DNA from: an uncultured Cellulophaga sp.
GTDB lineage: Bacteria; Bacteroidota; Bacteroidia; Flavobacteriales; Flavobacteriaceae
Reading direction: 5' to 3'
Assembly (NCBI GenBank): GCA_947492955.1
Contig: CANLOV010000016.1
Coordinates: 1 to 61,759 of the forward strand
Length of the DNA stretch: 61,759 nt
Made by a program: the position numbers and the translations under genes. Of the stretch, positions 1 to 61,759 are shown piece after piece; positions within the stretch are counted from its first letter, which is position 1; every line of letters begins with the position of its first letter. A model generated the notes under the pieces. That model had not been told where the DNA came from, made no database searches, and saw nothing but the letters and a program-made list of their open reading frames with translations.

Positions 1-108
1 TTTTGCTTGGCTTTTTGTGAGTTCTCCACGCTCAATTTCTGATACTATCTGGAGTTTAAAGGGCAAAGTGTAGTCCTCTTGTGTACGCTTTACATAATTA
101 ATTTTCAT
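1..108 (-). CDS. IS3-family transposase OrfA, N-terminal part (cut by window edge)
   Basis: Reading from an ATG at 108 towards the left edge gives 36 codons without a stop, beginning MKINYVKRTQEDY and continuing into a helix-turn-helix type sequence (PFKLQIVSEIERG, then LTKSQAK). This is the usual start of the small DNA-binding OrfA protein of IS3-family elements in Bacteroidota, which recognises the element ends and normally continues by frameshift into a DDE transposase. Only the beginning is in the window, so I cannot tell whether the element is intact. The assignment rests on recognising the N-terminal pattern and on the terminal sequence just upstream. Confidence 0.7.
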   Translation of the reverse strand, partial: MKINYVKRTQEDYTLPFKLQIVSEIERGELTKSQAK

Positions 109-148
109 TACACTTGAGTTTTGTGTAACGCTATTTCAGGACAAGACA
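1..148 (-). mobile_element. End of an IS3-type insertion sequence
   Basis: Upstream of the transposase start, bases 109-148 read on the minus strand begin TGTCTTGTCCTGAAATAGCG. IS3 elements start with TG, and this resembles the terminal inverted repeats of flavobacterial IS3/IS150-like elements. I therefore place the element end at about 148. The other end lies outside the window, so the inverted repeat partner and target duplication cannot be checked. Confidence 0.55.
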
Positions 149-160
149 TACAAACAAAAA

Positions 161-180
161 AGAGAGCTAAATAGCTCTCT
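161..180 (-). terminator. Intrinsic terminator of the lyase-like gene
   Basis: AGAGAGCT and AGCTCTCT form an 8-bp stem around the loop AAAT. An A-run on the plus strand gives a T-run after the hairpin in the minus direction. It begins 11 bases past the stop codon of the 191-3523 gene. The core hairpin is the same as the one after dnaK. Confidence 0.8.
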
Positions 181-190
181 TTCTTTATAT

Positions 191-3100
191 CTATTCTTTT
201 ATAATTTTCTTAAATGTATACATTCCTTTTTCATCTATAATAGTTATTATATAGACCCCTTGTACTAATGTAGAAATATCAATAGTAAAATCTTCTACTT
301 TTGTAGTATCTATATTTTCTTGTTTTATTAAGGTTCCAGTAATACTATGAAGCAGATAATTTATTTTTTTAGTACCTGCACCTAAAGAAATATTTATTCT
401 ATCTGAACTTGGATTAGGGTATAAAGAAATTATATCCTCAGAAATAACTTGAGTTTTATCTAAAAAAGAACTGGAAGTCTTTAAAGAGCTACTACTATTA
501 ACTCTCCGTATTATAAGATTATCAAATAGTGCTTCTCCTTCCTCCTCGCTTCCATAATTGGGAAATAACCAAATATCTAATGTTTCTATTCCTTCTGGAA
601 CGGTAATAGTTTGTGTATAAGTAACCCAATTTTGTTCTGTAAAATCATTACTAATAATAGCCGTATTACCTGTTGTGTTATCTGGAACAACTCGGTATGC
701 TGTTTTCCCTGATATACTTTTCCCATCAATACTAAAGAAGAGTTCATCCCCTGAAATAATATTATTTTCTTCCAAGTCTATCCCAATACTATATCTTGCC
801 CATTGATTCCCTATTGTATCTTTTCTAATTTTTAATGCACAATCAAAATCAGTCGTGTTATTATAAACCCCTTGTATTGTCTTAGCCCCTGACCAAGCAT
901 CTGGAGCTGCGGGAGAAAGAACTATTGAACTATCATCATTAGGCAAATCATTAGAACAATTTTCTAATTTTCTTACTATAAGGTTATCAAATAGTGCTTC
1001 TCCTTTCTCCTCACTTCCATAATTAGGAAATAACCAAATATCTAATGTTTCTATTCCTTCTGGAACGGTAATAGTTTTTTTATAAGTAACCCAATTTTGT
1101 TCTGTAAAATCATTACTAATAATAGCCGTATTACCTGTTGTGTTATCTGGAACAACTCGGCATGCTGTTTTCCCTGATATACTTTTCCCATCAATACTAA
1201 AGAAAAGTTCATCCCCTGAAATAATATTATTTTCTTCCAAGTCTATCCCAATACTATATCTTGCCCATTGATTCCCTATTGTATCTTTTCTAATTTTTAA
1301 TGCACAATCAAAATCAGTCGTGTTATTATAAACCCCTTGTATTGTCTTAGCTCCTGACCAAGCATCTGGAGCTGCAGGAGAAAGAACTATTGAACTGTCA
1401 TCATTAGGCAAATCATTAGAACAATTTTCTAGTTTTCTTACTATAAGGTTATCAAATAGCGCTTCTCCTTTCTCCTCACTTCCATAATTAGGAAATAACC
1501 ATATACCTAATGTTGTTCTATTTTCTGGAACTGTAATAGTATCTTTAACCGTAATCCATTCTCCCTCTCCTATAAACTCTTTATCAATAAGAGGGGCTAC
1601 ATTTGGTTCATGATTAATGTTAGGCATAACTAATATTCTTGGATTTCCATTAATACTTTTACCATCTATACTAATAAAAATTTTATCTCCTGAATTAATA
1701 CTATTCTCTTCCAAATCTAATCCAATAGCATATCGAGCCCATTGATCGCCTATTGTGTCTTTTCTAATTTTTAATGCACAATCAAAATCAGTTGTATTAT
1801 TATAAACTCCAACTATAGTATTAGTGCCCGACCATGCATCTGTAACACCAGTAGAAAGAACTATTGAACTGTCCTCATTAGGCAAATCATTAGAACAATT
1901 ATTAAAAACATGTGTCTCCATTTCTGCAAGTGATAAATAACCTGCATGCGTTCCACTCTCTGCCCAGCTTGTTCCTAGACTATATTGTATAATTGCGCCA
2001 GAAGATTTTATAACAGGTATTCCTTCATCACCATAATACCTAGCTCCATTATAACCTTTTTCTATTTTTTGCAAATAACCATCTTTAAGATTTTGATCTT
2101 GATAATATGTATTTGCCATTGCAACACCCACTAACGGGTTTCTTGTTAATGTTTCTGGGTCTTTACCTCCCTCTGCAAATCTTACTCCTATAAAACCTCC
2201 ATCTTCTTCATTTCTATAATGTTTTAAAAAATTTTTCAACATTAGTTTTAAATTTTTTTCTCCTCCACTAGTATTAGGCCCTTCATACCCAGAATTTCCC
2301 ATATATAGCTCAGAACTACCTTCAGAAGTAGTATAATCAAAAAATTCTCCTTTATTTGTCATTCCATCTAATCCATTCTCTACCGCTACAGCATGGTTAT
2401 AAGCTATTTTAGCAAGATGATACATTGTTAATCCAGTATAAGTAGTTCCATTTGTAGGGCTTGATAATGTTCCTCTATCCCATTCAAACCAAGTTCCGTC
2501 TGGCATTACACCAACTTTCAAAGCTAATTTGAACATTTCTTTAGCAAATTTCTTATATTCAGTATGATTAAATAAAATTCCATAATTAGCTATTAAACCT
2601 ATAAAATCCCAATTTCTATTATTGATAGCATATCTTACACCAAGAGTGCTTACTTGTTGCCCTACTCCATTTATATCATAATAAACATATGTATTATTAT
2701 GTTGTTTGTTATAACCTAAACCCACTGTTTGCAATGTTGTATTTGTAATGTTTTCTGGTAATTTTGCTCCAAATGCATTTTCGTTTCTTATTTGTTGTTT
2801 TAAATACGCATATTCTACAGCATTCTTTATCCACTGTTCAATTCCTAACATTTTTTCGTACACATCATTATTATCTGTGGTTACAACTTGAGCCACATAA
2901 GCATAAGAATCTAAATATTTTGACATTTTAGTCATTGAAATAAATAATGGATTTCCTATGTAGGCAGATGTTTGTACAAACCTTGCCGTATTACCCCAAT
3001 CTAAGAGTGAATCATTAGCTTGTTCGTTCAATACATTTATTACTGCATTAGCTAAATCTATTGCATGTTCTCTTTTCGTTTTTGTTATCCCAGAAAAATT

Positions 3101-3523
3101 AATTCTATCAGTTTCGTCTCTCCATACACGTGCCATATAAGCAGCATAATGTATATATTCAGTACATAAACTTCTCCAATTAACACCTTTATATTCAGGT
3201 AAATTTTTAGCAAAAGGTTCTCCATTAGAGTTTATGCTATCTCGTGAGTTAGATACATAATTTGTAAAATACGTCCATTGACAATGATATCCCGTACTTT
3301 CTTCTTCATTCAAGAATGTTTCAGCTCCAGACAATACTTCATTTCCATCACCATAAAAACCATTGTTATTATAGTTTGTTGAGACATAATCTCCTTCAAT
3401 ATTAGATAATCTAATATTTATTTCTGCTATTTGTGATTCTGTTAATAGTGCTTGTCCAACTATATTTTGACCTATAGAAAATAAAGGAATAATTAATAAT
3501 ATAATACAAATCAGTCTTCTCAT
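191..3523 (-). CDS. Secreted lyase-like (alpha/alpha)-toroid enzyme with three tandem binding-type modules and T9SS tail
   Basis: A 1110-residue exported protein. A signal peptide (about residues 1-24) is followed by a roughly 500-residue helical domain. Features such as NNRNW and DGTWFEWDRG in its middle recall alginate-lyase-type (alpha/alpha) toroid polysaccharide lyases; the family call is an inference. Three modules follow, starting near residues 542, 700 and 855, each opening with NCSNDLPN and ending in GEALFDNLI. They look like jelly-roll carbohydrate-binding modules of a type often appended to such enzymes. Residues from about 1035 to the end (LYPNPSSDRINIS onward, ending TFKKIIKE) are a type A T9SS sorting domain, so the protein is probably secreted or surface-bound. 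It stands alone, between an IS end and dnaK, with its own terminator. The substrate cannot be read from the sequence. Confidence 0.6.
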   Translation of the reverse strand: MRRLICIILLIIPLFSIGQNIVGQALLTESQIAEINIRLSNIEGDYVSTNYNNNGFYGDGNEVLSGAETFLNEEESTGYHCQWTYFTNYVSNSRDSINSNGEPFAKNLPEYKGVNWRSLCTEYIHYAAYMARVWRDETDRINFSGITKTKREHAIDLANAVINVLNEQANDSLLDWGNTARFVQTSAYIGNPLFISMTKMSKYLDSYAYVAQVVTTDNNDVYEKMLGIEQWIKNAVEYAYLKQQIRNENAFGAKLPENITNTTLQTVGLGYNKQHNNTYVYYDINGVGQQVSTLGVRYAINNRNWDFIGLIANYGILFNHTEYKKFAKEMFKLALKVGVMPDGTWFEWDRGTLSSPTNGTTYTGLTMYHLAKIAYNHAVAVENGLDGMTNKGEFFDYTTSEGSSELYMGNSGYEGPNTSGGEKNLKLMLKNFLKHYRNEEDGGFIGVRFAEGGKDPETLTRNPLVGVAMANTYYQDQNLKDGYLQKIEKGYNGARYYGDEGIPVIKSSGAIIQYSLGTSWAESGTHAGYLSLAEMETHVFNNCSNDLPNEDSSIVLSTGVTDAWSGTNTIVGVYNNTTDFDCALKIRKDTIGDQWARYAIGLDLEENSINSGDKIFISIDGKSINGNPRILVMPNINHEPNVAPLIDKEFIGEGEWITVKDTITVPENRTTLGIWLFPNYGSEEKGEALFDNLIVRKLENCSNDLPNDDSSIVLSPAAPDAWSGAKTIQGVYNNTTDFDCALKIRKDTIGNQWARYSIGIDLEENNIISGDELFFSIDGKSISGKTACRVVPDNTTGNTAIISNDFTEQNWVTYKKTITVPEGIETLDIWLFPNYGSEEKGEALFDNLIVRKLENCSNDLPNDDSSIVLSPAAPDAWSGAKTIQGVYNNTTDFDCALKIRKDTIGNQWARYSIGIDLEENNIISGDELFFSIDGKSISGKTAYRVVPDNTTGNTAIISNDFTEQNWVTYTQTITVPEGIETLDIWLFPNYGSEEEGEALFDNLIIRRVNSSSSLKTSSSFLDKTQVISEDIISLYPNPSSDRINISLGAGTKKINYLLHSITGTLIKQENIDTTKVEDFTIDISTLVQGVYIITIIDEKGMYTFKKIIKE
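497..1900 (-). repeat. Three tandem module-coding repeats (158, 155 and 155 codons)
   Basis: The module units start at 1900, 1426 and 961, reading leftwards. The spacing of the second and third units is exactly 465 bp (for example GCTTCTCCTT recurs at 531, 996 and 1461). The two C-terminal units are nearly identical at the DNA level, differing by scattered single bases. The first is clearly diverged in its middle. This indicates a recent duplication of one module inside the gene. Confidence 0.9.
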
Positions 3524-3573
3524 TTTTTAGTGTTTCATTAAACATTTATATGGGTAAAAATACTACATAAACA

Positions 3574-3581
3574 CAAAATTA
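3574..3581 (-). promoter_or_regulatory. Candidate -7 box for the lyase-like gene
   Basis: On the minus strand TAATTTTG matches the Bacteroidota -7 consensus TAnnTTTG exactly, about 50 bases before the start codon at 3523. I see no clear TTG box at the expected upstream distance, so this is tentative. Confidence 0.35.
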
Positions 3582-3737
3582 AACTTTAATTAATTGTTAA
3601 AAAATAGGTGTTTTAATTTTATATTTAAACTAAAAAAGTAAGTTAAAAAAGAAGAATCATAGTCAAAAGAATAGATACATTTAAAACATAAAAATGGTCG
3701 AAATTTCTTCCGACCATAATTGTTTAAACAAAAAAAA

Positions 3738-3755
3738 GAGAGCTAAATAGCTCTC
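3738..3755 (-). terminator. Intrinsic terminator of dnaK
   Basis: GAGAGCT and AGCTCTC pair around the loop AAAT, with a run of seven A on the left (T-run in the minus direction). It lies 27 bases beyond the dnaK stop codon. Confidence 0.8.
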
Positions 3756-3781
3756 CTTTTAATTTCGATAATTCTATAGAA

Positions 3782-5689
3782 TTATTTTACTTCTTCGAAG
3801 TCTACATCTTCTACATTGTCTCCTTCTGGAGCAGCTCCGCCTCCTTGTGCTGCATCACCTTCTGGTGCTGCACCTCCTTGTGCTTCTGCTTGCGCCTTGT
3901 ACATTTCTTCAGATGCTCCTTTCCAAGCTTCGTTAATTTTATCTAAAGCAGGAGTTATTACTGCCAAATCTTTAGTTTCGTAAGCTTTCTTTAACTCTTC
4001 TAAAGCTTCTTCTACTGGCTTTTTATTAGCATCAGAAATTTTATCTCCAAACTCTTTTAATTGCTTTTCTGTTTGGAAAATCATTCCATCAGCTTCATTT
4101 AATTTATCAGCTGTTTCTTTTGCTTTTTTATCTGCTTCAGCATTTGCTTCAGCTTCTTGCTTCATTTTAGCAATTTCTTCTTCTGTTAATCCTGAAGAAG
4201 CCTCGATACGAATATCTTGAGTTTTGTTTGTTGCTTTATCTGTTGCAGATACTTTAATAATACCATTTGCATCAATATCAAAAGTAACCTCAATCTGTGG
4301 TGTTCCTCTTTGTGCTGGTGGAATACCATCTAAGTGAAAACGACCTATAGTTTTGTTATCTGCTGCCATTGGGCGTTCTCCTTGCAATACATGAATTTCA
4401 ACACTTGGCTGGTTATCTGCTGCTGTAGAGAATATTTGTGACTTTTTAGTTGGTATTGTAGTGTTTGCTTCAATAAGCTTTGTCATTACATTCCCCATTG
4501 TTTCTATACCAAGAGATAAAGGCGTAACATCTAATAACAATACATCTTTTACATCTCCTGTTAAAACTCCTCCTTGGATAGCTGCTCCTACTGCAACAAC
4601 CTCATCTGGGTTAACTCCTTTTGATGGTGCTTTTCCAAAGAACTTTTCTACTGCTGCTTGTACCGCTGGTATTCTTGTAGAACCACCTACTAAAATAATC
4701 TCATCTATATCGCTCTTAGATAAACCTGCAGATTTTAACGCAGTTGCACATGGCTCAATAGTTCTTTTTACTAAATCGTCTATTAATTGCTCAAAAGCTG
4801 CTTTTGTTAATGTACGCACTAAGTGTTTAGGTCCAGAAGCAGTAGCAGTTACGTATGGTAAATTTATTTCTGTTTGTGCAGAAGAAGATAATTCTATTTT
4901 TGCTTTTTCAGCAGCTTCACGTAAACGTTGTAATGCCATAGCATCTTGACGTAAATCTATAGATTCATCTTTCTTAAATTCTTCCGCTAACCAATCAATA
5001 ATTTTTTGATCTACATCATCTCCACCTAAGTGTGTATCTCCGTCTGTAGCTAATACTTCAAAAACACCATCTCCTAATTCTAGGATAGAAACATCATGCG
5101 TACCACCACCAAAATCAAAAACAACTATTTTTTGATCGGTATCTTTTTTGTCCATTCCATATGCTAAAGATGCAGATGTTGGCTCATTAATAATACGTTC
5201 TACTGCAAGACCCGCAATTTCACCAGCTTCTTTAGTTGCTTGTCTTTGCGCATCGTTAAAGTATGCAGGAACAGTAATTACGGCTCTAGAAACTTCTTGC
5301 CCTAAATAATCTTCTGCAGTCTTCTTCATTTTCTGAAGTATCATTGCAGATAATTCTTGTGGTGTGTATAAACGACCATCTATATCTACTCTAGGAGTAT
5401 CATTATCTCCTTTTACTACTTTATAAGGTACTCTTTCTGCCTCTTTACTAGATTCAGAAAATTTATTCCCCATAAAACGTTTTATAGAATATATTGTTTT
5501 TTCTGGATTTGTTACTGCTTGTCTTTTTGCTGGATCTCCAACCTTTATCTCTCCACCTTCTACAAAGGCAATAACGGACGGAGTAGTTCTTTTACCTTCT
5601 GCATTTGGGATTACAACTGGCTCATTACCTTCCATTACGGAAACACAAGAGTTGGTTGTTCCTAAATCTATTCCAATAATCTTACTCAT
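3782..5689 (-). CDS. dnaK: Chaperone protein DnaK (Hsp70)
   Basis: A 635-residue cytoplasmic Hsp70, full family length. The ATPase domain begins [14 protein letters not shown] and carries the phosphate-binding motifs [12 protein letters not shown] and [12 protein letters not shown], followed by the linker [16 protein letters not shown]. The substrate-binding and helical lid regions follow from about residue 390, ending in a Gly/Ala/Gln-rich tail and EDVDFEEVK. It binds unfolded polypeptides in an ATP cycle driven by DnaJ and GrpE. Neither dnaJ nor grpE is adjacent, so it is transcribed alone between its own promoter region and a hairpin terminator. Confidence 0.98.
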
Positions 5690-5739
5690 TTTATATTGCT
5701 TAAATAATTAATTTATTTTTTTTAATCGATAAGTAAATG

Positions 5740-5779
5740 ACAAACAATATGCCAACAGCTAAAAACTGACAGGATGTCA
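5740..5779 (-). promoter_or_regulatory. dnaK control region: sigma-54-like promoter and inverted repeat
   Basis: Read on the minus strand, TTGGCATATTGTTTG (plus-strand 5741-5755) fits the sigma-54 pattern TGGCAYRNNNNTTGCW except for T in place of the C of the -12 GC. Twelve bases further upstream is the perfect inverted repeat TGACA-N3-TGTCA (5767-5779). No standard TAnnTTTG box is visible between here and the start codon. The promoter class is an inference; the inverted repeat is seen directly and may bind a heat-shock regulator. Confidence 0.45.
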
Positions 5780-5840
5780 TTTTTAAACTACATATTAGAA
5801 AAAGAGCTTAAAAGAAGTACTGTTAAGAATTAATAATGGC

Positions 5841-5862
5841 GTATAAAATGACAGTTTTATAC
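5841..5862 (-). terminator. AT-rich hairpin after the NTF2-like gene
   Basis: GTATAAAA and TTTTATAC form a perfect 8-bp stem around TGACAG, 23 bases past the stop codon of the 5886-6353 gene. It lacks GC pairs and a strong T-run, so it is a weak terminator candidate. It could also belong to the dnaK upstream control region. Confidence 0.4.
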
Positions 5863-5885
5863 TTTGAAAAGTCTACCTATTAAAA

Positions 5886-6353
5886 CTATTGGCCTTTCTT
5901 ATTACAATTAGAACGCCTCCTGGTATCTATTAAATAAATAATTTTCCACTTGCCAGCATCATTAAACAATTGAAAAGAATTTACTCCACAATGACTAAAA
6001 GTATCATTAAACCAAAATTCATATAATACCCATGCATTAGCCATATTACCATCTATCTTAATATGATACTCTAATAAACGCTCATCCCATTTTTGGTCTT
6101 TAGGTCTATTTGCTATTGCATGTATAAGTTTATCAACATCATCATTCTTTAGAATATCTTTACCTTCTTTATTTTTATAGGCTGTTTGCAAAATAATATC
6201 ATCTGTCATTACAGGTTTCATAAGTAAAGTATCTCCTTTATGAAAGCCTTTAAAAAAAGTTTCAATAGTTTGCTTAACAGCAGCTTTTTCTTTGTCTTGC
6301 GCAGTGAGGTTATGTAAAGATACACAGCATAATAATATCCAAAATAATTTCAT
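5886..6353 (-). CDS. Exported NTF2-like (SnoaL/lumazine-binding type) protein
   Basis: A 155-residue protein with a signal peptide (KLFWILLCCVSLHNLTAQ, about residues 2-19). The rest follows the cone-shaped NTF2-like pattern: an N-terminal helix (AVKQTIETFFKGFHKGD), a middle segment with MTDDIILQTAY, and C-terminal strands including ANAWVLYEFWFND and GVNSFQLFNDAGKWKIIYLIDTRR. Periplasmic proteins of this kind are common in flavobacteria and are usually annotated as putative lumazine-binding or DUF4440-like; the ligand or reaction is unknown. It is divergent from panB, sharing a 123-bp intergenic region with it. Confidence 0.65.
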   Translation of the reverse strand: MKLFWILLCCVSLHNLTAQDKEKAAVKQTIETFFKGFHKGDTLLMKPVMTDDIILQTAYKNKEGKDILKNDDVDKLIHAIANRPKDQKWDERLLEYHIKIDGNMANAWVLYEFWFNDTFSHCGVNSFQLFNDAGKWKIIYLIDTRRRSNCNKKGQ

Positions 6354-6476
6354 TCTTACTTTTATATAAATTTATGAATATGGTATTTAAAATTAAACAA
6401 AATTCTTATCTATGGAATCTAAGCTATTTTAAGAAACAATTTTATTACTTTTATCCAACCAAATAAAACTACTTAA

Positions 6477-7295
6477 ATGTCTACAGCAAAAAAAGAATAC
6501 AAAAGAGTTACTGTAAAGTCCCTTGTGGACATGAAAAAAAACGGCGAAAAAATATCTATGCTAACAGCCTATGATTATTCAATGGCTAAAATTGTAGATG
6601 CCGCCAATGTAGACGTAATTCTTGTTGGCGATTCTGCCAGTAATGTTATGGCTGGTCATGAAACCACATTACCTATTACTCTAGACCAAATGATATACCA
6701 CGCCTCTTCTGTAATTAGAGGAATATATAGAGCTTTGGTTGTTGTAGATATTCCGTTTGGAAGCTATCAGAGTGACCCAAAAGAAGCCTTGCGTTCTGCA
6801 ATTAGAATAATGAAAGAATCTGGCGCCCATGCTGTAAAGGTAGAAGGTGGTAAAGAAATAAAAGAATCTATAAAAAGAATTTTAAATGCTGGCATACCAG
6901 TTATGGGGCATTTAGGATTAACTCCGCAATCTATTTACAAATTTGGCACCTACACCGTAAGAGCAAAAGAAGAGGAAGAAGCAGAAAAATTAATTAATGA
7001 TGCTTTATTGTTAGAAAAAGCAGGTTGTTTTAGTATTGTATTAGAAAAAATACCTGCTGAATTAGCTAAAAAAGTTGCAGAAAGTGTTTCTATTCCTATT
7101 ATTGGAATTGGTGCTGGTAACGGAGTAGATGGGCAAGTATTGGTTACGCATGATTTATTAGGAATTACGCATGAGTTTAACCCTCGTTTTTTACGCAGAT
7201 ATATGAATTTATATGAAGAAATGAGTTCTGCTATATCTCAATATGTTACCGATGTTAAAACAAGAGATTTTCCTAATAACGATGAGCAATATTAA
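6477..7295 (+). CDS. panB: 3-methyl-2-oxobutanoate hydroxymethyltransferase
   Basis: A 272-residue cytoplasmic enzyme of full family length that transfers a hydroxymethyl group from 5,10-methylene-tetrahydrofolate to 2-oxoisovalerate, giving ketopantoate for pantothenate and CoA synthesis. Hallmarks are the metal-binding aspartates in [17 protein letters not shown] and [29 protein letters not shown] and the catalytic Glu in VLEKIP, then [16 protein letters not shown]. It heads a plus-strand run with lspA (18-bp gap) and the RluA-type gene (34-bp gap). The substrate 2-oxoisovalerate is made by the ilv pathway encoded at 52-58 kb. Confidence 0.97.
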
Positions 7296-7313
7296 ATCTA
7301 AAAACTAGAAATA

Positions 7314-7796
7314 TTGATAAAGAAAGGCATTCTTATCCTTATTGTTTTACTAAACATTGGTTGTGATCAAATTTCAAAAAACATTGTACGAGAAAAAGTT
7401 ACTCCTAACGATTACATAACTATTTTAGGAGATAATTTTATTTTAACAAATGTAGAAAACACTGGTGCTATGCTAGGTTTTGGTCAAAATCTATCTCCTG
7501 TTTTAAAAGTACTTTGCTTACAACTACTACCTATTGCCATTCTATTAATTATGCTCATTAGCATTTTAAAGAACAAAAAAATAAGTAAGTTACAAGCCAT
7601 AGCATTCGCTTTTGTTATTGGTGGTGGTATTGGTAATTTAATAGATCGTATTTTATACAATTCTGTAACCGACTTTTTTCATATAAAAATGGGATTTTTT
7701 AAAACAGGAATTTTTAATATGGCAGACGTATCTGTTACCTTAGGAGCCCTTATAATACTTTTTTTCTCTATTTCATTTAAAAAATCTGAAGCCTAA
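7314..7796 (+). CDS. lspA: Lipoprotein signal peptidase (signal peptidase II)
   Basis: A 160-residue inner-membrane aspartyl protease that removes signal peptides from prolipoproteins after lipidation. Four hydrophobic segments are visible, plus the family motifs DQISKNIV near the N-terminus, NTGAMLGFG, and the two catalytic aspartates in GNLIDR and FNMADVSVT. The reading frame begins with TTG at 7314 and no ATG occurs near the N-terminus; starting there preserves the first membrane helix and the D-x-x-SK motif. It follows panB closely. Several lipoproteins in this window would be its substrates. Confidence 0.93.
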   Translation: MIKKGILILIVLLNIGCDQISKNIVREKVTPNDYITILGDNFILTNVENTGAMLGFGQNLSPVLKVLCLQLLPIAILLIMLISILKNKKISKLQAIAFAFVIGGGIGNLIDRILYNSVTDFFHIKMGFFKTGIFNMADVSVTLGALIILFFSISFKKSEA

Positions 7797-7830
7797 CCAA
7801 AGTTTATTTAAATAGTAAAAAATAAATACA

Positions 7831-8529
7831 TTGTTAAATAATAAATATTCTACTCCTAAAAATGTTCTGGTTATTTATGAAGACAATCACATTATTGCAG
7901 TGAACAAAAGAGCCGGAGATATTGTACAAGGCGATAAAACTGGCGATATTCCTTTAAGTGAAGTCGTTAAAGAATATATTAAAGTAAAATATAACAAACC
8001 GGGAAATGTTTATTTAGGTGTAGCACATAGGTTAGATAGGCCTACAACTGGCATTGTTGTTTTTGCAAAAACATCTAAGGCTTTACCTAGATTAAACAAA
8101 CTTTTTGCCGAAAAAGAAGCTCAAAAAACATATTGGGCAGTAGTAAAAGGACAACCCAAAAAAAAATCTGACACACTTGTTCATTGGCTAAAACGAAATA
8201 CTAAGCAAAACAAATCGTACGCCCATAAAAATGAAGTAAACGATAGCAAAAAGGCTATTTTGGAATATACTGCAATAAAAAAACTAGATAATTATATATT
8301 GCTTTCTATTGATTTAAAAACTGGGCGTCATCACCAAATACGGGCACAATTAGCTGCCATAGGTTGCACCATAAAAGGAGATTTAAAATATGGTGCAGAC
8401 CGAAGTAATAAAGATGGTAGTATACATTTACACGCAAGGAGCCTTTCTTTTATACATCCTGTAAAAAAAGAACCTATACATATTATTGCTCCCCCTCCTA
8501 ATGATGCTATATGGAAGGCTTGTTTGTAA
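7831..8529 (+). CDS. RluA-family pseudouridine synthase
   Basis: A 232-residue single-domain pseudouridine synthase acting on rRNA or tRNA. The catalytic motif HRLDRPTTGIVVFAKT carries the nucleophilic Asp. VIYEDNHIIAVNKRAG near the N-terminus and LKTGRHHQIRAQLAAIGC in the second half are also family signatures. There is no S4 RNA-binding domain, as in RluA/TruC-like members, so the target uridine cannot be predicted. The frame opens with TTG at 7831 and has no early ATG. Third in the run with panB and lspA. Confidence 0.9.
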   Translation: MLNNKYSTPKNVLVIYEDNHIIAVNKRAGDIVQGDKTGDIPLSEVVKEYIKVKYNKPGNVYLGVAHRLDRPTTGIVVFAKTSKALPRLNKLFAEKEAQKTYWAVVKGQPKKKSDTLVHWLKRNTKQNKSYAHKNEVNDSKKAILEYTAIKKLDNYILLSIDLKTGRHHQIRAQLAAIGCTIKGDLKYGADRSNKDGSIHLHARSLSFIHPVKKEPIHIIAPPPNDAIWKACL

Positions 8530-8560
8530 TTTTTTAGTATTTTTAAGAAAACACCAAACC

Positions 8561-9088
8561 ATGATAAGATATATAATTATACTCCTTTGTTGCTCATTTT
8601 TTATTTCTTGTAGTAGCTACAACTCAATTGACACATTTTATAATGCACATAAAAATGATAATAAGGTAACGGCTATTAGAGTGCCTCAATTTATGCTGAG
8701 TCTTATCAGCGGTATTTCACCTGAAATGAAAGCCCTAGTAGGCACAACAAAAGACTTAAGATACATGCAGTTTCCTAGTTCTACTAGTGAGAAAACTAGT
8801 TTTCTAAACCGTCAAATAGACAATATTACGGGTAATAATTTCATTGAAGTTTTTCGTAAAAATGATAATCTTAAACGTAATGTTATATCTGTTAGAGAAA
8901 AAAAGAACGTAGTAAAAGAAATACTCATCTACAAAAACGACAATCTAAACGGTTCATTTTTATACTTCAATGGTGATTTTGACCCTGTAAAAGTAAGAGA
9001 AATGGCTAAAAATAATGAGTTCGATAAGTTATCTAGTGGCTTAATACAACAATTTAACAATAATACGCCAGGCATAATAACGAACTAG
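8561..9088 (+). CDS. DUF4252-type lipoprotein
   Basis: I start this 175-residue protein at ATG 8561 rather than at an in-frame ATG at 8486, because 8561 places a lipoprotein signal (IIILLCCSFFISC, Cys17) at the N-terminus and avoids a 44-bp overlap with the pseudouridine synthase gene. The mature part (VPQFMLSLISGIS, LVGTTKDLRYMQF) resembles DUF4252 proteins, small Bacteroidota lipoproteins of unknown function. It ends 6 bp before the convergent EamA gene with no obvious terminator between them. Confidence 0.6.
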   Translation: MIRYIIILLCCSFFISCSSYNSIDTFYNAHKNDNKVTAIRVPQFMLSLISGISPEMKALVGTTKDLRYMQFPSSTSEKTSFLNRQIDNITGNNFIEVFRKNDNLKRNVISVREKKNVVKEILIYKNDNLNGSFLYFNGDFDPVKVREMAKNNEFDKLSSGLIQQFNNNTPGIITN

Positions 9089-9094
9089 TAATAT

Positions 9095-9976
9095 TTATTT
9101 TACATTTTCTATCGCTACTTTTTTTAAAGACCTAACACTTTCTATTACTACAGAGCTTAAAATTAAAATGCCTCCAAAAATTGTATTTATTTCGGGAATT
9201 TCTCCCAGAAGAAGTGCCCCTATTGCAATGCCATAAACCGGTTGTATACTTGCTAAAATACTAACTGTTGTTATTGAGAAATATTTAAAACTATTTAAAA
9301 ATAAAGTATGCCCTATTGCTGTAGTTATTAATGCAAGAGCTAATAATCCCTGCCATTGCATTAAAACTGTACTAAATTCTACCTCTAAAAAAAAGGGCGA
9401 TAATAATACGCCTACAATAGCCATCTGATAACACATAAGCATAGAGCCATTATAAGTGCCTACTTTATTTTTTAAAGTTAAATTCCTTAATGCATAAAGT
9501 AGAGCAGAAAAAACACCAAATAAAACAGCAATAGTATAAGAATTTTCTAAACTAAAATCTGGCACTAAAAAATAAATTCCTAATAATACCAATGCTCCTA
9601 ATAATAAATGAATTTTTTCAAACTTTGTTTTAAGTAAAATAGGCTCTAAAAAAGCTGTTATTATTGGATATGTAAATAAAGAAATCATTCCAATAGCCAC
9701 ATTAGAAAGCCGTAAAGAACGAAAATACGTAACCCAATGTATCGCCATTAATATACCGCTAATTAAAATTATTGGAATATCTTTTTTATGAATTTTAAGA
9801 GAAATACCCTTCCATCTACAATACAGAAATATAAATATAAATGCTAATAATGCCCTTGCGGCTATAGTAACAGTATCCGATAAATTTACATACCTAGCCA
9901 AAGCACCAGAAGTGCTAATAAAAAGCATGGCAATATTTAATTCTAAAAGATTGGAGAAATGTTGATTTTTAAACAT
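9095..9976 (-). CDS. EamA-family (drug/metabolite) permease
   Basis: A 293-residue inner-membrane protein with about ten hydrophobic helices in two repeated halves, the EamA layout. Features include LARYVNLSDTVTIAARALLAF near the N-terminus, HWVTYFRSLRLSNVAIGMIS, and the second-half counterpart FSITTVSILASIQPVYGIAIGALLLGE. Family members export amino acids or other metabolites; the substrate is unknown here. It lies 4 bp downstream of the 9981-11525 gene and is probably cotranscribed with it. Confidence 0.88.
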   Translation of the reverse strand: MFKNQHFSNLLELNIAMLFISTSGALARYVNLSDTVTIAARALLAFIFIFLYCRWKGISLKIHKKDIPIILISGILMAIHWVTYFRSLRLSNVAIGMISLFTYPIITAFLEPILLKTKFEKIHLLLGALVLLGIYFLVPDFSLENSYTIAVLFGVFSALLYALRNLTLKNKVGTYNGSMLMCYQMAIVGVLLSPFFLEVEFSTVLMQWQGLLALALITTAIGHTLFLNSFKYFSITTVSILASIQPVYGIAIGALLLGEIPEINTIFGGILILSSVVIESVRSLKKVAIENVK

Positions 9977-9980
9977 GTGA

Positions 9981-11525
9981 TTATCTAGTAATTGTTATTG
10001 CTTTTTCTCTTATAATTTGCCCCACAGGCTTATCTTGTAAATGGCTTTCTAGCCAAGAAATAATATCTAGATATAAAAATGCTCGCTTTTCATATGGATG
10101 GTTTTCATACTTTTTAAGCTCGTTATATAATTTCTGAAACTCGTTACGCAACTCATGCGGATAAATATCACCTAAACTTCTTAAAAATTTAATCATTTCT
10201 TTTTGCACCGCATGCAAATCATTCATTTTTAATAAAAACTTATAAGTACTTTTTAATTGTATTTCTAAATGATAGTCCATACCTGCCTCATAATGAGCCA
10301 CTAAACTTAAAACACGAGCAAAGCACATTAAGTCTTCTCGCATTTTTAAATTTTTATTATTAATTATTTTTTTAAGGTATTGGATACATGTTTTATTATC
10401 TCCCATTCCAAAATACAAACATGCAATTTTATAGTACAATACCATAATATGGTGTTCGTCTATTCTATCCTTATGCTTATTAATTCCATATTCTACAATT
10501 TTTACCAAGTACTCCCCTTTTTCAAAATTGCCTTCTAAAAAATGTAAGTTTAGTTTATTAGAATTAATATATAAAAATGCTAATGATGCTATATTATCAT
10601 TTTTAGGAAACTCACTACTACCAATCATAGTTTCCAATTTCTCTAAAGTTTCTTTAAACTGAGATCTATATTTTACATAAAACAATGATTCTAATAAATA
10701 CACATTCCCTTTTAAAAAGAAAACTGGGTTTAAATAAATCATTTCTTTGTTCTCATAAAATAAATCTACCCATTTACTGGCATATTTATAACATGATAAA
10801 AAATCTTGAATTAAAAAACTATACCATAAATGAGCTTTATACAACCAAAGCTTTTCTCTAAAACCTAATGTTTCTATATTGTATTTAGGCAAATGACTCT
10901 CAAAATATTCCTTTACCCCCTTATAATCTTCATCATTTCTAACATAACCAACTTTTAACATTAAACCATATAGTTGTAGAGAAAGGTTAGATAATTTACT
11001 TGTCATAACATTCTGAGCCGATAAATCTTTGGCTTGTAAAGCCAATTCATCTGCTCGATCAGGTATACTTCTAGTAATATATTGAGTTTCTATAATTTTT
11101 TCTAATTCTACAATTTCATAGGCAACATTTTTCTCTTCGTTCTCTATAGCAACACTTTTGGCTTTATCTAAAATTTTAAGGCTTTGTTTGTACAAACCTT
11201 TTTGGTATAATATTGTTGCAAAATCTAATTGCTCTCTTAACTGCACTCTAATATTTTGATTTACTGGGTTTAAGCGTAAACTCACTAATATTTGTTTATA
11301 TAAATGTGCTTTTAAATTAGAAAGCTGTGTTTTTTTTACAATTCCGCTTAGCAAAATAGTTTTTTCATCATAGTCTTTTATTTTATCTAATAAATTAAAT
11401 AGAGCTAAAAATTTTGCATCAGTATTTACTCCTAACCTACCTACGTAAAGTTTAAATTGGCGCTTTTCTGATTTAGAAAGCGATTTAACCAGTACAAACA
11501 AAGCATCTTTGTGGGTATTTGTCAT
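9981..11525 (-). CDS. Uncharacterised TPR-like helical protein
   Basis: A 514-residue cytoplasmic protein with no signal peptide or membrane segment. The N-terminal 70 residues (LVKSLSKSEKRQFKLYV, then LFNLLDKIKDYDEKT) recur in many flavobacterial proteins of unknown function. The remainder is almost entirely helical with TPR-like pairs such as ILYQKGLYKQSLKILDKAKSVA and LYFGMGDNKTCIQYLKKI. I do not recognise a catalytic motif; a protein-protein interaction role is plausible. It is divergent from leuA and precedes the EamA permease. Confidence 0.6.
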   Translation of the reverse strand: MTNTHKDALFVLVKSLSKSEKRQFKLYVGRLGVNTDAKFLALFNLLDKIKDYDEKTILLSGIVKKTQLSNLKAHLYKQILVSLRLNPVNQNIRVQLREQLDFATILYQKGLYKQSLKILDKAKSVAIENEEKNVAYEIVELEKIIETQYITRSIPDRADELALQAKDLSAQNVMTSKLSNLSLQLYGLMLKVGYVRNDEDYKGVKEYFESHLPKYNIETLGFREKLWLYKAHLWYSFLIQDFLSCYKYASKWVDLFYENKEMIYLNPVFFLKGNVYLLESLFYVKYRSQFKETLEKLETMIGSSEFPKNDNIASLAFLYINSNKLNLHFLEGNFEKGEYLVKIVEYGINKHKDRIDEHHIMVLYYKIACLYFGMGDNKTCIQYLKKIINNKNLKMREDLMCFARVLSLVAHYEAGMDYHLEIQLKSTYKFLLKMNDLHAVQKEMIKFLRSLGDIYPHELRNEFQKLYNELKKYENHPYEKRAFLYLDIISWLESHLQDKPVGQIIREKAITITR

Positions 11526-11671
11526 CGTAAAAATTATAGTTTAATCAATTGAAAATCATATATTTAACCATACCAAAAAGTAATTTAACGTTGTAAATGT
11601 TTTTGTGTAACAAAACTCGTTAACAACACTAGTTATATATTCGTATAGGTTACTAAAATTACACAAATATA

Positions 11672-12850
11672 ATGAGTAAAGATTACGTACAAATTTTTGA
11701 TACTACCTTAAGAGACGGAGAGCAAGTTCCAGGATGTAAATTAGACACACAGCAAAAATTAGTTATTGCCGAGCGTTTAGATACTTTAGGTGTAGATATC
11801 ATTGAAGCAGGATTCCCTGTATCTAGCCCAGGAGATTTTCTTTCTGTTACAGAAATCTCTAAGTTAGTACAGAATGCTACTGTATGTGGTCTTACACGTG
11901 CAGTTATGAAAGACATAGAAGTAGCTGCTGAAGCATTAAAGTTTGCTAAACGACCAAGAATACACACAGGTATAGGTACTTCTGATTCACATATTAAATT
12001 TAAATTTAACTCTAACAAAGACGCTATTATAGAACGTGCTGTAGCCGCAGTAAAATATGCAAAAACCTTTGTAGAAGATGTAGAGTTTTATGCCGAAGAT
12101 GCTGGTAGAACAGATAATGAGTTTTTAGCAAGAGTTTGCGAAGAAGTTGTTAAAGCAGGTGCCACTGTTTTAAATATTCCTGATACTACGGGGTATTGCT
12201 TACCAGAAGAATATGGAGCAAAAATTAAATATTTAAAAGAAAACGTAAAGGATATACATAAAGCCATACTTTCTTGTCACTGCCATAACGATTTAGGATT
12301 AGCAACAGCAAATTCTATTGCTGGTGTTACTAATGGAGCCAGACAAATAGAATGTACTATAAATGGTATTGGAGAACGTGCTGGTAATACTTCTTTAGAA
12401 GAGGTGGTGATGATAATGAGACAACACCCAACACTTAACTTAGATACACGCATTAATAGTAAACTATTGTACGATACAAGTTTAATGGTTTCTAATAAAA
12501 TGGGAATGCCAGTGCAACCAAACAAAGCAATAGTAGGTTCTAATGCTTTTGCTCATAGCTCTGGTATTCATCAAGATGGAGTTATAAAAAACCGTGAAAC
12601 GTACGAAATCATGGATCCAGCAGATGTTGGTGTAAACGAGTCTTCTATTATCCTTACTGCTAGGAGTGGTAGAGCCGCATTAGCCTACAGAGCTAAAAAA
12701 GTTGGTTACGAGCTTACAAAACTTCAATTAGATGTTGTTTATCAAGAATTTCTAAAATTTGCTGATACTAAAAAAGAAGTTTTAGATGATGATATTAGTA
12801 CTATTATTAATAATAGCAATATAGAAATTAAAAAGACAGCTGTAAGTTAA
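11672..12850 (+). CDS. leuA: 2-isopropylmalate synthase, short form
   Basis: A 392-residue cytoplasmic enzyme that condenses acetyl-CoA with 2-oxoisovalerate in the first step of leucine synthesis. The HMGL-like catalytic barrel is complete: [14 protein letters not shown] at the start, the metal-binding pair in [28 protein letters not shown], and [13 protein letters not shown]. It stops near residue 390, so it lacks the C-terminal allosteric domain of classical LeuA (usually over 500 residues). Such short forms are common in Bacteroidota and may be less sensitive to leucine. leuB, leuC and leuD are not in the window. A hairpin terminator follows. Confidence 0.9.
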
Positions 12851-12901
12851 TTTCCCCGCATTTACTATCTTATTTTTTAAGATTAAATATATAATATAAA
12901 C

Positions 12902-12937
12902 AAACGCCATTTTACTACTAAAAGTAATATGGCGTTT
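12902..12937 (+). terminator. Intrinsic terminator of leuA
   Basis: AAACGCCAT (12902-12910) pairs with ATGGCGTTT (12929-12937), with a further inner pairing TTACT/AGTAA, followed by a T-rich tract. It lies about 50 bases after the leuA stop. Confidence 0.85.
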
Positions 12938-13153
12938 TATTTTTATTGAAAATTTAGACGAATAAAAATTTCTTACATTTTACTCATACTAAACCATTAA
13001 AAGAATTTATTACGATATCGATTTAGTAATACCTTAAATCGCTAGTTATTCAATTACGAAGTACTTTTTTTTTGAAATTTTACAAGAACAAATAATATAT
13101 TATTATTGAATACATAGGATAAGTTTATAAGAAAATTAAAAATATTTTGTTTT

Positions 13154-13178
13154 ATTTAGAGTAGAATAAACTCTAAAT
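13154..13178 (+). promoter_or_regulatory. Inverted repeat directly upstream of the acidic lipoprotein gene
   Basis: ATTTAGAGT and ACTCTAAAT form perfect 9-bp arms around a 7-base spacer, ending 9 bases before the start codon. It could be an operator or a leader hairpin affecting ribosome access. The sequence is seen directly; the role is inference. Confidence 0.4.
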
Positions 13179-13187
13179 CTAATACTT

Positions 13188-14036
13188 ATGAAGTTTTTAC
13201 GCTTAATCCTATTATTAGTTATGATGATATCTATTTCTTGTTCTCAAAACGGTAATGATCCCGAACCAATGGAAAATGAAAATTCTAAAGACAATCCAGA
13301 CTCTTCAGATTCTGATACAGATGAGGATACTAATACAGAAGATGATAATACGGATAACGACTCTAATTCTGATGATGATGATAGTAGTATGGATACTAAA
13401 GAAGATACTGATGGGGTAAAATATGGTGATAATTTTATTGTTTTTGAACCACAAATAACGACTTCTGATTTAGGGTTATGGAAAAAAAGAGTCCCAGAAG
13501 ATTCAAAATACCATGTGGGTACTGGTATTGAGGCTATCAATAGAAATTATTTAGAATTTACCGGAAATAATTTAAATAGCGGCCCTCCTACTTCACCATT
13601 AGAATACAATTTTAAATGTCCAAAGTCAGGAAAGTACCGACTAGTAATGCGTATGTATCAACCATTAGCTGAAGGAGAAGCTGGAGATAAAAGAAATGAT
13701 GTTTGGATTAAATTAGCAGGAGATTTTACAACAGCATGTGTTTACCCAACAGAAGAATTAAAAAAGAATCATAAATTTTGGGGCAGAGGTGTTCGTAAAT
13801 GGGGATCAACATATAATTTAGAAGGACACGTTAATGGTGTTAAAAAACTAGCTAAAGTTGTATACAATTTAAAAGAAGGTGAAATCTATACTTTTACAAT
13901 GTCTGGAAGGGCTCAAGGTTGTAGTTTAGATTATATATTATTATACGAAGAAAGTTTAAATTTTAATATAGTTCAACATACAGATTTGGCAGAAGAATTA
14001 CCAGAATTATATAGACCAGATGTAGCAAATGATTAA
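13188..14036 (+). CDS. Lipoprotein with long acidic linker and beta-sandwich-like C-terminal domain
   Basis: A 282-residue lipoprotein: signal peptide with Cys18 (MMISISC), then about 60 residues made almost only of D, E, N, S and T, a flexible surface linker. The C-terminal 200 residues contain aromatic-rich strands (SGKYRLVMRMYQPL, NDVWIKLAGDF, FWGRGVRKWGSTYN, CSLDYILLYEE). The pattern resembles carbohydrate-binding beta-sandwich domains attached to agarases and related enzymes, but I cannot name the family. No enzyme domain is present. It stands alone between leuA and pheT. A surface sugar-binding role is plausible but unproven. Confidence 0.5.
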   Translation: MKFLRLILLLVMMISISCSQNGNDPEPMENENSKDNPDSSDSDTDEDTNTEDDNTDNDSNSDDDDSSMDTKEDTDGVKYGDNFIVFEPQITTSDLGLWKKRVPEDSKYHVGTGIEAINRNYLEFTGNNLNSGPPTSPLEYNFKCPKSGKYRLVMRMYQPLAEGEAGDKRNDVWIKLAGDFTTACVYPTEELKKNHKFWGRGVRKWGSTYNLEGHVNGVKKLAKVVYNLKEGEIYTFTMSGRAQGCSLDYILLYEESLNFNIVQHTDLAEELPELYRPDVAND

Positions 14037-14111
14037 TAGCTAAATTAATTTTAGAAATATTACAAATACTAATTAATTTCTTTAAAATAATTAGTGGACA
14101 TCATAAAATAC

Positions 14112-14145
14112 TTGTTGGGCTTCTTATTACATTATCCTATCTTTG
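14112..14145 (+). promoter_or_regulatory. Promoter of pheT
   Basis: TATCTTTG at 14138-14145 fits the Bacteroidota -7 box TAnnTTTG, and TTG at 14115-14117 (inside TTGTTGG) lies 20 bp upstream, the normal spacing for the -33 box. The start codon is at 14165, implying a short leader. Confidence 0.6.
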
Positions 14146-14164
14146 CTTTCTTTAAAATTATGCA

Positions 14165-16591
14165 ATGAAAATTTCTTACAACTGGTTAAAACAGTTTATA
14201 AATATTGACTGGAACGCAGAACAAACTTCGGAACTTTTAACAGATTTAGGCTTAGAAGTAGAAGGCTTAGCTTCTTTTGAATCTATAAAAGGAGGATTAC
14301 AAGGTGTTCTAGTAGGTAATGTATTAACATGTGACAAACATCCAAATGCTGATAAGTTAAAACTTACTACTGTAGATGTAGGTTTAGATACTCCATTGCA
14401 AATTGTATGTGGAGCTTCAAATGTAAAAACAGGCATAAAAGTAGCTGTAGCAACTATAGGAACTACACTTTACACCAAAGAAGGAGAAGCTTGGAAAATA
14501 AAAAAAGGAAAAATTAGAGGAGAAGAAAGTCATGGAATGCTATGTGGTGAAGATGAGTTAGGCTTAGGGGAAGACACCTCTGGAATAATGATATTAGAAG
14601 ACAGCCTTGAGCCAGGAACACCTTGTAGTACTATTTTTGATATAGAAAACGACCAAGTTTTTGAAATTGGATTAACACCCAACCGCGCAGATGCCATGAG
14701 CCATTATGGAGTTGCTAGAGATTTAAAAGCAGGGTTATTACAAAAAGGCATTCAAAAAGAATTAATTACACCATCTATAAGCAGTTTTAATATAGACAAT
14801 AGGTCTCTAAAAATAGATGTTGAAGTTGTTAATAATGAGCTAGCACCTAGATATTGTGGTGTAACAATAAGCAATATTATTGTACAAGACTCTCCTACTT
14901 GGTTACAAAATAGATTAAAAGCCATAGGATTAACTCCTAAAAACAATGTTGTAGATGCTACTAATTATGTGCTACATGAACTAGGACAACCATTACATGC
15001 TTTTGATATTTCTAAAATAAAAGGCAATAAAATAGCTGTAAAAACATTAGAAAGCGGAACAAAATTTACTACACTAGATGGTATTGAAAGGGAATTGCAT
15101 GAAGATGATTTAATGATATGTGATGAAGACAAACCACTATGTATCGCAGGTGTTTTTGGTGGTTTAGATTCTGGTGTAACCGAAAACACTTCTGCCATAT
15201 TTTTAGAAAGTGCTTATTTTAATTCGGTAGCTGTTAGAAAAACAGCAAAAAGACATGCGTTAAATACTGATGCATCTTTTAGATTTGAAAGAGGTATAGA
15301 TATAAATAACGTAGAATATAGCCTTAGAAGGGCAGCATTGCTTATAAAAGAAATTGCTGGAGGAGAAATTACATCTGAAATTGTAGATTTTTACCCTAAG
15401 AAGGAAGAAGATTACCAAGTGTTTTTAACATTTGATAAAATAAACAAGCTAATAGGCCAAGAAATACCAGAAGATACTATAAAATCTATTCTTACATCTT
15501 TAGAAATTAAAATTAATAATGTATCTGAATCTGGTTTAGGCTTAACAATACCTTTTTACAGGATAGATGTACAAAGAGAGGTTGATGTTATAGAGGAAAT
15601 ACTTAGAGTTTATGGTTATAACAACATTAACTTTAAAGAAAAATTAAACGCTTCTATTGCACAAACATCAAAATTTGAAGACTATAAGCTGCAAAATATA
15701 ATTGGCAATCTACTTGCTTCTCAAGGCTTTTTTGAGATTATGACTAATAGTCTTACTTCTCCAAATTACAATACGTTGCTAGATAGCTTAAAAGATGAAT
15801 TTAACATTAAAATGTTAAATCCGCTAAGTGGCGACTTATCTATTATGAGACAATCACTATTGTTTTCTGGTTTAGAAGCGATATCTTATAACATCAATAG
15901 AAAAAAACAAAATTTAAAATTTTTCGAATTTGGTAAAACGTATCATCAGTTTAATGGTAATAGAGAAGAATACAAACATCTATCGCTTTTAATTACAGGA
16001 AATAGAAGTGAAAATAGTTGGTCTATAACACCTAAGAAATCAGATTTTTTCTTCTTAAAAACCAACATAGAAAATATTTTAACACGTTTAGGTATTCAAA
16101 ATATTAAAACACAGCCAACAAAAAATGATATTTTTTCTGAAGGGATTTCTTTTAAATATGCAAAACAAGAAATTGTAAGCTTTGGTATCGTTAAAAAATC
16201 TATTTTAAAAAGTTTTGATATAAAACAAGAAGTTTTATTCGCTGACTTTAATTGGGACACCATAATAAAATTAGCTAAAGAAAATATAATTACATTTAAG
16301 GGAATTCCTAAATATCCAGAAGTAAAAAGAGATTTTGCTTTATTATTAGACGAAAAAATAAGCTTTAAAGAAGTTTACGATATAGCGTTTGAAACAGAAA
16401 AAAAGTTACTTAAAAATGTATCTCTTTTTGATGTTTATATGGGAGAAAAACTAGAAAAGAATAAAAAATCTTATGCTGTTAGTTTTACATTACAAGACGA
16501 TAATAGTACGTTAACCGATAAGCAAATAGATAAGATAATGAATAAGCTTCAAAAGAATTACGAAAATAAATTAAGTGCAGAATTACGCTAA
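14165..16591 (+). CDS. pheT: Phenylalanine-tRNA ligase beta subunit
   Basis: An 808-residue cytoplasmic subunit of the (alpha-beta)2 enzyme that charges tRNA-Phe. It is full length: N-terminal MKISYNWLKQFI, an OB-fold tRNA-binding domain around residues 40-150 (VLVGNVLTCDKHPNADKLKL, HGMLCGEDELGL), B3/B4 editing region (DATNYVLHELGQPLHAFD), B5 domain (DFYPKK to EEILRVYGY), the catalytic-like core (NPLSGDLSIMRQSLLFSGL) and a C-terminal anticodon-binding FDX-ACB domain (FKGIPKYPEVKRDFALLLD to the end). pheS is not adjacent. It ends one base before the convergent fasciclin gene. Confidence 0.98.
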   Translation: MKISYNWLKQFINIDWNAEQTSELLTDLGLEVEGLASFESIKGGLQGVLVGNVLTCDKHPNADKLKLTTVDVGLDTPLQIVCGASNVKTGIKVAVATIGTTLYTKEGEAWKIKKGKIRGEESHGMLCGEDELGLGEDTSGIMILEDSLEPGTPCSTIFDIENDQVFEIGLTPNRADAMSHYGVARDLKAGLLQKGIQKELITPSISSFNIDNRSLKIDVEVVNNELAPRYCGVTISNIIVQDSPTWLQNRLKAIGLTPKNNVVDATNYVLHELGQPLHAFDISKIKGNKIAVKTLESGTKFTTLDGIERELHEDDLMICDEDKPLCIAGVFGGLDSGVTENTSAIFLESAYFNSVAVRKTAKRHALNTDASFRFERGIDINNVEYSLRRAALLIKEIAGGEITSEIVDFYPKKEEDYQVFLTFDKINKLIGQEIPEDTIKSILTSLEIKINNVSESGLGLTIPFYRIDVQREVDVIEEILRVYGYNNINFKEKLNASIAQTSKFEDYKLQNIIGNLLASQGFFEIMTNSLTSPNYNTLLDSLKDEFNIKMLNPLSGDLSIMRQSLLFSGLEAISYNINRKKQNLKFFEFGKTYHQFNGNREEYKHLSLLITGNRSENSWSITPKKSDFFFLKTNIENILTRLGIQNIKTQPTKNDIFSEGISFKYAKQEIVSFGIVKKSILKSFDIKQEVLFADFNWDTIIKLAKENIITFKGIPKYPEVKRDFALLLDEKISFKEVYDIAFETEKKLLKNVSLFDVYMGEKLEKNKKSYAVSFTLQDDNSTLTDKQIDKIMNKLQKNYENKLSAELR

Positions 16592-16592
16592 T

Positions 16593-17138
16593 TTACATTT
16601 GTTGAGGCATAATAACACTATCTATTACATGTATAATACCGTTACACTGATTAGCATCTGCTGTAGTTATTGTAGCGGTATTTCCATTAGTATCACTTAA
16701 TACAATATCTAAGCCCTTCATAGTAGCCGTAAGTAAATCTCCTTGAACGGTTGTAAATGTTGCTTTTCCATTTCCTCTACACATTGCCTTTAATATTTTA
16801 GAAGCACTTAAATTACCTGCCACTATATGGTAAGTTATAACAGAATGTAGTTCTCTCTTATTTTCTGGATTAAGTAATGATTTTTTTGTAGCATCATCTA
16901 ATTTATCGAATGCAATATCTGACGGAGCAAATACTGTAAAAGGTCCTTCATCATCTAAAAGATATTCTAAATCAGCGGCTTTTACAGCGGCTAATAATGT
17001 TTTATGGTTTCCAGAATCTTCTGCATTTTCTATAATAGAATAATCAGGATTCATTTCTTTTTCTGAATCATATTGTGCAAAACAAAAGCTAGAGAAAATA
17101 GTAGATAATAAAAATGCGTAGATTTTAGGGGACTTCAT
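16593..17138 (-). CDS. Secreted fasciclin-domain protein
   Basis: A 181-residue protein with a signal peptide (LSTIFSSFCFAQ) and one FAS1 domain. FAS1 hallmarks are LLAAVKAADLEYLLDDEGPFTVFAPSD, VITYHIVAGNLSASKILK and the closing NQCNGIIHVIDSVIMPQ. Domains of this kind mediate adhesion or matrix contacts; a periplasmic or surface location is likely. An inverted repeat lies 19-45 bp upstream of the start codon. Confidence 0.88.
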   Translation of the reverse strand: MKSPKIYAFLLSTIFSSFCFAQYDSEKEMNPDYSIIENAEDSGNHKTLLAAVKAADLEYLLDDEGPFTVFAPSDIAFDKLDDATKKSLLNPENKRELHSVITYHIVAGNLSASKILKAMCRGNGKATFTTVQGDLLTATMKGLDIVLSDTNGNTATITTADANQCNGIIHVIDSVIMPQQM

Positions 17139-17554
17139 AATATAAATAGTATAACAAACCGATTAAGTGCAATATTAATCGGTAATTTACAACTATTTAC
17201 GTATTATCTTAACATTTTAGACGCTATAAGTCTATAGAATTCACACAAAATTAATATTAACAATTAACATTTGCGAATACAATATTTTTTTTGAGCAAAA
17301 ATGCACATTCCACAAATGTAATTATTAGCAAATAACTCATAAAATCTGAGTTCTAAGGCTGCTTATTTACAACACTATCATTAAAGAAAGAGTAAGTAAT
17401 ATAATATGTAATATTACACCTATAAAAAAACAAGTTTATAAGTACACAATAATATCTAGCAATAGATATATCGTAATATTTATGGAAAAAAATCTGAAAC
17501 TAAATAAGGGTATAATTTCTTTTCTTATATATAATCCGACTAAGAAAACTATAT
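17139..17554. other. Intergenic region of 416 bp without a gene
   Basis: This AT-rich stretch separates two minus-strand genes. The left end carries the inverted repeat at 17158-17183. A perfect -7-like box, TAATTTTG on the minus strand, lies at 17246-17253 but without a good -33 partner. I see no open frame of note and no hairpin terminator for the ABC-F gene on its right. Confidence 0.5.
17158..17183 (-). promoter_or_regulatory. Inverted repeat before the fasciclin gene
   Basis: ACCGATTAA and TTAATCGGT are perfect 9-bp arms with an 8-base spacer, 19 bases upstream of the start codon. Its position suggests an operator or a leader hairpin. Confidence 0.45.
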
Positions 17555-19177
17555 TTAAACAGCATACATCTTATCTCGCTGTTCTTTTATTGTTTTATCG
17601 GACATATACTCGTCAAAAGTTAAGTATCTATCAATAGCTCCTTTTGGTGTAATTTCTATAATTCTATTAGCTACTGTTTGCGCAAACTCGTGATCATGAG
17701 TTGTTAATAGAACTGTTCCTTTAAAATTCTTTAAAGAATTATTAAACGCTGTAATACTTTCTAAATCTAAATGCCCAGTTGGCTCATCCAACATTACTAC
17801 ATTAGCACGCATTAACATCATTCTACTTAACATACAACGTACTTTTTCTCCTCCAGATAATACAGTACATTTTTTTAATGCTTCTTCTCCACTAAACAAC
17901 ATTTTACCTAAAAAGCCTCTTATGTGTACTTCTTCTCTTTCTTCTTCTGTTTTTGCCCACTGTCTTAACCAATCTACAAGGTTAATATTTTCTGAAAAGA
18001 ACCTAGAATTATCTGCAGGTAAATATGATTGGTTTGTAGTTACTCCCCATTGAAAAGAACCAGAATCTGCTTTTTTATTCCCGTTTATAATTTCATAAAA
18101 CGCAGAAGTTGCTCTAGAGTCTTTAGAAATAATAGCTACTTTATCTCCTTTTGCTAAATTTACATTCACATTACTAAATAAAGCATCTCCTTCATCTGAA
18201 CTTGCAGCTAAACCTTCTATATTTAATATTTGATCTCCTGCTTCTCTTTCTCTTTCAAAAATAATTGCTGGATACCTTCTGCTCGACGGTTTTATATCAT
18301 CTATCTTTAATTTAGATAGCATTTTTTTACGAGATGTTGCCTGCTTACTTTTAGCTACATTGGCACTAAAACGCATAATAAATTCTTGCAATTCTTTTGC
18401 TTTTTCCTCTGCCTTTTTATTTTGCTGCGCTCTTTGTCTTGCTGCTAACTGACTACTTTCGTACCAAAAGGTGTAGTTACCAGAATAAAGATTTAATTTC
18501 CCAAAATCTATATCTGCTATGTCTGTACAAACAGAATCTAAAAAGTGACGGTCATGAGATACTACAATAACAGTATTATCATAATTTGCTAAAAAATGCT
18601 CTAACCAATTTATAGTTTCATAATCTAAATCATTGGTAGGCTCATCCATTATCAATACATCTGGGTTACCAAAAAGAACTTGTGCTAACAACACTCTAAC
18701 TTTTAATTTAGAATCCATTTCTCCCATTAGGGTATAATGCATATCTTCTTTTATCCCTAAATTAGATAACAAAGCTGCTGCAGAACTATCTGCATTCCAA
18801 CCATCCATTTCTTCAAATTGTACCTGTAACTCCCCTATCCTATCTGCATTAGCATCATTATAATCAGCATATAATGCATCCATTTCTTTTTTAATCTTAG
18901 CTAAAGGTTTATTTCCCATAACTACTGTTTCTAATACCGGAAACTCATCATAAGCATTATGATTCTGTTCTAAAATAGACATTCTCTTTCCTGGTTCTAA
19001 ATGTACATGGCCAGATGTTGGCTCTATTTGCCCCGATAGTATCTTTAAAAATGTAGACTTGCCAGCACCATTTGCTCCAATTACCCCATAACAATTCCCT
19101 TGTGAAAATGTAACATTTACTTCATCAAAAAGAACTCTTTTCCCAAATTGAACTGACAAATTTGATACAGATAACAT
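17555..19177 (-). CDS. ABC-F family ATPase, YbiT-like
   Basis: A 540-residue soluble protein with two ABC domains and no membrane segment, so an ABC-F ribosome-associated factor rather than a transporter. Walker A is GANGAGKS; Walker B regions are VLIMDEPTNDLD and VVMLDEPTGHLD. The first signature motif is degenerate (GEMDSKLKVRVLLAQ) while the second is canonical (LSGGEKVR), a trait of the YbiT branch. The linker between the domains (about residues 240-320, LAARQRAQQNKKAEEKAKE) is the helical P-site tRNA interaction motif. It would act on stalled ribosomes; an antibiotic-resistance role is not indicated. It has its own promoter. Confidence 0.92.
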   Translation of the reverse strand: MLSVSNLSVQFGKRVLFDEVNVTFSQGNCYGVIGANGAGKSTFLKILSGQIEPTSGHVHLEPGKRMSILEQNHNAYDEFPVLETVVMGNKPLAKIKKEMDALYADYNDANADRIGELQVQFEEMDGWNADSSAAALLSNLGIKEDMHYTLMGEMDSKLKVRVLLAQVLFGNPDVLIMDEPTNDLDYETINWLEHFLANYDNTVIVVSHDRHFLDSVCTDIADIDFGKLNLYSGNYTFWYESSQLAARQRAQQNKKAEEKAKELQEFIMRFSANVAKSKQATSRKKMLSKLKIDDIKPSSRRYPAIIFEREREAGDQILNIEGLAASSDEGDALFSNVNVNLAKGDKVAIISKDSRATSAFYEIINGNKKADSGSFQWGVTTNQSYLPADNSRFFSENINLVDWLRQWAKTEEEREEVHIRGFLGKMLFSGEEALKKCTVLSGGEKVRCMLSRMMLMRANVVMLDEPTGHLDLESITAFNNSLKNFKGTVLLTTHDHEFAQTVANRIIEITPKGAIDRYLTFDEYMSDKTIKEQRDKMYAV

Positions 19178-19199
19178 AACTAAGATTTTAAAATTTGCG

Positions 19200-19231
19200 C
19201 AAAAATAGTGAAAATCCCCTCCTTAAACCAA
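19200..19231 (-). promoter_or_regulatory. Promoter of the ABC-F gene
   Basis: On the minus strand TATTTTTG (plus 19200-19207) fits the -7 consensus and a TTG (plus 19229-19231) is 21 bp upstream. The same TTGTTGG context is seen at the pheT promoter. The start codon at 19177 is 22 bases downstream. Confidence 0.6.
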
Positions 19232-19309
19232 CAATCTTAGAATAGCTACATTTAAAACCATTTTATAAGTTTTAACGAGCTATTAACAGGGTAGCTAATA
19301 TCTGTTTGT

Positions 19310-19317
19310 TAGCTTTG
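19310..19317 (+). promoter_or_regulatory. Candidate -7 box for the thioredoxin-like lipoprotein gene
   Basis: TAGCTTTG matches TAnnTTTG exactly and lies 23 bases before the start codon at 19341. The region about 20 bp upstream offers only TTAAC, a poor -33 box. Confidence 0.4.
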
Positions 19318-19340
19318 TATACTATCTGTAGATATTTTAT

Positions 19341-20729
19341 ATGCATAAAAATTTACTTTACATTATCTTATTTACTGCTTTTATAAGTTGTAATACGAAA
19401 AAGAAAAAGTCCCCTACCGCATTTTTTGCTGGTGAAATTGTAAATCCAACTAGTGATTATGTAGTTTTACATAAAGATGATAAAATTATCGATTCTTGCA
19501 AGCTAGATAAAAACAATAGATTTGCCTTTAACTTAAACTCTATTGTAGAAGGGTTATACCATTTTGACCATAATCCCGAATTACAATACGTATATCTTAA
19601 ACAAGGTGATAGTTTAATGATACGTTTAAACACCTCTGATTTTGACGAATCTTTAGTTTTCTCGGGTATAGGTGAAGAAACTAATAATTTTTTATTAGAA
19701 ATGTTTCTTGCTTATGAAGAAGAAAGTCCTATAATTAATTCTTACTATATATTAAATCCTAAAAAGTTCTCTTCAAAAATAGATTCATTAAGACAGATAA
19801 AACTTAATTTACTCCAAGAGTTAAAAACTGAAGTAAAACTATCTGATAAATCATTAGAAATTATAAATGCCAACATAGATTATAATTACTATGCTTTTTT
19901 AGAAAAGTACCCATTTAAACACAAACAACGTATTGGTAAAAAAGAAGTAGAAAAACTACCAGAAAATTTTTATGATTATCGTAAAAATTTAGATTTTAAT
20001 AAAAAAAGCCTTACTTATTTTAGACCTTATTATAACTTTATGAAATACCATTTTGGAAATTTATCCTATATGAGTTGCGCCAATATATGTGAAAATCACC
20101 CAGAATCTTTCACCAAACAATTACACTACAATAAACATAAATTAAAACTCATAGACAGCTTAGTTATTGAAAAAGGTTTACGAGATAATTTGTTTAGATT
20201 CGTAGCTATGGATTATTTATTAAACACGCATGATAACGATGTTAACAATAATTTATTTATAAAAGAATTCCATAATCTTTCCGAAAACAATAAGCATATA
20301 TCCGAAATTAATAGCTTATATAAAAGTATACAAAACTTACAGCCTAAACTTAAGATTCCAAATTTAACTGTTTATAATACAGAAGATAAAAAAGTTTATT
20401 TACAGGATATATGTAAAGATAAAAATGTTATCCTATATTTTTGGTCTGGTACTAGAAAAAAACATTTTAATAATATTACAAAACGTGTAAAATCTCTTGA
20501 AAGCAAAAAAAATAGTGAATATGTATTTTATGGTATTAACTTAAATACCGATTCTAAGAGATGGTTAAGTATGATTGATAACAAGGACTTAGATAGAAAA
20601 AACCAATACCGAGCCATTAACGATAAAGTATTATCAGATGCATTAATTGTTGATAAACTTAATAAAGTTATTGTAATTAAAGATGGTGTTATTATTGATG
20701 CTTTTTCTAATGTATACAAATCTTTTTAA
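19341..20729 (+). CDS. Lipoprotein with TlpA/thioredoxin-like C-terminal domain lacking the CxxC motif
   Basis: A 462-residue lipoprotein (ILFTAFISC, Cys17). Residues about 25-110 look like the beta-rich N-terminal domain found in Bacteroidota TlpA-like proteins (FFAGEIVNPTSDYVVLHKDD, LYHFDHNPELQYVYLKQGDSL). A helical middle follows. The last 120 residues are thioredoxin-like, LKIPNLTVYNTEDKKVYLQD then NVILYFWSGTRKKHFNNI. The WCxxC active site of redox-active TlpA is replaced by WSGTRKKH, so thiol exchange is unlikely. A non-redox envelope role is an inference. A strong terminator follows. Confidence 0.7.
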   Translation: MHKNLLYIILFTAFISCNTKKKKSPTAFFAGEIVNPTSDYVVLHKDDKIIDSCKLDKNNRFAFNLNSIVEGLYHFDHNPELQYVYLKQGDSLMIRLNTSDFDESLVFSGIGEETNNFLLEMFLAYEEESPIINSYYILNPKKFSSKIDSLRQIKLNLLQELKTEVKLSDKSLEIINANIDYNYYAFLEKYPFKHKQRIGKKEVEKLPENFYDYRKNLDFNKKSLTYFRPYYNFMKYHFGNLSYMSCANICENHPESFTKQLHYNKHKLKLIDSLVIEKGLRDNLFRFVAMDYLLNTHDNDVNNNLFIKEFHNLSENNKHISEINSLYKSIQNLQPKLKIPNLTVYNTEDKKVYLQDICKDKNVILYFWSGTRKKHFNNITKRVKSLESKKNSEYVFYGINLNTDSKRWLSMIDNKDLDRKNQYRAINDKVLSDALIVDKLNKVIVIKDGVIIDAFSNVYKSF

Positions 20730-20786
20730 ATTATCCTTACACAAAAATTTACACCAACACTTTATTATTTGACCACATACTTTAAA

Positions 20787-20810
20787 AAGCTGTCTAAATT
20801 AGACAGCTTT
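20787..20810 (+). terminator. Intrinsic terminator
   Basis: AAAGCTGTCT and AGACAGCTTT pair around a short AT loop (AAATT region) and are followed by a run of T. It closes the 19341-20729 transcript and separates it from the FIST cassette. Confidence 0.85.
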
Positions 20811-20950
20811 TTTTATTATTAAATTAGGCACAATTAAATAATTATAAATCAAACACCTAACTAAAAAAGAGTTATACGAAAAAATTAAAAATTACGTTAC
20901 CATATTAGTAGCTTTTTACTTACTTTTAAAAAAGATTTAAAATATTGTTA

Positions 20951-22084
20951 ATGAAAGTTTATCAAAAAAAAGTAACAATACCAGAAGATATAATGAATAT
21001 TAATATTTCATTTTATCCAGATGTGTTCTTCCTTTTTGTTTCACATTCATTTCCTGGCACAAATATTTTTTTAAAACAACTAAAGGAAAAATTTAAAAAT
21101 GCTATTCTTATAGGTTGTTCTACCTCTGGTGAAATCATTGGAGACGAAGTTTTAGATGCTACAATATCTTTAACAGCCATAAAGTTTGAAAAAACAAAAA
21201 TAAAAATATTCGATATAGATTTTAATTCATACGAAATAGAAGGTAATAGTTATAAAACAGGTTGTTCTATCAGTGAAAGTATATCCTCAAAAGATTTACA
21301 ACATATTTTTATTTTCAGTGATAGTGTTATAGGTAATGGAACTCAATTATTTAACGGTATAAATTCTAAATTAAACAAAAATGTTGGTATTACTGGTGGC
21401 ATTGCTGGTGGTAATAATGGTGCTAATACCCCTTTTATAATTCATGATGGAACAGTTAAAACTCAAAAAATAATTGCATTAGGATTATATGGTAACGATT
21501 TAAAAATTGGTATTGGATGTAGAGGTGGCTGGGATAGTTTTGGAATTGAAAGAAAAGTAACTAAATCTAAAGACAATATAATATATGAATTAGATGGTCA
21601 ACCGGCCTTAGATATATATAAATCTTTTTTAGGTGATAAAGCTAAAAACCTGCCAAATTCAACACTTACATTTCCTCTAAGTATAAGAAATAAGAATAAT
21701 AAAACTCCAGTTGTTAGGGCTGTTGTGGATATTAACGAACAAGAACGGAGTCTTATTCTTATTGGAAAAATCTTAGAAGAATCTTATGTAAGAGGCATGA
21801 AAGCTAACATAGACAGACTTATTAACGGTGCTGAAGAGGCTGCTGTAGTATGTAAAGAAAGTTCTAAAAATAAACAAGAATTAGCATTAATAGTTAGCTG
21901 CACTGGTAGAAGACTGGTAATGAAACAGTTAGTAGATGAAGAAGTAGAAGCGGTAAACGAAGTATTAGGTAATAATATATATATTACAGGGTTTTACTCG
22001 CATGGAGAAATTTCGCCCTTTAATAAACTATCTCCTTGCGTATTACACAATCAAACATTCTCTTTAACAACAATTTCCGAATGA
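20951..22084 (+). CDS. FIST-domain signal sensor protein, copy 1
   Basis: A 377-residue soluble protein with FIST_N (about residues 30-220; ILIGCSTSGEIIGDEVLD, ITGGIAGGNNG, GRGGWDSFG) and FIST_C (about 230-365; GQPALDIYKSFLGD, ending in GRRLVMKQLVDEEVEAVNE and TGFYSHGEISPF). FIST proteins sense small molecules and pass the signal to a partner kinase; NosP of Pseudomonas is a haem-binding NO sensor of this fold. I start at ATG 20951 rather than the TTG two codons earlier, because this matches the start and 377-residue length of copy 2. Its stop overlaps the kinase start by 4 bp (ATGA). His351 in FYSHGE is a candidate ligand residue. Confidence 0.88.
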   Translation: MKVYQKKVTIPEDIMNINISFYPDVFFLFVSHSFPGTNIFLKQLKEKFKNAILIGCSTSGEIIGDEVLDATISLTAIKFEKTKIKIFDIDFNSYEIEGNSYKTGCSISESISSKDLQHIFIFSDSVIGNGTQLFNGINSKLNKNVGITGGIAGGNNGANTPFIIHDGTVKTQKIIALGLYGNDLKIGIGCRGGWDSFGIERKVTKSKDNIIYELDGQPALDIYKSFLGDKAKNLPNSTLTFPLSIRNKNNKTPVVRAVVDINEQERSLILIGKILEESYVRGMKANIDRLINGAEEAAVVCKESSKNKQELALIVSCTGRRLVMKQLVDEEVEAVNEVLGNNIYITGFYSHGEISPFNKLSPCVLHNQTFSLTTISE

Positions 22085-23838
22085 ACAAGCTGCAAAGACT
22101 TTTAAAAAGACAGCTAAAAAAAGCTAATATAGATGAAGAGTTACAAAAAAAAATAACTCCTTTTCTAGAACAAGTTAATGAAGCTTACAAAGCTTTTGAT
22201 AGTGACTATAATCATTTAGAAAACATTCTAGAAATAAGCTCTCAGGAACTATTTAACGCCAACCAGCTTTTAAAAAATAATATCGAAATTATCTCAGGAA
22301 AATTATCTAACGTTGCTGAAAACATACGAGAGGTAATTTTTGAAATAGATTTAAATGGCAACTGGTCTTATCTTAATCTTGCATGGGAAAAACTTACGGG
22401 TTTAAAAGTAAAAGACAGTATAGGTAAGCCTTATTATTCTTTTTTAAAGGATGAAAGTCAAAAATCGCTAAATGGATTAATAGATATAGAAAATCCAACA
22501 AACAATAATTTTAATAAAAATGTAAGCTATACTACCAATAAAGGCACAAAAAAATGGTTTGATGTTTCTTTAAAAGTAGTAACGAATGACAATGGACAAC
22601 CTAAAGGTTATATTGGAACAATAATAGACATCAGTAATTTAAAAAGAATTGAGTTAGCATTAATAAAAGCAAAAGAAAAGGAGACAGAAGCTAATAGAGC
22701 TAAAGACGAATTTTTATCTATAATATCTCATGAAATTAGAACACCCATTAATGCTGTTTTAGGTATTAGTCACTTACTTTTAATAGAAAATCCCAAAGAA
22801 GAACAATTAGAAAACTTAAATGCACTAAAATATTCTTCAGAAAACTTATTAAGCCTTGTTAATAATATATTAGATTTTAATAAAATAGCGTCTGGATCAT
22901 TAGAGTTAGAAAAAATAGATTTTAATTTAGAGCAAATTCTTAATGGATTACAAACAATTTTTCATTATGAAGCTAAAGAAAAGAATATTTTCTTTATAGT
23001 TAAAAAGGACCCGCTACTTCCTAAAATGCTCATTGGAGACAGTACTCGTATTTCACAAGTACTTACTAATTTAGTAAATAATGCTATTAAATTTACAGAA
23101 AAAGGTAAAGTAATATTAAGAGTTGTCGTTGCTAATGAAACAGATACATCATATGATTTAAAATTTGCAATAGAAGATACTGGTATAGGAATACCTGATG
23201 ATAAAAAGAATAAAATATTTAAGTCTTTTGTTCAAGCAAATTCCGATACAACCAGAAAGTACGGTGGTTCAGGATTAGGACTAGCCATCTGCAAACAACT
23301 TATAGAAATAATGGGGGGTACTCTTACTTTACAAAGTGAAGTTGGAATAGGTTCAACATTTAGTTTTCTTCTAAACTTACAAAAAAGTAATATTACTAGT
23401 ATTTCTGAATACACTAACCCTCCTAACACACTAAACATTAAAGAACAAGATAATCTAAACGGAATTAAAATACTTGTTGCTGAAGATAATAAAGTAAATA
23501 TAATGGTAATTAAAAAATTCCTGAAATCTTGGAAAGTAAATTACCATTTTGCAGAAAATGGTTTAGTTGCCGTTGGAAAAGCTGCTATTAATGACTATGA
23601 CATTATTTTAATGGATTTAGAAATGCCCGTTATGAATGGTTTTGATGCAACACAATCTATTAGACAAACCAAAAAAAATAGTACCACTCCCATATACGCC
23701 TTAACGGCTTCAAATTCTATAGACACAAAAAACAAGATTAAAAAATTTGGCATGGACGGCCATATAAGTAAACCTTTTAACCCTCCTGAATTATATATTA
23801 TGCTATCTAAGATTGTACACAAAAAATATAGTTTTTAA
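22081..23838 (+). CDS. PAS-containing hybrid histidine kinase, copy 1
   Basis: A 585-residue cytoplasmic kinase without membrane segments. The start at 22081 overlaps the FIST stop and matches copy 2; an in-frame ATG at 22036 would lie inside the FIST gene. Order: helical N-terminus (1-70; MNKLQRLLKRQLKKAN, LENILEISSQELF), PAS (about 78-195), HisKA with His217 in SHEIRTPINAVLG, HATPase (NAIKFTEKGK, EDTGIGIP, KYGGSGLGLAICKQL) and a C-terminal receiver domain with Asp512 in ILMDLEMPVMNGF. Signal probably flows from FIST to kinase to receiver to an unlinked phosphotransfer protein. No DNA-binding output is attached. Confidence 0.93.
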   Translation: MNKLQRLLKRQLKKANIDEELQKKITPFLEQVNEAYKAFDSDYNHLENILEISSQELFNANQLLKNNIEIISGKLSNVAENIREVIFEIDLNGNWSYLNLAWEKLTGLKVKDSIGKPYYSFLKDESQKSLNGLIDIENPTNNNFNKNVSYTTNKGTKKWFDVSLKVVTNDNGQPKGYIGTIIDISNLKRIELALIKAKEKETEANRAKDEFLSIISHEIRTPINAVLGISHLLLIENPKEEQLENLNALKYSSENLLSLVNNILDFNKIASGSLELEKIDFNLEQILNGLQTIFHYEAKEKNIFFIVKKDPLLPKMLIGDSTRISQVLTNLVNNAIKFTEKGKVILRVVVANETDTSYDLKFAIEDTGIGIPDDKKNKIFKSFVQANSDTTRKYGGSGLGLAICKQLIEIMGGTLTLQSEVGIGSTFSFLLNLQKSNITSISEYTNPPNTLNIKEQDNLNGIKILVAEDNKVNIMVIKKFLKSWKVNYHFAENGLVAVGKAAINDYDIILMDLEMPVMNGFDATQSIRQTKKNSTTPIYALTASNSIDTKNKIKKFGMDGHISKPFNPPELYIMLSKIVHKKYSF

Positions 23839-23999
23839 AGTCTGTAAATACCCTAAAAATGTAACAATCATTTAGGTAGCTTACAATATATTCTTGATAT
23901 TTAAATACGAAATTTTAATTTTATGCGTTAAAAATATCAGTAATTCTCATTTGCAACAACCAATAAATATGAGTTTTACAAAAACACCAAGCTTAACCA

Positions 24000-25133
24000 A
24001 TGAAAACCTACCAATACAAAGTATCTAAATACAAAGATATTTCAGAAATTAATATCTCATTTATACCAGATATTTTCTTCCTTTTTATATCTCATACTTT
24101 TCCTGAAAAAGAAAAATTCATACAAGAATTAAGTATAAAATATAATAATTCAATTCTTATTGGATGTTCTACCTCTGGCGAAATTTTTGGTAATGAAGTT
24201 CTAGATTCTACTATATCATTAACAGCTGTAAAATTCGAAAAAACAAGAATTAAAACAACTGAAGTAGACTTTGAATCCTATGGTAAAAAAAGAGATAGCT
24301 TTAACAAAGGAAGTGAAATAAGTGAAAAATTAGCTGATACAGATTTACAGCATATTTTTATCCTTAGTGATAGTTTGTTTGGTAATGGCACCAAATTAAT
24401 AGATGGACTTAACTCAAGAATATCAAAATCTGTTACCATAACAGGTGGTTTAGCAGGAAACAATAATGGATTAAACGTTCCTTTTGTAATACACAATGGT
24501 ACTATTAAAACTAAAAAAATTATTGCCCTAGGTCTGTATGGTAAAGATTTAAAAGTATCTATAGGATCTAGAGGCGGCTGGGATAATTTTGGTATAGAAA
24601 AGAAAGTTACTAAATCTATTGATAATGTTCTTTATGAAGTAGACGGACAACCGGCTTTAGACATGTATAAATCTTTTTTAGGCGATAAAGTTAAAGATTT
24701 ACCTAGTTCCGCATTAGCGTTTCCTCTTAGCATGAGAAATAAAGTTAATACTATCCCGGTTGTAAGATCTGTTGTAGATATTAATGAAAAAGACCGAAGC
24801 CTAATTTTTGTTGGAAAAATACCCGAAGGGTCCTATTTAAGAGGAATGAAATCGAATATTGACCGACTAATTAATGGAGCCGAACAAGCTGCTATCGTTT
24901 GTAAAAATGATACAAATGAAGAACCTCAATTAGCATTTCTTATTAGTTCTTTTGGTAGAAGATTAGTAATGAAACAATTAGTAGAAGAAGAAGTAGAAGC
25001 AGTAAACGAAGTTTTAGGAAACAATATATGTACCACTGGCTTTTACTCTCATGGAGAAGTTTCTCCCTTTGATAAAAACTCTCCTTGCGTAGTACATAAC
25101 CAAACCATATCAATAACAACATTTTCAGAATGA
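24000..25133 (+). CDS. FIST-domain signal sensor protein, copy 2
   Basis: A 377-residue paralogue of the 20951-22084 protein with the same domain order and colinear motifs (ILIGCSTSGEIFGNEVLD, GQPALDMYKSFLGDKV, GRRLVMKQLVEEEVEAVNE, TGFYSHGEVSPF with His351). Differences include SSFGRR where copy 1 has SCTGRR, and a changed segment around residues 70-110. The two genes are colinear but differ at many codon positions, so the duplication is not recent. It is preceded by a 161-bp gap with no terminator I recognise, so both cassettes could share transcripts. It overlaps the next kinase gene by ATGA. Confidence 0.88.
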   Translation: MKTYQYKVSKYKDISEINISFIPDIFFLFISHTFPEKEKFIQELSIKYNNSILIGCSTSGEIFGNEVLDSTISLTAVKFEKTRIKTTEVDFESYGKKRDSFNKGSEISEKLADTDLQHIFILSDSLFGNGTKLIDGLNSRISKSVTITGGLAGNNNGLNVPFVIHNGTIKTKKIIALGLYGKDLKVSIGSRGGWDNFGIEKKVTKSIDNVLYEVDGQPALDMYKSFLGDKVKDLPSSALAFPLSMRNKVNTIPVVRSVVDINEKDRSLIFVGKIPEGSYLRGMKSNIDRLINGAEQAAIVCKNDTNEEPQLAFLISSFGRRLVMKQLVEEEVEAVNEVLGNNICTTGFYSHGEVSPFDKNSPCVVHNQTISITTFSE

Positions 25134-26908
25134 ATAAGCTACAAAGACTTTTAAAAAGACAGCTAAAGAAGGCTAATTTGGATGAAAACATACAACAACA
25201 AATTACTCCTTTCTTAGAACAAGTGAATGAAGCTTATAAAGCTTTTGATAGTGATTATAATCATTTAGAAAATATTCTGGAAATAAGTTCACAAGAATTG
25301 TTTTTGGCAAATCAGCAGTTAAAAGATAACATTGAGGTTATCAAGAGTAAATTATCTAATGTTGCTGAAAATATTCAAGAAGTAATTTTTGAGATAGATT
25401 TAGAAGGAAATTGGTCGTATTTAAACCCTGCATGGGAAAAACTTACTGGCTTAAAAGTAAAAGATAGTATAGGCAAGCCCTATTATCAATTCTTAGATAA
25501 TAAGATTTATAACCCATTAAAAAACAAACTAGATTTAAAAAATCCTAATTACAATATTATAAATGAAAACATAAGTTATGTAACACATGATGGGCATAAA
25601 AAATGGTTTGATTTCTCTTTAAAAAATATTACTTCTGAAGATGGAACTGCAAATGGATATATTGGAACTATTGTAGATATAAGTAACCTTAAAAAAACAG
25701 AGCTAGCCTTAATTAAAGCAAAAGAAAAAGAAACTGAAGCCAATAAAGCTAAAGATCAATTCTTATCTACAATATCTCATGAAATTAGAACTCCTATAAA
25801 TGCAGTATTAGGGATAAGCCATTTATTACTCATAGAAAATCCAAAAGAAGAACAGTTAGAGAATTTAAATGCACTAATGTATTCTTCTGAACATTTATTA
25901 AGTTTAGTAAATAATATTTTAGATTTTAATAAAATAGCTTCTGGTTCACTTGAGTTAGAAGAAACCGATTTTAATTTAGAACAAATACTTAATGGTTTAC
26001 AAAGTATTTTTTATAATGAAGCTAAAGAAAAAAATATTTCCTTCGTTATAAAAAAAGATCTCTCTTTACCAAAAATGGTCATGGGAGATAGTACTCGAGT
26101 TTCTCAAGTTTTAACCAACCTAATAAACAATGCCATTAAATTTACCGAAGAAGGTAGAGTTACTTTAGATGTCGATATTATAAATGAGACCTCAGACTCT
26201 TATCTTATAGAATTTATAATTATTGATACTGGCATTGGAATTCCTGAAGATAAGAAAGATAAAATTTTTAAATCCTTTGCACAAGCAAACTCAGATACAA
26301 CAAGAAAATATGGTGGCTCTGGATTAGGGCTTGCAATATGCAAGCAATTAATAGAAATAATGGGGAGTCAGCTTACTTTAGAAAGTCAAGAAAATAGAGG
26401 GTCTAAATTTAGCTTTTCTCTAAACTTTAAAAAGAGTACAAATATTAATCTTTCTCAAGAAGATAATATTTCCAATGTTTTAGATATTGAAAATCAGGAT
26501 AATTTAAAAGGCGTTAAAATATTAGTTGCAGAGGATAATAAAATTAATATAATGGTCATTAAAAAATTCCTAACCTCTTGGAAAGTAGCCTATGATTTTG
26601 CAGAAAACGGCTTATCTGCTCTGGGTAAAGCTACTATTAACGATTATGATATTGTTTTAATGGATTTAGAAATGCCTGTTATGAATGGTTTTGATGCAAC
26701 AAAAGCAATAAGAGAAACCGAAAAAAACAAACAAACTCCTATATATGCATTATCTGCATCTAACTCCATAGATACTAAAAGTAAAATTAAAAAATATGGT
26801 ATGGACGGACTTATTTGTAAACCCTTTAATCCACCCGAACTATATATTTTATTATCAAAAATTATACATTCGAAACATAAAATACAATTAAACGGTTGTT
26901 GTAAATAA
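25130..26908 (+). CDS. PAS-containing hybrid histidine kinase, copy 2
   Basis: A 592-residue paralogue of the 22081-23838 kinase: the same helical N-terminus, PAS, HisKA (His217), HATPase (KYGGSGLGLAICKQL) and receiver (Asp512 in VLMDLEMPVMNGF). The first 70 residues and the kinase core are highly conserved between copies. The second half of PAS (about residues 122-175), the linker before the receiver and the C-terminal tail (HSKHKIQLNGCCK, absent from copy 1) differ, suggesting different input with a shared output. It ends 4 bp before the convergent GH13 gene. Confidence 0.93.
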   Translation: MNKLQRLLKRQLKKANLDENIQQQITPFLEQVNEAYKAFDSDYNHLENILEISSQELFLANQQLKDNIEVIKSKLSNVAENIQEVIFEIDLEGNWSYLNPAWEKLTGLKVKDSIGKPYYQFLDNKIYNPLKNKLDLKNPNYNIINENISYVTHDGHKKWFDFSLKNITSEDGTANGYIGTIVDISNLKKTELALIKAKEKETEANKAKDQFLSTISHEIRTPINAVLGISHLLLIENPKEEQLENLNALMYSSEHLLSLVNNILDFNKIASGSLELEETDFNLEQILNGLQSIFYNEAKEKNISFVIKKDLSLPKMVMGDSTRVSQVLTNLINNAIKFTEEGRVTLDVDIINETSDSYLIEFIIIDTGIGIPEDKKDKIFKSFAQANSDTTRKYGGSGLGLAICKQLIEIMGSQLTLESQENRGSKFSFSLNFKKSTNINLSQEDNISNVLDIENQDNLKGVKILVAEDNKINIMVIKKFLTSWKVAYDFAENGLSALGKATINDYDIVLMDLEMPVMNGFDATKAIRETEKNKQTPIYALSASNSIDTKSKIKKYGMDGLICKPFNPPELYILLSKIIHSKHKIQLNGCCK

Positions 26909-26912
26909 ATGT

Positions 26913-28754
26913 TTATTCTACCTTAAAAACAAAAGATTGCAAAGGCTTTAATTTTACTTTAAAACTAGCTTTATTTTCTTTTACAAACAGAGTAGATTCA
27001 TCCTTTTTATACAATTGATCTCTTAAAACATAATTATTGTTTTCTAAACTCCATTTTTTTAGTAAAGAAGAAGGCAATTCCATATTAAGATTAAATATTT
27101 CCTCAGTACTAAAATTAGTTACAATAATTAATTTTTCAGTATTAGACCATCTAGCGAACGAAAAAATATGCTCACTATCTTTAGTAAAAATAGGTATCTC
27201 TTGATACGCTCCCATTAATGCTGAACTATTAATAGTAAAGTTTAGTAAACGCTTATAAAAATCTCTTAATTGTTTTTCTTTTTTTGTAGACTGTCCTCCA
27301 TCAAATTGTTTATTATTAACCCAACGTTGGTAAGTAGGCACCCCTATATAATCAAAAATAGATGTTCTAGATGGAGTTCCAAACCCTGCATTTTCGGCTC
27401 CTGGCTCTCCTAATTCCTGACCAAAATATATTAATGTTGGCGATGTACTAATTGTTGCCGATAATACCATTCCTGGTTTACTTACTTCTGCATCTCCTAA
27501 AAACTCTGAACTAGCTATACGTTGCTCATCATGATTTTCTAAAAAATGAACCATATGATGCTCTATATCTTTTAAGCTTTCTACAATAGGTATTATGCTC
27601 TTTACAGAACCTTTACCCTGCATTACACTTTTTAATGTATCATACATTTGTACTTTATCATACAAATAATCCATTTTTCCTAAATGAATATAGTCTCTAT
27701 ATAGACTTGGTGTATACACTTCTGCTAAAAGAAAAGCGTCTTTATTTTTCATTTTAATTGCAGAATTCATATAACTCCAAAATTCTACTGGGACCATTTC
27801 TGCCATATCATACCTAAAACCATCTACTCCTAAATCTAACCAGTATAGTGCTATATCCTTAAATTTATTCCATGAGTTTGGAACTTTTTTGCTTTTCCAA
27901 AATTTAAAATGAACTACGGCATCTTTGTTTTTATAATTAGATGGCAATATTTCAAAATCTTTTGTGCCGTCTGGCTTTATACCATAATTAACTTTAACTG
28001 TTTCGTACCAATCATAAAAATCTGGTTGCGATAATCTTGAGCCATTCCCTGTCCATTTTGCAGGTTTCTCATAAAACTCAAAATCAGCTAAGGGATGTTG
28101 TTCTCCGCCAAGAGGTAAATAGCCATTCTTAAACTGAGGTACCGAAAAAGATTCTTTAGGGTTATAATAAAAATTATTATTTACATCATAAACTACATTT
28201 ATGTTATCTGTTGCCCCAAAATCTTTTACCCCAATCGGATTTGTTTTTCCTTCATAATTTCTGGCTATATGGTTAGGGATGATATCTATAATTACCTTTA
28301 AACCTAAATTATGTGTTCTTTTAATTAAATCTTTAAACTCCTCTAATCTGTTTTCTGGTTCTAAAGCTAAGTCTGGATTTATATTATAGTAATCTTTAAC
28401 TGCGTATGGAGAACCTGCTCTACCTTTTACTACATCTGGATCATCATTAGAAATACCGTATGCCGTATAATCTTTAATTACATTATGATGCAATACTCCT
28501 GTATACCAAATATGGGTAACTCCTAATTCTTTAATTTCTTTTAAAGCTGTTTCTGTAAAATCTGCAAACTTACCTACTCCATTTTCTTCTATAGTTCCCC
28601 ATGGTTTATTTGTGGTATTTGCATTCCCAAATAACCTAGTAAAAACTTGATAGATAACTACTTTTCCTTTTTTATTTTCTGCTACACTTTCTTTTTTATC
28701 TGATGTACAGCTAATGAATAACAGTGATAAAATTGATATTGTAATTTTTTTCAT
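26913..28754 (-). CDS. GH13 alpha-amylase-type lipoprotein
   Basis: A 613-residue lipoprotein (SLLFISC, Cys16) with a GH13 barrel. Catalytic residues are visible: nucleophile Asp316 in GFRYDMAEM, acid/base Glu345 in AEVYTP, and Asp409 in ENHDEQR. Region I is IDIIPNHIAR and the C-terminal beta domain starts near residue 530. It would cleave alpha-1,4 bonds of maltodextrins, on the periplasmic side or the surface. Last gene of the minus-strand glucan operon; its start overlaps the previous stop by 4 bp (ATGA). Confidence 0.92.
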   Translation of the reverse strand: MKKITISILSLLFISCTSDKKESVAENKKGKVVIYQVFTRLFGNANTTNKPWGTIEENGVGKFADFTETALKEIKELGVTHIWYTGVLHHNVIKDYTAYGISNDDPDVVKGRAGSPYAVKDYYNINPDLALEPENRLEEFKDLIKRTHNLGLKVIIDIIPNHIARNYEGKTNPIGVKDFGATDNINVVYDVNNNFYYNPKESFSVPQFKNGYLPLGGEQHPLADFEFYEKPAKWTGNGSRLSQPDFYDWYETVKVNYGIKPDGTKDFEILPSNYKNKDAVVHFKFWKSKKVPNSWNKFKDIALYWLDLGVDGFRYDMAEMVPVEFWSYMNSAIKMKNKDAFLLAEVYTPSLYRDYIHLGKMDYLYDKVQMYDTLKSVMQGKGSVKSIIPIVESLKDIEHHMVHFLENHDEQRIASSEFLGDAEVSKPGMVLSATISTSPTLIYFGQELGEPGAENAGFGTPSRTSIFDYIGVPTYQRWVNNKQFDGGQSTKKEKQLRDFYKRLLNFTINSSALMGAYQEIPIFTKDSEHIFSFARWSNTEKLIIVTNFSTEEIFNLNMELPSSLLKKWSLENNNYVLRDQLYKKDESTLFVKENKASFKVKLKPLQSFVFKVE

Positions 28755-30445
28755 TTAGAATTATTATTTTCTAGTAATACTATGGTATAAGGAGTATCTA
28801 TTTTTACTTCTCCATTAATAACCTCAACTTTTTTACCTGAATAAGCTTCGGTTAATAGTTCTCCTTCGTTAAAAATATTAGACACATTTATTTCTTTTTC
28901 TCCTTTAGTTACATCTAAACCTACTATTACTTTATCGGTATAATTTTCTTTAGTATAAGATCTCTTAAAAATATAAGGGCTAGTAGATATTATTTTATGA
29001 TGCCCTGCTCCTATAGAAGGATGATTTGCTCTAAATTTGCCTAGCTTTTGCCAATGATTTAAGACTTCTTTTGTTGTATTATCATTTTTTAGAAATTCCC
29101 AATTCATAAAAGAACGCAATGTAGCATCGCCTTTTGCTCCTTCAATTTTTAATGGCCTGGAAGTTTCGTCTCCGTAATATATCTGGGCTGTACCTGGTGT
29201 TAAAAGTAATTTTGTAGCAGCCTCAAAAGGTTTTGTTCTTTCTTGATCAAAAGGTTCTCCATCATCATGTGAACTTATGTAATTTAAAACTCCGTAATCT
29301 TTTAATTCATTATTTAAAATAGTATCATACTTAGAAAATAATTCCTCGTAGCTAAGTTGAGTGGCATTCCATTTAAATTCAAAATTTATAAGACTGTTAA
29401 AAGCTTCATTAAAATAATTTACTTTCTTATCTCCATAATCATAATATTGTTTTGATGATATATTGTAATTATATACTTCACCGACGATATAAAATTTGTT
29501 ATCATCTAAAACCTTATCAGGATTATTGTTTTTGTAATAGGTAAAAGCATTATCGCAAACTTGTTTAAAATCTTGCCAAACACTCTCTTCCGTATGCTTT
29601 ACGGTATCTACCCTATAACCATCTATACCATATTCTTTAATATAATCTGCAAGCCATTTTATAATGTAATATTTTGGAGCTCGTGGATAGCCTGTTTCTG
29701 TAAAGAAATTATTGAGCTCTTTTTGTTCTTGTTCATACCTTCCCTCTTTTTTCCATTTTTCAATTAAAAAATTTGGTAAAGGCACATCTTTGTTAGACTC
29801 TGTTTTTATATCTGGTAAATTTTCTACTAAAGTACAGGTTACTGTAGTTTCATAATTAGCATAAGTACATTTAGGTGTAGTTCTTACCCAATCTTTAGGA
29901 AAAACTGGGTCATTCTCAGTAACGGGCCCAGTATGGTTTACAACGGCATCTAAAAGAACTCTAATTCCTTTTTCGTGTGCTACTTGCACTAATTTCTTTA
30001 AATCTGCTTTGGTTCCAAAATTGGGATCTAATGAAGTCCAATCTCTGGTCCAGTAACCGTGAAAACCATAAGAAACACCAGTTCCTTCATCTACCGACCC
30101 TTTTATCTGTTCTAAAAATGGAGACATCCATATGGCATTAACACCTAAATCGTTAAAATAGCCTTCTTCTATTTTTTTTATTATTCCTTTTAAATCGCCC
30201 CCCATAAAACCTCTTAGCTTTGCTGCTTCTTTGGTTCTATTAAAATTAATATCATTGGTATGATTGCCATTATAAAAACGGTCTGTAAGCATAAAATAAA
30301 CAGTTGCATTTTCCCATATAAATGGTACTGCTTGTTGTTCTTTAGTTATATCTTTTTTTGTAATAAATATAAACCCCAAAACAACAGCACATATTGCTAT
30401 TATTTTAAAACTTAACTTTAATTTTTTTGTATAAAAACGCTTCAT
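28751..30445 (-). CDS. GH13 alpha-amylase with N-terminal membrane anchor, MalS-like
   Basis: A 564-residue GH13 enzyme. Residues about 11-27 (SFKIIAICAVVLGFIFI) form a hydrophobic segment without a lipobox Cys, so a membrane anchor or uncleaved signal is likely. Catalytic residues: Asp280 in GYRVDTVKH, Glu323 in VGEVYN, Asp394 in SSHDDGEP; region I is LLDAVVNHTGP. The opening, ATVYFMLTDRFYNG and LRGFMGGDLKGI, resembles periplasmic MalS-type amylases, though the subfamily is an inference. Its first 41 bases overlap the 3' end of the GH31 gene, implying translational coupling. Confidence 0.9.
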   Translation of the reverse strand: MKRFYTKKLKLSFKIIAICAVVLGFIFITKKDITKEQQAVPFIWENATVYFMLTDRFYNGNHTNDINFNRTKEAAKLRGFMGGDLKGIIKKIEEGYFNDLGVNAIWMSPFLEQIKGSVDEGTGVSYGFHGYWTRDWTSLDPNFGTKADLKKLVQVAHEKGIRVLLDAVVNHTGPVTENDPVFPKDWVRTTPKCTYANYETTVTCTLVENLPDIKTESNKDVPLPNFLIEKWKKEGRYEQEQKELNNFFTETGYPRAPKYYIIKWLADYIKEYGIDGYRVDTVKHTEESVWQDFKQVCDNAFTYYKNNNPDKVLDDNKFYIVGEVYNYNISSKQYYDYGDKKVNYFNEAFNSLINFEFKWNATQLSYEELFSKYDTILNNELKDYGVLNYISSHDDGEPFDQERTKPFEAATKLLLTPGTAQIYYGDETSRPLKIEGAKGDATLRSFMNWEFLKNDNTTKEVLNHWQKLGKFRANHPSIGAGHHKIISTSPYIFKRSYTKENYTDKVIVGLDVTKGEKEINVSNIFNEGELLTEAYSGKKVEVINGEVKIDTPYTIVLLENNNSK

Positions 30446-32780
30446 CCTTACTATTAATTTTAAGTAATTTAGTTTCCTTATTCCACTCGTAATAACACCC
30501 CTTTATTTTTCTTGGTTTTTTAGTTATATTATGAATAATAAGATTTATATTTTTTGATTTTACTTTTGTATTTTCACCTACTTTGGTCTGTATTGTTATG
30601 TCTATTTCCTTAATACCAACCTCGCTAGTAAAAGTCAGTAGCTCATACATTCCTTTTTCGTAGGCATTTGATAACTCACCATTATCATAGTATAATTGCC
30701 TTGTACTTTGTTTTACAGATACATCATAATAATAATGCAATTCTAAATTATCTAGAGTATACTGCTTTGTAGATTGTATAATTGGTATTTTAGGAATAAA
30801 AGCCCCCGCTCTAACATAGGTGGGAATATATTCTTTGCTAACTTCTATGTTTTTAAAAGAGCCTCCTTCTTGTCTTTCGTTTGTATAATAATTAAACCAA
30901 ATATTATTTTTAGGAAAATAAACTTTTTTATGAGTTACTGCTGGTTTTACTATTGGAGATACTAGAAAGTCTTTCCCCCATAAATAAGTGCCTGATATTT
31001 GTTGAGTTTCTTTATTCTCTGGCTCTTCAAAAAGTAACGAACGCATTAAAGGCATCCCAGTTTGGTTGTTTTCAAAAGCCAAAGTATAATTATAGGGTAA
31101 TAATTGATATCTTAATTCTACTGCCTTTTTTGCTAAAGATTTTGTTTTGCGGTCTTTAAAAACTGGCTCTGGAGCTACCGACTCTTGCCCATGGGGTCTA
31201 AATATAGGCTGAAAAACGCCGTACTGTAACCAACGAATATATAATTCTGTATCGTCTAAATCACCTGCAAACCCTCCTAAATCAGAATGCATATACCCTA
31301 AACCCTGCATTCCCATTTGTAATGCTATTTCTGGTTGCGATTGTAATCCTCCCCAAGTTCTATTAACATCTCCAGACCATGGAATAATTCCGAAACGTTG
31401 TGAACCAGAATATCCTGCTCTCATTAAAATAAAAGGCCTCTTATTGGGGAAATCTTGTTTAAAACCTTCTTGTATTAATTGTGCCCAATGATGTCCGTAT
31501 ATATTATGCACCTCATCTGCAGTACCAATGGCATGTAGTAAGTCTTTGGGATGTACTTCTGGTTCTCCTAAATCTCCCCAAAAACCAGTAACTCCCATTT
31601 TGTATAACTCTTTATACCTATTCCAAAACCATTTTCTTCCTTTAGGATTATATATATCTATTAAGCCCGTATTTCCAAAATAAAAATCATAGGTATACGC
31701 ATTCCCTAAAGTATCTTTTGCTAAAATATCTTTAGTAACAGCATCTTTAAAGCGCTTAGAGGTACTTAAAACAAAGGGTTCGGTTATTACTACTGTTTCT
31801 ATTCCTTCTTTAGAGAAATCTGCAATCATTTTTTTAGGAGTAGGAAAATAATCTTTATAAAATTCTAAATCTCCCATACTGCCTTGTATTTCTTTTCCAA
31901 ACCAATATAAATCTAAAACTACCGCATCTAGTGGTATACTATCTTGTTTAAATTTTTGAATGGTATTACGGGTTTCTTCTTCCGAATGATAACCAAACCT
32001 ACTAGCAAAATTACCAAACGCCCAACGTGGTGGTATGGGTTGTCTTCCTGTTAAGGCGGTATAATTAGTTATTAAGTCTTGCCAAGAATCTCCAACTACA
32101 ACTTGGTATGTTTTACGCCCCGATATAGTTTCGTATGTTAATGTATTATCATTTTTACTATCTAAGTCTAAGAAACCAATTGGAGCATTATCAAAATGAA
32201 TAGCATAAATTTTTGAAGACAATACTAAAGGCATAGTATAGTTCATTAATTCCGAATGAGTTTCGTACCCATAATGTGCTTTATTATATAATTCTAAGCG
32301 ATGCCCACGCCTATTCATACCTAAGGCCCTAGCTCCTCCTCCATAAAGGATTTCTTCTTTTTCTATATTAAATTGAATTGCTTCTCTTTCTGCTATTTTA
32401 GTATACCCAAGTTTTTCCGAAATAACTGGCTTTCCTTTATAATTAAAGGAAACTTGAAAAGGTGCTTTTTGAATAAAAACAACTAAGTCTTTTTCTATAG
32501 TATACGTAATTGCTTTTTCTGTTTCTACAAGTGTAGTTTTTAAACTTATAGGAGCTAATACAACAGCATGAGATGTATTTATAAAAGCTTCTTGCTCCGG
32601 AATAAAACTAAGTTCTACTATTTTTTCTGTATATGGTTTAATTAAATAAGTACCATCTGTTACTTTAACTTTTACATGTGTGTTTTCCTCCTTTAAATCT
32701 ACAAATAAACGATTTGTATTTTGGGCATAGGATGCTTGTAATACCAATAAAAGAGCCGCGATTATTTTTAAAAACTTCAT
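30405..32780 (-). CDS. GH31 alpha-glucosidase-type enzyme
   Basis: A 791-residue protein with a signal peptide (LLLVLQASYAQ), therefore periplasmic or beyond. The GH31 layout is clear: an N-terminal beta domain, then the barrel with the nucleophile Asp403 in GFWGDLGEPE and acid/base Asp471 in PWSGDVNRTW. HSDLGGFAGD and RWLQYGVFQPIFRPHG are family motifs, and C-terminal beta domains complete it. In this operon it would release glucose from the non-reducing ends of maltodextrins. GH31 also includes xylosidases and transglycosylases, so the specificity comes from context only. Confidence 0.9.
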   Translation of the reverse strand: MKFLKIIAALLLVLQASYAQNTNRLFVDLKEENTHVKVKVTDGTYLIKPYTEKIVELSFIPEQEAFINTSHAVVLAPISLKTTLVETEKAITYTIEKDLVVFIQKAPFQVSFNYKGKPVISEKLGYTKIAEREAIQFNIEKEEILYGGGARALGMNRRGHRLELYNKAHYGYETHSELMNYTMPLVLSSKIYAIHFDNAPIGFLDLDSKNDNTLTYETISGRKTYQVVVGDSWQDLITNYTALTGRQPIPPRWAFGNFASRFGYHSEEETRNTIQKFKQDSIPLDAVVLDLYWFGKEIQGSMGDLEFYKDYFPTPKKMIADFSKEGIETVVITEPFVLSTSKRFKDAVTKDILAKDTLGNAYTYDFYFGNTGLIDIYNPKGRKWFWNRYKELYKMGVTGFWGDLGEPEVHPKDLLHAIGTADEVHNIYGHHWAQLIQEGFKQDFPNKRPFILMRAGYSGSQRFGIIPWSGDVNRTWGGLQSQPEIALQMGMQGLGYMHSDLGGFAGDLDDTELYIRWLQYGVFQPIFRPHGQESVAPEPVFKDRKTKSLAKKAVELRYQLLPYNYTLAFENNQTGMPLMRSLLFEEPENKETQQISGTYLWGKDFLVSPIVKPAVTHKKVYFPKNNIWFNYYTNERQEGGSFKNIEVSKEYIPTYVRAGAFIPKIPIIQSTKQYTLDNLELHYYYDVSVKQSTRQLYYDNGELSNAYEKGMYELLTFTSEVGIKEIDITIQTKVGENTKVKSKNINLIIHNITKKPRKIKGCYYEWNKETKLLKINSKDEAFLYKKIKVKF

Positions 32781-32789
32781 ATCTTACCC

Positions 32790-34724
32790 TTATAACTTAG
32801 TTGTTAATATAAATGCTCCTTTGCTTTTTAATTCTATATCCTTATTCCAAATTATCTCTTTATTAGTAATTATGTTTTTAAAAGTTCTCCCTTTTAACCC
32901 TAACTCTTTAAAACGTGTTAGGTCTAATGTTGTAGCTTTATTTTTATTTAAAATTACAACTACTATTTCCTCTCTTTCTATTCTAAATAAAGTATAAACT
33001 CCGTTTTCTGGTGCAAAATGTATTGTTTTACCAGTTGCAATTGCTTTACTTGTTTTTCTGTAATTAAGAACTTTTTTTAAATACAATTGCATTTCTAATT
33101 GTTCCTTAGATAAACCTTTTCCTGTAAATACATTTATTTTATCTCCTAACCAACCTCCTGGAAAATCTTTTCTTATTAACCCATGGTCTCCAGGCTTAGC
33201 GGTATTTTGCATTAAAATTTCTGTGCCATAATATATTTGAGGTATCCGTGGTAAACAAAGCATATAACCTAATGCCATTTTTGTGTTTGTTACATCTTCA
33301 TTTAACTGGGTAAAAATTCTATCCATATCATGATTATCAGAAAAAATCATAATATCTTTAGGCTTAACGTAACTAAAATCGTTTGCCAAGCCCTCATATA
33401 ATTTTATAAGCCCTGTATTCCATGCTTCAGGCTCATTAAGACCCGCTACTATGTATGATTGCATTGGAAAATCCATTGGAGATTTTAAGTTAGACTCATA
33501 ACCATCTGTATTATTTGCTCCTTTTTGCCAATACCCCACCAATAACGGATTGTAACTCCATTCTTCTCCAACAATACTAAATTTAGGATATTCATTCATT
33601 ATAGCTCCTGCCCAATTAGACATAAACTCTTTATTAGGGTACGGATAAGTATCTTGTCTTATACCTCCTAATTGTAGTGTTTCTATCCACCAGATATTAT
33701 TTTGAATTAAATATGTTGCTAAAAATGTATTTTCTTGATTTAAATCTGGCATTGTAGCAACAAACCAACCTTTACTTAAGCCTTCTTTATCTGCTTTAGA
33801 AGCGTATATATCTTGGTTTGTTGTTCTTTTATGATTAGATATTGTATACTCTTTATCAATGCTTTTCCCTTTTTGTATTTTCTCGTATACTTCCTGATGG
33901 TTTACCCAATCTTTAAAAGGTAAATCTTTCATCCACCAATGTTCACTACCACAATGGTTTGCAACCTGATCCATAATTAGTTTTACGCCTCTTTTCTTAG
34001 CTTCTAAAGAAAGCTTCTTATAATCTTCTAAAGTACCATATCGCGGGTCTACTTCATAAAAATCAGTCATAGCATACCCATGATAAGATTGTGTATACAT
34101 ATCATTTGTTAGCAAAGGACAAGACCAAATAGCTGTAAATCCCATATCTTGTATGTAATCTAAACTATTTATAATTCCTTTTATATCTCCACCATGTCTT
34201 GCATAATCGTTTTTTCGGTCAATAGTTTTCTCTTTTAAGCCTAGAACAATATCATTAGTGGTATCTGCATTCACAAAACGGTCTGGCGTTATTAAATATA
34301 TAGCATCGGAGCTATTAAAACCATCATATAATTCTGATTCTTTTAAACGTGATTTTAATTCATAGCTATGCTCGTACTTTTGCCCATCATCAAACTTAAA
34401 TTCAATATTAAACATACCTGGTATAGTGGTTCTGCTTATTTCTAAATCTATAAATAAATAATTAGGGCTTGTACCTTTATGTACTTTTATAATAGTAACT
34501 CCTTCGTAATTAATTGTTGGAACTGCATTACTTATATTTTGCTTCTTTACCAATAATTGTAGCTTAGAATCTTTAAAACCTACCCACCAATTAGGAGGTT
34601 CTACCCTATCTAAAAAATTACTAGGTATTATGGTAGAAATAGGTGCTGTTTCTTTTTGTGTTCCTTTAAACGCTAACACCTGCATGCTTAGGCATAAGAA
34701 AACTATTTGAATGTAATATTTCAT
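32790..34724 (-). CDS. GH13 neopullulanase/cyclomaltodextrinase (SusA-like)
   Basis: A 644-residue enzyme with a signal peptide (LCLSMQVLAF). An N-terminal beta-sandwich (about 30-130; VEPPNWWVGFKDSKLQLLV) typical of cyclomaltodextrinases precedes the barrel. Catalytic residues: Asp358 in GIRQDTYPY, Glu387 in VGEEWS, Asp466 in SDNHD; region I is KLIMDQVANHCG. It would hydrolyse cyclodextrins, pullulan or imported maltodextrins in the periplasm, like SusA of the Bacteroides starch system. It lies 9 bp before the GH31 gene and 83 bp after GH65, with a hairpin in that gap. Confidence 0.93.
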   Translation of the reverse strand: MKYYIQIVFLCLSMQVLAFKGTQKETAPISTIIPSNFLDRVEPPNWWVGFKDSKLQLLVKKQNISNAVPTINYEGVTIIKVHKGTSPNYLFIDLEISRTTIPGMFNIEFKFDDGQKYEHSYELKSRLKESELYDGFNSSDAIYLITPDRFVNADTTNDIVLGLKEKTIDRKNDYARHGGDIKGIINSLDYIQDMGFTAIWSCPLLTNDMYTQSYHGYAMTDFYEVDPRYGTLEDYKKLSLEAKKRGVKLIMDQVANHCGSEHWWMKDLPFKDWVNHQEVYEKIQKGKSIDKEYTISNHKRTTNQDIYASKADKEGLSKGWFVATMPDLNQENTFLATYLIQNNIWWIETLQLGGIRQDTYPYPNKEFMSNWAGAIMNEYPKFSIVGEEWSYNPLLVGYWQKGANNTDGYESNLKSPMDFPMQSYIVAGLNEPEAWNTGLIKLYEGLANDFSYVKPKDIMIFSDNHDMDRIFTQLNEDVTNTKMALGYMLCLPRIPQIYYGTEILMQNTAKPGDHGLIRKDFPGGWLGDKINVFTGKGLSKEQLEMQLYLKKVLNYRKTSKAIATGKTIHFAPENGVYTLFRIEREEIVVVILNKNKATTLDLTRFKELGLKGRTFKNIITNKEIIWNKDIELKSKGAFILTTKL

Positions 34725-34746
34725 TTACTCTATATTTAATATAAAC

Positions 34747-34787
34747 TAAACAATAACAGCTAACATAAAGTAAGCTGCTATTGTTTA
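34747..34787 (-). terminator. Intra-operon hairpin between GH65 and the neopullulanase gene
   Basis: Plus-strand TAAACAATAACAGCT (34747-34761) pairs with AGCTGCTATTGTTTA (34773-34787), a 15-bp stem with one G-U or A-C type mismatch and an 11-base loop. In the minus direction it is followed by TTTATATTAAATATAG rather than a clean T-run. It may be a partial terminator or an RNA-processing site that sets unequal expression. Confidence 0.5.
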
Positions 34788-34807
34788 TGTTCTTATAAAA
34801 AAGTATA

Positions 34808-37114
34808 CTATACTTTCACCAAATTATTTGGAGAAATTTTTACTTGCTCACCATTAACTAAAATGGTTATATCCTTATCTCCTTCTAATTCAAACTTGGT
34901 ATCTGTCTGGGTTACTTTTACCTTTATAATTTGGTTTCTAAAGTTTACATTAAAAGAATATCCTTTCCACTGTTTAGGTATTCTGGGTGTAAAAGACATG
35001 GTATCATTAACAATACGCATTCCTCCAAAACCTTCTACAATACTCATCCAAGTACCAGCCATAGAGGTAATATGTAAACCTTCTTCTACTTCATGGTTAT
35101 AATCATCTAAATCTAACCTAGAGGTACGCAAATAAAAATTATAAGCTTGCTCCATTCTGCCTAATTTAGCTGCTTGTATACTATGAACACAGGGAGATAA
35201 AGAACTTTCATGAACTGTAAATGGTTCATAAAAATCAAAATGGCGCTCTAATTCCTCGGTACTAAAATGATCTTCGAAGAAATAAAAGCCTTGTAATGTA
35301 TCTGCTTGTTTTATATAAGGAGACCTTAAAATTCTGTCCCAAGACCATTTTTGATTTATTGGCCTTTCAGATTTATTTAAATCTGATACTGTAATTAACT
35401 CTTTATCTAGAAAACCATCTTGTTGTAAATAAACCTGATGCTCCTTAGAATAAGGATAATACATATTATTAGCAACCTCTGACCATTGTGTTAATTCTTC
35501 TGCTGTAATATTTACCTTTTGCAAAATTCTAGAATAATCACTTCTATATTCATTCTTAACTTTTTCTATTTGCTCTAATGTATATTTTATACACCATTGT
35601 GCTATATAATTGGTATACCAATTATTATCTATATTATTTTCATATTCATTAGGTCCTGTTACGCCAAGGATAACATATTTGCCTTTTGCTTTTGAAAAAG
35701 ATGCTCTTTGCTGCCAAAAACGAGCTATACCGATTAATACCTCTAAACCTTTTTCTGGTATATAACTATAATCTCCTGTGTAGCGATAGTAATTATAGAT
35801 TGCAAAAGCTATAGCCCCGTTTCTATGAATTTCTTCGAAAGTAATTTCCCATTCATTATGGCATTCTTCTCCGTTCATAGTAACCATAGGAAATAATGCA
35901 GCACCATTACCTAAACCTATCTTTTCAGCATTTTCAATAGCTTTATCTAATTGATTATAACGATAGGTTAATAAATTACGTGCTACATCTTGGTTCTTTG
36001 TTGCCATATAAAAAGGAATACAATAGGCTTCTGTATCCCAGTAAGTACTTCCTCCATATTTTTCTCCGGTAAAACCTTTAGGACCAATATTTAACCTGGC
36101 ATCTTTTCCTAAATAAGTTTGATTTAATTGAAAAATATTAAAACGTATGCCTTGTTGGGCATCTACATCACCATCTATAGTAATATCTGCCATTTTCCAA
36201 ATATCTGCCCAAGCTTGCTTTTGCTCTTCTAAAAGGGCTTTAAAACCTATACTTGATGCTTTAGACAACACCTTTTTAGACGCTTCTTTTAATTTTTCTT
36301 TAGGGTGATTTTCTGAAACAGTATAACCTCCATATTTGGTTAATGCTATAGTTTCTCCTTTTTGTACAGTATGCTTATATTGAAACTCTATATAGTTTTC
36401 TGTAGTATTAACATTTTTTTCTTGAGATATAAACTCATTATTTAATGTTAATTCTGTTTGCATGCTTGTGCATACATAAAAATTGGTTTTCATGGTATTA
36501 GACACTATAAATGCTTGGTTCTCTTCATCAGTAACACTTGTAGTATTCCAAAATTTATCTTCCCAATTGGTATCTTCATTGGTAATACCACTATCCAAAT
36601 AAGGACAAAGTTCTATTTCTGCATTGCTATTTAAAGGTGTTACTTCATATATAATTGCGCCTATCTCATCTAATTGTAAACTCAAAAATCTAGTAGCATT
36701 TACAGCAACTTCTACCCCATTATTTAAAACAGCTTCAAAGGTTCTTTTATACCAACCTTCTTGCATATTTAATTCTCTTTTAAAGTTTTTAACCTCTTTA
36801 CAAGTAAATAAATCTAAAGGTTCTTTATTTATAGCTACTTTAATACCTATCCAATTGGGAGCATTTAATACTTTTGCAAAATACTCGGGATAACCATTTT
36901 TCCACCACCCAACTCTAGTTTTATCTGGATAATATACTCCTGCTACATAACTTCCTTGAAATGTAGCGCCAGAATAGTGCTCTTCAAAATTAGCACGCTG
37001 TCCCATGGCGCCATTACCTATACTAAATAAACTTTCGGAAGATTTAACTCGTTCTACATCAAAGCCCTCTTCTATTATTGACCAATTATTTGATTTTATA
37101 TAATTCTGATTCAT
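34808..37114 (-). CDS. GH65 maltose phosphorylase-type enzyme
   Basis: A 768-residue protein without a signal peptide, hence cytoplasmic. The catalytic acid is Glu490 in VTGPNEYENN, matching the position of the catalytic Glu in known maltose phosphorylases. YWDTEAYCIPFYMAT and QADTLQGFYFFEDHFS in the (alpha/alpha)6 barrel support the family. With phosphate it would split maltose into glucose and beta-glucose 1-phosphate. The pgmB gene directly upstream supplies the next step and argues for maltose, though trehalose or kojibiose specificity cannot be excluded. Confidence 0.93.
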   Translation of the reverse strand: MNQNYIKSNNWSIIEEGFDVERVKSSESLFSIGNGAMGQRANFEEHYSGATFQGSYVAGVYYPDKTRVGWWKNGYPEYFAKVLNAPNWIGIKVAINKEPLDLFTCKEVKNFKRELNMQEGWYKRTFEAVLNNGVEVAVNATRFLSLQLDEIGAIIYEVTPLNSNAEIELCPYLDSGITNEDTNWEDKFWNTTSVTDEENQAFIVSNTMKTNFYVCTSMQTELTLNNEFISQEKNVNTTENYIEFQYKHTVQKGETIALTKYGGYTVSENHPKEKLKEASKKVLSKASSIGFKALLEEQKQAWADIWKMADITIDGDVDAQQGIRFNIFQLNQTYLGKDARLNIGPKGFTGEKYGGSTYWDTEAYCIPFYMATKNQDVARNLLTYRYNQLDKAIENAEKIGLGNGAALFPMVTMNGEECHNEWEITFEEIHRNGAIAFAIYNYYRYTGDYSYIPEKGLEVLIGIARFWQQRASFSKAKGKYVILGVTGPNEYENNIDNNWYTNYIAQWCIKYTLEQIEKVKNEYRSDYSRILQKVNITAEELTQWSEVANNMYYPYSKEHQVYLQQDGFLDKELITVSDLNKSERPINQKWSWDRILRSPYIKQADTLQGFYFFEDHFSTEELERHFDFYEPFTVHESSLSPCVHSIQAAKLGRMEQAYNFYLRTSRLDLDDYNHEVEEGLHITSMAGTWMSIVEGFGGMRIVNDTMSFTPRIPKQWKGYSFNVNFRNQIIKVKVTQTDTKFELEGDKDITILVNGEQVKISPNNLVKV

Positions 37115-37129
37115 TTTTTTATTTTTTTA

Positions 37130-37237
37130 CTCGATAATCGAGATTTAAATGCTCCAAGGCTTGCCTCGAAATAAAATTACTTTCTAACGAATACCTCGTG
37201 GTCTTGCCTCGTGGTTGTTTACTTCAGAAAGTAATTT
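37130..37237 (-). repeat. Compact repeat element overlapping the pgmB 3' end
   Basis: Three repeat structures are packed here. CTCGAT-A-ATCGAG is a near-perfect palindrome at 37130-37142. CTTGCCTCG occurs at 37160-37168 and 37203-37211. CCTCGTGG occurs at 37194-37201 and 37207-37214. AAATTACTTTCT (37174-37185) and AGAAAGTAATTT (37226-37237) are perfect 12-bp inverted arms enclosing the CCTCGTGG copies. GC content is clearly higher than in surrounding DNA. It looks like a small dispersed repeat, but no second copy is present in the window. Confidence 0.55.
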
Positions 37238-37876
37238 TTCCATGTAACTAATTTCTAATTCTGTTAAACTGTTAACAGTATAATTTGCATTTTTTAATAC
37301 GTCTCCATCGCCCACACCTATAGAAATCATATCAGCTGCATTTGCTGCTTCTATACCAGCTATAGCATCTTCAAAAACAATACAACTGTGTGGTTTAACT
37401 TGCAAACGGTTTGCTGCAATTAAGAAAACTTCTGGGTCTGGTTTTGCTTTAGAAACATGGTTTCCATCTACAATAGCACTAAACTTATTGTAAAGCCCTA
37501 TCTTTTTTAAAATAAAAGGTGCATTTTTACTTGCAGACCCTAATGCATATTTTATATTATTCTTTTCTAGAAAACTTAATAAATCTAACACTCCTGGAAG
37601 AATTTCTTCCGCAGTCATATCATTAATAAGTGCTAAATAATTAGTGTTTTTCTCTACTAATATTTTTTCCTTTTCAGCATCAGAAATAATTACTTTTCCA
37701 ATTTCTAGTAATATTTCTAAAGATGCTTTTCTACTTACTCCTTTTAGCAATTCATTATGTTCTAAAGTAAATTCAAAACCAAACTTATCTGCTAATTTTT
37801 TCCATGCTAAATAATGGTATTTTGCTGTATCTACTATAACACCATCCAAATCGAAAATTACTCCTATTTCTCTCAT
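37184..37876 (-). CDS. pgmB: Beta-phosphoglucomutase
   Basis: A 230-residue HAD-superfamily enzyme converting beta-glucose 1-phosphate to glucose 6-phosphate. The nucleophile motif is IFDLDGVIVDT; ALGSASKNAPFIL and CIVFEDAIAGIEAA supply the other HAD motifs. I start at ATG 37876, 7 bases after the MFS stop, because it places the DLDGV motif at the expected N-terminal position; an in-frame ATG at 37909 would lie inside the MFS gene. The C-terminus NNHEARPRGIR is encoded by a repeat element and looks like a later addition. It works directly after the GH65 phosphorylase. Confidence 0.93.
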   Translation of the reverse strand: MREIGVIFDLDGVIVDTAKYHYLAWKKLADKFGFEFTLEHNELLKGVSRKASLEILLEIGKVIISDAEKEKILVEKNTNYLALINDMTAEEILPGVLDLLSFLEKNNIKYALGSASKNAPFILKKIGLYNKFSAIVDGNHVSKAKPDPEVFLIAANRLQVKPHSCIVFEDAIAGIEAANAADMISIGVGDGDVLKNANYTVNSLTELEISYMEKLLSEVNNHEARPRGIR

Positions 37877-37883
37877 CTTTTTT

Positions 37884-39260
37884 CTATTCTGGTTGATATG
37901 TAATTGCATTTTTGTCTTTAATTAAGAAATTACAAAGACCTGCAATAATTAAACTTAAGCCTGCTATTATCATAGCATTAATACTTTCATTACCCAAAAG
38001 CTTAGAAATGTAAATAATACCTCCTATTGCTGCTATTATTTGAGGAAAAACAATGAACATGTTAAAAATTCCCATCATAACTCCCATTTTTTGAGGGTTA
38101 ACAGAACTAGAAAGCATTGCATAAGGCATAGATAAAATACTACCCCAAGCAAAACCTATTAATGTAAAAGAAAAAACTAAATATTCTGGAGAAGGAATAA
38201 AATACATAGATATAAAACCTATACCACCAAGTATAAGAGAGAACATGTGTACAAACTTTCTATTAATTCTCCTCTTAGAAGTATAAAAAACCAATAGCAA
38301 AGCAAATACCATTGAAGATAAGCCATGGACACCTGTATATGAACCTACCTCATTTGATGATTTTTGATATGCCGTATTCGCAATATTATAAGCTTCTAAA
38401 GCTGCCGGATTTTCCATATCATAAGCACTTTCTATCGGAGCTGGGGTTTTAAACACATGCTCTGTAAGTGCCGGAGTAGAAAGTGTCCACATAGAAAAAA
38501 AAGCAAACCAGCTAAAAAACTGAACAAGACCAAGCTTCTTCATTATCAGTGGCATGCTACCTACATTTTCTATAATATCTGATACAAAACGATTTTTTTG
38601 TTTTTTCTCTTCCTTAAACTTTTCCATATCCTCTGGCGGATATTCTTTTGTAGTAAAAACAGTATATAGAATACTTGCTAAAAACACAAAAGCTCCTATA
38701 GCAAAAGCTACCTTTACAGACATAGGTAAAACTCCCGATGCTGCTGAGTCACTAGCTCCTAATTTAGACACTAACCATGGAAGACTACTAGAAACCCATG
38801 TTCCTATACCAATAATTAATGTTTGTAACACAAAACCATAAGAGCGCTGAGATTTTGGTAGTTTATCTGCAACCAAAGCTCTAAATGGTTCCATAGATAT
38901 ATTAATAGAAGCATCTAAAATCCATAAAAAACTTGCTGCAACCCATAGTGCGGGAGAATGTGGAACAAAAAATAAGGTTATAGAACTTAAAATTGCTCCT
39001 ACTAAAAAATAAGGTTTACGTCTTCCCCATCTAGGACTCCAAGTTCTATCGCTCATATAACCAATAATTGGTTGTACAATTAGACCTGTTAATGGCGCTG
39101 CAATAAAAAGAATAGGTATACTATCTATTTCTGCTCCTAATGTTTGAAAGATTCTGGACATAAACCCTCCCGTGAGAGCCATGCCAAATTGGATACCCAA
39201 AAACCCGAAACTCATGTTCCAGATATCCCAAAAACCTAATTCAGGCTTTTTCTTTATCAT
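37884..39260 (-). CDS. MFS sugar transporter (maltose/SLC45-like)
   Basis: A 458-residue inner-membrane protein with about twelve hydrophobic helices. LGFWDIWNMSFGFLGIQFGMAL at the N-terminus and SDRTWSPRWGRRKPYFLVGA after the second helix pair are typical of the glycoside-pentoside/sucrose-type (SLC45-like) MFS permeases that occur in Bacteroidota glucan loci. It would import maltose or short maltodextrins for the GH65 phosphorylase. First gene of the minus-strand enzyme operon, with a LacI-type operator-like site 48 bp upstream. Confidence 0.9.
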   Translation of the reverse strand: MIKKKPELGFWDIWNMSFGFLGIQFGMALTGGFMSRIFQTLGAEIDSIPILFIAAPLTGLIVQPIIGYMSDRTWSPRWGRRKPYFLVGAILSSITLFFVPHSPALWVAASFLWILDASINISMEPFRALVADKLPKSQRSYGFVLQTLIIGIGTWVSSSLPWLVSKLGASDSAASGVLPMSVKVAFAIGAFVFLASILYTVFTTKEYPPEDMEKFKEEKKQKNRFVSDIIENVGSMPLIMKKLGLVQFFSWFAFFSMWTLSTPALTEHVFKTPAPIESAYDMENPAALEAYNIANTAYQKSSNEVGSYTGVHGLSSMVFALLLVFYTSKRRINRKFVHMFSLILGGIGFISMYFIPSPEYLVFSFTLIGFAWGSILSMPYAMLSSSVNPQKMGVMMGIFNMFIVFPQIIAAIGGIIYISKLLGNESINAMIIAGLSLIIAGLCNFLIKDKNAITYQPE

Positions 39261-39307
39261 ATTCGTATTGTATTAATACTGTATGATAAGTGCTATGTAA
39301 GACTTAT

Positions 39308-39320
39308 CAAAACCGTTGTT
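39308..39320 (-). promoter_or_regulatory. Degenerate third operator before the MFS operon
   Basis: CAAAACCGTTGTT shares the core AAAACCGTT with the reverse complement of the susC-side operators (GAAAACCGTTTTC). It lies 48 bp upstream of the MFS start codon and, on the minus strand, runs into TTTTG, a possible -33 box. Confidence 0.5.
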
Positions 39321-39392
39321 ATTATTATTTTTGAGAAGTAAAATAACAAGTTTTGATGCCGCTAATATATGTTATTTTTTTTGTAAAAAAAA

Positions 39393-40415
39393 TTATATTG
39401 CCCTAGTAGACTCTCTTTCTATCAAAGAAGTTTTTATTATTTCGGTAGTATATACCTCTTCTTCTTTCTCTTCTTCTAACTTATTAATCAACAATTTAGC
39501 TGCCTCTTCTCCCATCTTATAACCATGTTGTTGTACTGTTGTAAGTCTTGGGTAAGAATGCTTAGACAACATCCCATCTGTAAAACCAATAAAAGAAATA
39601 TCTTCTGGTATTTTAATTTTCCTTTCTAAAGCTTCTCGCATAGCAGTAACTGCAAATACTTCATTTACAGCTAAAACACCATCAAAATCATAGTCATTAA
39701 AAAGCTTTTCTATTTCTCCTTGGCAATTTTCTATATTCTCTATTTTAATGATTAACTCATTATTTACCTGCATACCAGCATCACTTATAGCATTTTTATA
39801 ACCTAAAGTCCTTAAATTACCTACACTTACATAATCTACAGTTGTTAGTAATGCTATTTTTTTACACCCAGACCTTATTAAATGATTTGTAGCATTATAA
39901 GCTCCGTAAGCATCATCTACTATTACTTTATCACATTCAATTTCATCAACTATCCTATCAAACATTACCAAAGGCATTCCTTGATCTATAGCTTCTTTAA
40001 GATGATGAAAGTCTTTTTTCATTTGTGTTTCTTTCGCTAAAGAAATAATAAAGCCATCTATACTACTATTAGCCAATGTCTCCATATTAATTACTTCTTT
40101 ATCAAAAGACTCATTAGATAAACATACAATAACATTATAACCTAATTCATTCGCTACTGTTTCTATACCATAAATAACTGTTGTAAAGAAATGATGTACT
40201 ATTTCTGGTATAATAACCCCTATATTTCTTGTTTTTTTATTTTTTAAACTTACGGCTATACTATTAGGCTTATAATTTAGCATTTTAGCAAAAGCCTGAA
40301 TTTTTTGAGTAGTCTCTGGACCAATTTCTTTTCTATTTCTTAATGCTTTAGAGACAGTTGAAACTGATACGTTTAGCTCTCTAGCAATTTCCTTTATGGT
40401 TATCTTTTTCTTCAA
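39393..40415 (-). CDS. LacI-family transcriptional regulator of the glucan locus
   Basis: A 340-residue regulator: an N-terminal helix-turn-helix with hinge (TIKEIARELNVSVSTVSKALRNRKEIGPET, LNYKPNSIAVSLKN) and a periplasmic-binding-protein-like effector domain (NIGVIIPEIVHHFF to the end). The only fitting start is TTG at 40415; no ATG is available nearby. It sits between the two divergent glucan arms and would respond to maltose or a derivative. Inverted repeats of LacI-operator type flank it on both sides. Confidence 0.93.
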   Translation of the reverse strand: MKKKITIKEIARELNVSVSTVSKALRNRKEIGPETTQKIQAFAKMLNYKPNSIAVSLKNKKTRNIGVIIPEIVHHFFTTVIYGIETVANELGYNVIVCLSNESFDKEVINMETLANSSIDGFIISLAKETQMKKDFHHLKEAIDQGMPLVMFDRIVDEIECDKVIVDDAYGAYNATNHLIRSGCKKIALLTTVDYVSVGNLRTLGYKNAISDAGMQVNNELIIKIENIENCQGEIEKLFNDYDFDGVLAVNEVFAVTAMREALERKIKIPEDISFIGFTDGMLSKHSYPRLTTVQQHGYKMGEEAAKLLINKLEEEKEEEVYTTEIIKTSLIERESTRAI

Positions 40416-40588
40416 AATAATAAGGGTTAATTACCTACAATCTACTAAATTATTTTAGTAAGGAGTATAAACATACATAAAAAACAAATTTTAGCATTAT
40501 ATTATTAATAATTAAATAGATTAAATAATCTATTATTTTCATTTTTTAAGCTTCATTTTAATAAATTAATAAAAAAAGTTATTAACAC

Positions 40589-40601
40589 GAAAACGGTTTT
40601 C
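40589..40601 (+). promoter_or_regulatory. LacI-type operator 1 upstream of susC
   Basis: GAAAACGGTTTTC: 6-bp inverted arms GAAAAC/GTTTTC with one central base and a central CG step, as in LacI-family operators. An identical copy starts 22 bp further on, so the two face the same side of the helix about two turns apart. Confidence 0.75.
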
Positions 40602-40610
40602 TTGTGTTAC

Positions 40611-40623
40611 GAAAACGGTTTTC
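40611..40623 (+). promoter_or_regulatory. LacI-type operator 2 upstream of susC
   Basis: An exact second copy of GAAAACGGTTTTC, 111 bp before the susC start codon and adjacent to a LacI-family gene. Confidence 0.75.
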
Positions 40624-40733
40624 TTAGGTTTAACGGTAGTTTTGAGCGTTTTTTATAGTTGATTTTACATAAATTTAACATCGAGAAGTAAAATAATAAG
40701 AAACTAAAGACCAACTATTAAACTATTCGATTT

Positions 40734-43658
40734 ATGAAAAAAATGAAAATGAAACTACTACTAATTATGCTCTTAACCTATATTGGAATAAGTGCACAAA
40801 TTAAAGTTAGTGGAGTTGTTTATGAACAATCTAATAATTTACCCTTACCTGGAGTAAATGTAATTCTGAAAGGAACTACAAAAGGTACTACTAGTGATTT
40901 TGATGGTAAATATGAAATTACTGCTAATAAAGGAGATATCCTTGTTTTTTCTTACATAGGATTTCAAAATCAGGAAATTGTAGTTTCCACTGCTACTTTA
41001 GATATAAACTTAGTAGAATCTCCTAATAAATTAGACGAAGTTGTAATCATTGGTTATGGTACCACTACCGTAAAAGATGCAACAGGAGCTATTAGTAAAG
41101 TTACTTCCAAAGATTTTAATGGAGGTGCTATTGCTTCACCAGAACAATTAATTTCTGGTAAAACTGCTGGAGTAAATGTAATTCCTCCTAGTGGACAACC
41201 AGGACAAGGAGCTACCATAAGAATTAGAGGTGGAGCTTCATCATTAAATGGTAGTGGTGGATCTACATCCCCTTTAATTGTTGTAGATGGTGTTGCTATA
41301 GATCAAAATGGTCCAGCTTTAAATTCTGTTAACCCTAATGATATTGAAAGTTTTGTAATACTAAAAGATGCATCGGCAACAGCTATTTATGGTTCTAGAG
41401 CATCAGCAGGGGTTATTTTAATTACAACTAAATCAGGAAAATTAAATGCTCCTTTTAAAGTTGAAATATCGAGTCTTGTTTCTGTAGGAAAAACAGCAAA
41501 CAGAGCAGAAGTTTTATCTCCAGAACAATATAGAGCAGCTACCATTGCCAGTGGTAACGATACCGCAATTTCATTATTAGGTGATGCTAATACAAATTGG
41601 CAAGATCAAATATACCAACAAGCTTATGGCAGTGATAACAATATAACATTTTCCCAAGGATTTAAAAATTCTTCATATCGTGTTTCTATTGGTTATTTGG
41701 ATCAGTCCGGGGTATTAAAAACTTCCAATTTTAAAAGAAATACTGCTTCTATAAACTTTAAAAATTATCTATTTGACAGAAGTTTAAAAATAGATCTTAA
41801 CATAAGAGGATCACTATCCAAAGATCATTTTGCAAATGGTGGTGCTATTGGAAATGCGGTAACTTTTGATCCCACACAACCTATTTTTAGTGGTTCAGAA
41901 TTATATGGCGGTTACTGGGAGTGGCTACAATCTAATGGAGATCCATCTGGATTAGCTCCTAGAAACCCTCTAGGTCTTTTAAAGCAAAATAGCAATATTG
42001 CAGATACAAGAAGGGTTTTAGGAAATATTAAATTAGATTATTCTATCCCTTATCTAGAAGGATTAAAAGCCAACTTAAATCTAGGTTTTGATTATGCTGA
42101 TGTAGAAGGAGATACAGAAACTTTAGCTACTTCGGCAGGAGGTTTTAACACCGTAGGAAATATTGGTACATATACAAGTCTTAGAAGAAGTACTACCTCT
42201 GATTTCTATTTAAACTATGTAAAGGACTTTGAAAGTATAAAAAGTAATATAGACTTTACCTTAGGACATTCTTTTCAAAAATTCACAAGGTTTAATGACT
42301 CGTCTAATATAAATGGAAACGGCGTTGTTCCAAATGTAACTTCTGCACGTACGCATAATTCTCTTGTTTCTTATTTTGGGCGTTTAAATTATTCATATGA
42401 TAGTAAGTATTTACTAACTTTTACTTACAGGCGTGATGGATCTTCTAGATTCTCTCCAGAAAATCGTTGGGGTAACTTCTTATCTGGTGCGTTTGCTTGG
42501 AATATTTCTGAAGAAGCATTCTTAAAAGATTCTGAAACTATCTCTAGTTTAAAATTAAGATTAGGATACGGACAAACAGGACAGCAAGAAATAGGTTCTG
42601 ATTTTGGGTTTTTACCAGTATACCAAGATAGTGCTGATAATTTTAGCTATACATTGGGAGGACAACCTTTTAACACTATTCGTCCAAATGGATATGATGT
42701 AAACATTAAATGGGAAGAATCTACCACCTATAATTTAGGCTTAGATTTTGGGTTCATTAATAATAGAATTACAGGATCTCTTGAATACTTTTTTACAGAA
42801 ACAGAAGATATCCTAAATAATGTAAATCCTCCAGCAGGAGCAAACTTAACCAATACACTTTTTACTAATATTGGAGACTTAGAAAATAGTGGAATTGAAT
42901 TTTCTTTAGCATCAGATATTATCCAACAAAAGGATTTTAATTGGAATTTAGGTTTTAACATTTCTTATTACGAAAATAAGATTGTAAAATTAAGTACCGT
43001 AGACGATCCAGATTCTCAAGGGCAAGCTACTGGTACAATTGCCGGTGGTATTGGTAATACTGTACAAACTCAAAAAATTGGACTTCCACAAAACTCTTTT
43101 TTAGTGTACAAACAAGTATACGATACCGACGGAACTCCTTTAGATGGTGTATATGAAGACTTAAATGGTGATGGTGTTTTTACAACTGAAGATAAATACA
43201 TTTTTAACAATCCAAATGCTGACTATATAATTGGTATTTCTTCGACTATGAATTACAAAAAATTCGATTTAAATTTTACGCTTAGAGGTAGTATTGGAAA
43301 TTATGTGTATAATAATGTAGCTTCTGCTAATGGAAACCAATTTGGGTTACACTCTTTAGGTTCTAACAGAAATGTAGATACCTCTTTTCTAAATACCGAA
43401 TTTAATAATGTACAATTATGGTCTGATTATTATGTACAAGATGCTTCTTTCTTAAAAATGGACAACATAACATTAGGCTATAATTTTAATGACCTAATTG
43501 CTAATGATAATATTAACTTAAGAATGTATACTACAGTACAAAACGTTTTTACTATTACTAATTATGATGGTCTAGACCCTGAAGTAAATGGAGGAATTGA
43601 TAACAATTTATTTCCAAGACCAAGAACATTCTTATTAGGACTTAATATTAATTTTTAA
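40734..43658 (+). CDS. SusC-like TonB-dependent outer-membrane transporter
   Basis: A 974-residue outer-membrane protein. A signal peptide (LLTYIGISAQ) is followed by a carboxypeptidase-regulatory-like beta domain (about 24-100; VSGVVYEQSNNLPLPGVNV), the TonB-box/plug region (LDEVVIIGYGTTTVKDATGAIS to GVILITTKSG) and a long beta-barrel ending in RPRTFLLGLNINF with terminal Phe. It would import maltodextrins using TonB energy with the SusD lid encoded 9 bp downstream. First gene of the plus-strand glucan arm. Confidence 0.96.
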   Translation: MKKMKMKLLLIMLLTYIGISAQIKVSGVVYEQSNNLPLPGVNVILKGTTKGTTSDFDGKYEITANKGDILVFSYIGFQNQEIVVSTATLDINLVESPNKLDEVVIIGYGTTTVKDATGAISKVTSKDFNGGAIASPEQLISGKTAGVNVIPPSGQPGQGATIRIRGGASSLNGSGGSTSPLIVVDGVAIDQNGPALNSVNPNDIESFVILKDASATAIYGSRASAGVILITTKSGKLNAPFKVEISSLVSVGKTANRAEVLSPEQYRAATIASGNDTAISLLGDANTNWQDQIYQQAYGSDNNITFSQGFKNSSYRVSIGYLDQSGVLKTSNFKRNTASINFKNYLFDRSLKIDLNIRGSLSKDHFANGGAIGNAVTFDPTQPIFSGSELYGGYWEWLQSNGDPSGLAPRNPLGLLKQNSNIADTRRVLGNIKLDYSIPYLEGLKANLNLGFDYADVEGDTETLATSAGGFNTVGNIGTYTSLRRSTTSDFYLNYVKDFESIKSNIDFTLGHSFQKFTRFNDSSNINGNGVVPNVTSARTHNSLVSYFGRLNYSYDSKYLLTFTYRRDGSSRFSPENRWGNFLSGAFAWNISEEAFLKDSETISSLKLRLGYGQTGQQEIGSDFGFLPVYQDSADNFSYTLGGQPFNTIRPNGYDVNIKWEESTTYNLGLDFGFINNRITGSLEYFFTETEDILNNVNPPAGANLTNTLFTNIGDLENSGIEFSLASDIIQQKDFNWNLGFNISYYENKIVKLSTVDDPDSQGQATGTIAGGIGNTVQTQKIGLPQNSFLVYKQVYDTDGTPLDGVYEDLNGDGVFTTEDKYIFNNPNADYIIGISSTMNYKKFDLNFTLRGSIGNYVYNNVASANGNQFGLHSLGSNRNVDTSFLNTEFNNVQLWSDYYVQDASFLKMDNITLGYNFNDLIANDNINLRMYTTVQNVFTITNYDGLDPEVNGGIDNNLFPRPRTFLLGLNINF

Positions 43659-43667
43659 TTAAAAAAA

Positions 43668-45272
43668 ATGGAACTATTGAAAAACAAATTAAAATATGGT
43701 TTAAGCCTTATAACGGTAATACTTATACTATTTTCATGCGAAGATGAGTTAGATTTAGACCCAATAACACAAAGAACAGAAGCAGAAGTTTTTGCTAATC
43801 CTGATGCTTACAAACAATTTTTAGCAAAAATATATGGTGGTTTAGCTATAAATGGACAAGATGGTAATAATGTAGATATACAAGGAATAGATGGGAATTT
43901 CTCCAATTATTTAAGGTTATTATTTACAGTGCAAGAACTACCTACAGAAGAAGCCATTATGGCATGGAATGATGGTACTATACATAACATACACAATCAT
44001 GTTTGGACGCCTGTAAATGAATTTCTTGCAGGTTGGTATTATAGGATTTACTTTCAAGTTGGAATTGTCAATCAATTTTTAAGAGAAACTACTGAAGATA
44101 AATTAAATAGAAGAGGTGTAAGTGACGCTTTAAAAGCTGACATTGCAATTTTTAGAGATGAGGCTAGATTTATGAGAGCCTTAAGTTACTGGCACGGAAT
44201 AGACTCTTTTGGTAATATTCCTTTTGTAACAGAGAAAGATCCCGTTGGAATATTTTTTCCTGAGCAAGTATCTAGAAGTGAAATTTTTAATTATGTAGAA
44301 TCCGAATTATTAGCTATAGAAGGCTCTTTAATGGAGCCTCGCCAAAACGAAACAGGAAGAGTAGACAAAGCAGGTGCATGGATGTTATTAGCTAAACTTT
44401 ACCTAAATGCAGAAGTATATACTGGAACTTCTAAATATACAGAAGCTATGACTTATGTTAATAAAGTTATTTCTGCAGGTTATTCTTTAACTCCAAAATA
44501 TAATTATCAATTTTTAGCCGACAATGATGTTAATGGAGCACAAAATGAAGCTATTTTTTCTATCATTTTTGATGGCATTGATAATGTTTCTGAAGGAGGT
44601 ACTACTTATATATCTCATGCGGCTTCTCATAATGATTGGCCAGATATTATGACTAACCTTGGTGTAGACGATGGTTGGGCCGGTTTAAGATCTACAAGTA
44701 CTTTTGTTGCTAAGTTTAATGATATTACTGGAGCAACTGATTCAAGAGCTATGTTCGAAACTTTTGATCAAGTATTAGAAATTGATGACCCTTTTGATTT
44801 TAAACAAGGATATGGGGTTACTAAATATCGTAATCTAGATATAAACGGAAATATAGGTTCTGATCCTTCTGGACAATTTTCAGATATAGATTTTCCTTTA
44901 TTTCGTTTGGCTGATGCCTATTTAATGTACGCAGAAATTTTCCTTAGAGGAGGAGGTGGTGATATTGCTACAGCATTAAGTTATATAAATGATTTAAGAG
45001 AAAGAGCATATGGTAACACTTCTGGAAATATTTCAGTTGTAGATTTAGATTTAGACTTTATACTAGATGAAAGATCTAGAGAATTATATTGGGAATGCCA
45101 TAGAAGAACAGATTTAATTCGTTTTAAAGAATTTTCCGATAATGGAGTGTGGCCTTGGAAAGGTGGCATAGCTGCGGGTAAAACTACAGATAGCTTTAGA
45201 GATTTATACCCTATCCCTAATGCAGATATACTTGCCAACCCAAATATTAAAGACCAAAATCCTGGATATTAA
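43668..45272 (+). CDS. SusD/RagB-like glycan-binding lipoprotein
   Basis: A 534-residue surface lipoprotein. The signal ends ILILFSC with Cys24, followed by acidic EDELDLDP, in line with the surface-export signal of Bacteroidota lipoproteins. TPR-like helices carry the family pattern (FRDEARFMRALSYWHGIDSFGNIPFVTEKDP, KAGAWMLLAKLYLNAEVYTG), and the C-terminal third includes LFRLADAYLMYAEIFLRGG and ILDERSRELYWECHRRTDLIRF. It forms the lid of the SusC pore and binds maltodextrin. Confidence 0.96.
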   Translation: MELLKNKLKYGLSLITVILILFSCEDELDLDPITQRTEAEVFANPDAYKQFLAKIYGGLAINGQDGNNVDIQGIDGNFSNYLRLLFTVQELPTEEAIMAWNDGTIHNIHNHVWTPVNEFLAGWYYRIYFQVGIVNQFLRETTEDKLNRRGVSDALKADIAIFRDEARFMRALSYWHGIDSFGNIPFVTEKDPVGIFFPEQVSRSEIFNYVESELLAIEGSLMEPRQNETGRVDKAGAWMLLAKLYLNAEVYTGTSKYTEAMTYVNKVISAGYSLTPKYNYQFLADNDVNGAQNEAIFSIIFDGIDNVSEGGTTYISHAASHNDWPDIMTNLGVDDGWAGLRSTSTFVAKFNDITGATDSRAMFETFDQVLEIDDPFDFKQGYGVTKYRNLDINGNIGSDPSGQFSDIDFPLFRLADAYLMYAEIFLRGGGGDIATALSYINDLRERAYGNTSGNISVVDLDLDFILDERSRELYWECHRRTDLIRFKEFSDNGVWPWKGGIAAGKTTDSFRDLYPIPNADILANPNIKDQNPGY

Positions 45273-45287
45273 TTATAAAAAAATAGT

Positions 45288-46610
45288 ATGAAAAAAAATA
45301 TGTATAAAATAGTAGCAATACTCGCATTATCATTATTTCTTGGGTCTTGCGATGATAATGATTCATTAACAACACTAAGTCCTGATACGGATATAGTAGC
45401 TACATTATCTGCTAGTTCTGTTAGCTTATCTAATGATAGTGAAGGTACAGATGTTTTAACAGTTAATTTTTCTGAACCAGAATTCGGATTTAAAGTACCT
45501 ACTAGTTATAGAGTTGCTTTAGATATAGCTGGGGGAGATTTTAGTAATGCCGTTAACACTACCTCTGGAATAGCAAATTTTTCTAAAACTTTTGAAAATA
45601 ATGAGTTAAATGATTTATTATTGGATTTAGACGCAGAAATTGATGTAGAAACACAGTTAATTCTTAGAGTTGATGTTATTCTATCTCCAGATTCCTTTTT
45701 AAGTTCTGAACCTATTCCTTTTACAGCAACACCTTTTGCAAGTATTATAGATGTCTCTTCTATTTGGGGAATTGTTGGTGATGCTACTCCTAATGCATGG
45801 GATGGTCCAGATTTACCATTCTACAAAACAAATGAAGAAAATGTATTTGTTGCTTATGTTACATTGGTAGATGGTGCTATTAAGTTTAGAACAAACAATG
45901 CATGGGTTTTAAATTACGGAGATGCTACAGCTGATGGAGTCTTAGATCAAGATAATGATAACAACATAAATGTTTCTGCAGGGACATACAAAATAGACCT
46001 TAATATAAATAACCTCACTTATGCTATAACAGAGTTATCATGGGGGTTAGTAGGAGATGCTACTCCTAATGGATGGGATGGCCCAGATGTAAATTTAGAA
46101 TATGACCCATTTTCAAACCAATGGAGAAAATTAGTTTCGTTAACAGACGGTGGTCTTAAATTTAGGCAAAATAATGACTGGAGCGTTAATTACGGAGATT
46201 TAGAACCTAATAACATACTAGATACCCAAAATGATAATAACATTAATATCACTGCTGGCAACTATCTTGTTAGCGCCGATTTTGAAGCTCTAACATATTC
46301 GATTGTTGAAACAGATATTTGGGGTGTTGTTGGAGATGCTACTCCTAATGGATGGGACGGTCCAGACACAAAATTCTCTATTGATTTTAGCACAGAAAAT
46401 ATATGGATTTTAAAAGACATTGTTTTAACAGATGGTGCCATTAAATTTAGAACAAATGATGCTTGGGACTTAAATTATGGAGACTTAACTGCTGATGGTG
46501 TATTAGATCAAGATAATGATAATAACATAAATGTTACAGCTGGCACCTATGATATTATATTAGATTTTAATGACCTTAATGCTATAACATATGAGTTAAT
46601 AGCTAAATAA
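45288..46610 (+). CDS. SusE/SusF-like starch-binding lipoprotein with three tandem modules
   Basis: A 440-residue lipoprotein (LFLGSC, Cys21, then DDND, a surface-export type signal). An N-terminal SusE-type Ig-like domain (about 30-150) is followed by three repeats of about 92-93 residues starting near 159, 251 and 344. Each opens with WG(I/L/V)VGDATPN and includes GWDGPD or AWDGPD, a conserved (I/L)KFR, and a D-N-D-N-NIN segment. These match the carbohydrate-binding modules of SusE/SusF. Trp in WDGPD and in N(A/D)W is a plausible sugar-stacking residue. It would hold starch at the cell surface beside SusCD. Confidence 0.88.
   Translation: MKKNMYKIVAILALSLFLGSCDDNDSLTTLSPDTDIVATLSASSVSLSNDSEGTDVLTVNFSEPEFGFKVPTSYRVALDIAGGDFSNAVNTTSGIANFSKTFENNELNDLLLDLDAEIDVETQLILRVDVILSPDSFLSSEPIPFTATPFASIIDVSSIWGIVGDATPNAWDGPDLPFYKTNEENVFVAYVTLVDGAIKFRTNNAWVLNYGDATADGVLDQDNDNNINVSAGTYKIDLNINNLTYAITELSWGLVGDATPNGWDGPDVNLEYDPFSNQWRKLVSLTDGGLKFRQNNDWSVNYGDLEPNNILDTQNDNNINITAGNYLVSADFEALTYSIVETDIWGVVGDATPNGWDGPDTKFSIDFSTENIWILKDIVLTDGAIKFRTNDAWDLNYGDLTADGVLDQDNDNNINVTAGTYDIILDFNDLNAITYELIAK
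45774..46610 (+). repeat. Three binding-module repeats, period 276-279 bp
   Basis: The segment encoding VGDATPNxWDGPD recurs at 45774, 46050 and 46329. Copies one and three are the most similar (shared TTAAATTA, GATGGTGTATTAGATC-type stretches), while the middle copy has diverged, hinting at a 1-to-3 duplication or conversion. Confidence 0.8.
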
Positions 46611-46650
46611 TAATTAAAATATCTATGTAATAATATTTTTAATCACAAAA

Positions 46651-46677
46651 AAGAGGCTGTATTCTATATAGCCTCTT
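46651..46677 (+). terminator. Terminator after the SusE/F-like gene
   Basis: AAGAGGC and GCCTCTT pair, with additional inner pairs, followed by a run of T. It ends 13 bp before the amylase start codon, so it may attenuate rather than fully separate the amylase gene from susCDE. Confidence 0.8.
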
Positions 46678-46690
46678 TTTTTATAAAATT

Positions 46691-49600
46691 ATGAAAACCA
46701 TGAAAAAACTATTCCTCTTACTTATAAGTTGTATAAGCTATATTAGCTATGCTCAGCAACAAAATGGAAGCTTTTCCATTAGCCCAGCGACTTTTAATAA
46801 AAATGAAGAAATTACGATTACAGTTTCTGATATTAATATAGATACGTGGGGAGTTACAGACCTATATCTTTGGACATGGTATTTTAATAGCCCTACTGCT
46901 ACAAATGCAATAGATTCGCCAACCAATGGCACATGGGAAAACTCCAGTGAAAATCAAAAAATGATTAATAATGGAGATGGTACACATTCCATTACATTTA
47001 TACCTACTACACTTTATAACGATACCAATATAACTAGTATAGGAATGCTTGTAAAAGCAAAAGATGGTAGCGGAGATAAAAAAACACAAGATAATATAGT
47101 AGATGTAGGTAAATTTCAGCTTACCATAACAAGTCCTAATGACTTTCCTGTAATTATTAATTCTGGTGGTTCTATTACTATTAATGCAACAACATCTGTG
47201 GCTGCAGATTTTGTTTTATCTGCCAATGATGTTATTATTAATAGTAGCAATACTGCAGCAGCAACCTACAATTACACACAAAATAATATCACTCAAAATA
47301 CTACGTATAAATTAGCTGCTACTAATACAGGAGAAACCATAACAAATGAGTTTAATGTCTTTATAAAGCCTACCACTGTAGAAGAAGCTTTACCAGATGA
47401 CCTCGTAGATGGTATTAATTTAAATACAGAAGACAATACAAAAGCTACTCTGGTTTTATATGCCCCGGAAAAGGAATTTGTACATGTAAAAGGAGATTTT
47501 AATAATTGGCAAATAAACAGTGCTTATCTTATGAAAAAAGATAGCAATAAAGATAGGTTTTGGATAGAACTAGATGGATTAACTCCACAGACAAATCACC
47601 TTTACCAATATGTAGTAGAATATGCTTTGTCTATAGCAGACCCCTACGCTACTCTAATTTTAGATGGATATGGAAACGATACTTTTATAGATGAAGTAAC
47701 ATTTCCTAATATTCCGACATATCCTGCTGAACAAACAGAAGCTATTACAGTTTTAAGAACAGGAGACCCAGAGTATATATGGCAAACAACAGATTTTAAA
47801 CGTCCAGAAAAAACAGATTTAGTAATATATGAATTGTTAATTAGAGACTTTGATGAATTACATAGTTTTAATGCTACAAAAAACAGATTAGATTATTTAC
47901 AAGATTTAGGTATAAATGCTATTGAATTAATGCCTGTAAACGAGTTTGATGGCAACGAAAGTTGGGGCTACAATCCTTCTTTCCATATGGCTTTAGATAA
48001 ATACTATGGAACAAAAAATAATCTTAAATCATTTATAGATGAGTGTCATGCTCGCGGAATTGCTGTAATATTAGATGTAGTATATAACCATGCTACAGGT
48101 CAGCACCCATACTATCGCATGTGGAATACAGATAATGGTGGTACTGGCGGACAAGCATCTGATAACAACCCATTTTTTAATGCTACGGCAACACATTCTT
48201 ATAGTGTGTTTAATGATTTTAATCATGAATCTATTGCAACAAGAGATTACGTTAAACAAACGCTTAGCTATTGGATTAATGAATTTAAGCTAGATGGTAT
48301 GCGCTGGGATTTAACAAAAGGATTTACCCAAAATTGTAGTAACACAGACAATAGCTGTACCGATAAAATACAAACAGATAGAATTGATATATTAAAAGAG
48401 TATGCAGATATACAATGGGCTTTAGATAATGATTTCTATGTTATTTTTGAACACTTGGGAACTCTAGAAGAAGAGGAACAATGGGCAAATTATAGAATAG
48501 AAGAAGGCAAAGGCATACTATTATGGAATAAACAAACGGGACCTTACAATGAAGCCACTTTAGGATTTCATGAAAATAATAAATCTAATTTCTCTGGAGC
48601 TTCTTATCTAAATAAAGGATTTACACAACCATCTGCCATATCTTATATGGAAAGCCATGATGAAGAACGTTTAATGTATAAAAACATTGAATTTGGTGAT
48701 ACCGGAGAAGATTATGATATAAAATCATTAGATACAGCTTTAAGTAGAATGGAATTGGCAGGTGCTTTCTTTTTTAGTATTCCTGGGCCTAAAATGATAT
48801 GGCAATTTGGAGAATTGGGATATGATGTTTCTATAGATTTCAATGGCCGTGTAGGTAATAAACCTATTAAATGGGAGTATGCAAATGAAACCAACCGAAA
48901 GGCTATTTATACAATTTGGAGTAAACTTATTAATTTAAAAATAAACGAACCTATTTTTAAAACATCTGATTTTCAGTTACAACTAGAAGATACTGATGGC
49001 TTAAAACAAATACATCTTACAGATAATAATGGTACTGATACAGCAATTAAATATGTTACCATCATTGGTAATTTTGGAACAACAGAACAAGAAATAAATC
49101 CTAATTTTCAAGAAACCGGTGTATGGTACGAATTTTTAAATGGAAATCTAAAATATGTGGTTACCGATACACAAAAGAATATCATATTACAACCAGGTGA
49201 GTTTAGAATATTTGGAAACAATCCTACCAGCCTTTTTCCTAATGATAATATTCCTGATGATAATATTCCTGATGATGATAGTGATGGTGTTCGTAATGAA
49301 GATGACACTTGCCCAAATACACCACTAGGAAAAACAGTAGACGTAAACGGTTGTGAAATTTTCTCATTAGCAGCTACTAATTTTAGTTTAAAAACACAAA
49401 GTGAAACGTGTAATAATAGTAATAATGGTACTATTTCTATCACTGCTGTAGAAAACTATGCATATACAGCTACCTTAAGTGTAAATGGTACTAATGAAAC
49501 TATAAAAGATTTTACTTCTGATGTAGAGTTTACAAACCTTGGAGCAGATACCTATACACTTTGTATTACTCTAAAAGAAGAGCCCAATTACAAACAATGC

Positions 49601-50086
49601 TTTAATGTTTCTATTTCTGAACCCGAAGATTTATTGGTAAACTCAAATGTTGACCCTTTATCTAAAAAATTAGTACTTACACTAAACGGTAGTAGTAATT
49701 ACATTATAAACTTAAATGACACTATTATTACTACTTCTAAAAATGAAATTACGTTCGATTTAAATACAACCCATAACAAATTAAGTGTAAAAACAGATAA
49801 AGAGTGCCAAGGAATGTATACGGATATTATTCTTTTAAATAACACAACGCTTCTATATCCTAACCCTGTTAAAAACGATAAACTTTTTATTAAGCTACAA
49901 CAAATAAGTAATGCCAATGTAGAGATAGAAATCTATAGTAACACAGGGGCTTTTATTTCGTCAAAAAAATATGCTATCAAAGAAAATCACATTGAAATAG
50001 ATATGTCTAAGCTAGCAACCGGATTATATATTGTAAAAATTAAAACGGCCAAAGAAACTTTAAACTATAAAATCATGAAATCATGA
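46691..50086 (+). CDS. Large secreted multidomain GH13 alpha-amylase with T9SS tail
   Basis: A 1131-residue secreted enzyme. Signal peptide (LLLISCISYISYAQ), a beta-rich N-terminal domain (25-160), an Ig-like segment, a CBM48-like domain (about 250-330; ATLVLYAPEKEFVHVKGDFNNW), then the GH13 barrel (about 380-780). Catalytic residues: Asp540 in GMRWDLTKG, Glu587 in VIFEHLG and Asp657 in ESHDEERL; region I is ILDVVYNHATG. A thrombospondin-3-like calcium-binding linker (DDDSDGVRNEDDTCPNT) near residue 865 leads to a further beta domain and a T9SS sorting domain (LLYPNPVKND to the end). It would attack starch or glycogen outside the cell. The next gene overlaps by 4 bp. Confidence 0.93.
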   Translation: MKTMKKLFLLLISCISYISYAQQQNGSFSISPATFNKNEEITITVSDINIDTWGVTDLYLWTWYFNSPTATNAIDSPTNGTWENSSENQKMINNGDGTHSITFIPTTLYNDTNITSIGMLVKAKDGSGDKKTQDNIVDVGKFQLTITSPNDFPVIINSGGSITINATTSVAADFVLSANDVIINSSNTAAATYNYTQNNITQNTTYKLAATNTGETITNEFNVFIKPTTVEEALPDDLVDGINLNTEDNTKATLVLYAPEKEFVHVKGDFNNWQINSAYLMKKDSNKDRFWIELDGLTPQTNHLYQYVVEYALSIADPYATLILDGYGNDTFIDEVTFPNIPTYPAEQTEAITVLRTGDPEYIWQTTDFKRPEKTDLVIYELLIRDFDELHSFNATKNRLDYLQDLGINAIELMPVNEFDGNESWGYNPSFHMALDKYYGTKNNLKSFIDECHARGIAVILDVVYNHATGQHPYYRMWNTDNGGTGGQASDNNPFFNATATHSYSVFNDFNHESIATRDYVKQTLSYWINEFKLDGMRWDLTKGFTQNCSNTDNSCTDKIQTDRIDILKEYADIQWALDNDFYVIFEHLGTLEEEEQWANYRIEEGKGILLWNKQTGPYNEATLGFHENNKSNFSGASYLNKGFTQPSAISYMESHDEERLMYKNIEFGDTGEDYDIKSLDTALSRMELAGAFFFSIPGPKMIWQFGELGYDVSIDFNGRVGNKPIKWEYANETNRKAIYTIWSKLINLKINEPIFKTSDFQLQLEDTDGLKQIHLTDNNGTDTAIKYVTIIGNFGTTEQEINPNFQETGVWYEFLNGNLKYVVTDTQKNIILQPGEFRIFGNNPTSLFPNDNIPDDNIPDDDSDGVRNEDDTCPNTPLGKTVDVNGCEIFSLAATNFSLKTQSETCNNSNNGTISITAVENYAYTATLSVNGTNETIKDFTSDVEFTNLGADTYTLCITLKEEPNYKQCFNVSISEPEDLLVNSNVDPLSKKLVLTLNGSSNYIINLNDTIITTSKNEITFDLNTTHNKLSVKTDKECQGMYTDIILLNNTTLLYPNPVKNDKLFIKLQQISNANVEIEIYSNTGAFISSKKYAIKENHIEIDMSKLATGLYIVKIKTAKETLNYKIMKS
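49244..49273 (+). repeat. 15-bp tandem duplication in the amylase linker
   Basis: GATAATATTCCTGAT occurs twice in direct succession, encoding DNIPD twice in the acidic linker before the thrombospondin-3-like repeat. It may vary in copy number between strains. Confidence 0.85.
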
Positions 50087-50778
50087 AAAAACTTAAACCT
50101 ATTCTTTTTATACTTGGCTGCTATTTATTTATAACATGTAGCTGTAGTAATAACAGTAAAGACCAAGAGCCTGTACTTATACCAGAAGCTTCTAGTTTAG
50201 TATTCCCAATAGATAATACGATATGTAACGAAGGCACTATAATTTCAGCTACCCAAAGTTCTGTTTTATTTAAATGGAGTGCATCTGAAAACACAGATTC
50301 TTATGTTATAAACCTTTTAAATTTAACTACAAATATTTCTAAAAGTTATGATGCAAATACAAATGAGCTAGCAGTAACAATTTTAAGAGGAAATTCTTAT
50401 TCATGGTCAATAACATCAAAAAACAACGGTACTGAAGAAACAGCCGAAAGTACTGTTTGGAACTTTTACAATGCTGGTTTACCAGTAGAAAACCATGTTC
50501 CATTTCCTGCCAGTATTATTAGCCCGTCAATGGGTTCTAGCATCAATGCAGGCACAATTACATTAGAATGGAAAGGAAACGATATCGATAATGATATAGC
50601 TTCTTATGAAATATTGTTAGATACTAACTCTGTACCTACTACTATAATTGGAAGTTCTACTGATGAATTTATAAACACACTAGTTACTACTGGTGAAATA
50701 TATTATTGGAAAGTAATTAGTTATGATGCCCTTGGAAACTCTTCCTGCTCAGAAGTGTTTCAATTTAAAGTAAAGTGA
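50083..50778 (+). CDS. Lipoprotein with two fibronectin-III-like domains
   Basis: A 231-residue lipoprotein (YLFITC, Cys19, with a second Cys at 21). Two beta-sandwich domains of fibronectin-III type follow: about 35-130 (VLFKWSASENTDSYVINLL, SYSWSITSKNNGT) and 140-231 (GTITLEWKGNDIDNDIASYEILLD, YYWKVISYDALGNSSCSEVFQFKV). No enzyme motif is visible. Because it overlaps the amylase stop by ATGA it is probably translated with it and may bind glycan or scaffold the amylase at the surface; this is inference. Confidence 0.75.
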   Translation: MKKLKPILFILGCYLFITCSCSNNSKDQEPVLIPEASSLVFPIDNTICNEGTIISATQSSVLFKWSASENTDSYVINLLNLTTNISKSYDANTNELAVTILRGNSYSWSITSKNNGTEETAESTVWNFYNAGLPVENHVPFPASIISPSMGSSINAGTITLEWKGNDIDNDIASYEILLDTNSVPTTIIGSSTDEFINTLVTTGEIYYWKVISYDALGNSSCSEVFQFKVK

Positions 50779-50795
50779 TTTTAGTTTTTTTAGTG

Positions 50796-50830
50796 AAAAT
50801 GGCTGTGTAGAATTTTCTAGCAGCCATTTT
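50796..50830 (+). terminator. Terminator of the plus-strand glucan arm
   Basis: AAAATGGCTG (50796-50805) pairs with CAGCCATTTT (50821-50830), a 10-bp stem followed by a T-run. It lies between the lipoprotein stop (50778) and the convergent ilvA stop (50928). Confidence 0.85.
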
Positions 50831-50927
50831 TTTATTTCTTTTTATGCTTATAAAATACAATATGTACCAATTCTGCAATCAGAAAACTTTTATAGTACTA
50901 CACTTTGTTCTTCTTCTATACTCTCTT

Positions 50928-52181
50928 TTATATTAAATATTGAAATAAATCTGGTTTATCGTTTAAATAGTCTCCAAAGAAATTCTCTGCTTTCATTCTT
51001 TGTATTAGTGGTTCTAAATCTTCTGAACTCTTTAATTCTATACCCACAATTGCTGGAGCATTCTCTTTGCTCGATTTTTTAGAATACTCAAAATGTGTAA
51101 TATCATCATTTGGTCCCAGTATTTCCACTACAAATTGTTTTAATGCTCCCGGACGCTGTGGAAAACGCACAATAAAGTAATGTTTTAGTTTACCAAATAA
51201 AAGAGCTCTCTCTTTAATTTCTGCCGTTCTGGTAATATCATTGTTACTACCACTAAGAATACATACTACATTTTTTCCTTTAATTTCTTTTTTAAAGGTA
51301 TCCAGTACCGAAATAGTTAATGCACCTGCTGGCTCTACTACAATAGCATCCCTATTGTACAAATCTAATATAGTTTGACATACTTTTCCTTCGGGTACTG
51401 TTACCATATCATAAAGGTATGAGTTACATATAGCAAATGTTAAATCCCCTACTCGCTTTACTGCCGCGCCATCTACAAACTTATCTATTTGTTTTAATGT
51501 TGTATTTATTCCCTTCTTTATAGATGTTTTCATGGATGGAGCTCCTGCTGGTTCTACTCCAATAATTTTAGTATCTGGAGACAACTCCTTAAAAACACTA
51601 CACAAACCTGAAGCCAAACCACCACCACCAACAGCAACAAAAAGGTAATCTATAGGTTTAGATACTTGTTTTATAAGCTCTAGACCAACAGTAGCTTGTC
51701 CTTCTATTATTTTAAGGTCATCAAAAGGATGTATGTATGTTTTCTGTTCCTTTTCACATAATTCCATTGCTGCCTTAGAGGCATCATCAAAAGTATCTCC
51801 TTCTAAAACAATACGAACCTTATCTCCGCCAAACATTTTTGTTTGTTCTATTTTTTGCTTGGGAGTTACAGAAGGCATATAAATAGTCCCTTCTATTCCA
51901 AGGTAAAAACAAGCAAAAGCAACTCCTTGCGCATGATTACCAGCACTGGCACATACAACACCTTTTTCCATTTGTTCTTTAGACAGTGAGCTTATTTTAT
52001 TAAAAGCGCCTCTAATTTTATAAGAACGTACTCTATGTAAATCTTCTCGTTTTAATAAAATGGTTGCATCATAAATATTAGAATACCTAATATTTTCAGA
52101 CAAAGGCGTTATATCTGCCACTTGCCTAATTGTTTTTAATGCTTTTGTTATATCCTTTATACTAGGAAACTTTACTTCCAT
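50928..52181 (-). CDS. ilvA: Threonine ammonia-lyase (threonine dehydratase)
   Basis: A 417-residue PLP enzyme converting threonine to 2-oxobutanoate for isoleucine synthesis. The PLP lysine lies in RVRSYKIRGAFNKI; VVCASAGNHAQGVA and the glycine loop VAVGGGGLASGL are diagnostic. The C-terminal 85 residues (HYFIVRFPQRPGALKQFVVEILG) form one ACT-like regulatory domain, the shorter architecture. It lies 186 bp downstream of ilvC, beyond a strong terminator, so it is likely expressed separately or by readthrough. Confidence 0.96.
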   Translation of the reverse strand: MEVKFPSIKDITKALKTIRQVADITPLSENIRYSNIYDATILLKREDLHRVRSYKIRGAFNKISSLSKEQMEKGVVCASAGNHAQGVAFACFYLGIEGTIYMPSVTPKQKIEQTKMFGGDKVRIVLEGDTFDDASKAAMELCEKEQKTYIHPFDDLKIIEGQATVGLELIKQVSKPIDYLFVAVGGGGLASGLCSVFKELSPDTKIIGVEPAGAPSMKTSIKKGINTTLKQIDKFVDGAAVKRVGDLTFAICNSYLYDMVTVPEGKVCQTILDLYNRDAIVVEPAGALTISVLDTFKKEIKGKNVVCILSGSNNDITRTAEIKERALLFGKLKHYFIVRFPQRPGALKQFVVEILGPNDDITHFEYSKKSSKENAPAIVGIELKSSEDLEPLIQRMKAENFFGDYLNDKPDLFQYLI

Positions 52182-52339
52182 TCTATTATTTTTAATTCAT
52201 CATCTAATTTAATAATTCCTAACTTTCTTGTATACTATAACCTGTAGTAGATTTAATAGGATATATTAATATCTCTGATATTTTTTTATGCTGCAAGCTT
52301 TCAATTTTAATTAAACATGTTAAAACTAAGGTAAAAAAA

Positions 52340-52363
52340 AAGCTCCCTAATTAGGGAGCTTTA
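52340..52363 (-). terminator. Terminator of the ilvDBNC operon
   Basis: AAAGCTCCCT (52340-52349) and AGGGAGCTTT (52354-52363) form a 10-bp stem with loop AATT, followed by a long T-run in the minus direction. It starts 4 bases past the ilvC stop codon and separates ilvC from ilvA. Confidence 0.9.
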
Positions 52364-52367
52364 AGTT

Positions 52368-53843
52368 TTAAACGATTGGCTTCATTGCCGTCATCGATGC
52401 TCGAAGTCTTGCTCCTACGACTTCAACTGGGTGCTCTCGTAAAGCTTTATTTACTTCTATTAGTTTTGCGTTATCTACTCCTGCATCTTTTCCTTCTCCA
52501 TAAGCTTTTCCTATGATATCTGTTTCTACAGTTTTCATAAAATCAGTTAATAAAGGCTTACAAGCATGATCAAATAAATAACAACCGTATTCTGCTGTAT
52601 CTGAAATTACTCTGTTCATTTCAAATAATTTCTTTCTTGCAATTGTATTTGCAATTAATGGCGTTTCGTGTAAAGACTCATAGTAAGCAGACTCAGCAAT
52701 AATTCCAGAATCTGTCATAGCTTCGAAAGCTAATTCTACACCTGCTCTTACCATAGCAACCATTAATACTCCGTTATCATAAAATTCTTGCTCAGAAATT
52801 TCAACGTCACCAGCTGGAGTCTTCTCAAAGTTAGTTTCTCCTGTAGCAGCTCTCCATCCTAATAAATTTTTATCTCCATTAGCCCAATCTTCCATCATTG
52901 TTTTAGAAAAATGACCTCCAATGATATCATCCATATGCTTTTGGAATAACGGACGCATAATATCTTTTAATTCTTCTGCTAATTCAAAAGCTTTAATTTT
53001 TGCAGGGTTAGATAAACGGTCCATCATATTAGTAATACCTCCGTATTTTAATCCTTCCGTAATAGTTTCCCATCCGTACTGAATTAATTTAGAAGCATAA
53101 CCAGCATCAATTCCTTTTTCAATCATTTTATCAAAACAAAGGATAGATCCTGTTTGTAACAAACCACAAAGAATAGTTTGCTCTCCCATTAAATCTGATT
53201 TTACCTCTGCAACAAATGAAGATTCTAAAACACCAGCTCTATCTCCTCCTGTTCCTACAGCGTAAGCTTTAGCTTCTGCTAAACCTTTTCCTTGAGGATC
53301 GTTCTCTGGGTGAACAGCAATTAATGTAGGTACTCCAAATCCTCTTTTATATTCTTCACGAACCTCAGAACCTGGGCTCTTAGGTGCTACCATTATTACG
53401 GTTAAATCCTCACGAATTTGCATTCCTTCCTCAACAATATTAAAACCATGAGAATAAGATAATGTAGCTCCTTTTTTCATTAATGGCATAACTGCACTAA
53501 CTACTGGCGTATGTTGCTTATCTGGCGTTAAGTTAATAACTAAATCTGCCGTTGGTAACAATTCTTCATAAGTACCAACATTAAAATTGTTTTCCGTTGC
53601 ATTTAAGTAAGATTGTCTCTTCTCTTTAATAGCAGCTTCACGTAAAGTATAAGAAATATCTAATCCAGAATCTCTCATATTTAAACCTTGGTTAAGTCCT
53701 TGAGCACCACAACCAACAATAACAATTTTCTTTCCTTTTAAAGCGGATACACCATCAGAAAATTCAGTAGAATCCATAAATCTACATTTTCCTAATTGAG
53801 TCAACTGATCTCTTAGTGATAGTGTATTAAAATAATTTGCCAT
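52368..53843 (-). CDS. ilvC: Ketol-acid reductoisomerase, class II (long form)
   Basis: A 491-residue NADPH-dependent enzyme that isomerises and reduces acetolactate and acetohydroxybutyrate. The Rossmann motif is [38 protein letters not shown] is the conserved loop, and metal-binding acidic residues lie in [13 protein letters not shown]. The length equals that of the class II (E. coli-type) enzyme with a duplicated C-terminal domain. It is 27 bp downstream of ilvN in the ilvD-B-N-C operon, which ends with the hairpin just after it. Confidence 0.97.
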
Positions 53844-53870
53844 TTCTATTCTCGTTTTTTGTTTTATTTA

Positions 53871-54392
53871 TTATTGAATTTCTTTTAATAACGCTGTAAT
53901 CTGCATTTCTGCTTTTGAAACTGCAATCCTTCCTGATCTAACGAACTGCATAATTCCAAAAGGTTTTAATTTATTATACATATCATCTATCTCTGGTCTT
54001 CTTCCTGTTTTTGCTAAAACAAAATAATCTCTAGAAACAGTTACAATAGTAGCGTTACTCTCTTTTATTATATTTTGTATTTGACGCTCATCAAACAATA
54101 AAGCTGAATCTATTTTAAATAATACAGATTCCTGAAAAATTGTTTCTTCATCGGTATGATAAAAAGCTTTAATAACTTCTATTTGCTTTTCTATCTGACC
54201 CACAATTTTTCTTGCTACTTCTTCTTCTGTATGTATTACAACAGTAAATTTAGATACGTTTTCTATTTCAGATTTTGAAACATTTAAACTCTCTATATTT
54301 ATATGACGCTTTAAAAATATTCCAGATATTCTATTCAGCAATCCTACGTTATTTTCTGAATAAACCGATATGGTAAATCTCTTTTTTTCCAT
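53871..54392 (-). CDS. ilvN: Acetolactate synthase small (regulatory) subunit
   Basis: A 173-residue regulatory subunit. I start at the ATG at 54392 (MEKKRFTISVYSENNVGLLNR), since an in-frame start at 54494 would add 34 residues overlapping the end of ilvB. The N-terminal ACT domain (about 1-80; GIFLKRHINIESLNVSKSE) binds valine or leucine for feedback control. The second half (VLFKIDSALLFDERQIQNII) is the usual C-terminal domain. It pairs with IlvB, encoded 26 bp upstream. Confidence 0.95.
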   Translation of the reverse strand: MEKKRFTISVYSENNVGLLNRISGIFLKRHINIESLNVSKSEIENVSKFTVVIHTEEEVARKIVGQIEKQIEVIKAFYHTDEETIFQESVLFKIDSALLFDERQIQNIIKESNATIVTVSRDYFVLAKTGRRPEIDDMYNKLKPFGIMQFVRSGRIAVSKAEMQITALLKEIQ

Positions 54393-54418
54393 CTTATCTA
54401 TAATCAAAGATCTATTAA

Positions 54419-56152
54419 TTATTTTAATCTTATATCTGAAACCGATGCTCCTGTTGGTATCATAGGAAAAACATTGTTTTCCTTTTCTACACATACTTCT
54501 AAAAAGTATGCTCCTTCTGTCTCAAACATTGTTTTTACTGCATCTGCTAAATCAGCACGTTCTGTTACTCTATTTGCTGGTATATTATACCCTTCTGCAA
54601 TCTTAACAAAATCTGGATTTGTCATTTCAGTAGAGGCATATCTGTTTTCAAAAAATAGTTCTTGCCACTGACGTACCATTCCTAAAAACTCATTATTCAA
54701 CACCAATATTTTAACACCAATATTGTTCTGAAATATAGTTCCTAATTCCTGTATCGTCATTTGGTATCCTCCATCTCCAATAACTGCAACTACATGTCTG
54801 TCTGGTGCTCCCATTTTTGCTCCAATAGCAGCAGGTAAAGCAAAGCCCATAGTTCCTAATCCGCCAGAGGTAACATTACTCTTACTTTTTACAAACTCTG
54901 CATAACGTATCGCCATCATTTGGTGCTGACCTACATCGGTAACAACTACAGCATCACCTTTAGTAACCTCATTAACATTACGGATTACTTCTCCCATGCT
55001 AATTCCGTCCTTTGTAGGATACAATTCTTCTTGTATTACACTTTCCTTTTCTATTTTATCATGAGCTTCAAATTCTTGTAACCATGATGCATGTGTATTT
55101 TTATTTACTTCTGGTAAAATGGCAGCTAAGGTGTTTTTTACGTTCCCCATTACAGCAACATCAGCTTTTACATTTTTACTAACCTCTGCTGGGTCTATTT
55201 CAAAATGAACAACTTTAGCTTGTTTAGCATATGTTGCTAAATTTCCTGTTACACGATCATCAAAACGCATTCCAATAGCAATTAACAAATCGCATTCGTT
55301 TGTTAACTTATTAGGTCCGTAGTTTCCATGCATACCAACCATACCCACATTTAAAGGATGAGCTGTTTCTAATGCAGACACTCCTAAGATTGTCCATGCA
55401 GCCGGTATTCCAGTTTTTTCTACAAAAGCTTTAAACTCTGCTTCTGCTTCACCTAGTATTACACCTTGTCCCCATACAATCATTGGTTTTTTTGCAGCAT
55501 TAATTAAAGTAGCCGCGTCTTTTAATGATTGAGGTTCTGTTTTTGGTGTAGCCTTGTAACTACGAATACCTTTACATTTTTCATAACTAAAATCAATCTC
55601 AGCAAACTGAGCATCTTTAGTTATATCTACTAATACTGGCCCTGGTCTTCCGGACCTAGCAATATAAAATGCTTTAGCCATTACAGCAGGTATATCTTCT
55701 GCCTTTGTAATTTGTATATTCCACTTTGTTACAGGTGTAGAAATTCCTATAATATCTGTTTCCTGAAAAGCATCTGAACCTAATAAATGAGATGCTACCT
55801 GACCTGTAATACAAACCATTGGTGTAGAATCTATCTGTGCATCTGCAATACCTGTAACTAAATTTGTTGCTCCTGGCCCCGAAGTTGCAATCGCAACTCC
55901 TACTTTACCACTAGTACGCGCATAACCTTGAGCTGAGTGTGTTGCTCCTTGCTCATGGCGTGTTAAAATGTGCGTTAATTTATCTTGATATTTATATAGC
56001 TCATCATAAACAGGCATAATTGCCCCTCCAGGATAACCATAGATTAAATCTACACCTTCCTCTAAAAGACAACGAATTACTGCTTCTGCTCCCGTAATAC
56101 GCTCTGTTTTTACAGTACTATTTTGCTGTTTTTTTAATGTGTCTGTATTCAT
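54419..56152 (-). CDS. ilvB: Acetolactate synthase large (catalytic) subunit
   Basis: A 577-residue ThDP enzyme that joins two pyruvates, or pyruvate and 2-oxobutanoate. The catalytic Glu is in RHEQGATHSAQGYAR; the ThDP/Mg motif is VIGDGGYQMTIQELGTIFQNN; VGMVGMHGNYGPNKL and AIGMRFDDRVTGN mark the FAD region. Full length for the family. Second gene of the ilvD-B-N-C operon, 77 bp after ilvD. Confidence 0.97.
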   Translation of the reverse strand: MNTDTLKKQQNSTVKTERITGAEAVIRCLLEEGVDLIYGYPGGAIMPVYDELYKYQDKLTHILTRHEQGATHSAQGYARTSGKVGVAIATSGPGATNLVTGIADAQIDSTPMVCITGQVASHLLGSDAFQETDIIGISTPVTKWNIQITKAEDIPAVMAKAFYIARSGRPGPVLVDITKDAQFAEIDFSYEKCKGIRSYKATPKTEPQSLKDAATLINAAKKPMIVWGQGVILGEAEAEFKAFVEKTGIPAAWTILGVSALETAHPLNVGMVGMHGNYGPNKLTNECDLLIAIGMRFDDRVTGNLATYAKQAKVVHFEIDPAEVSKNVKADVAVMGNVKNTLAAILPEVNKNTHASWLQEFEAHDKIEKESVIQEELYPTKDGISMGEVIRNVNEVTKGDAVVVTDVGQHQMMAIRYAEFVKSKSNVTSGGLGTMGFALPAAIGAKMGAPDRHVVAVIGDGGYQMTIQELGTIFQNNIGVKILVLNNEFLGMVRQWQELFFENRYASTEMTNPDFVKIAEGYNIPANRVTERADLADAVKTMFETEGAYFLEVCVEKENNVFPMIPTGASVSDIRLK

Positions 56153-56229
56153 CTTTTTAGCGTTATGCTTTTTAAAATAAGCAATTGACGTTTTTTTGCT
56201 AAATGTGTATCACTTTCAGCTTATTATTT

Positions 56230-57909
56230 TTAATATTTATCTGTAACACAACCTTCTGATGCCGAAGCAACAGATCTTGCATATTTAAATAATATTCCTT
56301 TTTTAAATTTTAATGGAGGGGCTTGCCATTCTGCTCTTCTTTTTTCCATTTCTTCATCCGCAATGTTTAAGTTTATAGAATTATTAATAGCATCAATGGT
56401 AATTATATCTCCTGTTTTTATCAAAGCAATTGCTCCTCCTACTTGTGCTTCTGGAGTTACGTGCCCTACAACAAAGCCGTGTGTACCACCAGAAAAACGA
56501 CCATCTGTAATTAATGCTACAGATTTACCTAAACCAGCTCCCATAATCATAGAGGTAGGCTTTAACATTTCTGGCATTCCAGGCCCTCCTTTTGGTCCTA
56601 CATAACGAATGACGACGACATTTCCTTTTTCTACTTCTCCATTAGAAATACCTTCATTTGCTTCAGGTTCGCTATCATATACTACCGCTTTCCCTTCAAA
56701 CTTTAGCCCTTCTTTTCCTGATATTTTTGCAACTGCACCATCTTCAGCAAGATTTCCTTTTAGTATTTGAAGATTTCCTGATGATTTTAAAGCTTTATCT
56801 ACGGTATATAATAAATCTTGATCCTCGAATTCCATTGCTTCAACATCTTTAAGGTTCTCTGCTAATGTCTTTCCAGTAACCGTCATACAATCTCCATGTA
56901 AAAACCCTTTTTCTAAAAGATATTTCATAATTTTTGGAGTTCCTCCTATACCATGAACATCTTCCATTAAGTATTTTCCTGATGGCTTTAAATCTCCTAT
57001 AAGTGGTGTTCTATCACTAATACGCTGAAAATCTTCTAAAGTAAAATCAATATCAGCTGCATAAGCTATTGCCAAATAATGTAATACTGCATTTGTAGAA
57101 CCTCCAAGTGCATTAACTAAAGTTATTGCATTTTCGATAGATTTTTTAGTAACTATATCTTTTGGTTTTAAATCTAGTTCTAAAAGATTTTTAATGGCAT
57201 GCGCCGTTCTTTCTGTTTCAGAACTCTTACCAGAATCTACTGCTGGTATAGATGAATTATAAGGTAATGCCATTCCCATACACTCTATAGAAGATGCCAT
57301 GGTATTAGCCGTATACATACCACCACAAGCTCCTGCGCCTGGGATAGATTTTTTTATAATTTCTTTATACTCAGCTTCATCAATCTCACCTGCTAATTTT
57401 TGACCTAAAGCCTCGAAAGCAGAAACAATATTTAATTTTTTTCCTTTATACTTTCCAGATGCTACACTACCACCATAAACCATAATAGAAGGTCTATTTA
57501 ATCGTAACATAGCTATAATAGCTCCTGGCATATTTTTATCACATCCAACAACTCCAATTAATGCATCATAGGACATTCCATTAACTACAGTCTCCATAGA
57601 ATCAGCTATAATATCTCTAGATGCCAAAGAATATTTCATTCCAGGTGTTCCCATAGAAATACCATCAGATACTCCAATAGTACCAAATGTTAATCCTATT
57701 TGCCCTGTTTCATTTACATGCTTTTTAATTTCCTGAGCAATCCCATTTAAGTGCATATTACACGGATTTCCATCATAGCCTGTACTACCAATAGCAATTT
57801 GGGCTTTTTTCATATCCTCATCTTTAAAACCAGTTGCATATAACATGGCCTGAGATGCAGGCTGTGAAGGATTCTGGGTAACCGTTTTACTGAATTTATT
57901 AAGTGCCAT
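56230..57909 (-). CDS. ilvD: Dihydroxy-acid dehydratase
   Basis: A 559-residue iron-sulfur enzyme that dehydrates 2,3-dihydroxy acids to the keto acids used for valine, isoleucine, leucine and pantothenate. Cluster cysteines are visible in [18 protein letters not shown] and [36 protein letters not shown] closes the family signature. It is the first gene of the operon; a candidate -7 box lies about 50 bp upstream. Confidence 0.97.
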
Positions 57910-57958
57910 TAAATTATTTATTTCTATTCTTAAATTCTATTGAATATAATCTTTAATT

Positions 57959-57966
57959 CAAAGATA
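57959..57966 (-). promoter_or_regulatory. Candidate -7 box of the ilv operon
   Basis: TATCTTTG on the minus strand matches TAnnTTTG exactly, about 50 bases before the ilvD start codon. The -33 region is AT-rich without a clear TTG, so this is provisional. Confidence 0.4.
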
Positions 57967-58144
57967 ATTCTTTCAATATTGCTATATTTTTAACATTGTT
58001 TACTAGTACAAATCCAATTACACCAATAAAAGACTAAATAACTGAAAACCAATATTATAAACTCATATTTTTATCATATTCAATAATTAATATAACTCTT
58101 AAAAAAAGTAAGGATATTAACATTAAATAAAAAATCATGAAAAA

Positions 58145-58174
58145 GCCTGTATCAATTTTAATTTTGATACAGGC
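58145..58174 (-). terminator. Terminator of the pxpABC operon
   Basis: GCCTGTATCAA (58145-58155) pairs with TTGATACAGGC (58164-58174), an 11-bp stem. In the minus direction it is followed by TTTTT and then further T-rich sequence. It lies about 160 bp beyond the pxpC stop codon. Confidence 0.75.
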
Positions 58175-58334
58175 CTTACTATATTTTATATAAAGTTATG
58201 CATCATTTCCTTTAGGAGACGATAATGACTATAGAATATAAGTTTCTTGTTTTCACGGGTGTAATATTAGTAAAAAATATATTACTAGCAAAAAGTTGTT
58301 ACTATTTTAATAAATATCACTCAAAAAATTACAT

Positions 58335-59174
58335 TTATAATAATTTAAAAGATATTTTATCTCCATATTTCTTTTGAGATAGTATAGAAATAGCCTTTTC
58401 TGTTAACTGTAATATCCTGGGATACCCTCCTGTGGTTTGTGCATCTTTCATTAGAATTATTAATTTTCCAGAAGGAGTAAATTGTACCGTACCAGGCAAT
58501 GTTGCCGATGTTAGCATAGATACATTATGCCCCTTAATTTTTTCATTTAATTGATATGCCATTCGGTTATTCTCTTTCGCTATCGTAAAACTTTTAAAAA
58601 ACAACATTTCTAATTGCTTATCATCTAACTGATTAAACTCTGGGCCTTTATACACTTTCAACACCTTTTCATCTAAATACAAATGACTTTCTTTAACTTC
58701 TTTTCCTGCATCAAAAAAACTACATTTATCATATAAAATAACTGTTTCCTTTTCTACTAGAGAATTTGTTGTAATTGATTTATAATATGATACACTTCCT
58801 AACACCTTAGAAGACTTAAACCCTCCTTTAATTGCTAAATAAGCCCTTAATCCTCTTTGTAACTTACCATAAGAAAGCTTATCTCCTGCTTTTATATGAT
58901 ATACTTTATTATTCAAAAGCTGCTCTTCATTTACAGTTGCAGACATTTGAGCTCCTCCCAAACATATATATGTTTCTTCTTTAAATTCTAAAACAGGTCC
59001 TGTCATTGTTATTTCTAAAACGGCAGCTTCTCTATTATTTTCTAAAAGATTATTAATTGTAGTAACAGCATAAGAATCCATTACACCAGAAACTGGCACT
59101 CCCTTATCCCTATACCCAAACCGACCTAAATCTTGTACGGTAGTAAAAAAGCCTGTTTTTATAATCCTAAGCAT
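58335..59174 (-). CDS. pxpC: 5-oxoprolinase subunit C (biotin-dependent carboxyltransferase family)
   Basis: A 279-residue cytoplasmic protein of the KipA/PxpC family. Key features: GFFTTVQDLGRFGYRDKGVPVSGVMD at the N-terminus, VLEITMTGPVLEF, RAYLAIKGGF and the C-terminal AQTTGGYPRILQ. With PxpA and PxpB it hydrolyses 5-oxoproline to glutamate using ATP, removing a damage product of glutamine and glutathione. It overlaps pxpB by 8 bp. Confidence 0.93.
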   Translation of the reverse strand: MLRIIKTGFFTTVQDLGRFGYRDKGVPVSGVMDSYAVTTINNLLENNREAAVLEITMTGPVLEFKEETYICLGGAQMSATVNEEQLLNNKVYHIKAGDKLSYGKLQRGLRAYLAIKGGFKSSKVLGSVSYYKSITTNSLVEKETVILYDKCSFFDAGKEVKESHLYLDEKVLKVYKGPEFNQLDDKQLEMLFFKSFTIAKENNRMAYQLNEKIKGHNVSMLTSATLPGTVQFTPSGKLIILMKDAQTTGGYPRILQLTEKAISILSQKKYGDKISFKLL

Positions 59175-59904
59175 CTATAAGTTGTTTCTCTATATTATAA
59201 ATACCAACCTCTATTTCTATTTTACACAAATCATATTTTGCTTTAGAAACTTCATAAAACTGAATTTTATCTCCGACCGAAACAAAACATGGAGACTCTT
59301 TTTTTACATCAAAAATAGATATTGGACAATTTCCAATAATATTCCAACCTCCTGGAGACTCTTGAGGGTAAATGCCCGTTTGTTTACCTGCTAAACCAAC
59401 CGCTCCTTTCATTACTTTTAAACGTGGAGTTTCTTTCCTAGGAATATCTAATCCTTTGTGTAAACCTCCCAAATACATAAAACCAGGTAAAAAACCAATA
59501 CCATAAACGGTATAAATATGTTGTGTATGTAATTTAATAATATCCGAAACACTCAGCTTTAGTTCACTTGAAACATTTAACATATCTATTCCAAAACCCA
59601 AATCATAACAAACAGGTAACTTCCATAAAAACTTCTGCTTTAATTGTACCTCTTCTTTTGTTACATACCATACATTAATTAATTCTGAAAAACTTTTATA
59701 TTCAATTATTTCATTTCTATTAATGATTGTTAATGAGTTATAAGCAATCACAAACTCCCAACTATTAGTTTTTAAATAATTCTCCAATAAGCATTTTTTA
59801 AATTGAAGTATATCATCTAAAATTAATTCATCTACTTTTTCTGGCCATTCAATTAAAACAGCATGTTCTCCAAAAGCTTTTATAGAAATAGAATAACGAC
59901 TCAC
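59167..59904 (-). CDS. pxpB: 5-oxoprolinase subunit B
   Basis: A 245-residue KipI/PxpB protein (the cyclophilin-like partner of PxpC). The central signature HTQHIYTVYGIGFLPGFMYLGGL is followed by the conserved PRKETPRLKVMKGAVGLAGKQTGIYPQESPGGW. It overlaps pxpA by 4 bp (ATGA) and pxpC by 8 bp, so the three subunits are translationally coupled. Confidence 0.93.
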   Translation of the reverse strand: MSRYSISIKAFGEHAVLIEWPEKVDELILDDILQFKKCLLENYLKTNSWEFVIAYNSLTIINRNEIIEYKSFSELINVWYVTKEEVQLKQKFLWKLPVCYDLGFGIDMLNVSSELKLSVSDIIKLHTQHIYTVYGIGFLPGFMYLGGLHKGLDIPRKETPRLKVMKGAVGLAGKQTGIYPQESPGGWNIIGNCPISIFDVKKESPCFVSVGDKIQFYEVSKAKYDLCKIEIEVGIYNIEKQLIDA

Positions 59905-60644
59905 TTTTTAATGTAAATATTTTGTTTTGGTAATTCTTCTGATAAATATCTTAATATTTCTAAGGCAGATGAAGTATCTCCGTGTATACAGTAGGTTTCC
60001 GCTTTAATACCCACTAAAACATTATCAATAGTCCTTAAATGCCCATTAATAACCATAGAGGACACATGGCTTAATACATCTTCTGGTTTTTCTATTAATG
60101 CATTATTTAACTTTCTTGATACCAAACTTAAATCAAAATTATAGTTTCTATCTGCAAAAGCTTCTCTTTTAATTTTAAATCCATTTTCTAAAGCTATTTT
60201 CTCTAGTTTAGATTTTGGAGGTACGTATAAAAAAACAGTTTCTTTATATTTTTTTATAGCATCTAAAAAAACATTGGAAAGCTCTTCATTATACATCATA
60301 TCATTATACAACGCTCCATGCGGTTTAATATGATGCAAAGAAATATCTTCTTTTTTTAATAAATTATCTAAAGATTGTAATTGATAAATTAAACTTTGCT
60401 TTAGTTCTTTATTAGTAATAACCATAGAAATTCTACCAAAATTATCTTTATCTGGATAAGATGGATGTGCACCAATTTTAACCTTATTCTCCTTTGCTAA
60501 CTTAAGTGATTTCATCATTGTATACTCATCTCCAAAATGCCCTCCACAAGCAATAGAACAAGACGATATATAAGGGAATAAATTTGCTTCGTTTATATTT
60601 CCTTCCCCAACATCACAATTAATATCTATACATACTTTATCCAT
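59901..60644 (-). CDS. pxpA: 5-oxoprolinase subunit A (LamB/YcsF family)
   Basis: A 247-residue protein with the YcsF pattern: DINCDVGEG near the start, SSCSIACGGHFGDE, IGAHPSYPDKDNFGR, HIKPHGALYNDM and YCIHGDTSSALE, which include the conserved His and Asp residues of the metal site. It starts the 5-oxoproline ring-opening reaction together with PxpBC. First gene of the operon; a -7-like box TAAATTTG lies on the minus strand about 39 bp upstream. Confidence 0.93.
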   Translation of the reverse strand: MDKVCIDINCDVGEGNINEANLFPYISSCSIACGGHFGDEYTMMKSLKLAKENKVKIGAHPSYPDKDNFGRISMVITNKELKQSLIYQLQSLDNLLKKEDISLHHIKPHGALYNDMMYNEELSNVFLDAIKKYKETVFLYVPPKSKLEKIALENGFKIKREAFADRNYNFDLSLVSRKLNNALIEKPEDVLSHVSSMVINGHLRTIDNVLVGIKAETYCIHGDTSSALEILRYLSEELPKQNIYIKK

Positions 60645-60682
60645 TATGTAAATATAACATCTTCACCAATAAAAAACTCTTA

Positions 60683-60690
60683 CAAATTTA
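60683..60690 (-). promoter_or_regulatory. Candidate -7 box of pxpABC
   Basis: TAAATTTG (minus strand) matches TAnnTTTG and lies about 39 bases before the pxpA start codon. The nearest TTG is only 13 bp upstream, so the -33 element is unclear. Confidence 0.35.
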
Positions 60691-60722
60691 ACTCCTTGTA
60701 CTACAAAAATTATTTAAAATAA

Positions 60723-60757
60723 TGCAGTTCATCTAAAAAATTGCAGTTCATCTAAAA
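60723..60757 (+). promoter_or_regulatory. Direct repeats resembling LytTR-type binding sites
   Basis: TGCAGTTCATCTAAAA occurs at 60723-60738 and again at 60742-60757, a 19-bp period. The core GCAGTTCAT fits eight of nine positions of the LytTR-domain consensus for direct-repeat binding sites. It lies 84 bp before the 60841 gene and about 80 bp from the pxpA start, so either could be controlled. The regulator class is inference. Confidence 0.5.
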
Positions 60758-60840
60758 GTAGTATGCTATTCAACGATCTTACATAATATTCGAAAAAATA
60801 TAGGGTTATAATAGTCCCAAATTGAAACAAACCTACTTAA

Positions 60841-61284
60841 ATGACATGTATAGAATGTAACAGAAATCTTAGCTATATAGACCACAAAAATTCCATGGAC
60901 AACTATGGAGTAGAGTTGTGTGTTCAACACCAAACTCGTTTAGAAAAAGTAGTTAAGAAAAATAATACTCCCATAGAGGCTATAAAATTATATTATGGTC
61001 TTAAAAATGCAGGTGTAACCCCCATGTTAGAATGGTGGGATGGTAAAAAATCTATTGACTTAGCGATATCTAGAGTAAAATTAAATATTGAAATAGATAC
61101 CGAATACAATATAATTACTCACAAACAAGCAATAAACGATTTAGAAGAAGCCATGCATTCTTTTAAAAACGGATTTACCACTATTAGAATTCCTAATGTT
61201 GTTATAAAATATTACCTAAGAGAAACAGTAAATAATATTTTAGGAATAATAGAAGGTTTAAAAGTAAATATAAAAGCTATATAA
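60841..61284 (+). CDS. Small protein with N-terminal Cys motif and nuclease-like C-terminal half
   Basis: A 147-residue protein. The first 30 residues carry CIECNRN and a further Cys and His (ELCVQH), a zinc-ribbon-like pattern. The second half (SIDLAISRVKLNIEIDTEYN, then DLEEAMHSFKNGFTTIRIPN) resembles the core of DUF559/Vsr-like PD-(D/E)xK nucleases, with Asp in IDLAI and Glu in NIEID as possible active-site residues. The protein is too short to be sure of catalysis. Direct repeats of LytTR type lie upstream. A DNA-related or regulatory role is plausible only. Confidence 0.5.
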   Translation: MTCIECNRNLSYIDHKNSMDNYGVELCVQHQTRLEKVVKKNNTPIEAIKLYYGLKNAGVTPMLEWWDGKKSIDLAISRVKLNIEIDTEYNIITHKQAINDLEEAMHSFKNGFTTIRIPNVVIKYYLRETVNNILGIIEGLKVNIKAI

Positions 61285-61312
61285 TGTTTTACAAACCCCA
61301 AAAAACTAAGAC

Positions 61313-61606
61313 ATGAATATTAGTATTAACGATTCTGAGAAACCGTATTTAATTAGTATTGTAATTATTACATTACAAACATTTTCTTCTTTAATAGTTC
61401 TATTAAATACATTTGGTAATAGTCTCAATGTTTTATTAGGCATTCCAATATTTGTTTCTGGAATATTATCATGTATTGGTTCTTTTTTAATTTTAAAAGA
61501 CGAGAATAAATTTGATAGTAGTAAAAAAATTGCGGCAGCCATTATTAATTTTGGAATGGCAATATTATTTTTTGGAATACTTATCCTTAATAGTTTAAAT
61601 AATTAA
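61313..61606 (+). CDS. Small three-helix membrane protein
   Basis: A 97-residue protein with three hydrophobic segments: about 12-32 (YLISIVIITLQTFSSLIVLL), 38-60 (LNVLLGIPIFVSGILSCIGSF) and 73-93 (AAAIINFGMAILFFGILIL). No enzymatic motif is seen and I do not recognise the family. It starts 28 bp after the nuclease-like gene and is probably cotranscribed. The ATG at 61313 gives a short hydrophilic N-terminus. Confidence 0.6.
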   Translation: MNISINDSEKPYLISIVIITLQTFSSLIVLLNTFGNSLNVLLGIPIFVSGILSCIGSFLILKDENKFDSSKKIAAAIINFGMAILFFGILILNSLNN

Positions 61607-61759
61607 TAAATAATTATTTAACAACCTCTTTACCCCTTCCTATACTTCACTTTTTTCTATATAATTTTATTTTTCTTCTAGTAAAAAACAATTACACCAT
61701 TGGGTTTAAGTACGATGTTATACATAATAAAGATAAGAGTATATACGATAACACTATAA

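Follow-up and report, generated by a model that had tools for sequence, protein, structure and literature searches.

The ligands of FIST sensors, and their contacts with kinases, are mostly obscure beyond a few NO-sensing examples. In the NosP–NahK and NosP–NosK systems of Pseudomonas, Legionella, Shewanella and Burkholderia, the FIST gene adjoins that of the kinase it regulates. The account of Vibrio cholerae in PMC4398556 and PMC11237717 has the FIST protein VpsV (named NosP in the latter) acting with the hybrid kinase VpsS, which feeds a separate HPt protein, LuxU. FIST proteins of several species are described as binding haem and NO in PMC12570481 and PMC11237717. Here we analysed a 61,759-nucleotide stretch of DNA (the window) from an uncultured Cellulophaga, in which a FIST–hybrid-kinase unit is present twice, head to tail, at 20951–26908, with all four open reading frames intact. 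We conclude that a two-gene signalling unit carried by many Bacteroidota was duplicated in tandem long ago, and specifically in this lineage. We give about even credence to the further reading that the two diverged FIST sensors feed one relay through near-identical kinase docking domains.

Table. Features of the tandem locus (positions in the window).
Feature	Position	Strand	Description
Terminator-like hairpin between FIST1 and the preceding gene	20784..20812	+	Sole such site in 20700-27000; weak alone (shuffled sequence yields a mean of 2.0 terminator-like sites)
FIST1 sensor	20951..22084	+	377 aa from ATG; FIST_N 25-217, FIST_C 219-356 (Pfam)
HK1 hybrid histidine kinase	22081..23838	+	585 aa; PAS 75-184, HisKA 207-272, HATPase_c 319-434, REC 464-574
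N-terminal domain of HK1 (residues 1-70), a proposed docking module for FIST	22081..22290	+	87% identity, HK1 versus HK2
HK1–FIST2 gap	23839..23999	+	161 bp
FIST2 sensor	24000..25133	+	377 aa; FIST_N and FIST_C
HK2 hybrid histidine kinase	25130..26908	+	592 aa; domain order as HK1

Gene coordinates and Pfam domains bear out the initial annotation of two consecutive units, each joined by an ATGA stop/start overlap (22081-22084 and 25130-25133). Short overlaps are common in the family (4 bases in 19/64 relatives, 7 bases in 28/64), so the ATGA junction is no hallmark of the duplication. The lengths, first described as equal in both copies, are so for the FIST proteins and differ for the kinases. 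FIST1 and FIST2 score far above the FIST cut-offs (PF08495, 134-140 bits against 23.2; PF10442, 104-109 against 28.5), with His351 at the position originally given. Both kinases have Pfam PAS, HisKA, HATPase_c and Response_reg hits and no Pfam HPt domain. They are hybrid histidine kinases, a single chain carrying HisKA, HATPase_c and a receiver. The phosphoacceptors, His217 in HisKA and Asp512 in REC, also stand where they had been placed; both are conserved in 64/64 relatives' kinases, and the receivers are retained in both copies, as had been claimed. A TTG 6 bases upstream offers an alternative FIST1 start (379 aa), and an amylase gene adjoins the units. A scan of 20700-27000 gave no terminator-like site in the HK1–FIST2 gap, which holds a single weak Bacteroidota-type promoter-like match (23894), not above chance. 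Ahead of the units, a Bacteroidota promoter consensus gave one weak match per unit, not above shuffled sequence.

The copies are old. FIST1 and FIST2 are identical at 254/377 positions (67%; dN 0.209, dS 1.19, dN/dS about 0.18) and HK1 and HK2 at 447/583 (about 77%; dN 0.154, dS 1.33, dN/dS about 0.12), both without gaps, and purifying selection acts on both copies. The wide codon divergence reported at the outset is thus confirmed, and dS values of about 1.2 and 1.3, near saturation, exclude chance or an assembly artefact as the source of the tandem. The copies form a sister pair in both trees (FIST support 100/98, kinase 100); the main clades of the two trees also agree, while some details disagree. 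Across pairs, FIST and kinase identities correlate (r=0.67, which includes common species history). Proteins compared between this species and congeners show similar identities (GH65 73-74%, three congeners; amyA 65-68%, two; HNOB 78%, one), with dS of 1.28-2.48; the copies' dS lies at the low end, and as all these values are near saturation only an order of age is meant. The initial annotation had named two outcomes that would undo it: unrelated FIST and kinase trees, or strain-specific noise with one copy inactivated in relatives. Although the tandem occurs in 1/18 genus genomes, its copies have diverged about as far as the species has from three congeners, which rules out a recent or strain-level duplication as the whole story, and neither copy is inactivated. 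That the second copy is simply more of the same protein, by dosage or drift and with no new function, is consistent with the shared domain order, catalytic residues and overlaps; given the old divergence, the selection on both copies and a FIST divergence beyond that of most pairs of like kinase identity, we regard it as quite improbable.

The unit itself is already familiar; it is the tandem copy arrangement that is rare. We compared 64 other pairs from Bacteroidota, and use 'type A' for a FIST gene followed by a same-strand hybrid kinase gene, both placed among relatives in the trees; both tandem units are of this type. The tandem, rightly suspected to be unusual, was found in 0/80 named loci (the best-scoring 80 of 582) and 0/17 congeners, and among 26 family genomes with the unit one other has two, 8.4 kb apart. 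A literature search on FIST in flavobacteria, H-NOX with FIST in Bacteroidetes, and tandem hybrid-kinase paralogues found no report of the arrangement.

Divergence between the copies was resolved domain by domain. In FIST, FIST_N is 64% and FIST_C 73% identical; in the kinase, PAS is 66%, HisKA 94%, HATPase 74% and REC 82% identical, alongside the N-terminus given in the table. The controls were 98 pairs of relatives whose kinases are 70-84% identical, plus 24 hand-picked close pairs. The N-terminal excess was matched by 0/98 pairs and, at +0.119, exceeds the largest among the 24 (+0.047); it describes a single pair, picked after viewing eight domains, against control pairs of common ancestry. 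A FIST deficit greater than that of the copies occurred in 3% of the 98 pairs and in three of the 24. HisKA identity was below that of the copies in a quarter of the 98 pairs and REC identity in 85%, so neither is above controls and alone they are no argument for shared output. Thus the proposal that two stimuli feed one phosphorelay is permitted by HisKA and REC, which reach the same levels in other relatives' pairs and so do not prove it.

Gene conversion of the kinase N-terminus left no sign: among same-residue codons, identical codons numbered 39/60 against 218/375 elsewhere (p=0.33), and 25/34 against 232/401 for the first 40 codons (p=0.10). Searching HK1 residues 1-70 against the whole genome returned only HK1 and HK2 below E 0.39. 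In an 11-sequence comparison, the domain also opens HK353, the kinase that adjoins FIST in the congeners (35% identity, E 2e-11), and weakly matches the genome's own H-NOX-side kinase (E 0.003 and 8e-4), so it may not mark FIST partners exclusively.

Since the proposed docking domain hardly differs between the copies, the FISTs are probably interchangeable on the kinases, which would give two sensors and one relay. Each FIST would take up a redox cue or small-molecule ligand and dock on kinase residues 1-70; docking would set autophosphorylation at His217 and transfer to Asp512, from which phosphate would move on, through an HPt protein distinct from the kinase, to a response regulator. Either FIST probably pairs with either kinase, mixed kinase dimers being possible, and two different signals may drive one shared response. 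Alternatively, each pair may have specialised, with its own ligand, its own output and no crosstalk. The 67% identity of the FISTs and 66% of the PAS domains, HisKA and REC likeness no higher than in other pairs, and six private changes per copy over 107 strongly conserved FIST columns all fit such insulation, as does the unusually diverged HATPase (less conserved than in 99% of the 98 pairs), a divergence unexpected under a pure model of unchanged kinase with a new sensor. However, the unusually conserved kinase N-terminus, and one private change per copy over 128 strongly conserved kinase columns, argue against insulation, and we consider it rather unlikely.

The likeness to NosP–NahK suggested initially did not survive. 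The FISTs score 51.1 and 59.9 bits against the NosP model NF041558 (cut-off 450), and the kinases 177-183 bits against NF041832 (cut-off 400) and 122-126 against NF041831 (cut-off 1500), the NahK/ErcS models. Nor is His351, to which importance had been attached, a conserved haem ligand: that position is Tyr in 63/64 relatives and Phe in one. The His, present in both copies, therefore predates the duplication. A DNA pattern for GFYxHGE occurs in 5 of 345 genomes of the class, the present one and four more; two of those four have the match in FIST genes. If there is a conserved ligand at all, His366, invariant in 64/64 relatives, is the better candidate. These scores and residues, and the lack of an NO-related gene among the units' immediate neighbours, count against both FISTs being NosP-like haem proteins that hold His351 in the site and control NahK-like kinases. 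The haem and NO binding described for other FIST proteins (cited above) favours that view, as do the position of the congeners' FIST within an H-NOX operon and the greater frequency of type-A units in genomes with H-NOX (18/146, versus 8/251 without; p=6e-4, ancestry uncorrected). We hold it to be doubtful; NO or haem as ligand is possible, without backing from family membership.

In the congeners this operon runs response regulator–HNOB–PAS kinase–FIST–kinase–HPt–LytTR regulator (for example, L057), with a different FIST and its own HPt and LytTR regulator. That genus FIST is not what was duplicated here: it belongs to the H-NOX operon and shares 36-45% identity with the FISTs of the units. 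The present genome retains the operon without its FIST–kinase pair, and no HNOB gene lies within 6 kb of the FIST genes: HNOB is on contig C1 and the units are on C16. A deletion fusion of the two kinases in this operon was considered, but at either end its 534-aa kinase aligns with the H-NOX-side kinase, from which it seems to differ in having fewer PAS domains. Genomes with H-NOX carry type-A units about equally often without a linked FIST (10/72) and with one (8/74; p=0.62), so the unit does not generally replace the H-NOX-linked FIST.

A further alternative is that the FISTs report amino-acid metabolism, such as the leucine pathway, as the older setting of the subfamily. Twelve of the 64 related units lie downstream of leuA and leuB on the same strand (all four leu genes in 10), within 0.3 kb in four (L093, L109, L111, L112) and at 1.7-4.2 kb in eight. 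The AlphaFold2 model of FIST1 (pLDDT 90.5) has an FBXO22-like fold, and a fold search returned FBXO22, then cyclic amide hydrolases and chorismatases, which are small-molecule enzymes; sequence searches against solved structures gave nothing useful. However, the leu operon of this genome is on another contig (C7), away from the amylase-flanked units, and two further clades have other unit neighbours (RadC/DUF7033; DUF2851/TrkA), so leu proximity may be plain synteny. The FBXO22 FIST domain is reported in PMC11185555 to have no obvious pocket. We judge metabolite sensing unlikely.

For the shared relay, candidate acceptors are the HPt–LytTR pair of the H-NOX operon and a stand-alone HPt on contig C8. 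A 106-aa HPt candidate, missed by Pfam, has HPt domains as its top fold-search matches (3myf, TM 0.77, E 0.008; none under E 0.001), and its His56 is invariant in 19 sequences. A mixed two-input hub with interchangeable docking, the HPt–LytTR pair as outlet and a Tyr351-to-His ligand switch before the duplication seems very unlikely as a whole.

A long-kept tandem is a natural experiment, in which FIST diverged while the kinase N-terminus stayed more nearly unchanged, and this suggests a docking domain open to testing. It is also a caution that not every FIST–kinase pair deserves the NosP–NahK name. Beyond model scores far under the cut-offs, the present units differ from NosP–NahK in being tandem, in Bacteroidota and without an adjoining response-regulator gene. 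VpsV and cytoplasmic VpsS resemble them in combining FIST with a hybrid kinase; VpsS hands on to a separate HPt, and in the kinases here Pfam finds a receiver but no HPt domain. That system is a single unit with a known HPt, and the likeness drawn here is one of gene make-up. The congeners' H-NOX operon also places FIST before a kinase whose N-terminal domain is related, but that kinase is without PAS and REC. Tandem FIST copies occur in other Flavobacteriaceae (L123-L126), with no intervening kinase and about 23-30% identity to the FISTs here. The same gene order and kinase type, with a short overlap or small gap, recur in the single units of Arenibacter, Allomuricauda, Winogradskyella, Flavivirga and others (L093-L116, L178-L256), whose FISTs are about 41-63% and kinases about 39-66% identical to those of the tandem; they occur one per place (except L098), with Tyr, once Phe, where both tandem copies have His351.

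The tandem FIST–kinase cassettes proposed in the initial annotation are real: two full-length units, FIST1–HK1 and FIST2–HK2, carry the expected Pfam domains, and in both the FIST stop overlaps the kinase start as ATGA. They lie in a window that is an entire contig (C16, 61,759 bases) of a 3.87 Mb genome in 57 contigs. FIST1 and FIST2 are identical at 254/377 positions (67%) and HK1 and HK2 at 447/583 (77%), both without gaps. Given a hairpin before FIST1 and no terminator-like site found between the units (shuffled sequence yields two by chance), a single transcript spanning the four genes is plausible. The amylase gene adjoining the cassettes occurs in 10 of 17 congeners (the other genomes of our genus sample), there without cassettes.

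Features of the tandem units and adjoining genes in the window
Feature	Position	Strand	Remarks
Terminator-like hairpin	20784-20812		5' of FIST1
FIST1	20951-22084	+	FIST_N, FIST_C (Pfam)
HK1	22081-23838	+	PAS, HisKA, HATPase_c, receiver (Pfam)
FIST2	24000-25133	+	FIST_N, FIST_C (Pfam)
HK2	25130-26908	+	PAS, HisKA, HATPase_c, receiver (Pfam)
Alpha-amylase gene (Pfam) and putative glycosidase-like genes	26913-37114	-	Adjoin the cassettes

Synonymous divergence between the copies is near saturation (dS 1.19 for FIST, 1.33 for kinase) with dN/dS of ~0.18 and ~0.12, respectively, and thus we conclude that selection has long maintained both copies. FIST1 and FIST2 are sisters in a careful FIST tree (support 100/98), as are HK1 and HK2 in a quick kinase tree (100, SH-aLRT only), copy 1 having the longer branch in each (0.39 versus 0.31; 0.21 versus 0.14). 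By path, the closest rows in both trees are units of other genera (genomes G323 and G137, and Arenibacter). The exact neighbours disagree, the pair adjoining the L109 group with modest support (92/79) in the FIST tree and loci L093, L094 and L182 (97) in the kinase tree. Besides position 351, both copies depart from conserved FIST residues at Gly125 (Ser), Ser297 (Ala) and Met370 (Phe/Ile), and from six conserved kinase residues, including N-terminal His5 (Gln; His in 64/64 relatives); their common ancestor had therefore already changed. Between this species and congeners, dS at the comparison genes GH65, amyA and HNOB (an H-NOX domain gene) is 1.28-2.48, with protein identities of 73-74% (three congeners), 65-68% (two) and 78% (one), respectively. 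In order of age, the duplication matches the divergence from congeners, or is perhaps somewhat younger; saturated dS permits no finer dating.

None of the 17 congeners encodes the arrangement we call type A (a Bacteroidota FIST gene followed by a hybrid kinase on the same strand), suggesting acquisition by this lineage or loss elsewhere; the G+C content of the units (28.5-28.7%), about one standard deviation below that of window genes (31.5%, s.d. 2.7), is no strong sign of transfer. FIST is represented by a single gene in 15 of the 18 genus genomes and by two here, and is absent from the remaining two; the single gene of congeners encodes a different FIST, with 36-45% identity to the window's. 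The family is Flavobacteriaceae, since several of its sampled genomes share identical FIST genes with named members such as Winogradskyella vincentii (L104 and L223). Across the family, 116 of 397 genomes have FIST and at least 26 have type A, namely this genome, 24 with FIST plus hybrid kinase on a fetched locus, and G123, in which a contig end truncates FIST; the count leaves aside the FIST genes of G336, G019 and G067, which are not H-NOX-linked. Besides this genome, one of the 26 (G152) carries a pair of units on one strand, separated by 8.4 kb (L098:3202-6319 and L098:14750-17667), which arose by a separate duplication. Exactly one FIST gene was found in each of 80 named loci (the best 80 of 582 FIST relatives), where each flank spans 3.5 kb or more in 68 and a neighbouring FIST could escape view in the other 12; at least seven coincide with genomes of the other samples, and the collection may omit records very close to the window. 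Seven loci from other Flavobacteriaceae (L123-L126, L129-L131) hold two to four tandem FIST genes with no kinases in between, ~23-30% identical to the window's, one per locus having Asn at the Tyr351 equivalent. The unit is ordinary; its tandem is unusual and old.

We suggest, with even confidence, that after this old duplication two diverged FIST sensors dock on kinase residues 1-70 and feed one relay. Residues 1-70 would be the docking site, and either FIST could partner either kinase. Both kinases, like 64/64 relatives, keep catalytic His217 and Asp512. Identity between copies is 64% for FIST_N and 73% for FIST_C, and 87% for the kinase N-terminus, 66% PAS, 94% HisKA, 74% HATPase and 82% receiver. 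Relative to each pair's kinase identity, and against 98 control pairs of relatives (kinase identity 70-84%), the N-terminus is conserved above all 98, FIST below 97% (93.5% in a wider set, n=294) and HATPase below 99%. In 24 close pairs hand-picked from the tree, our N-terminal excess (+0.119) is the largest (next +0.047), and the FIST deficit (-0.079) is exceeded in three (L114-L116, L110-L113, L213-L235), which weakens the FIST-divergence signal. A simple binomial gives ~1e-4 for each contrast, uncorrected for eight domains and shared ancestry. Gene conversion of the kinase N-terminus was not indicated.

HisKA and receiver are unexceptional, with 25% and 85% of the 98 pairs lying lower, and it is because they are no more conserved than in controls that we go no further than even confidence. 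The same result favours insulated pathways, each pair specialised with its own ligand and output, which we consider rather unlikely. The initial annotation's observation holds, and its interpretation is supported in part: both copies are intact and constrained, and the conservation of HisKA and receiver is compatible with a shared output without proving it.

The N-terminal domain also begins HK353, the kinase lacking PAS that neighbours FIST in congeners (35% identity, E 2e-11), and matches this genome's H-NOX-side kinase weakly (E 0.003, 8e-4; both in an 11-sequence comparison) and that kinase's L057 counterpart more weakly still. Searching this genome with the domain returned strong matches only to HK1 and HK2, third place having E 0.39.

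The weight first placed on His351 was not borne out, as 63 of 64 relatives have Tyr and one Phe. Across 146 distinct FIST sequences, Tyr fills the position in 133 and Asn in 7; four have His (two being the window's), one has Phe and one could not be read there. The other two His351 proteins are distant (L258 of G475; L262 of G580), and L258 has Tyr at otherwise conserved His366, as if residues 351 and 366 were swapped. The predicted FIST1 structure (pLDDT 90.5) best matches FBXO22 (E 4e-11, 11% identity), then cyclic amide hydrolases and chorismatases, the same fold relatives that are reported for FBXO22 (PMC11185555). In 12/64 relatives (L093, L095, L109, L111, L112, L115, L178, L180, L181, L182, L234, L256), the unit sits downstream of co-oriented leucine-biosynthesis genes, 0.1-4.2 kb away (≤0.3 kb in four, 1.7-4.2 kb in eight), with leuA and leuB in all 12 and all four leu genes in 10; other type-A clades have other neighbours. 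The ligand may be NO, a redox cue or a metabolite.

Type A is commoner in genomes with H-NOX (18/146 versus 8/251 without; p=6e-4, ancestry not corrected for). HNOB was found in 16/17 congeners, and 15/17 (L048-L062) have an operon ordered receiver–HNOB–PAS kinase–FIST–kinase–HPt–LytTR regulator (Pfam assignments are those of L057 alone), with HPt in all 15 fetched loci. This genome's operon, on contig C1 (L148:6977-10623), retains receiver, HNOB, PAS kinase (534 aa), HPt (106 aa) and LytTR regulator, and its FIST–kinase pair is missing. Pfam did not detect the 106-aa HPt; HPt domains rank first for its predicted fold (3myf, TM 0.77, E 0.008; no match under 0.001), and His56 is invariant in 19 sequences.

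Membership of NosP or NahK, the likeness drawn initially, was rejected on scores missing the tested cut-offs (NosP model, 51-60 bits versus 450). In working, the closest likeness would be to FIST–kinase pairs described in Proteobacteria, in which binding of FIST to the kinase changes its autophosphorylation (PMC12570481, PMC11237717). In shape, the units resemble VpsV–VpsS, which passes on to a separate HPt (PMC4398556), LuxU (PMC11237717). New here are the tandem, the derived His351, and a kinase N-terminus kept while the sensors diverged.
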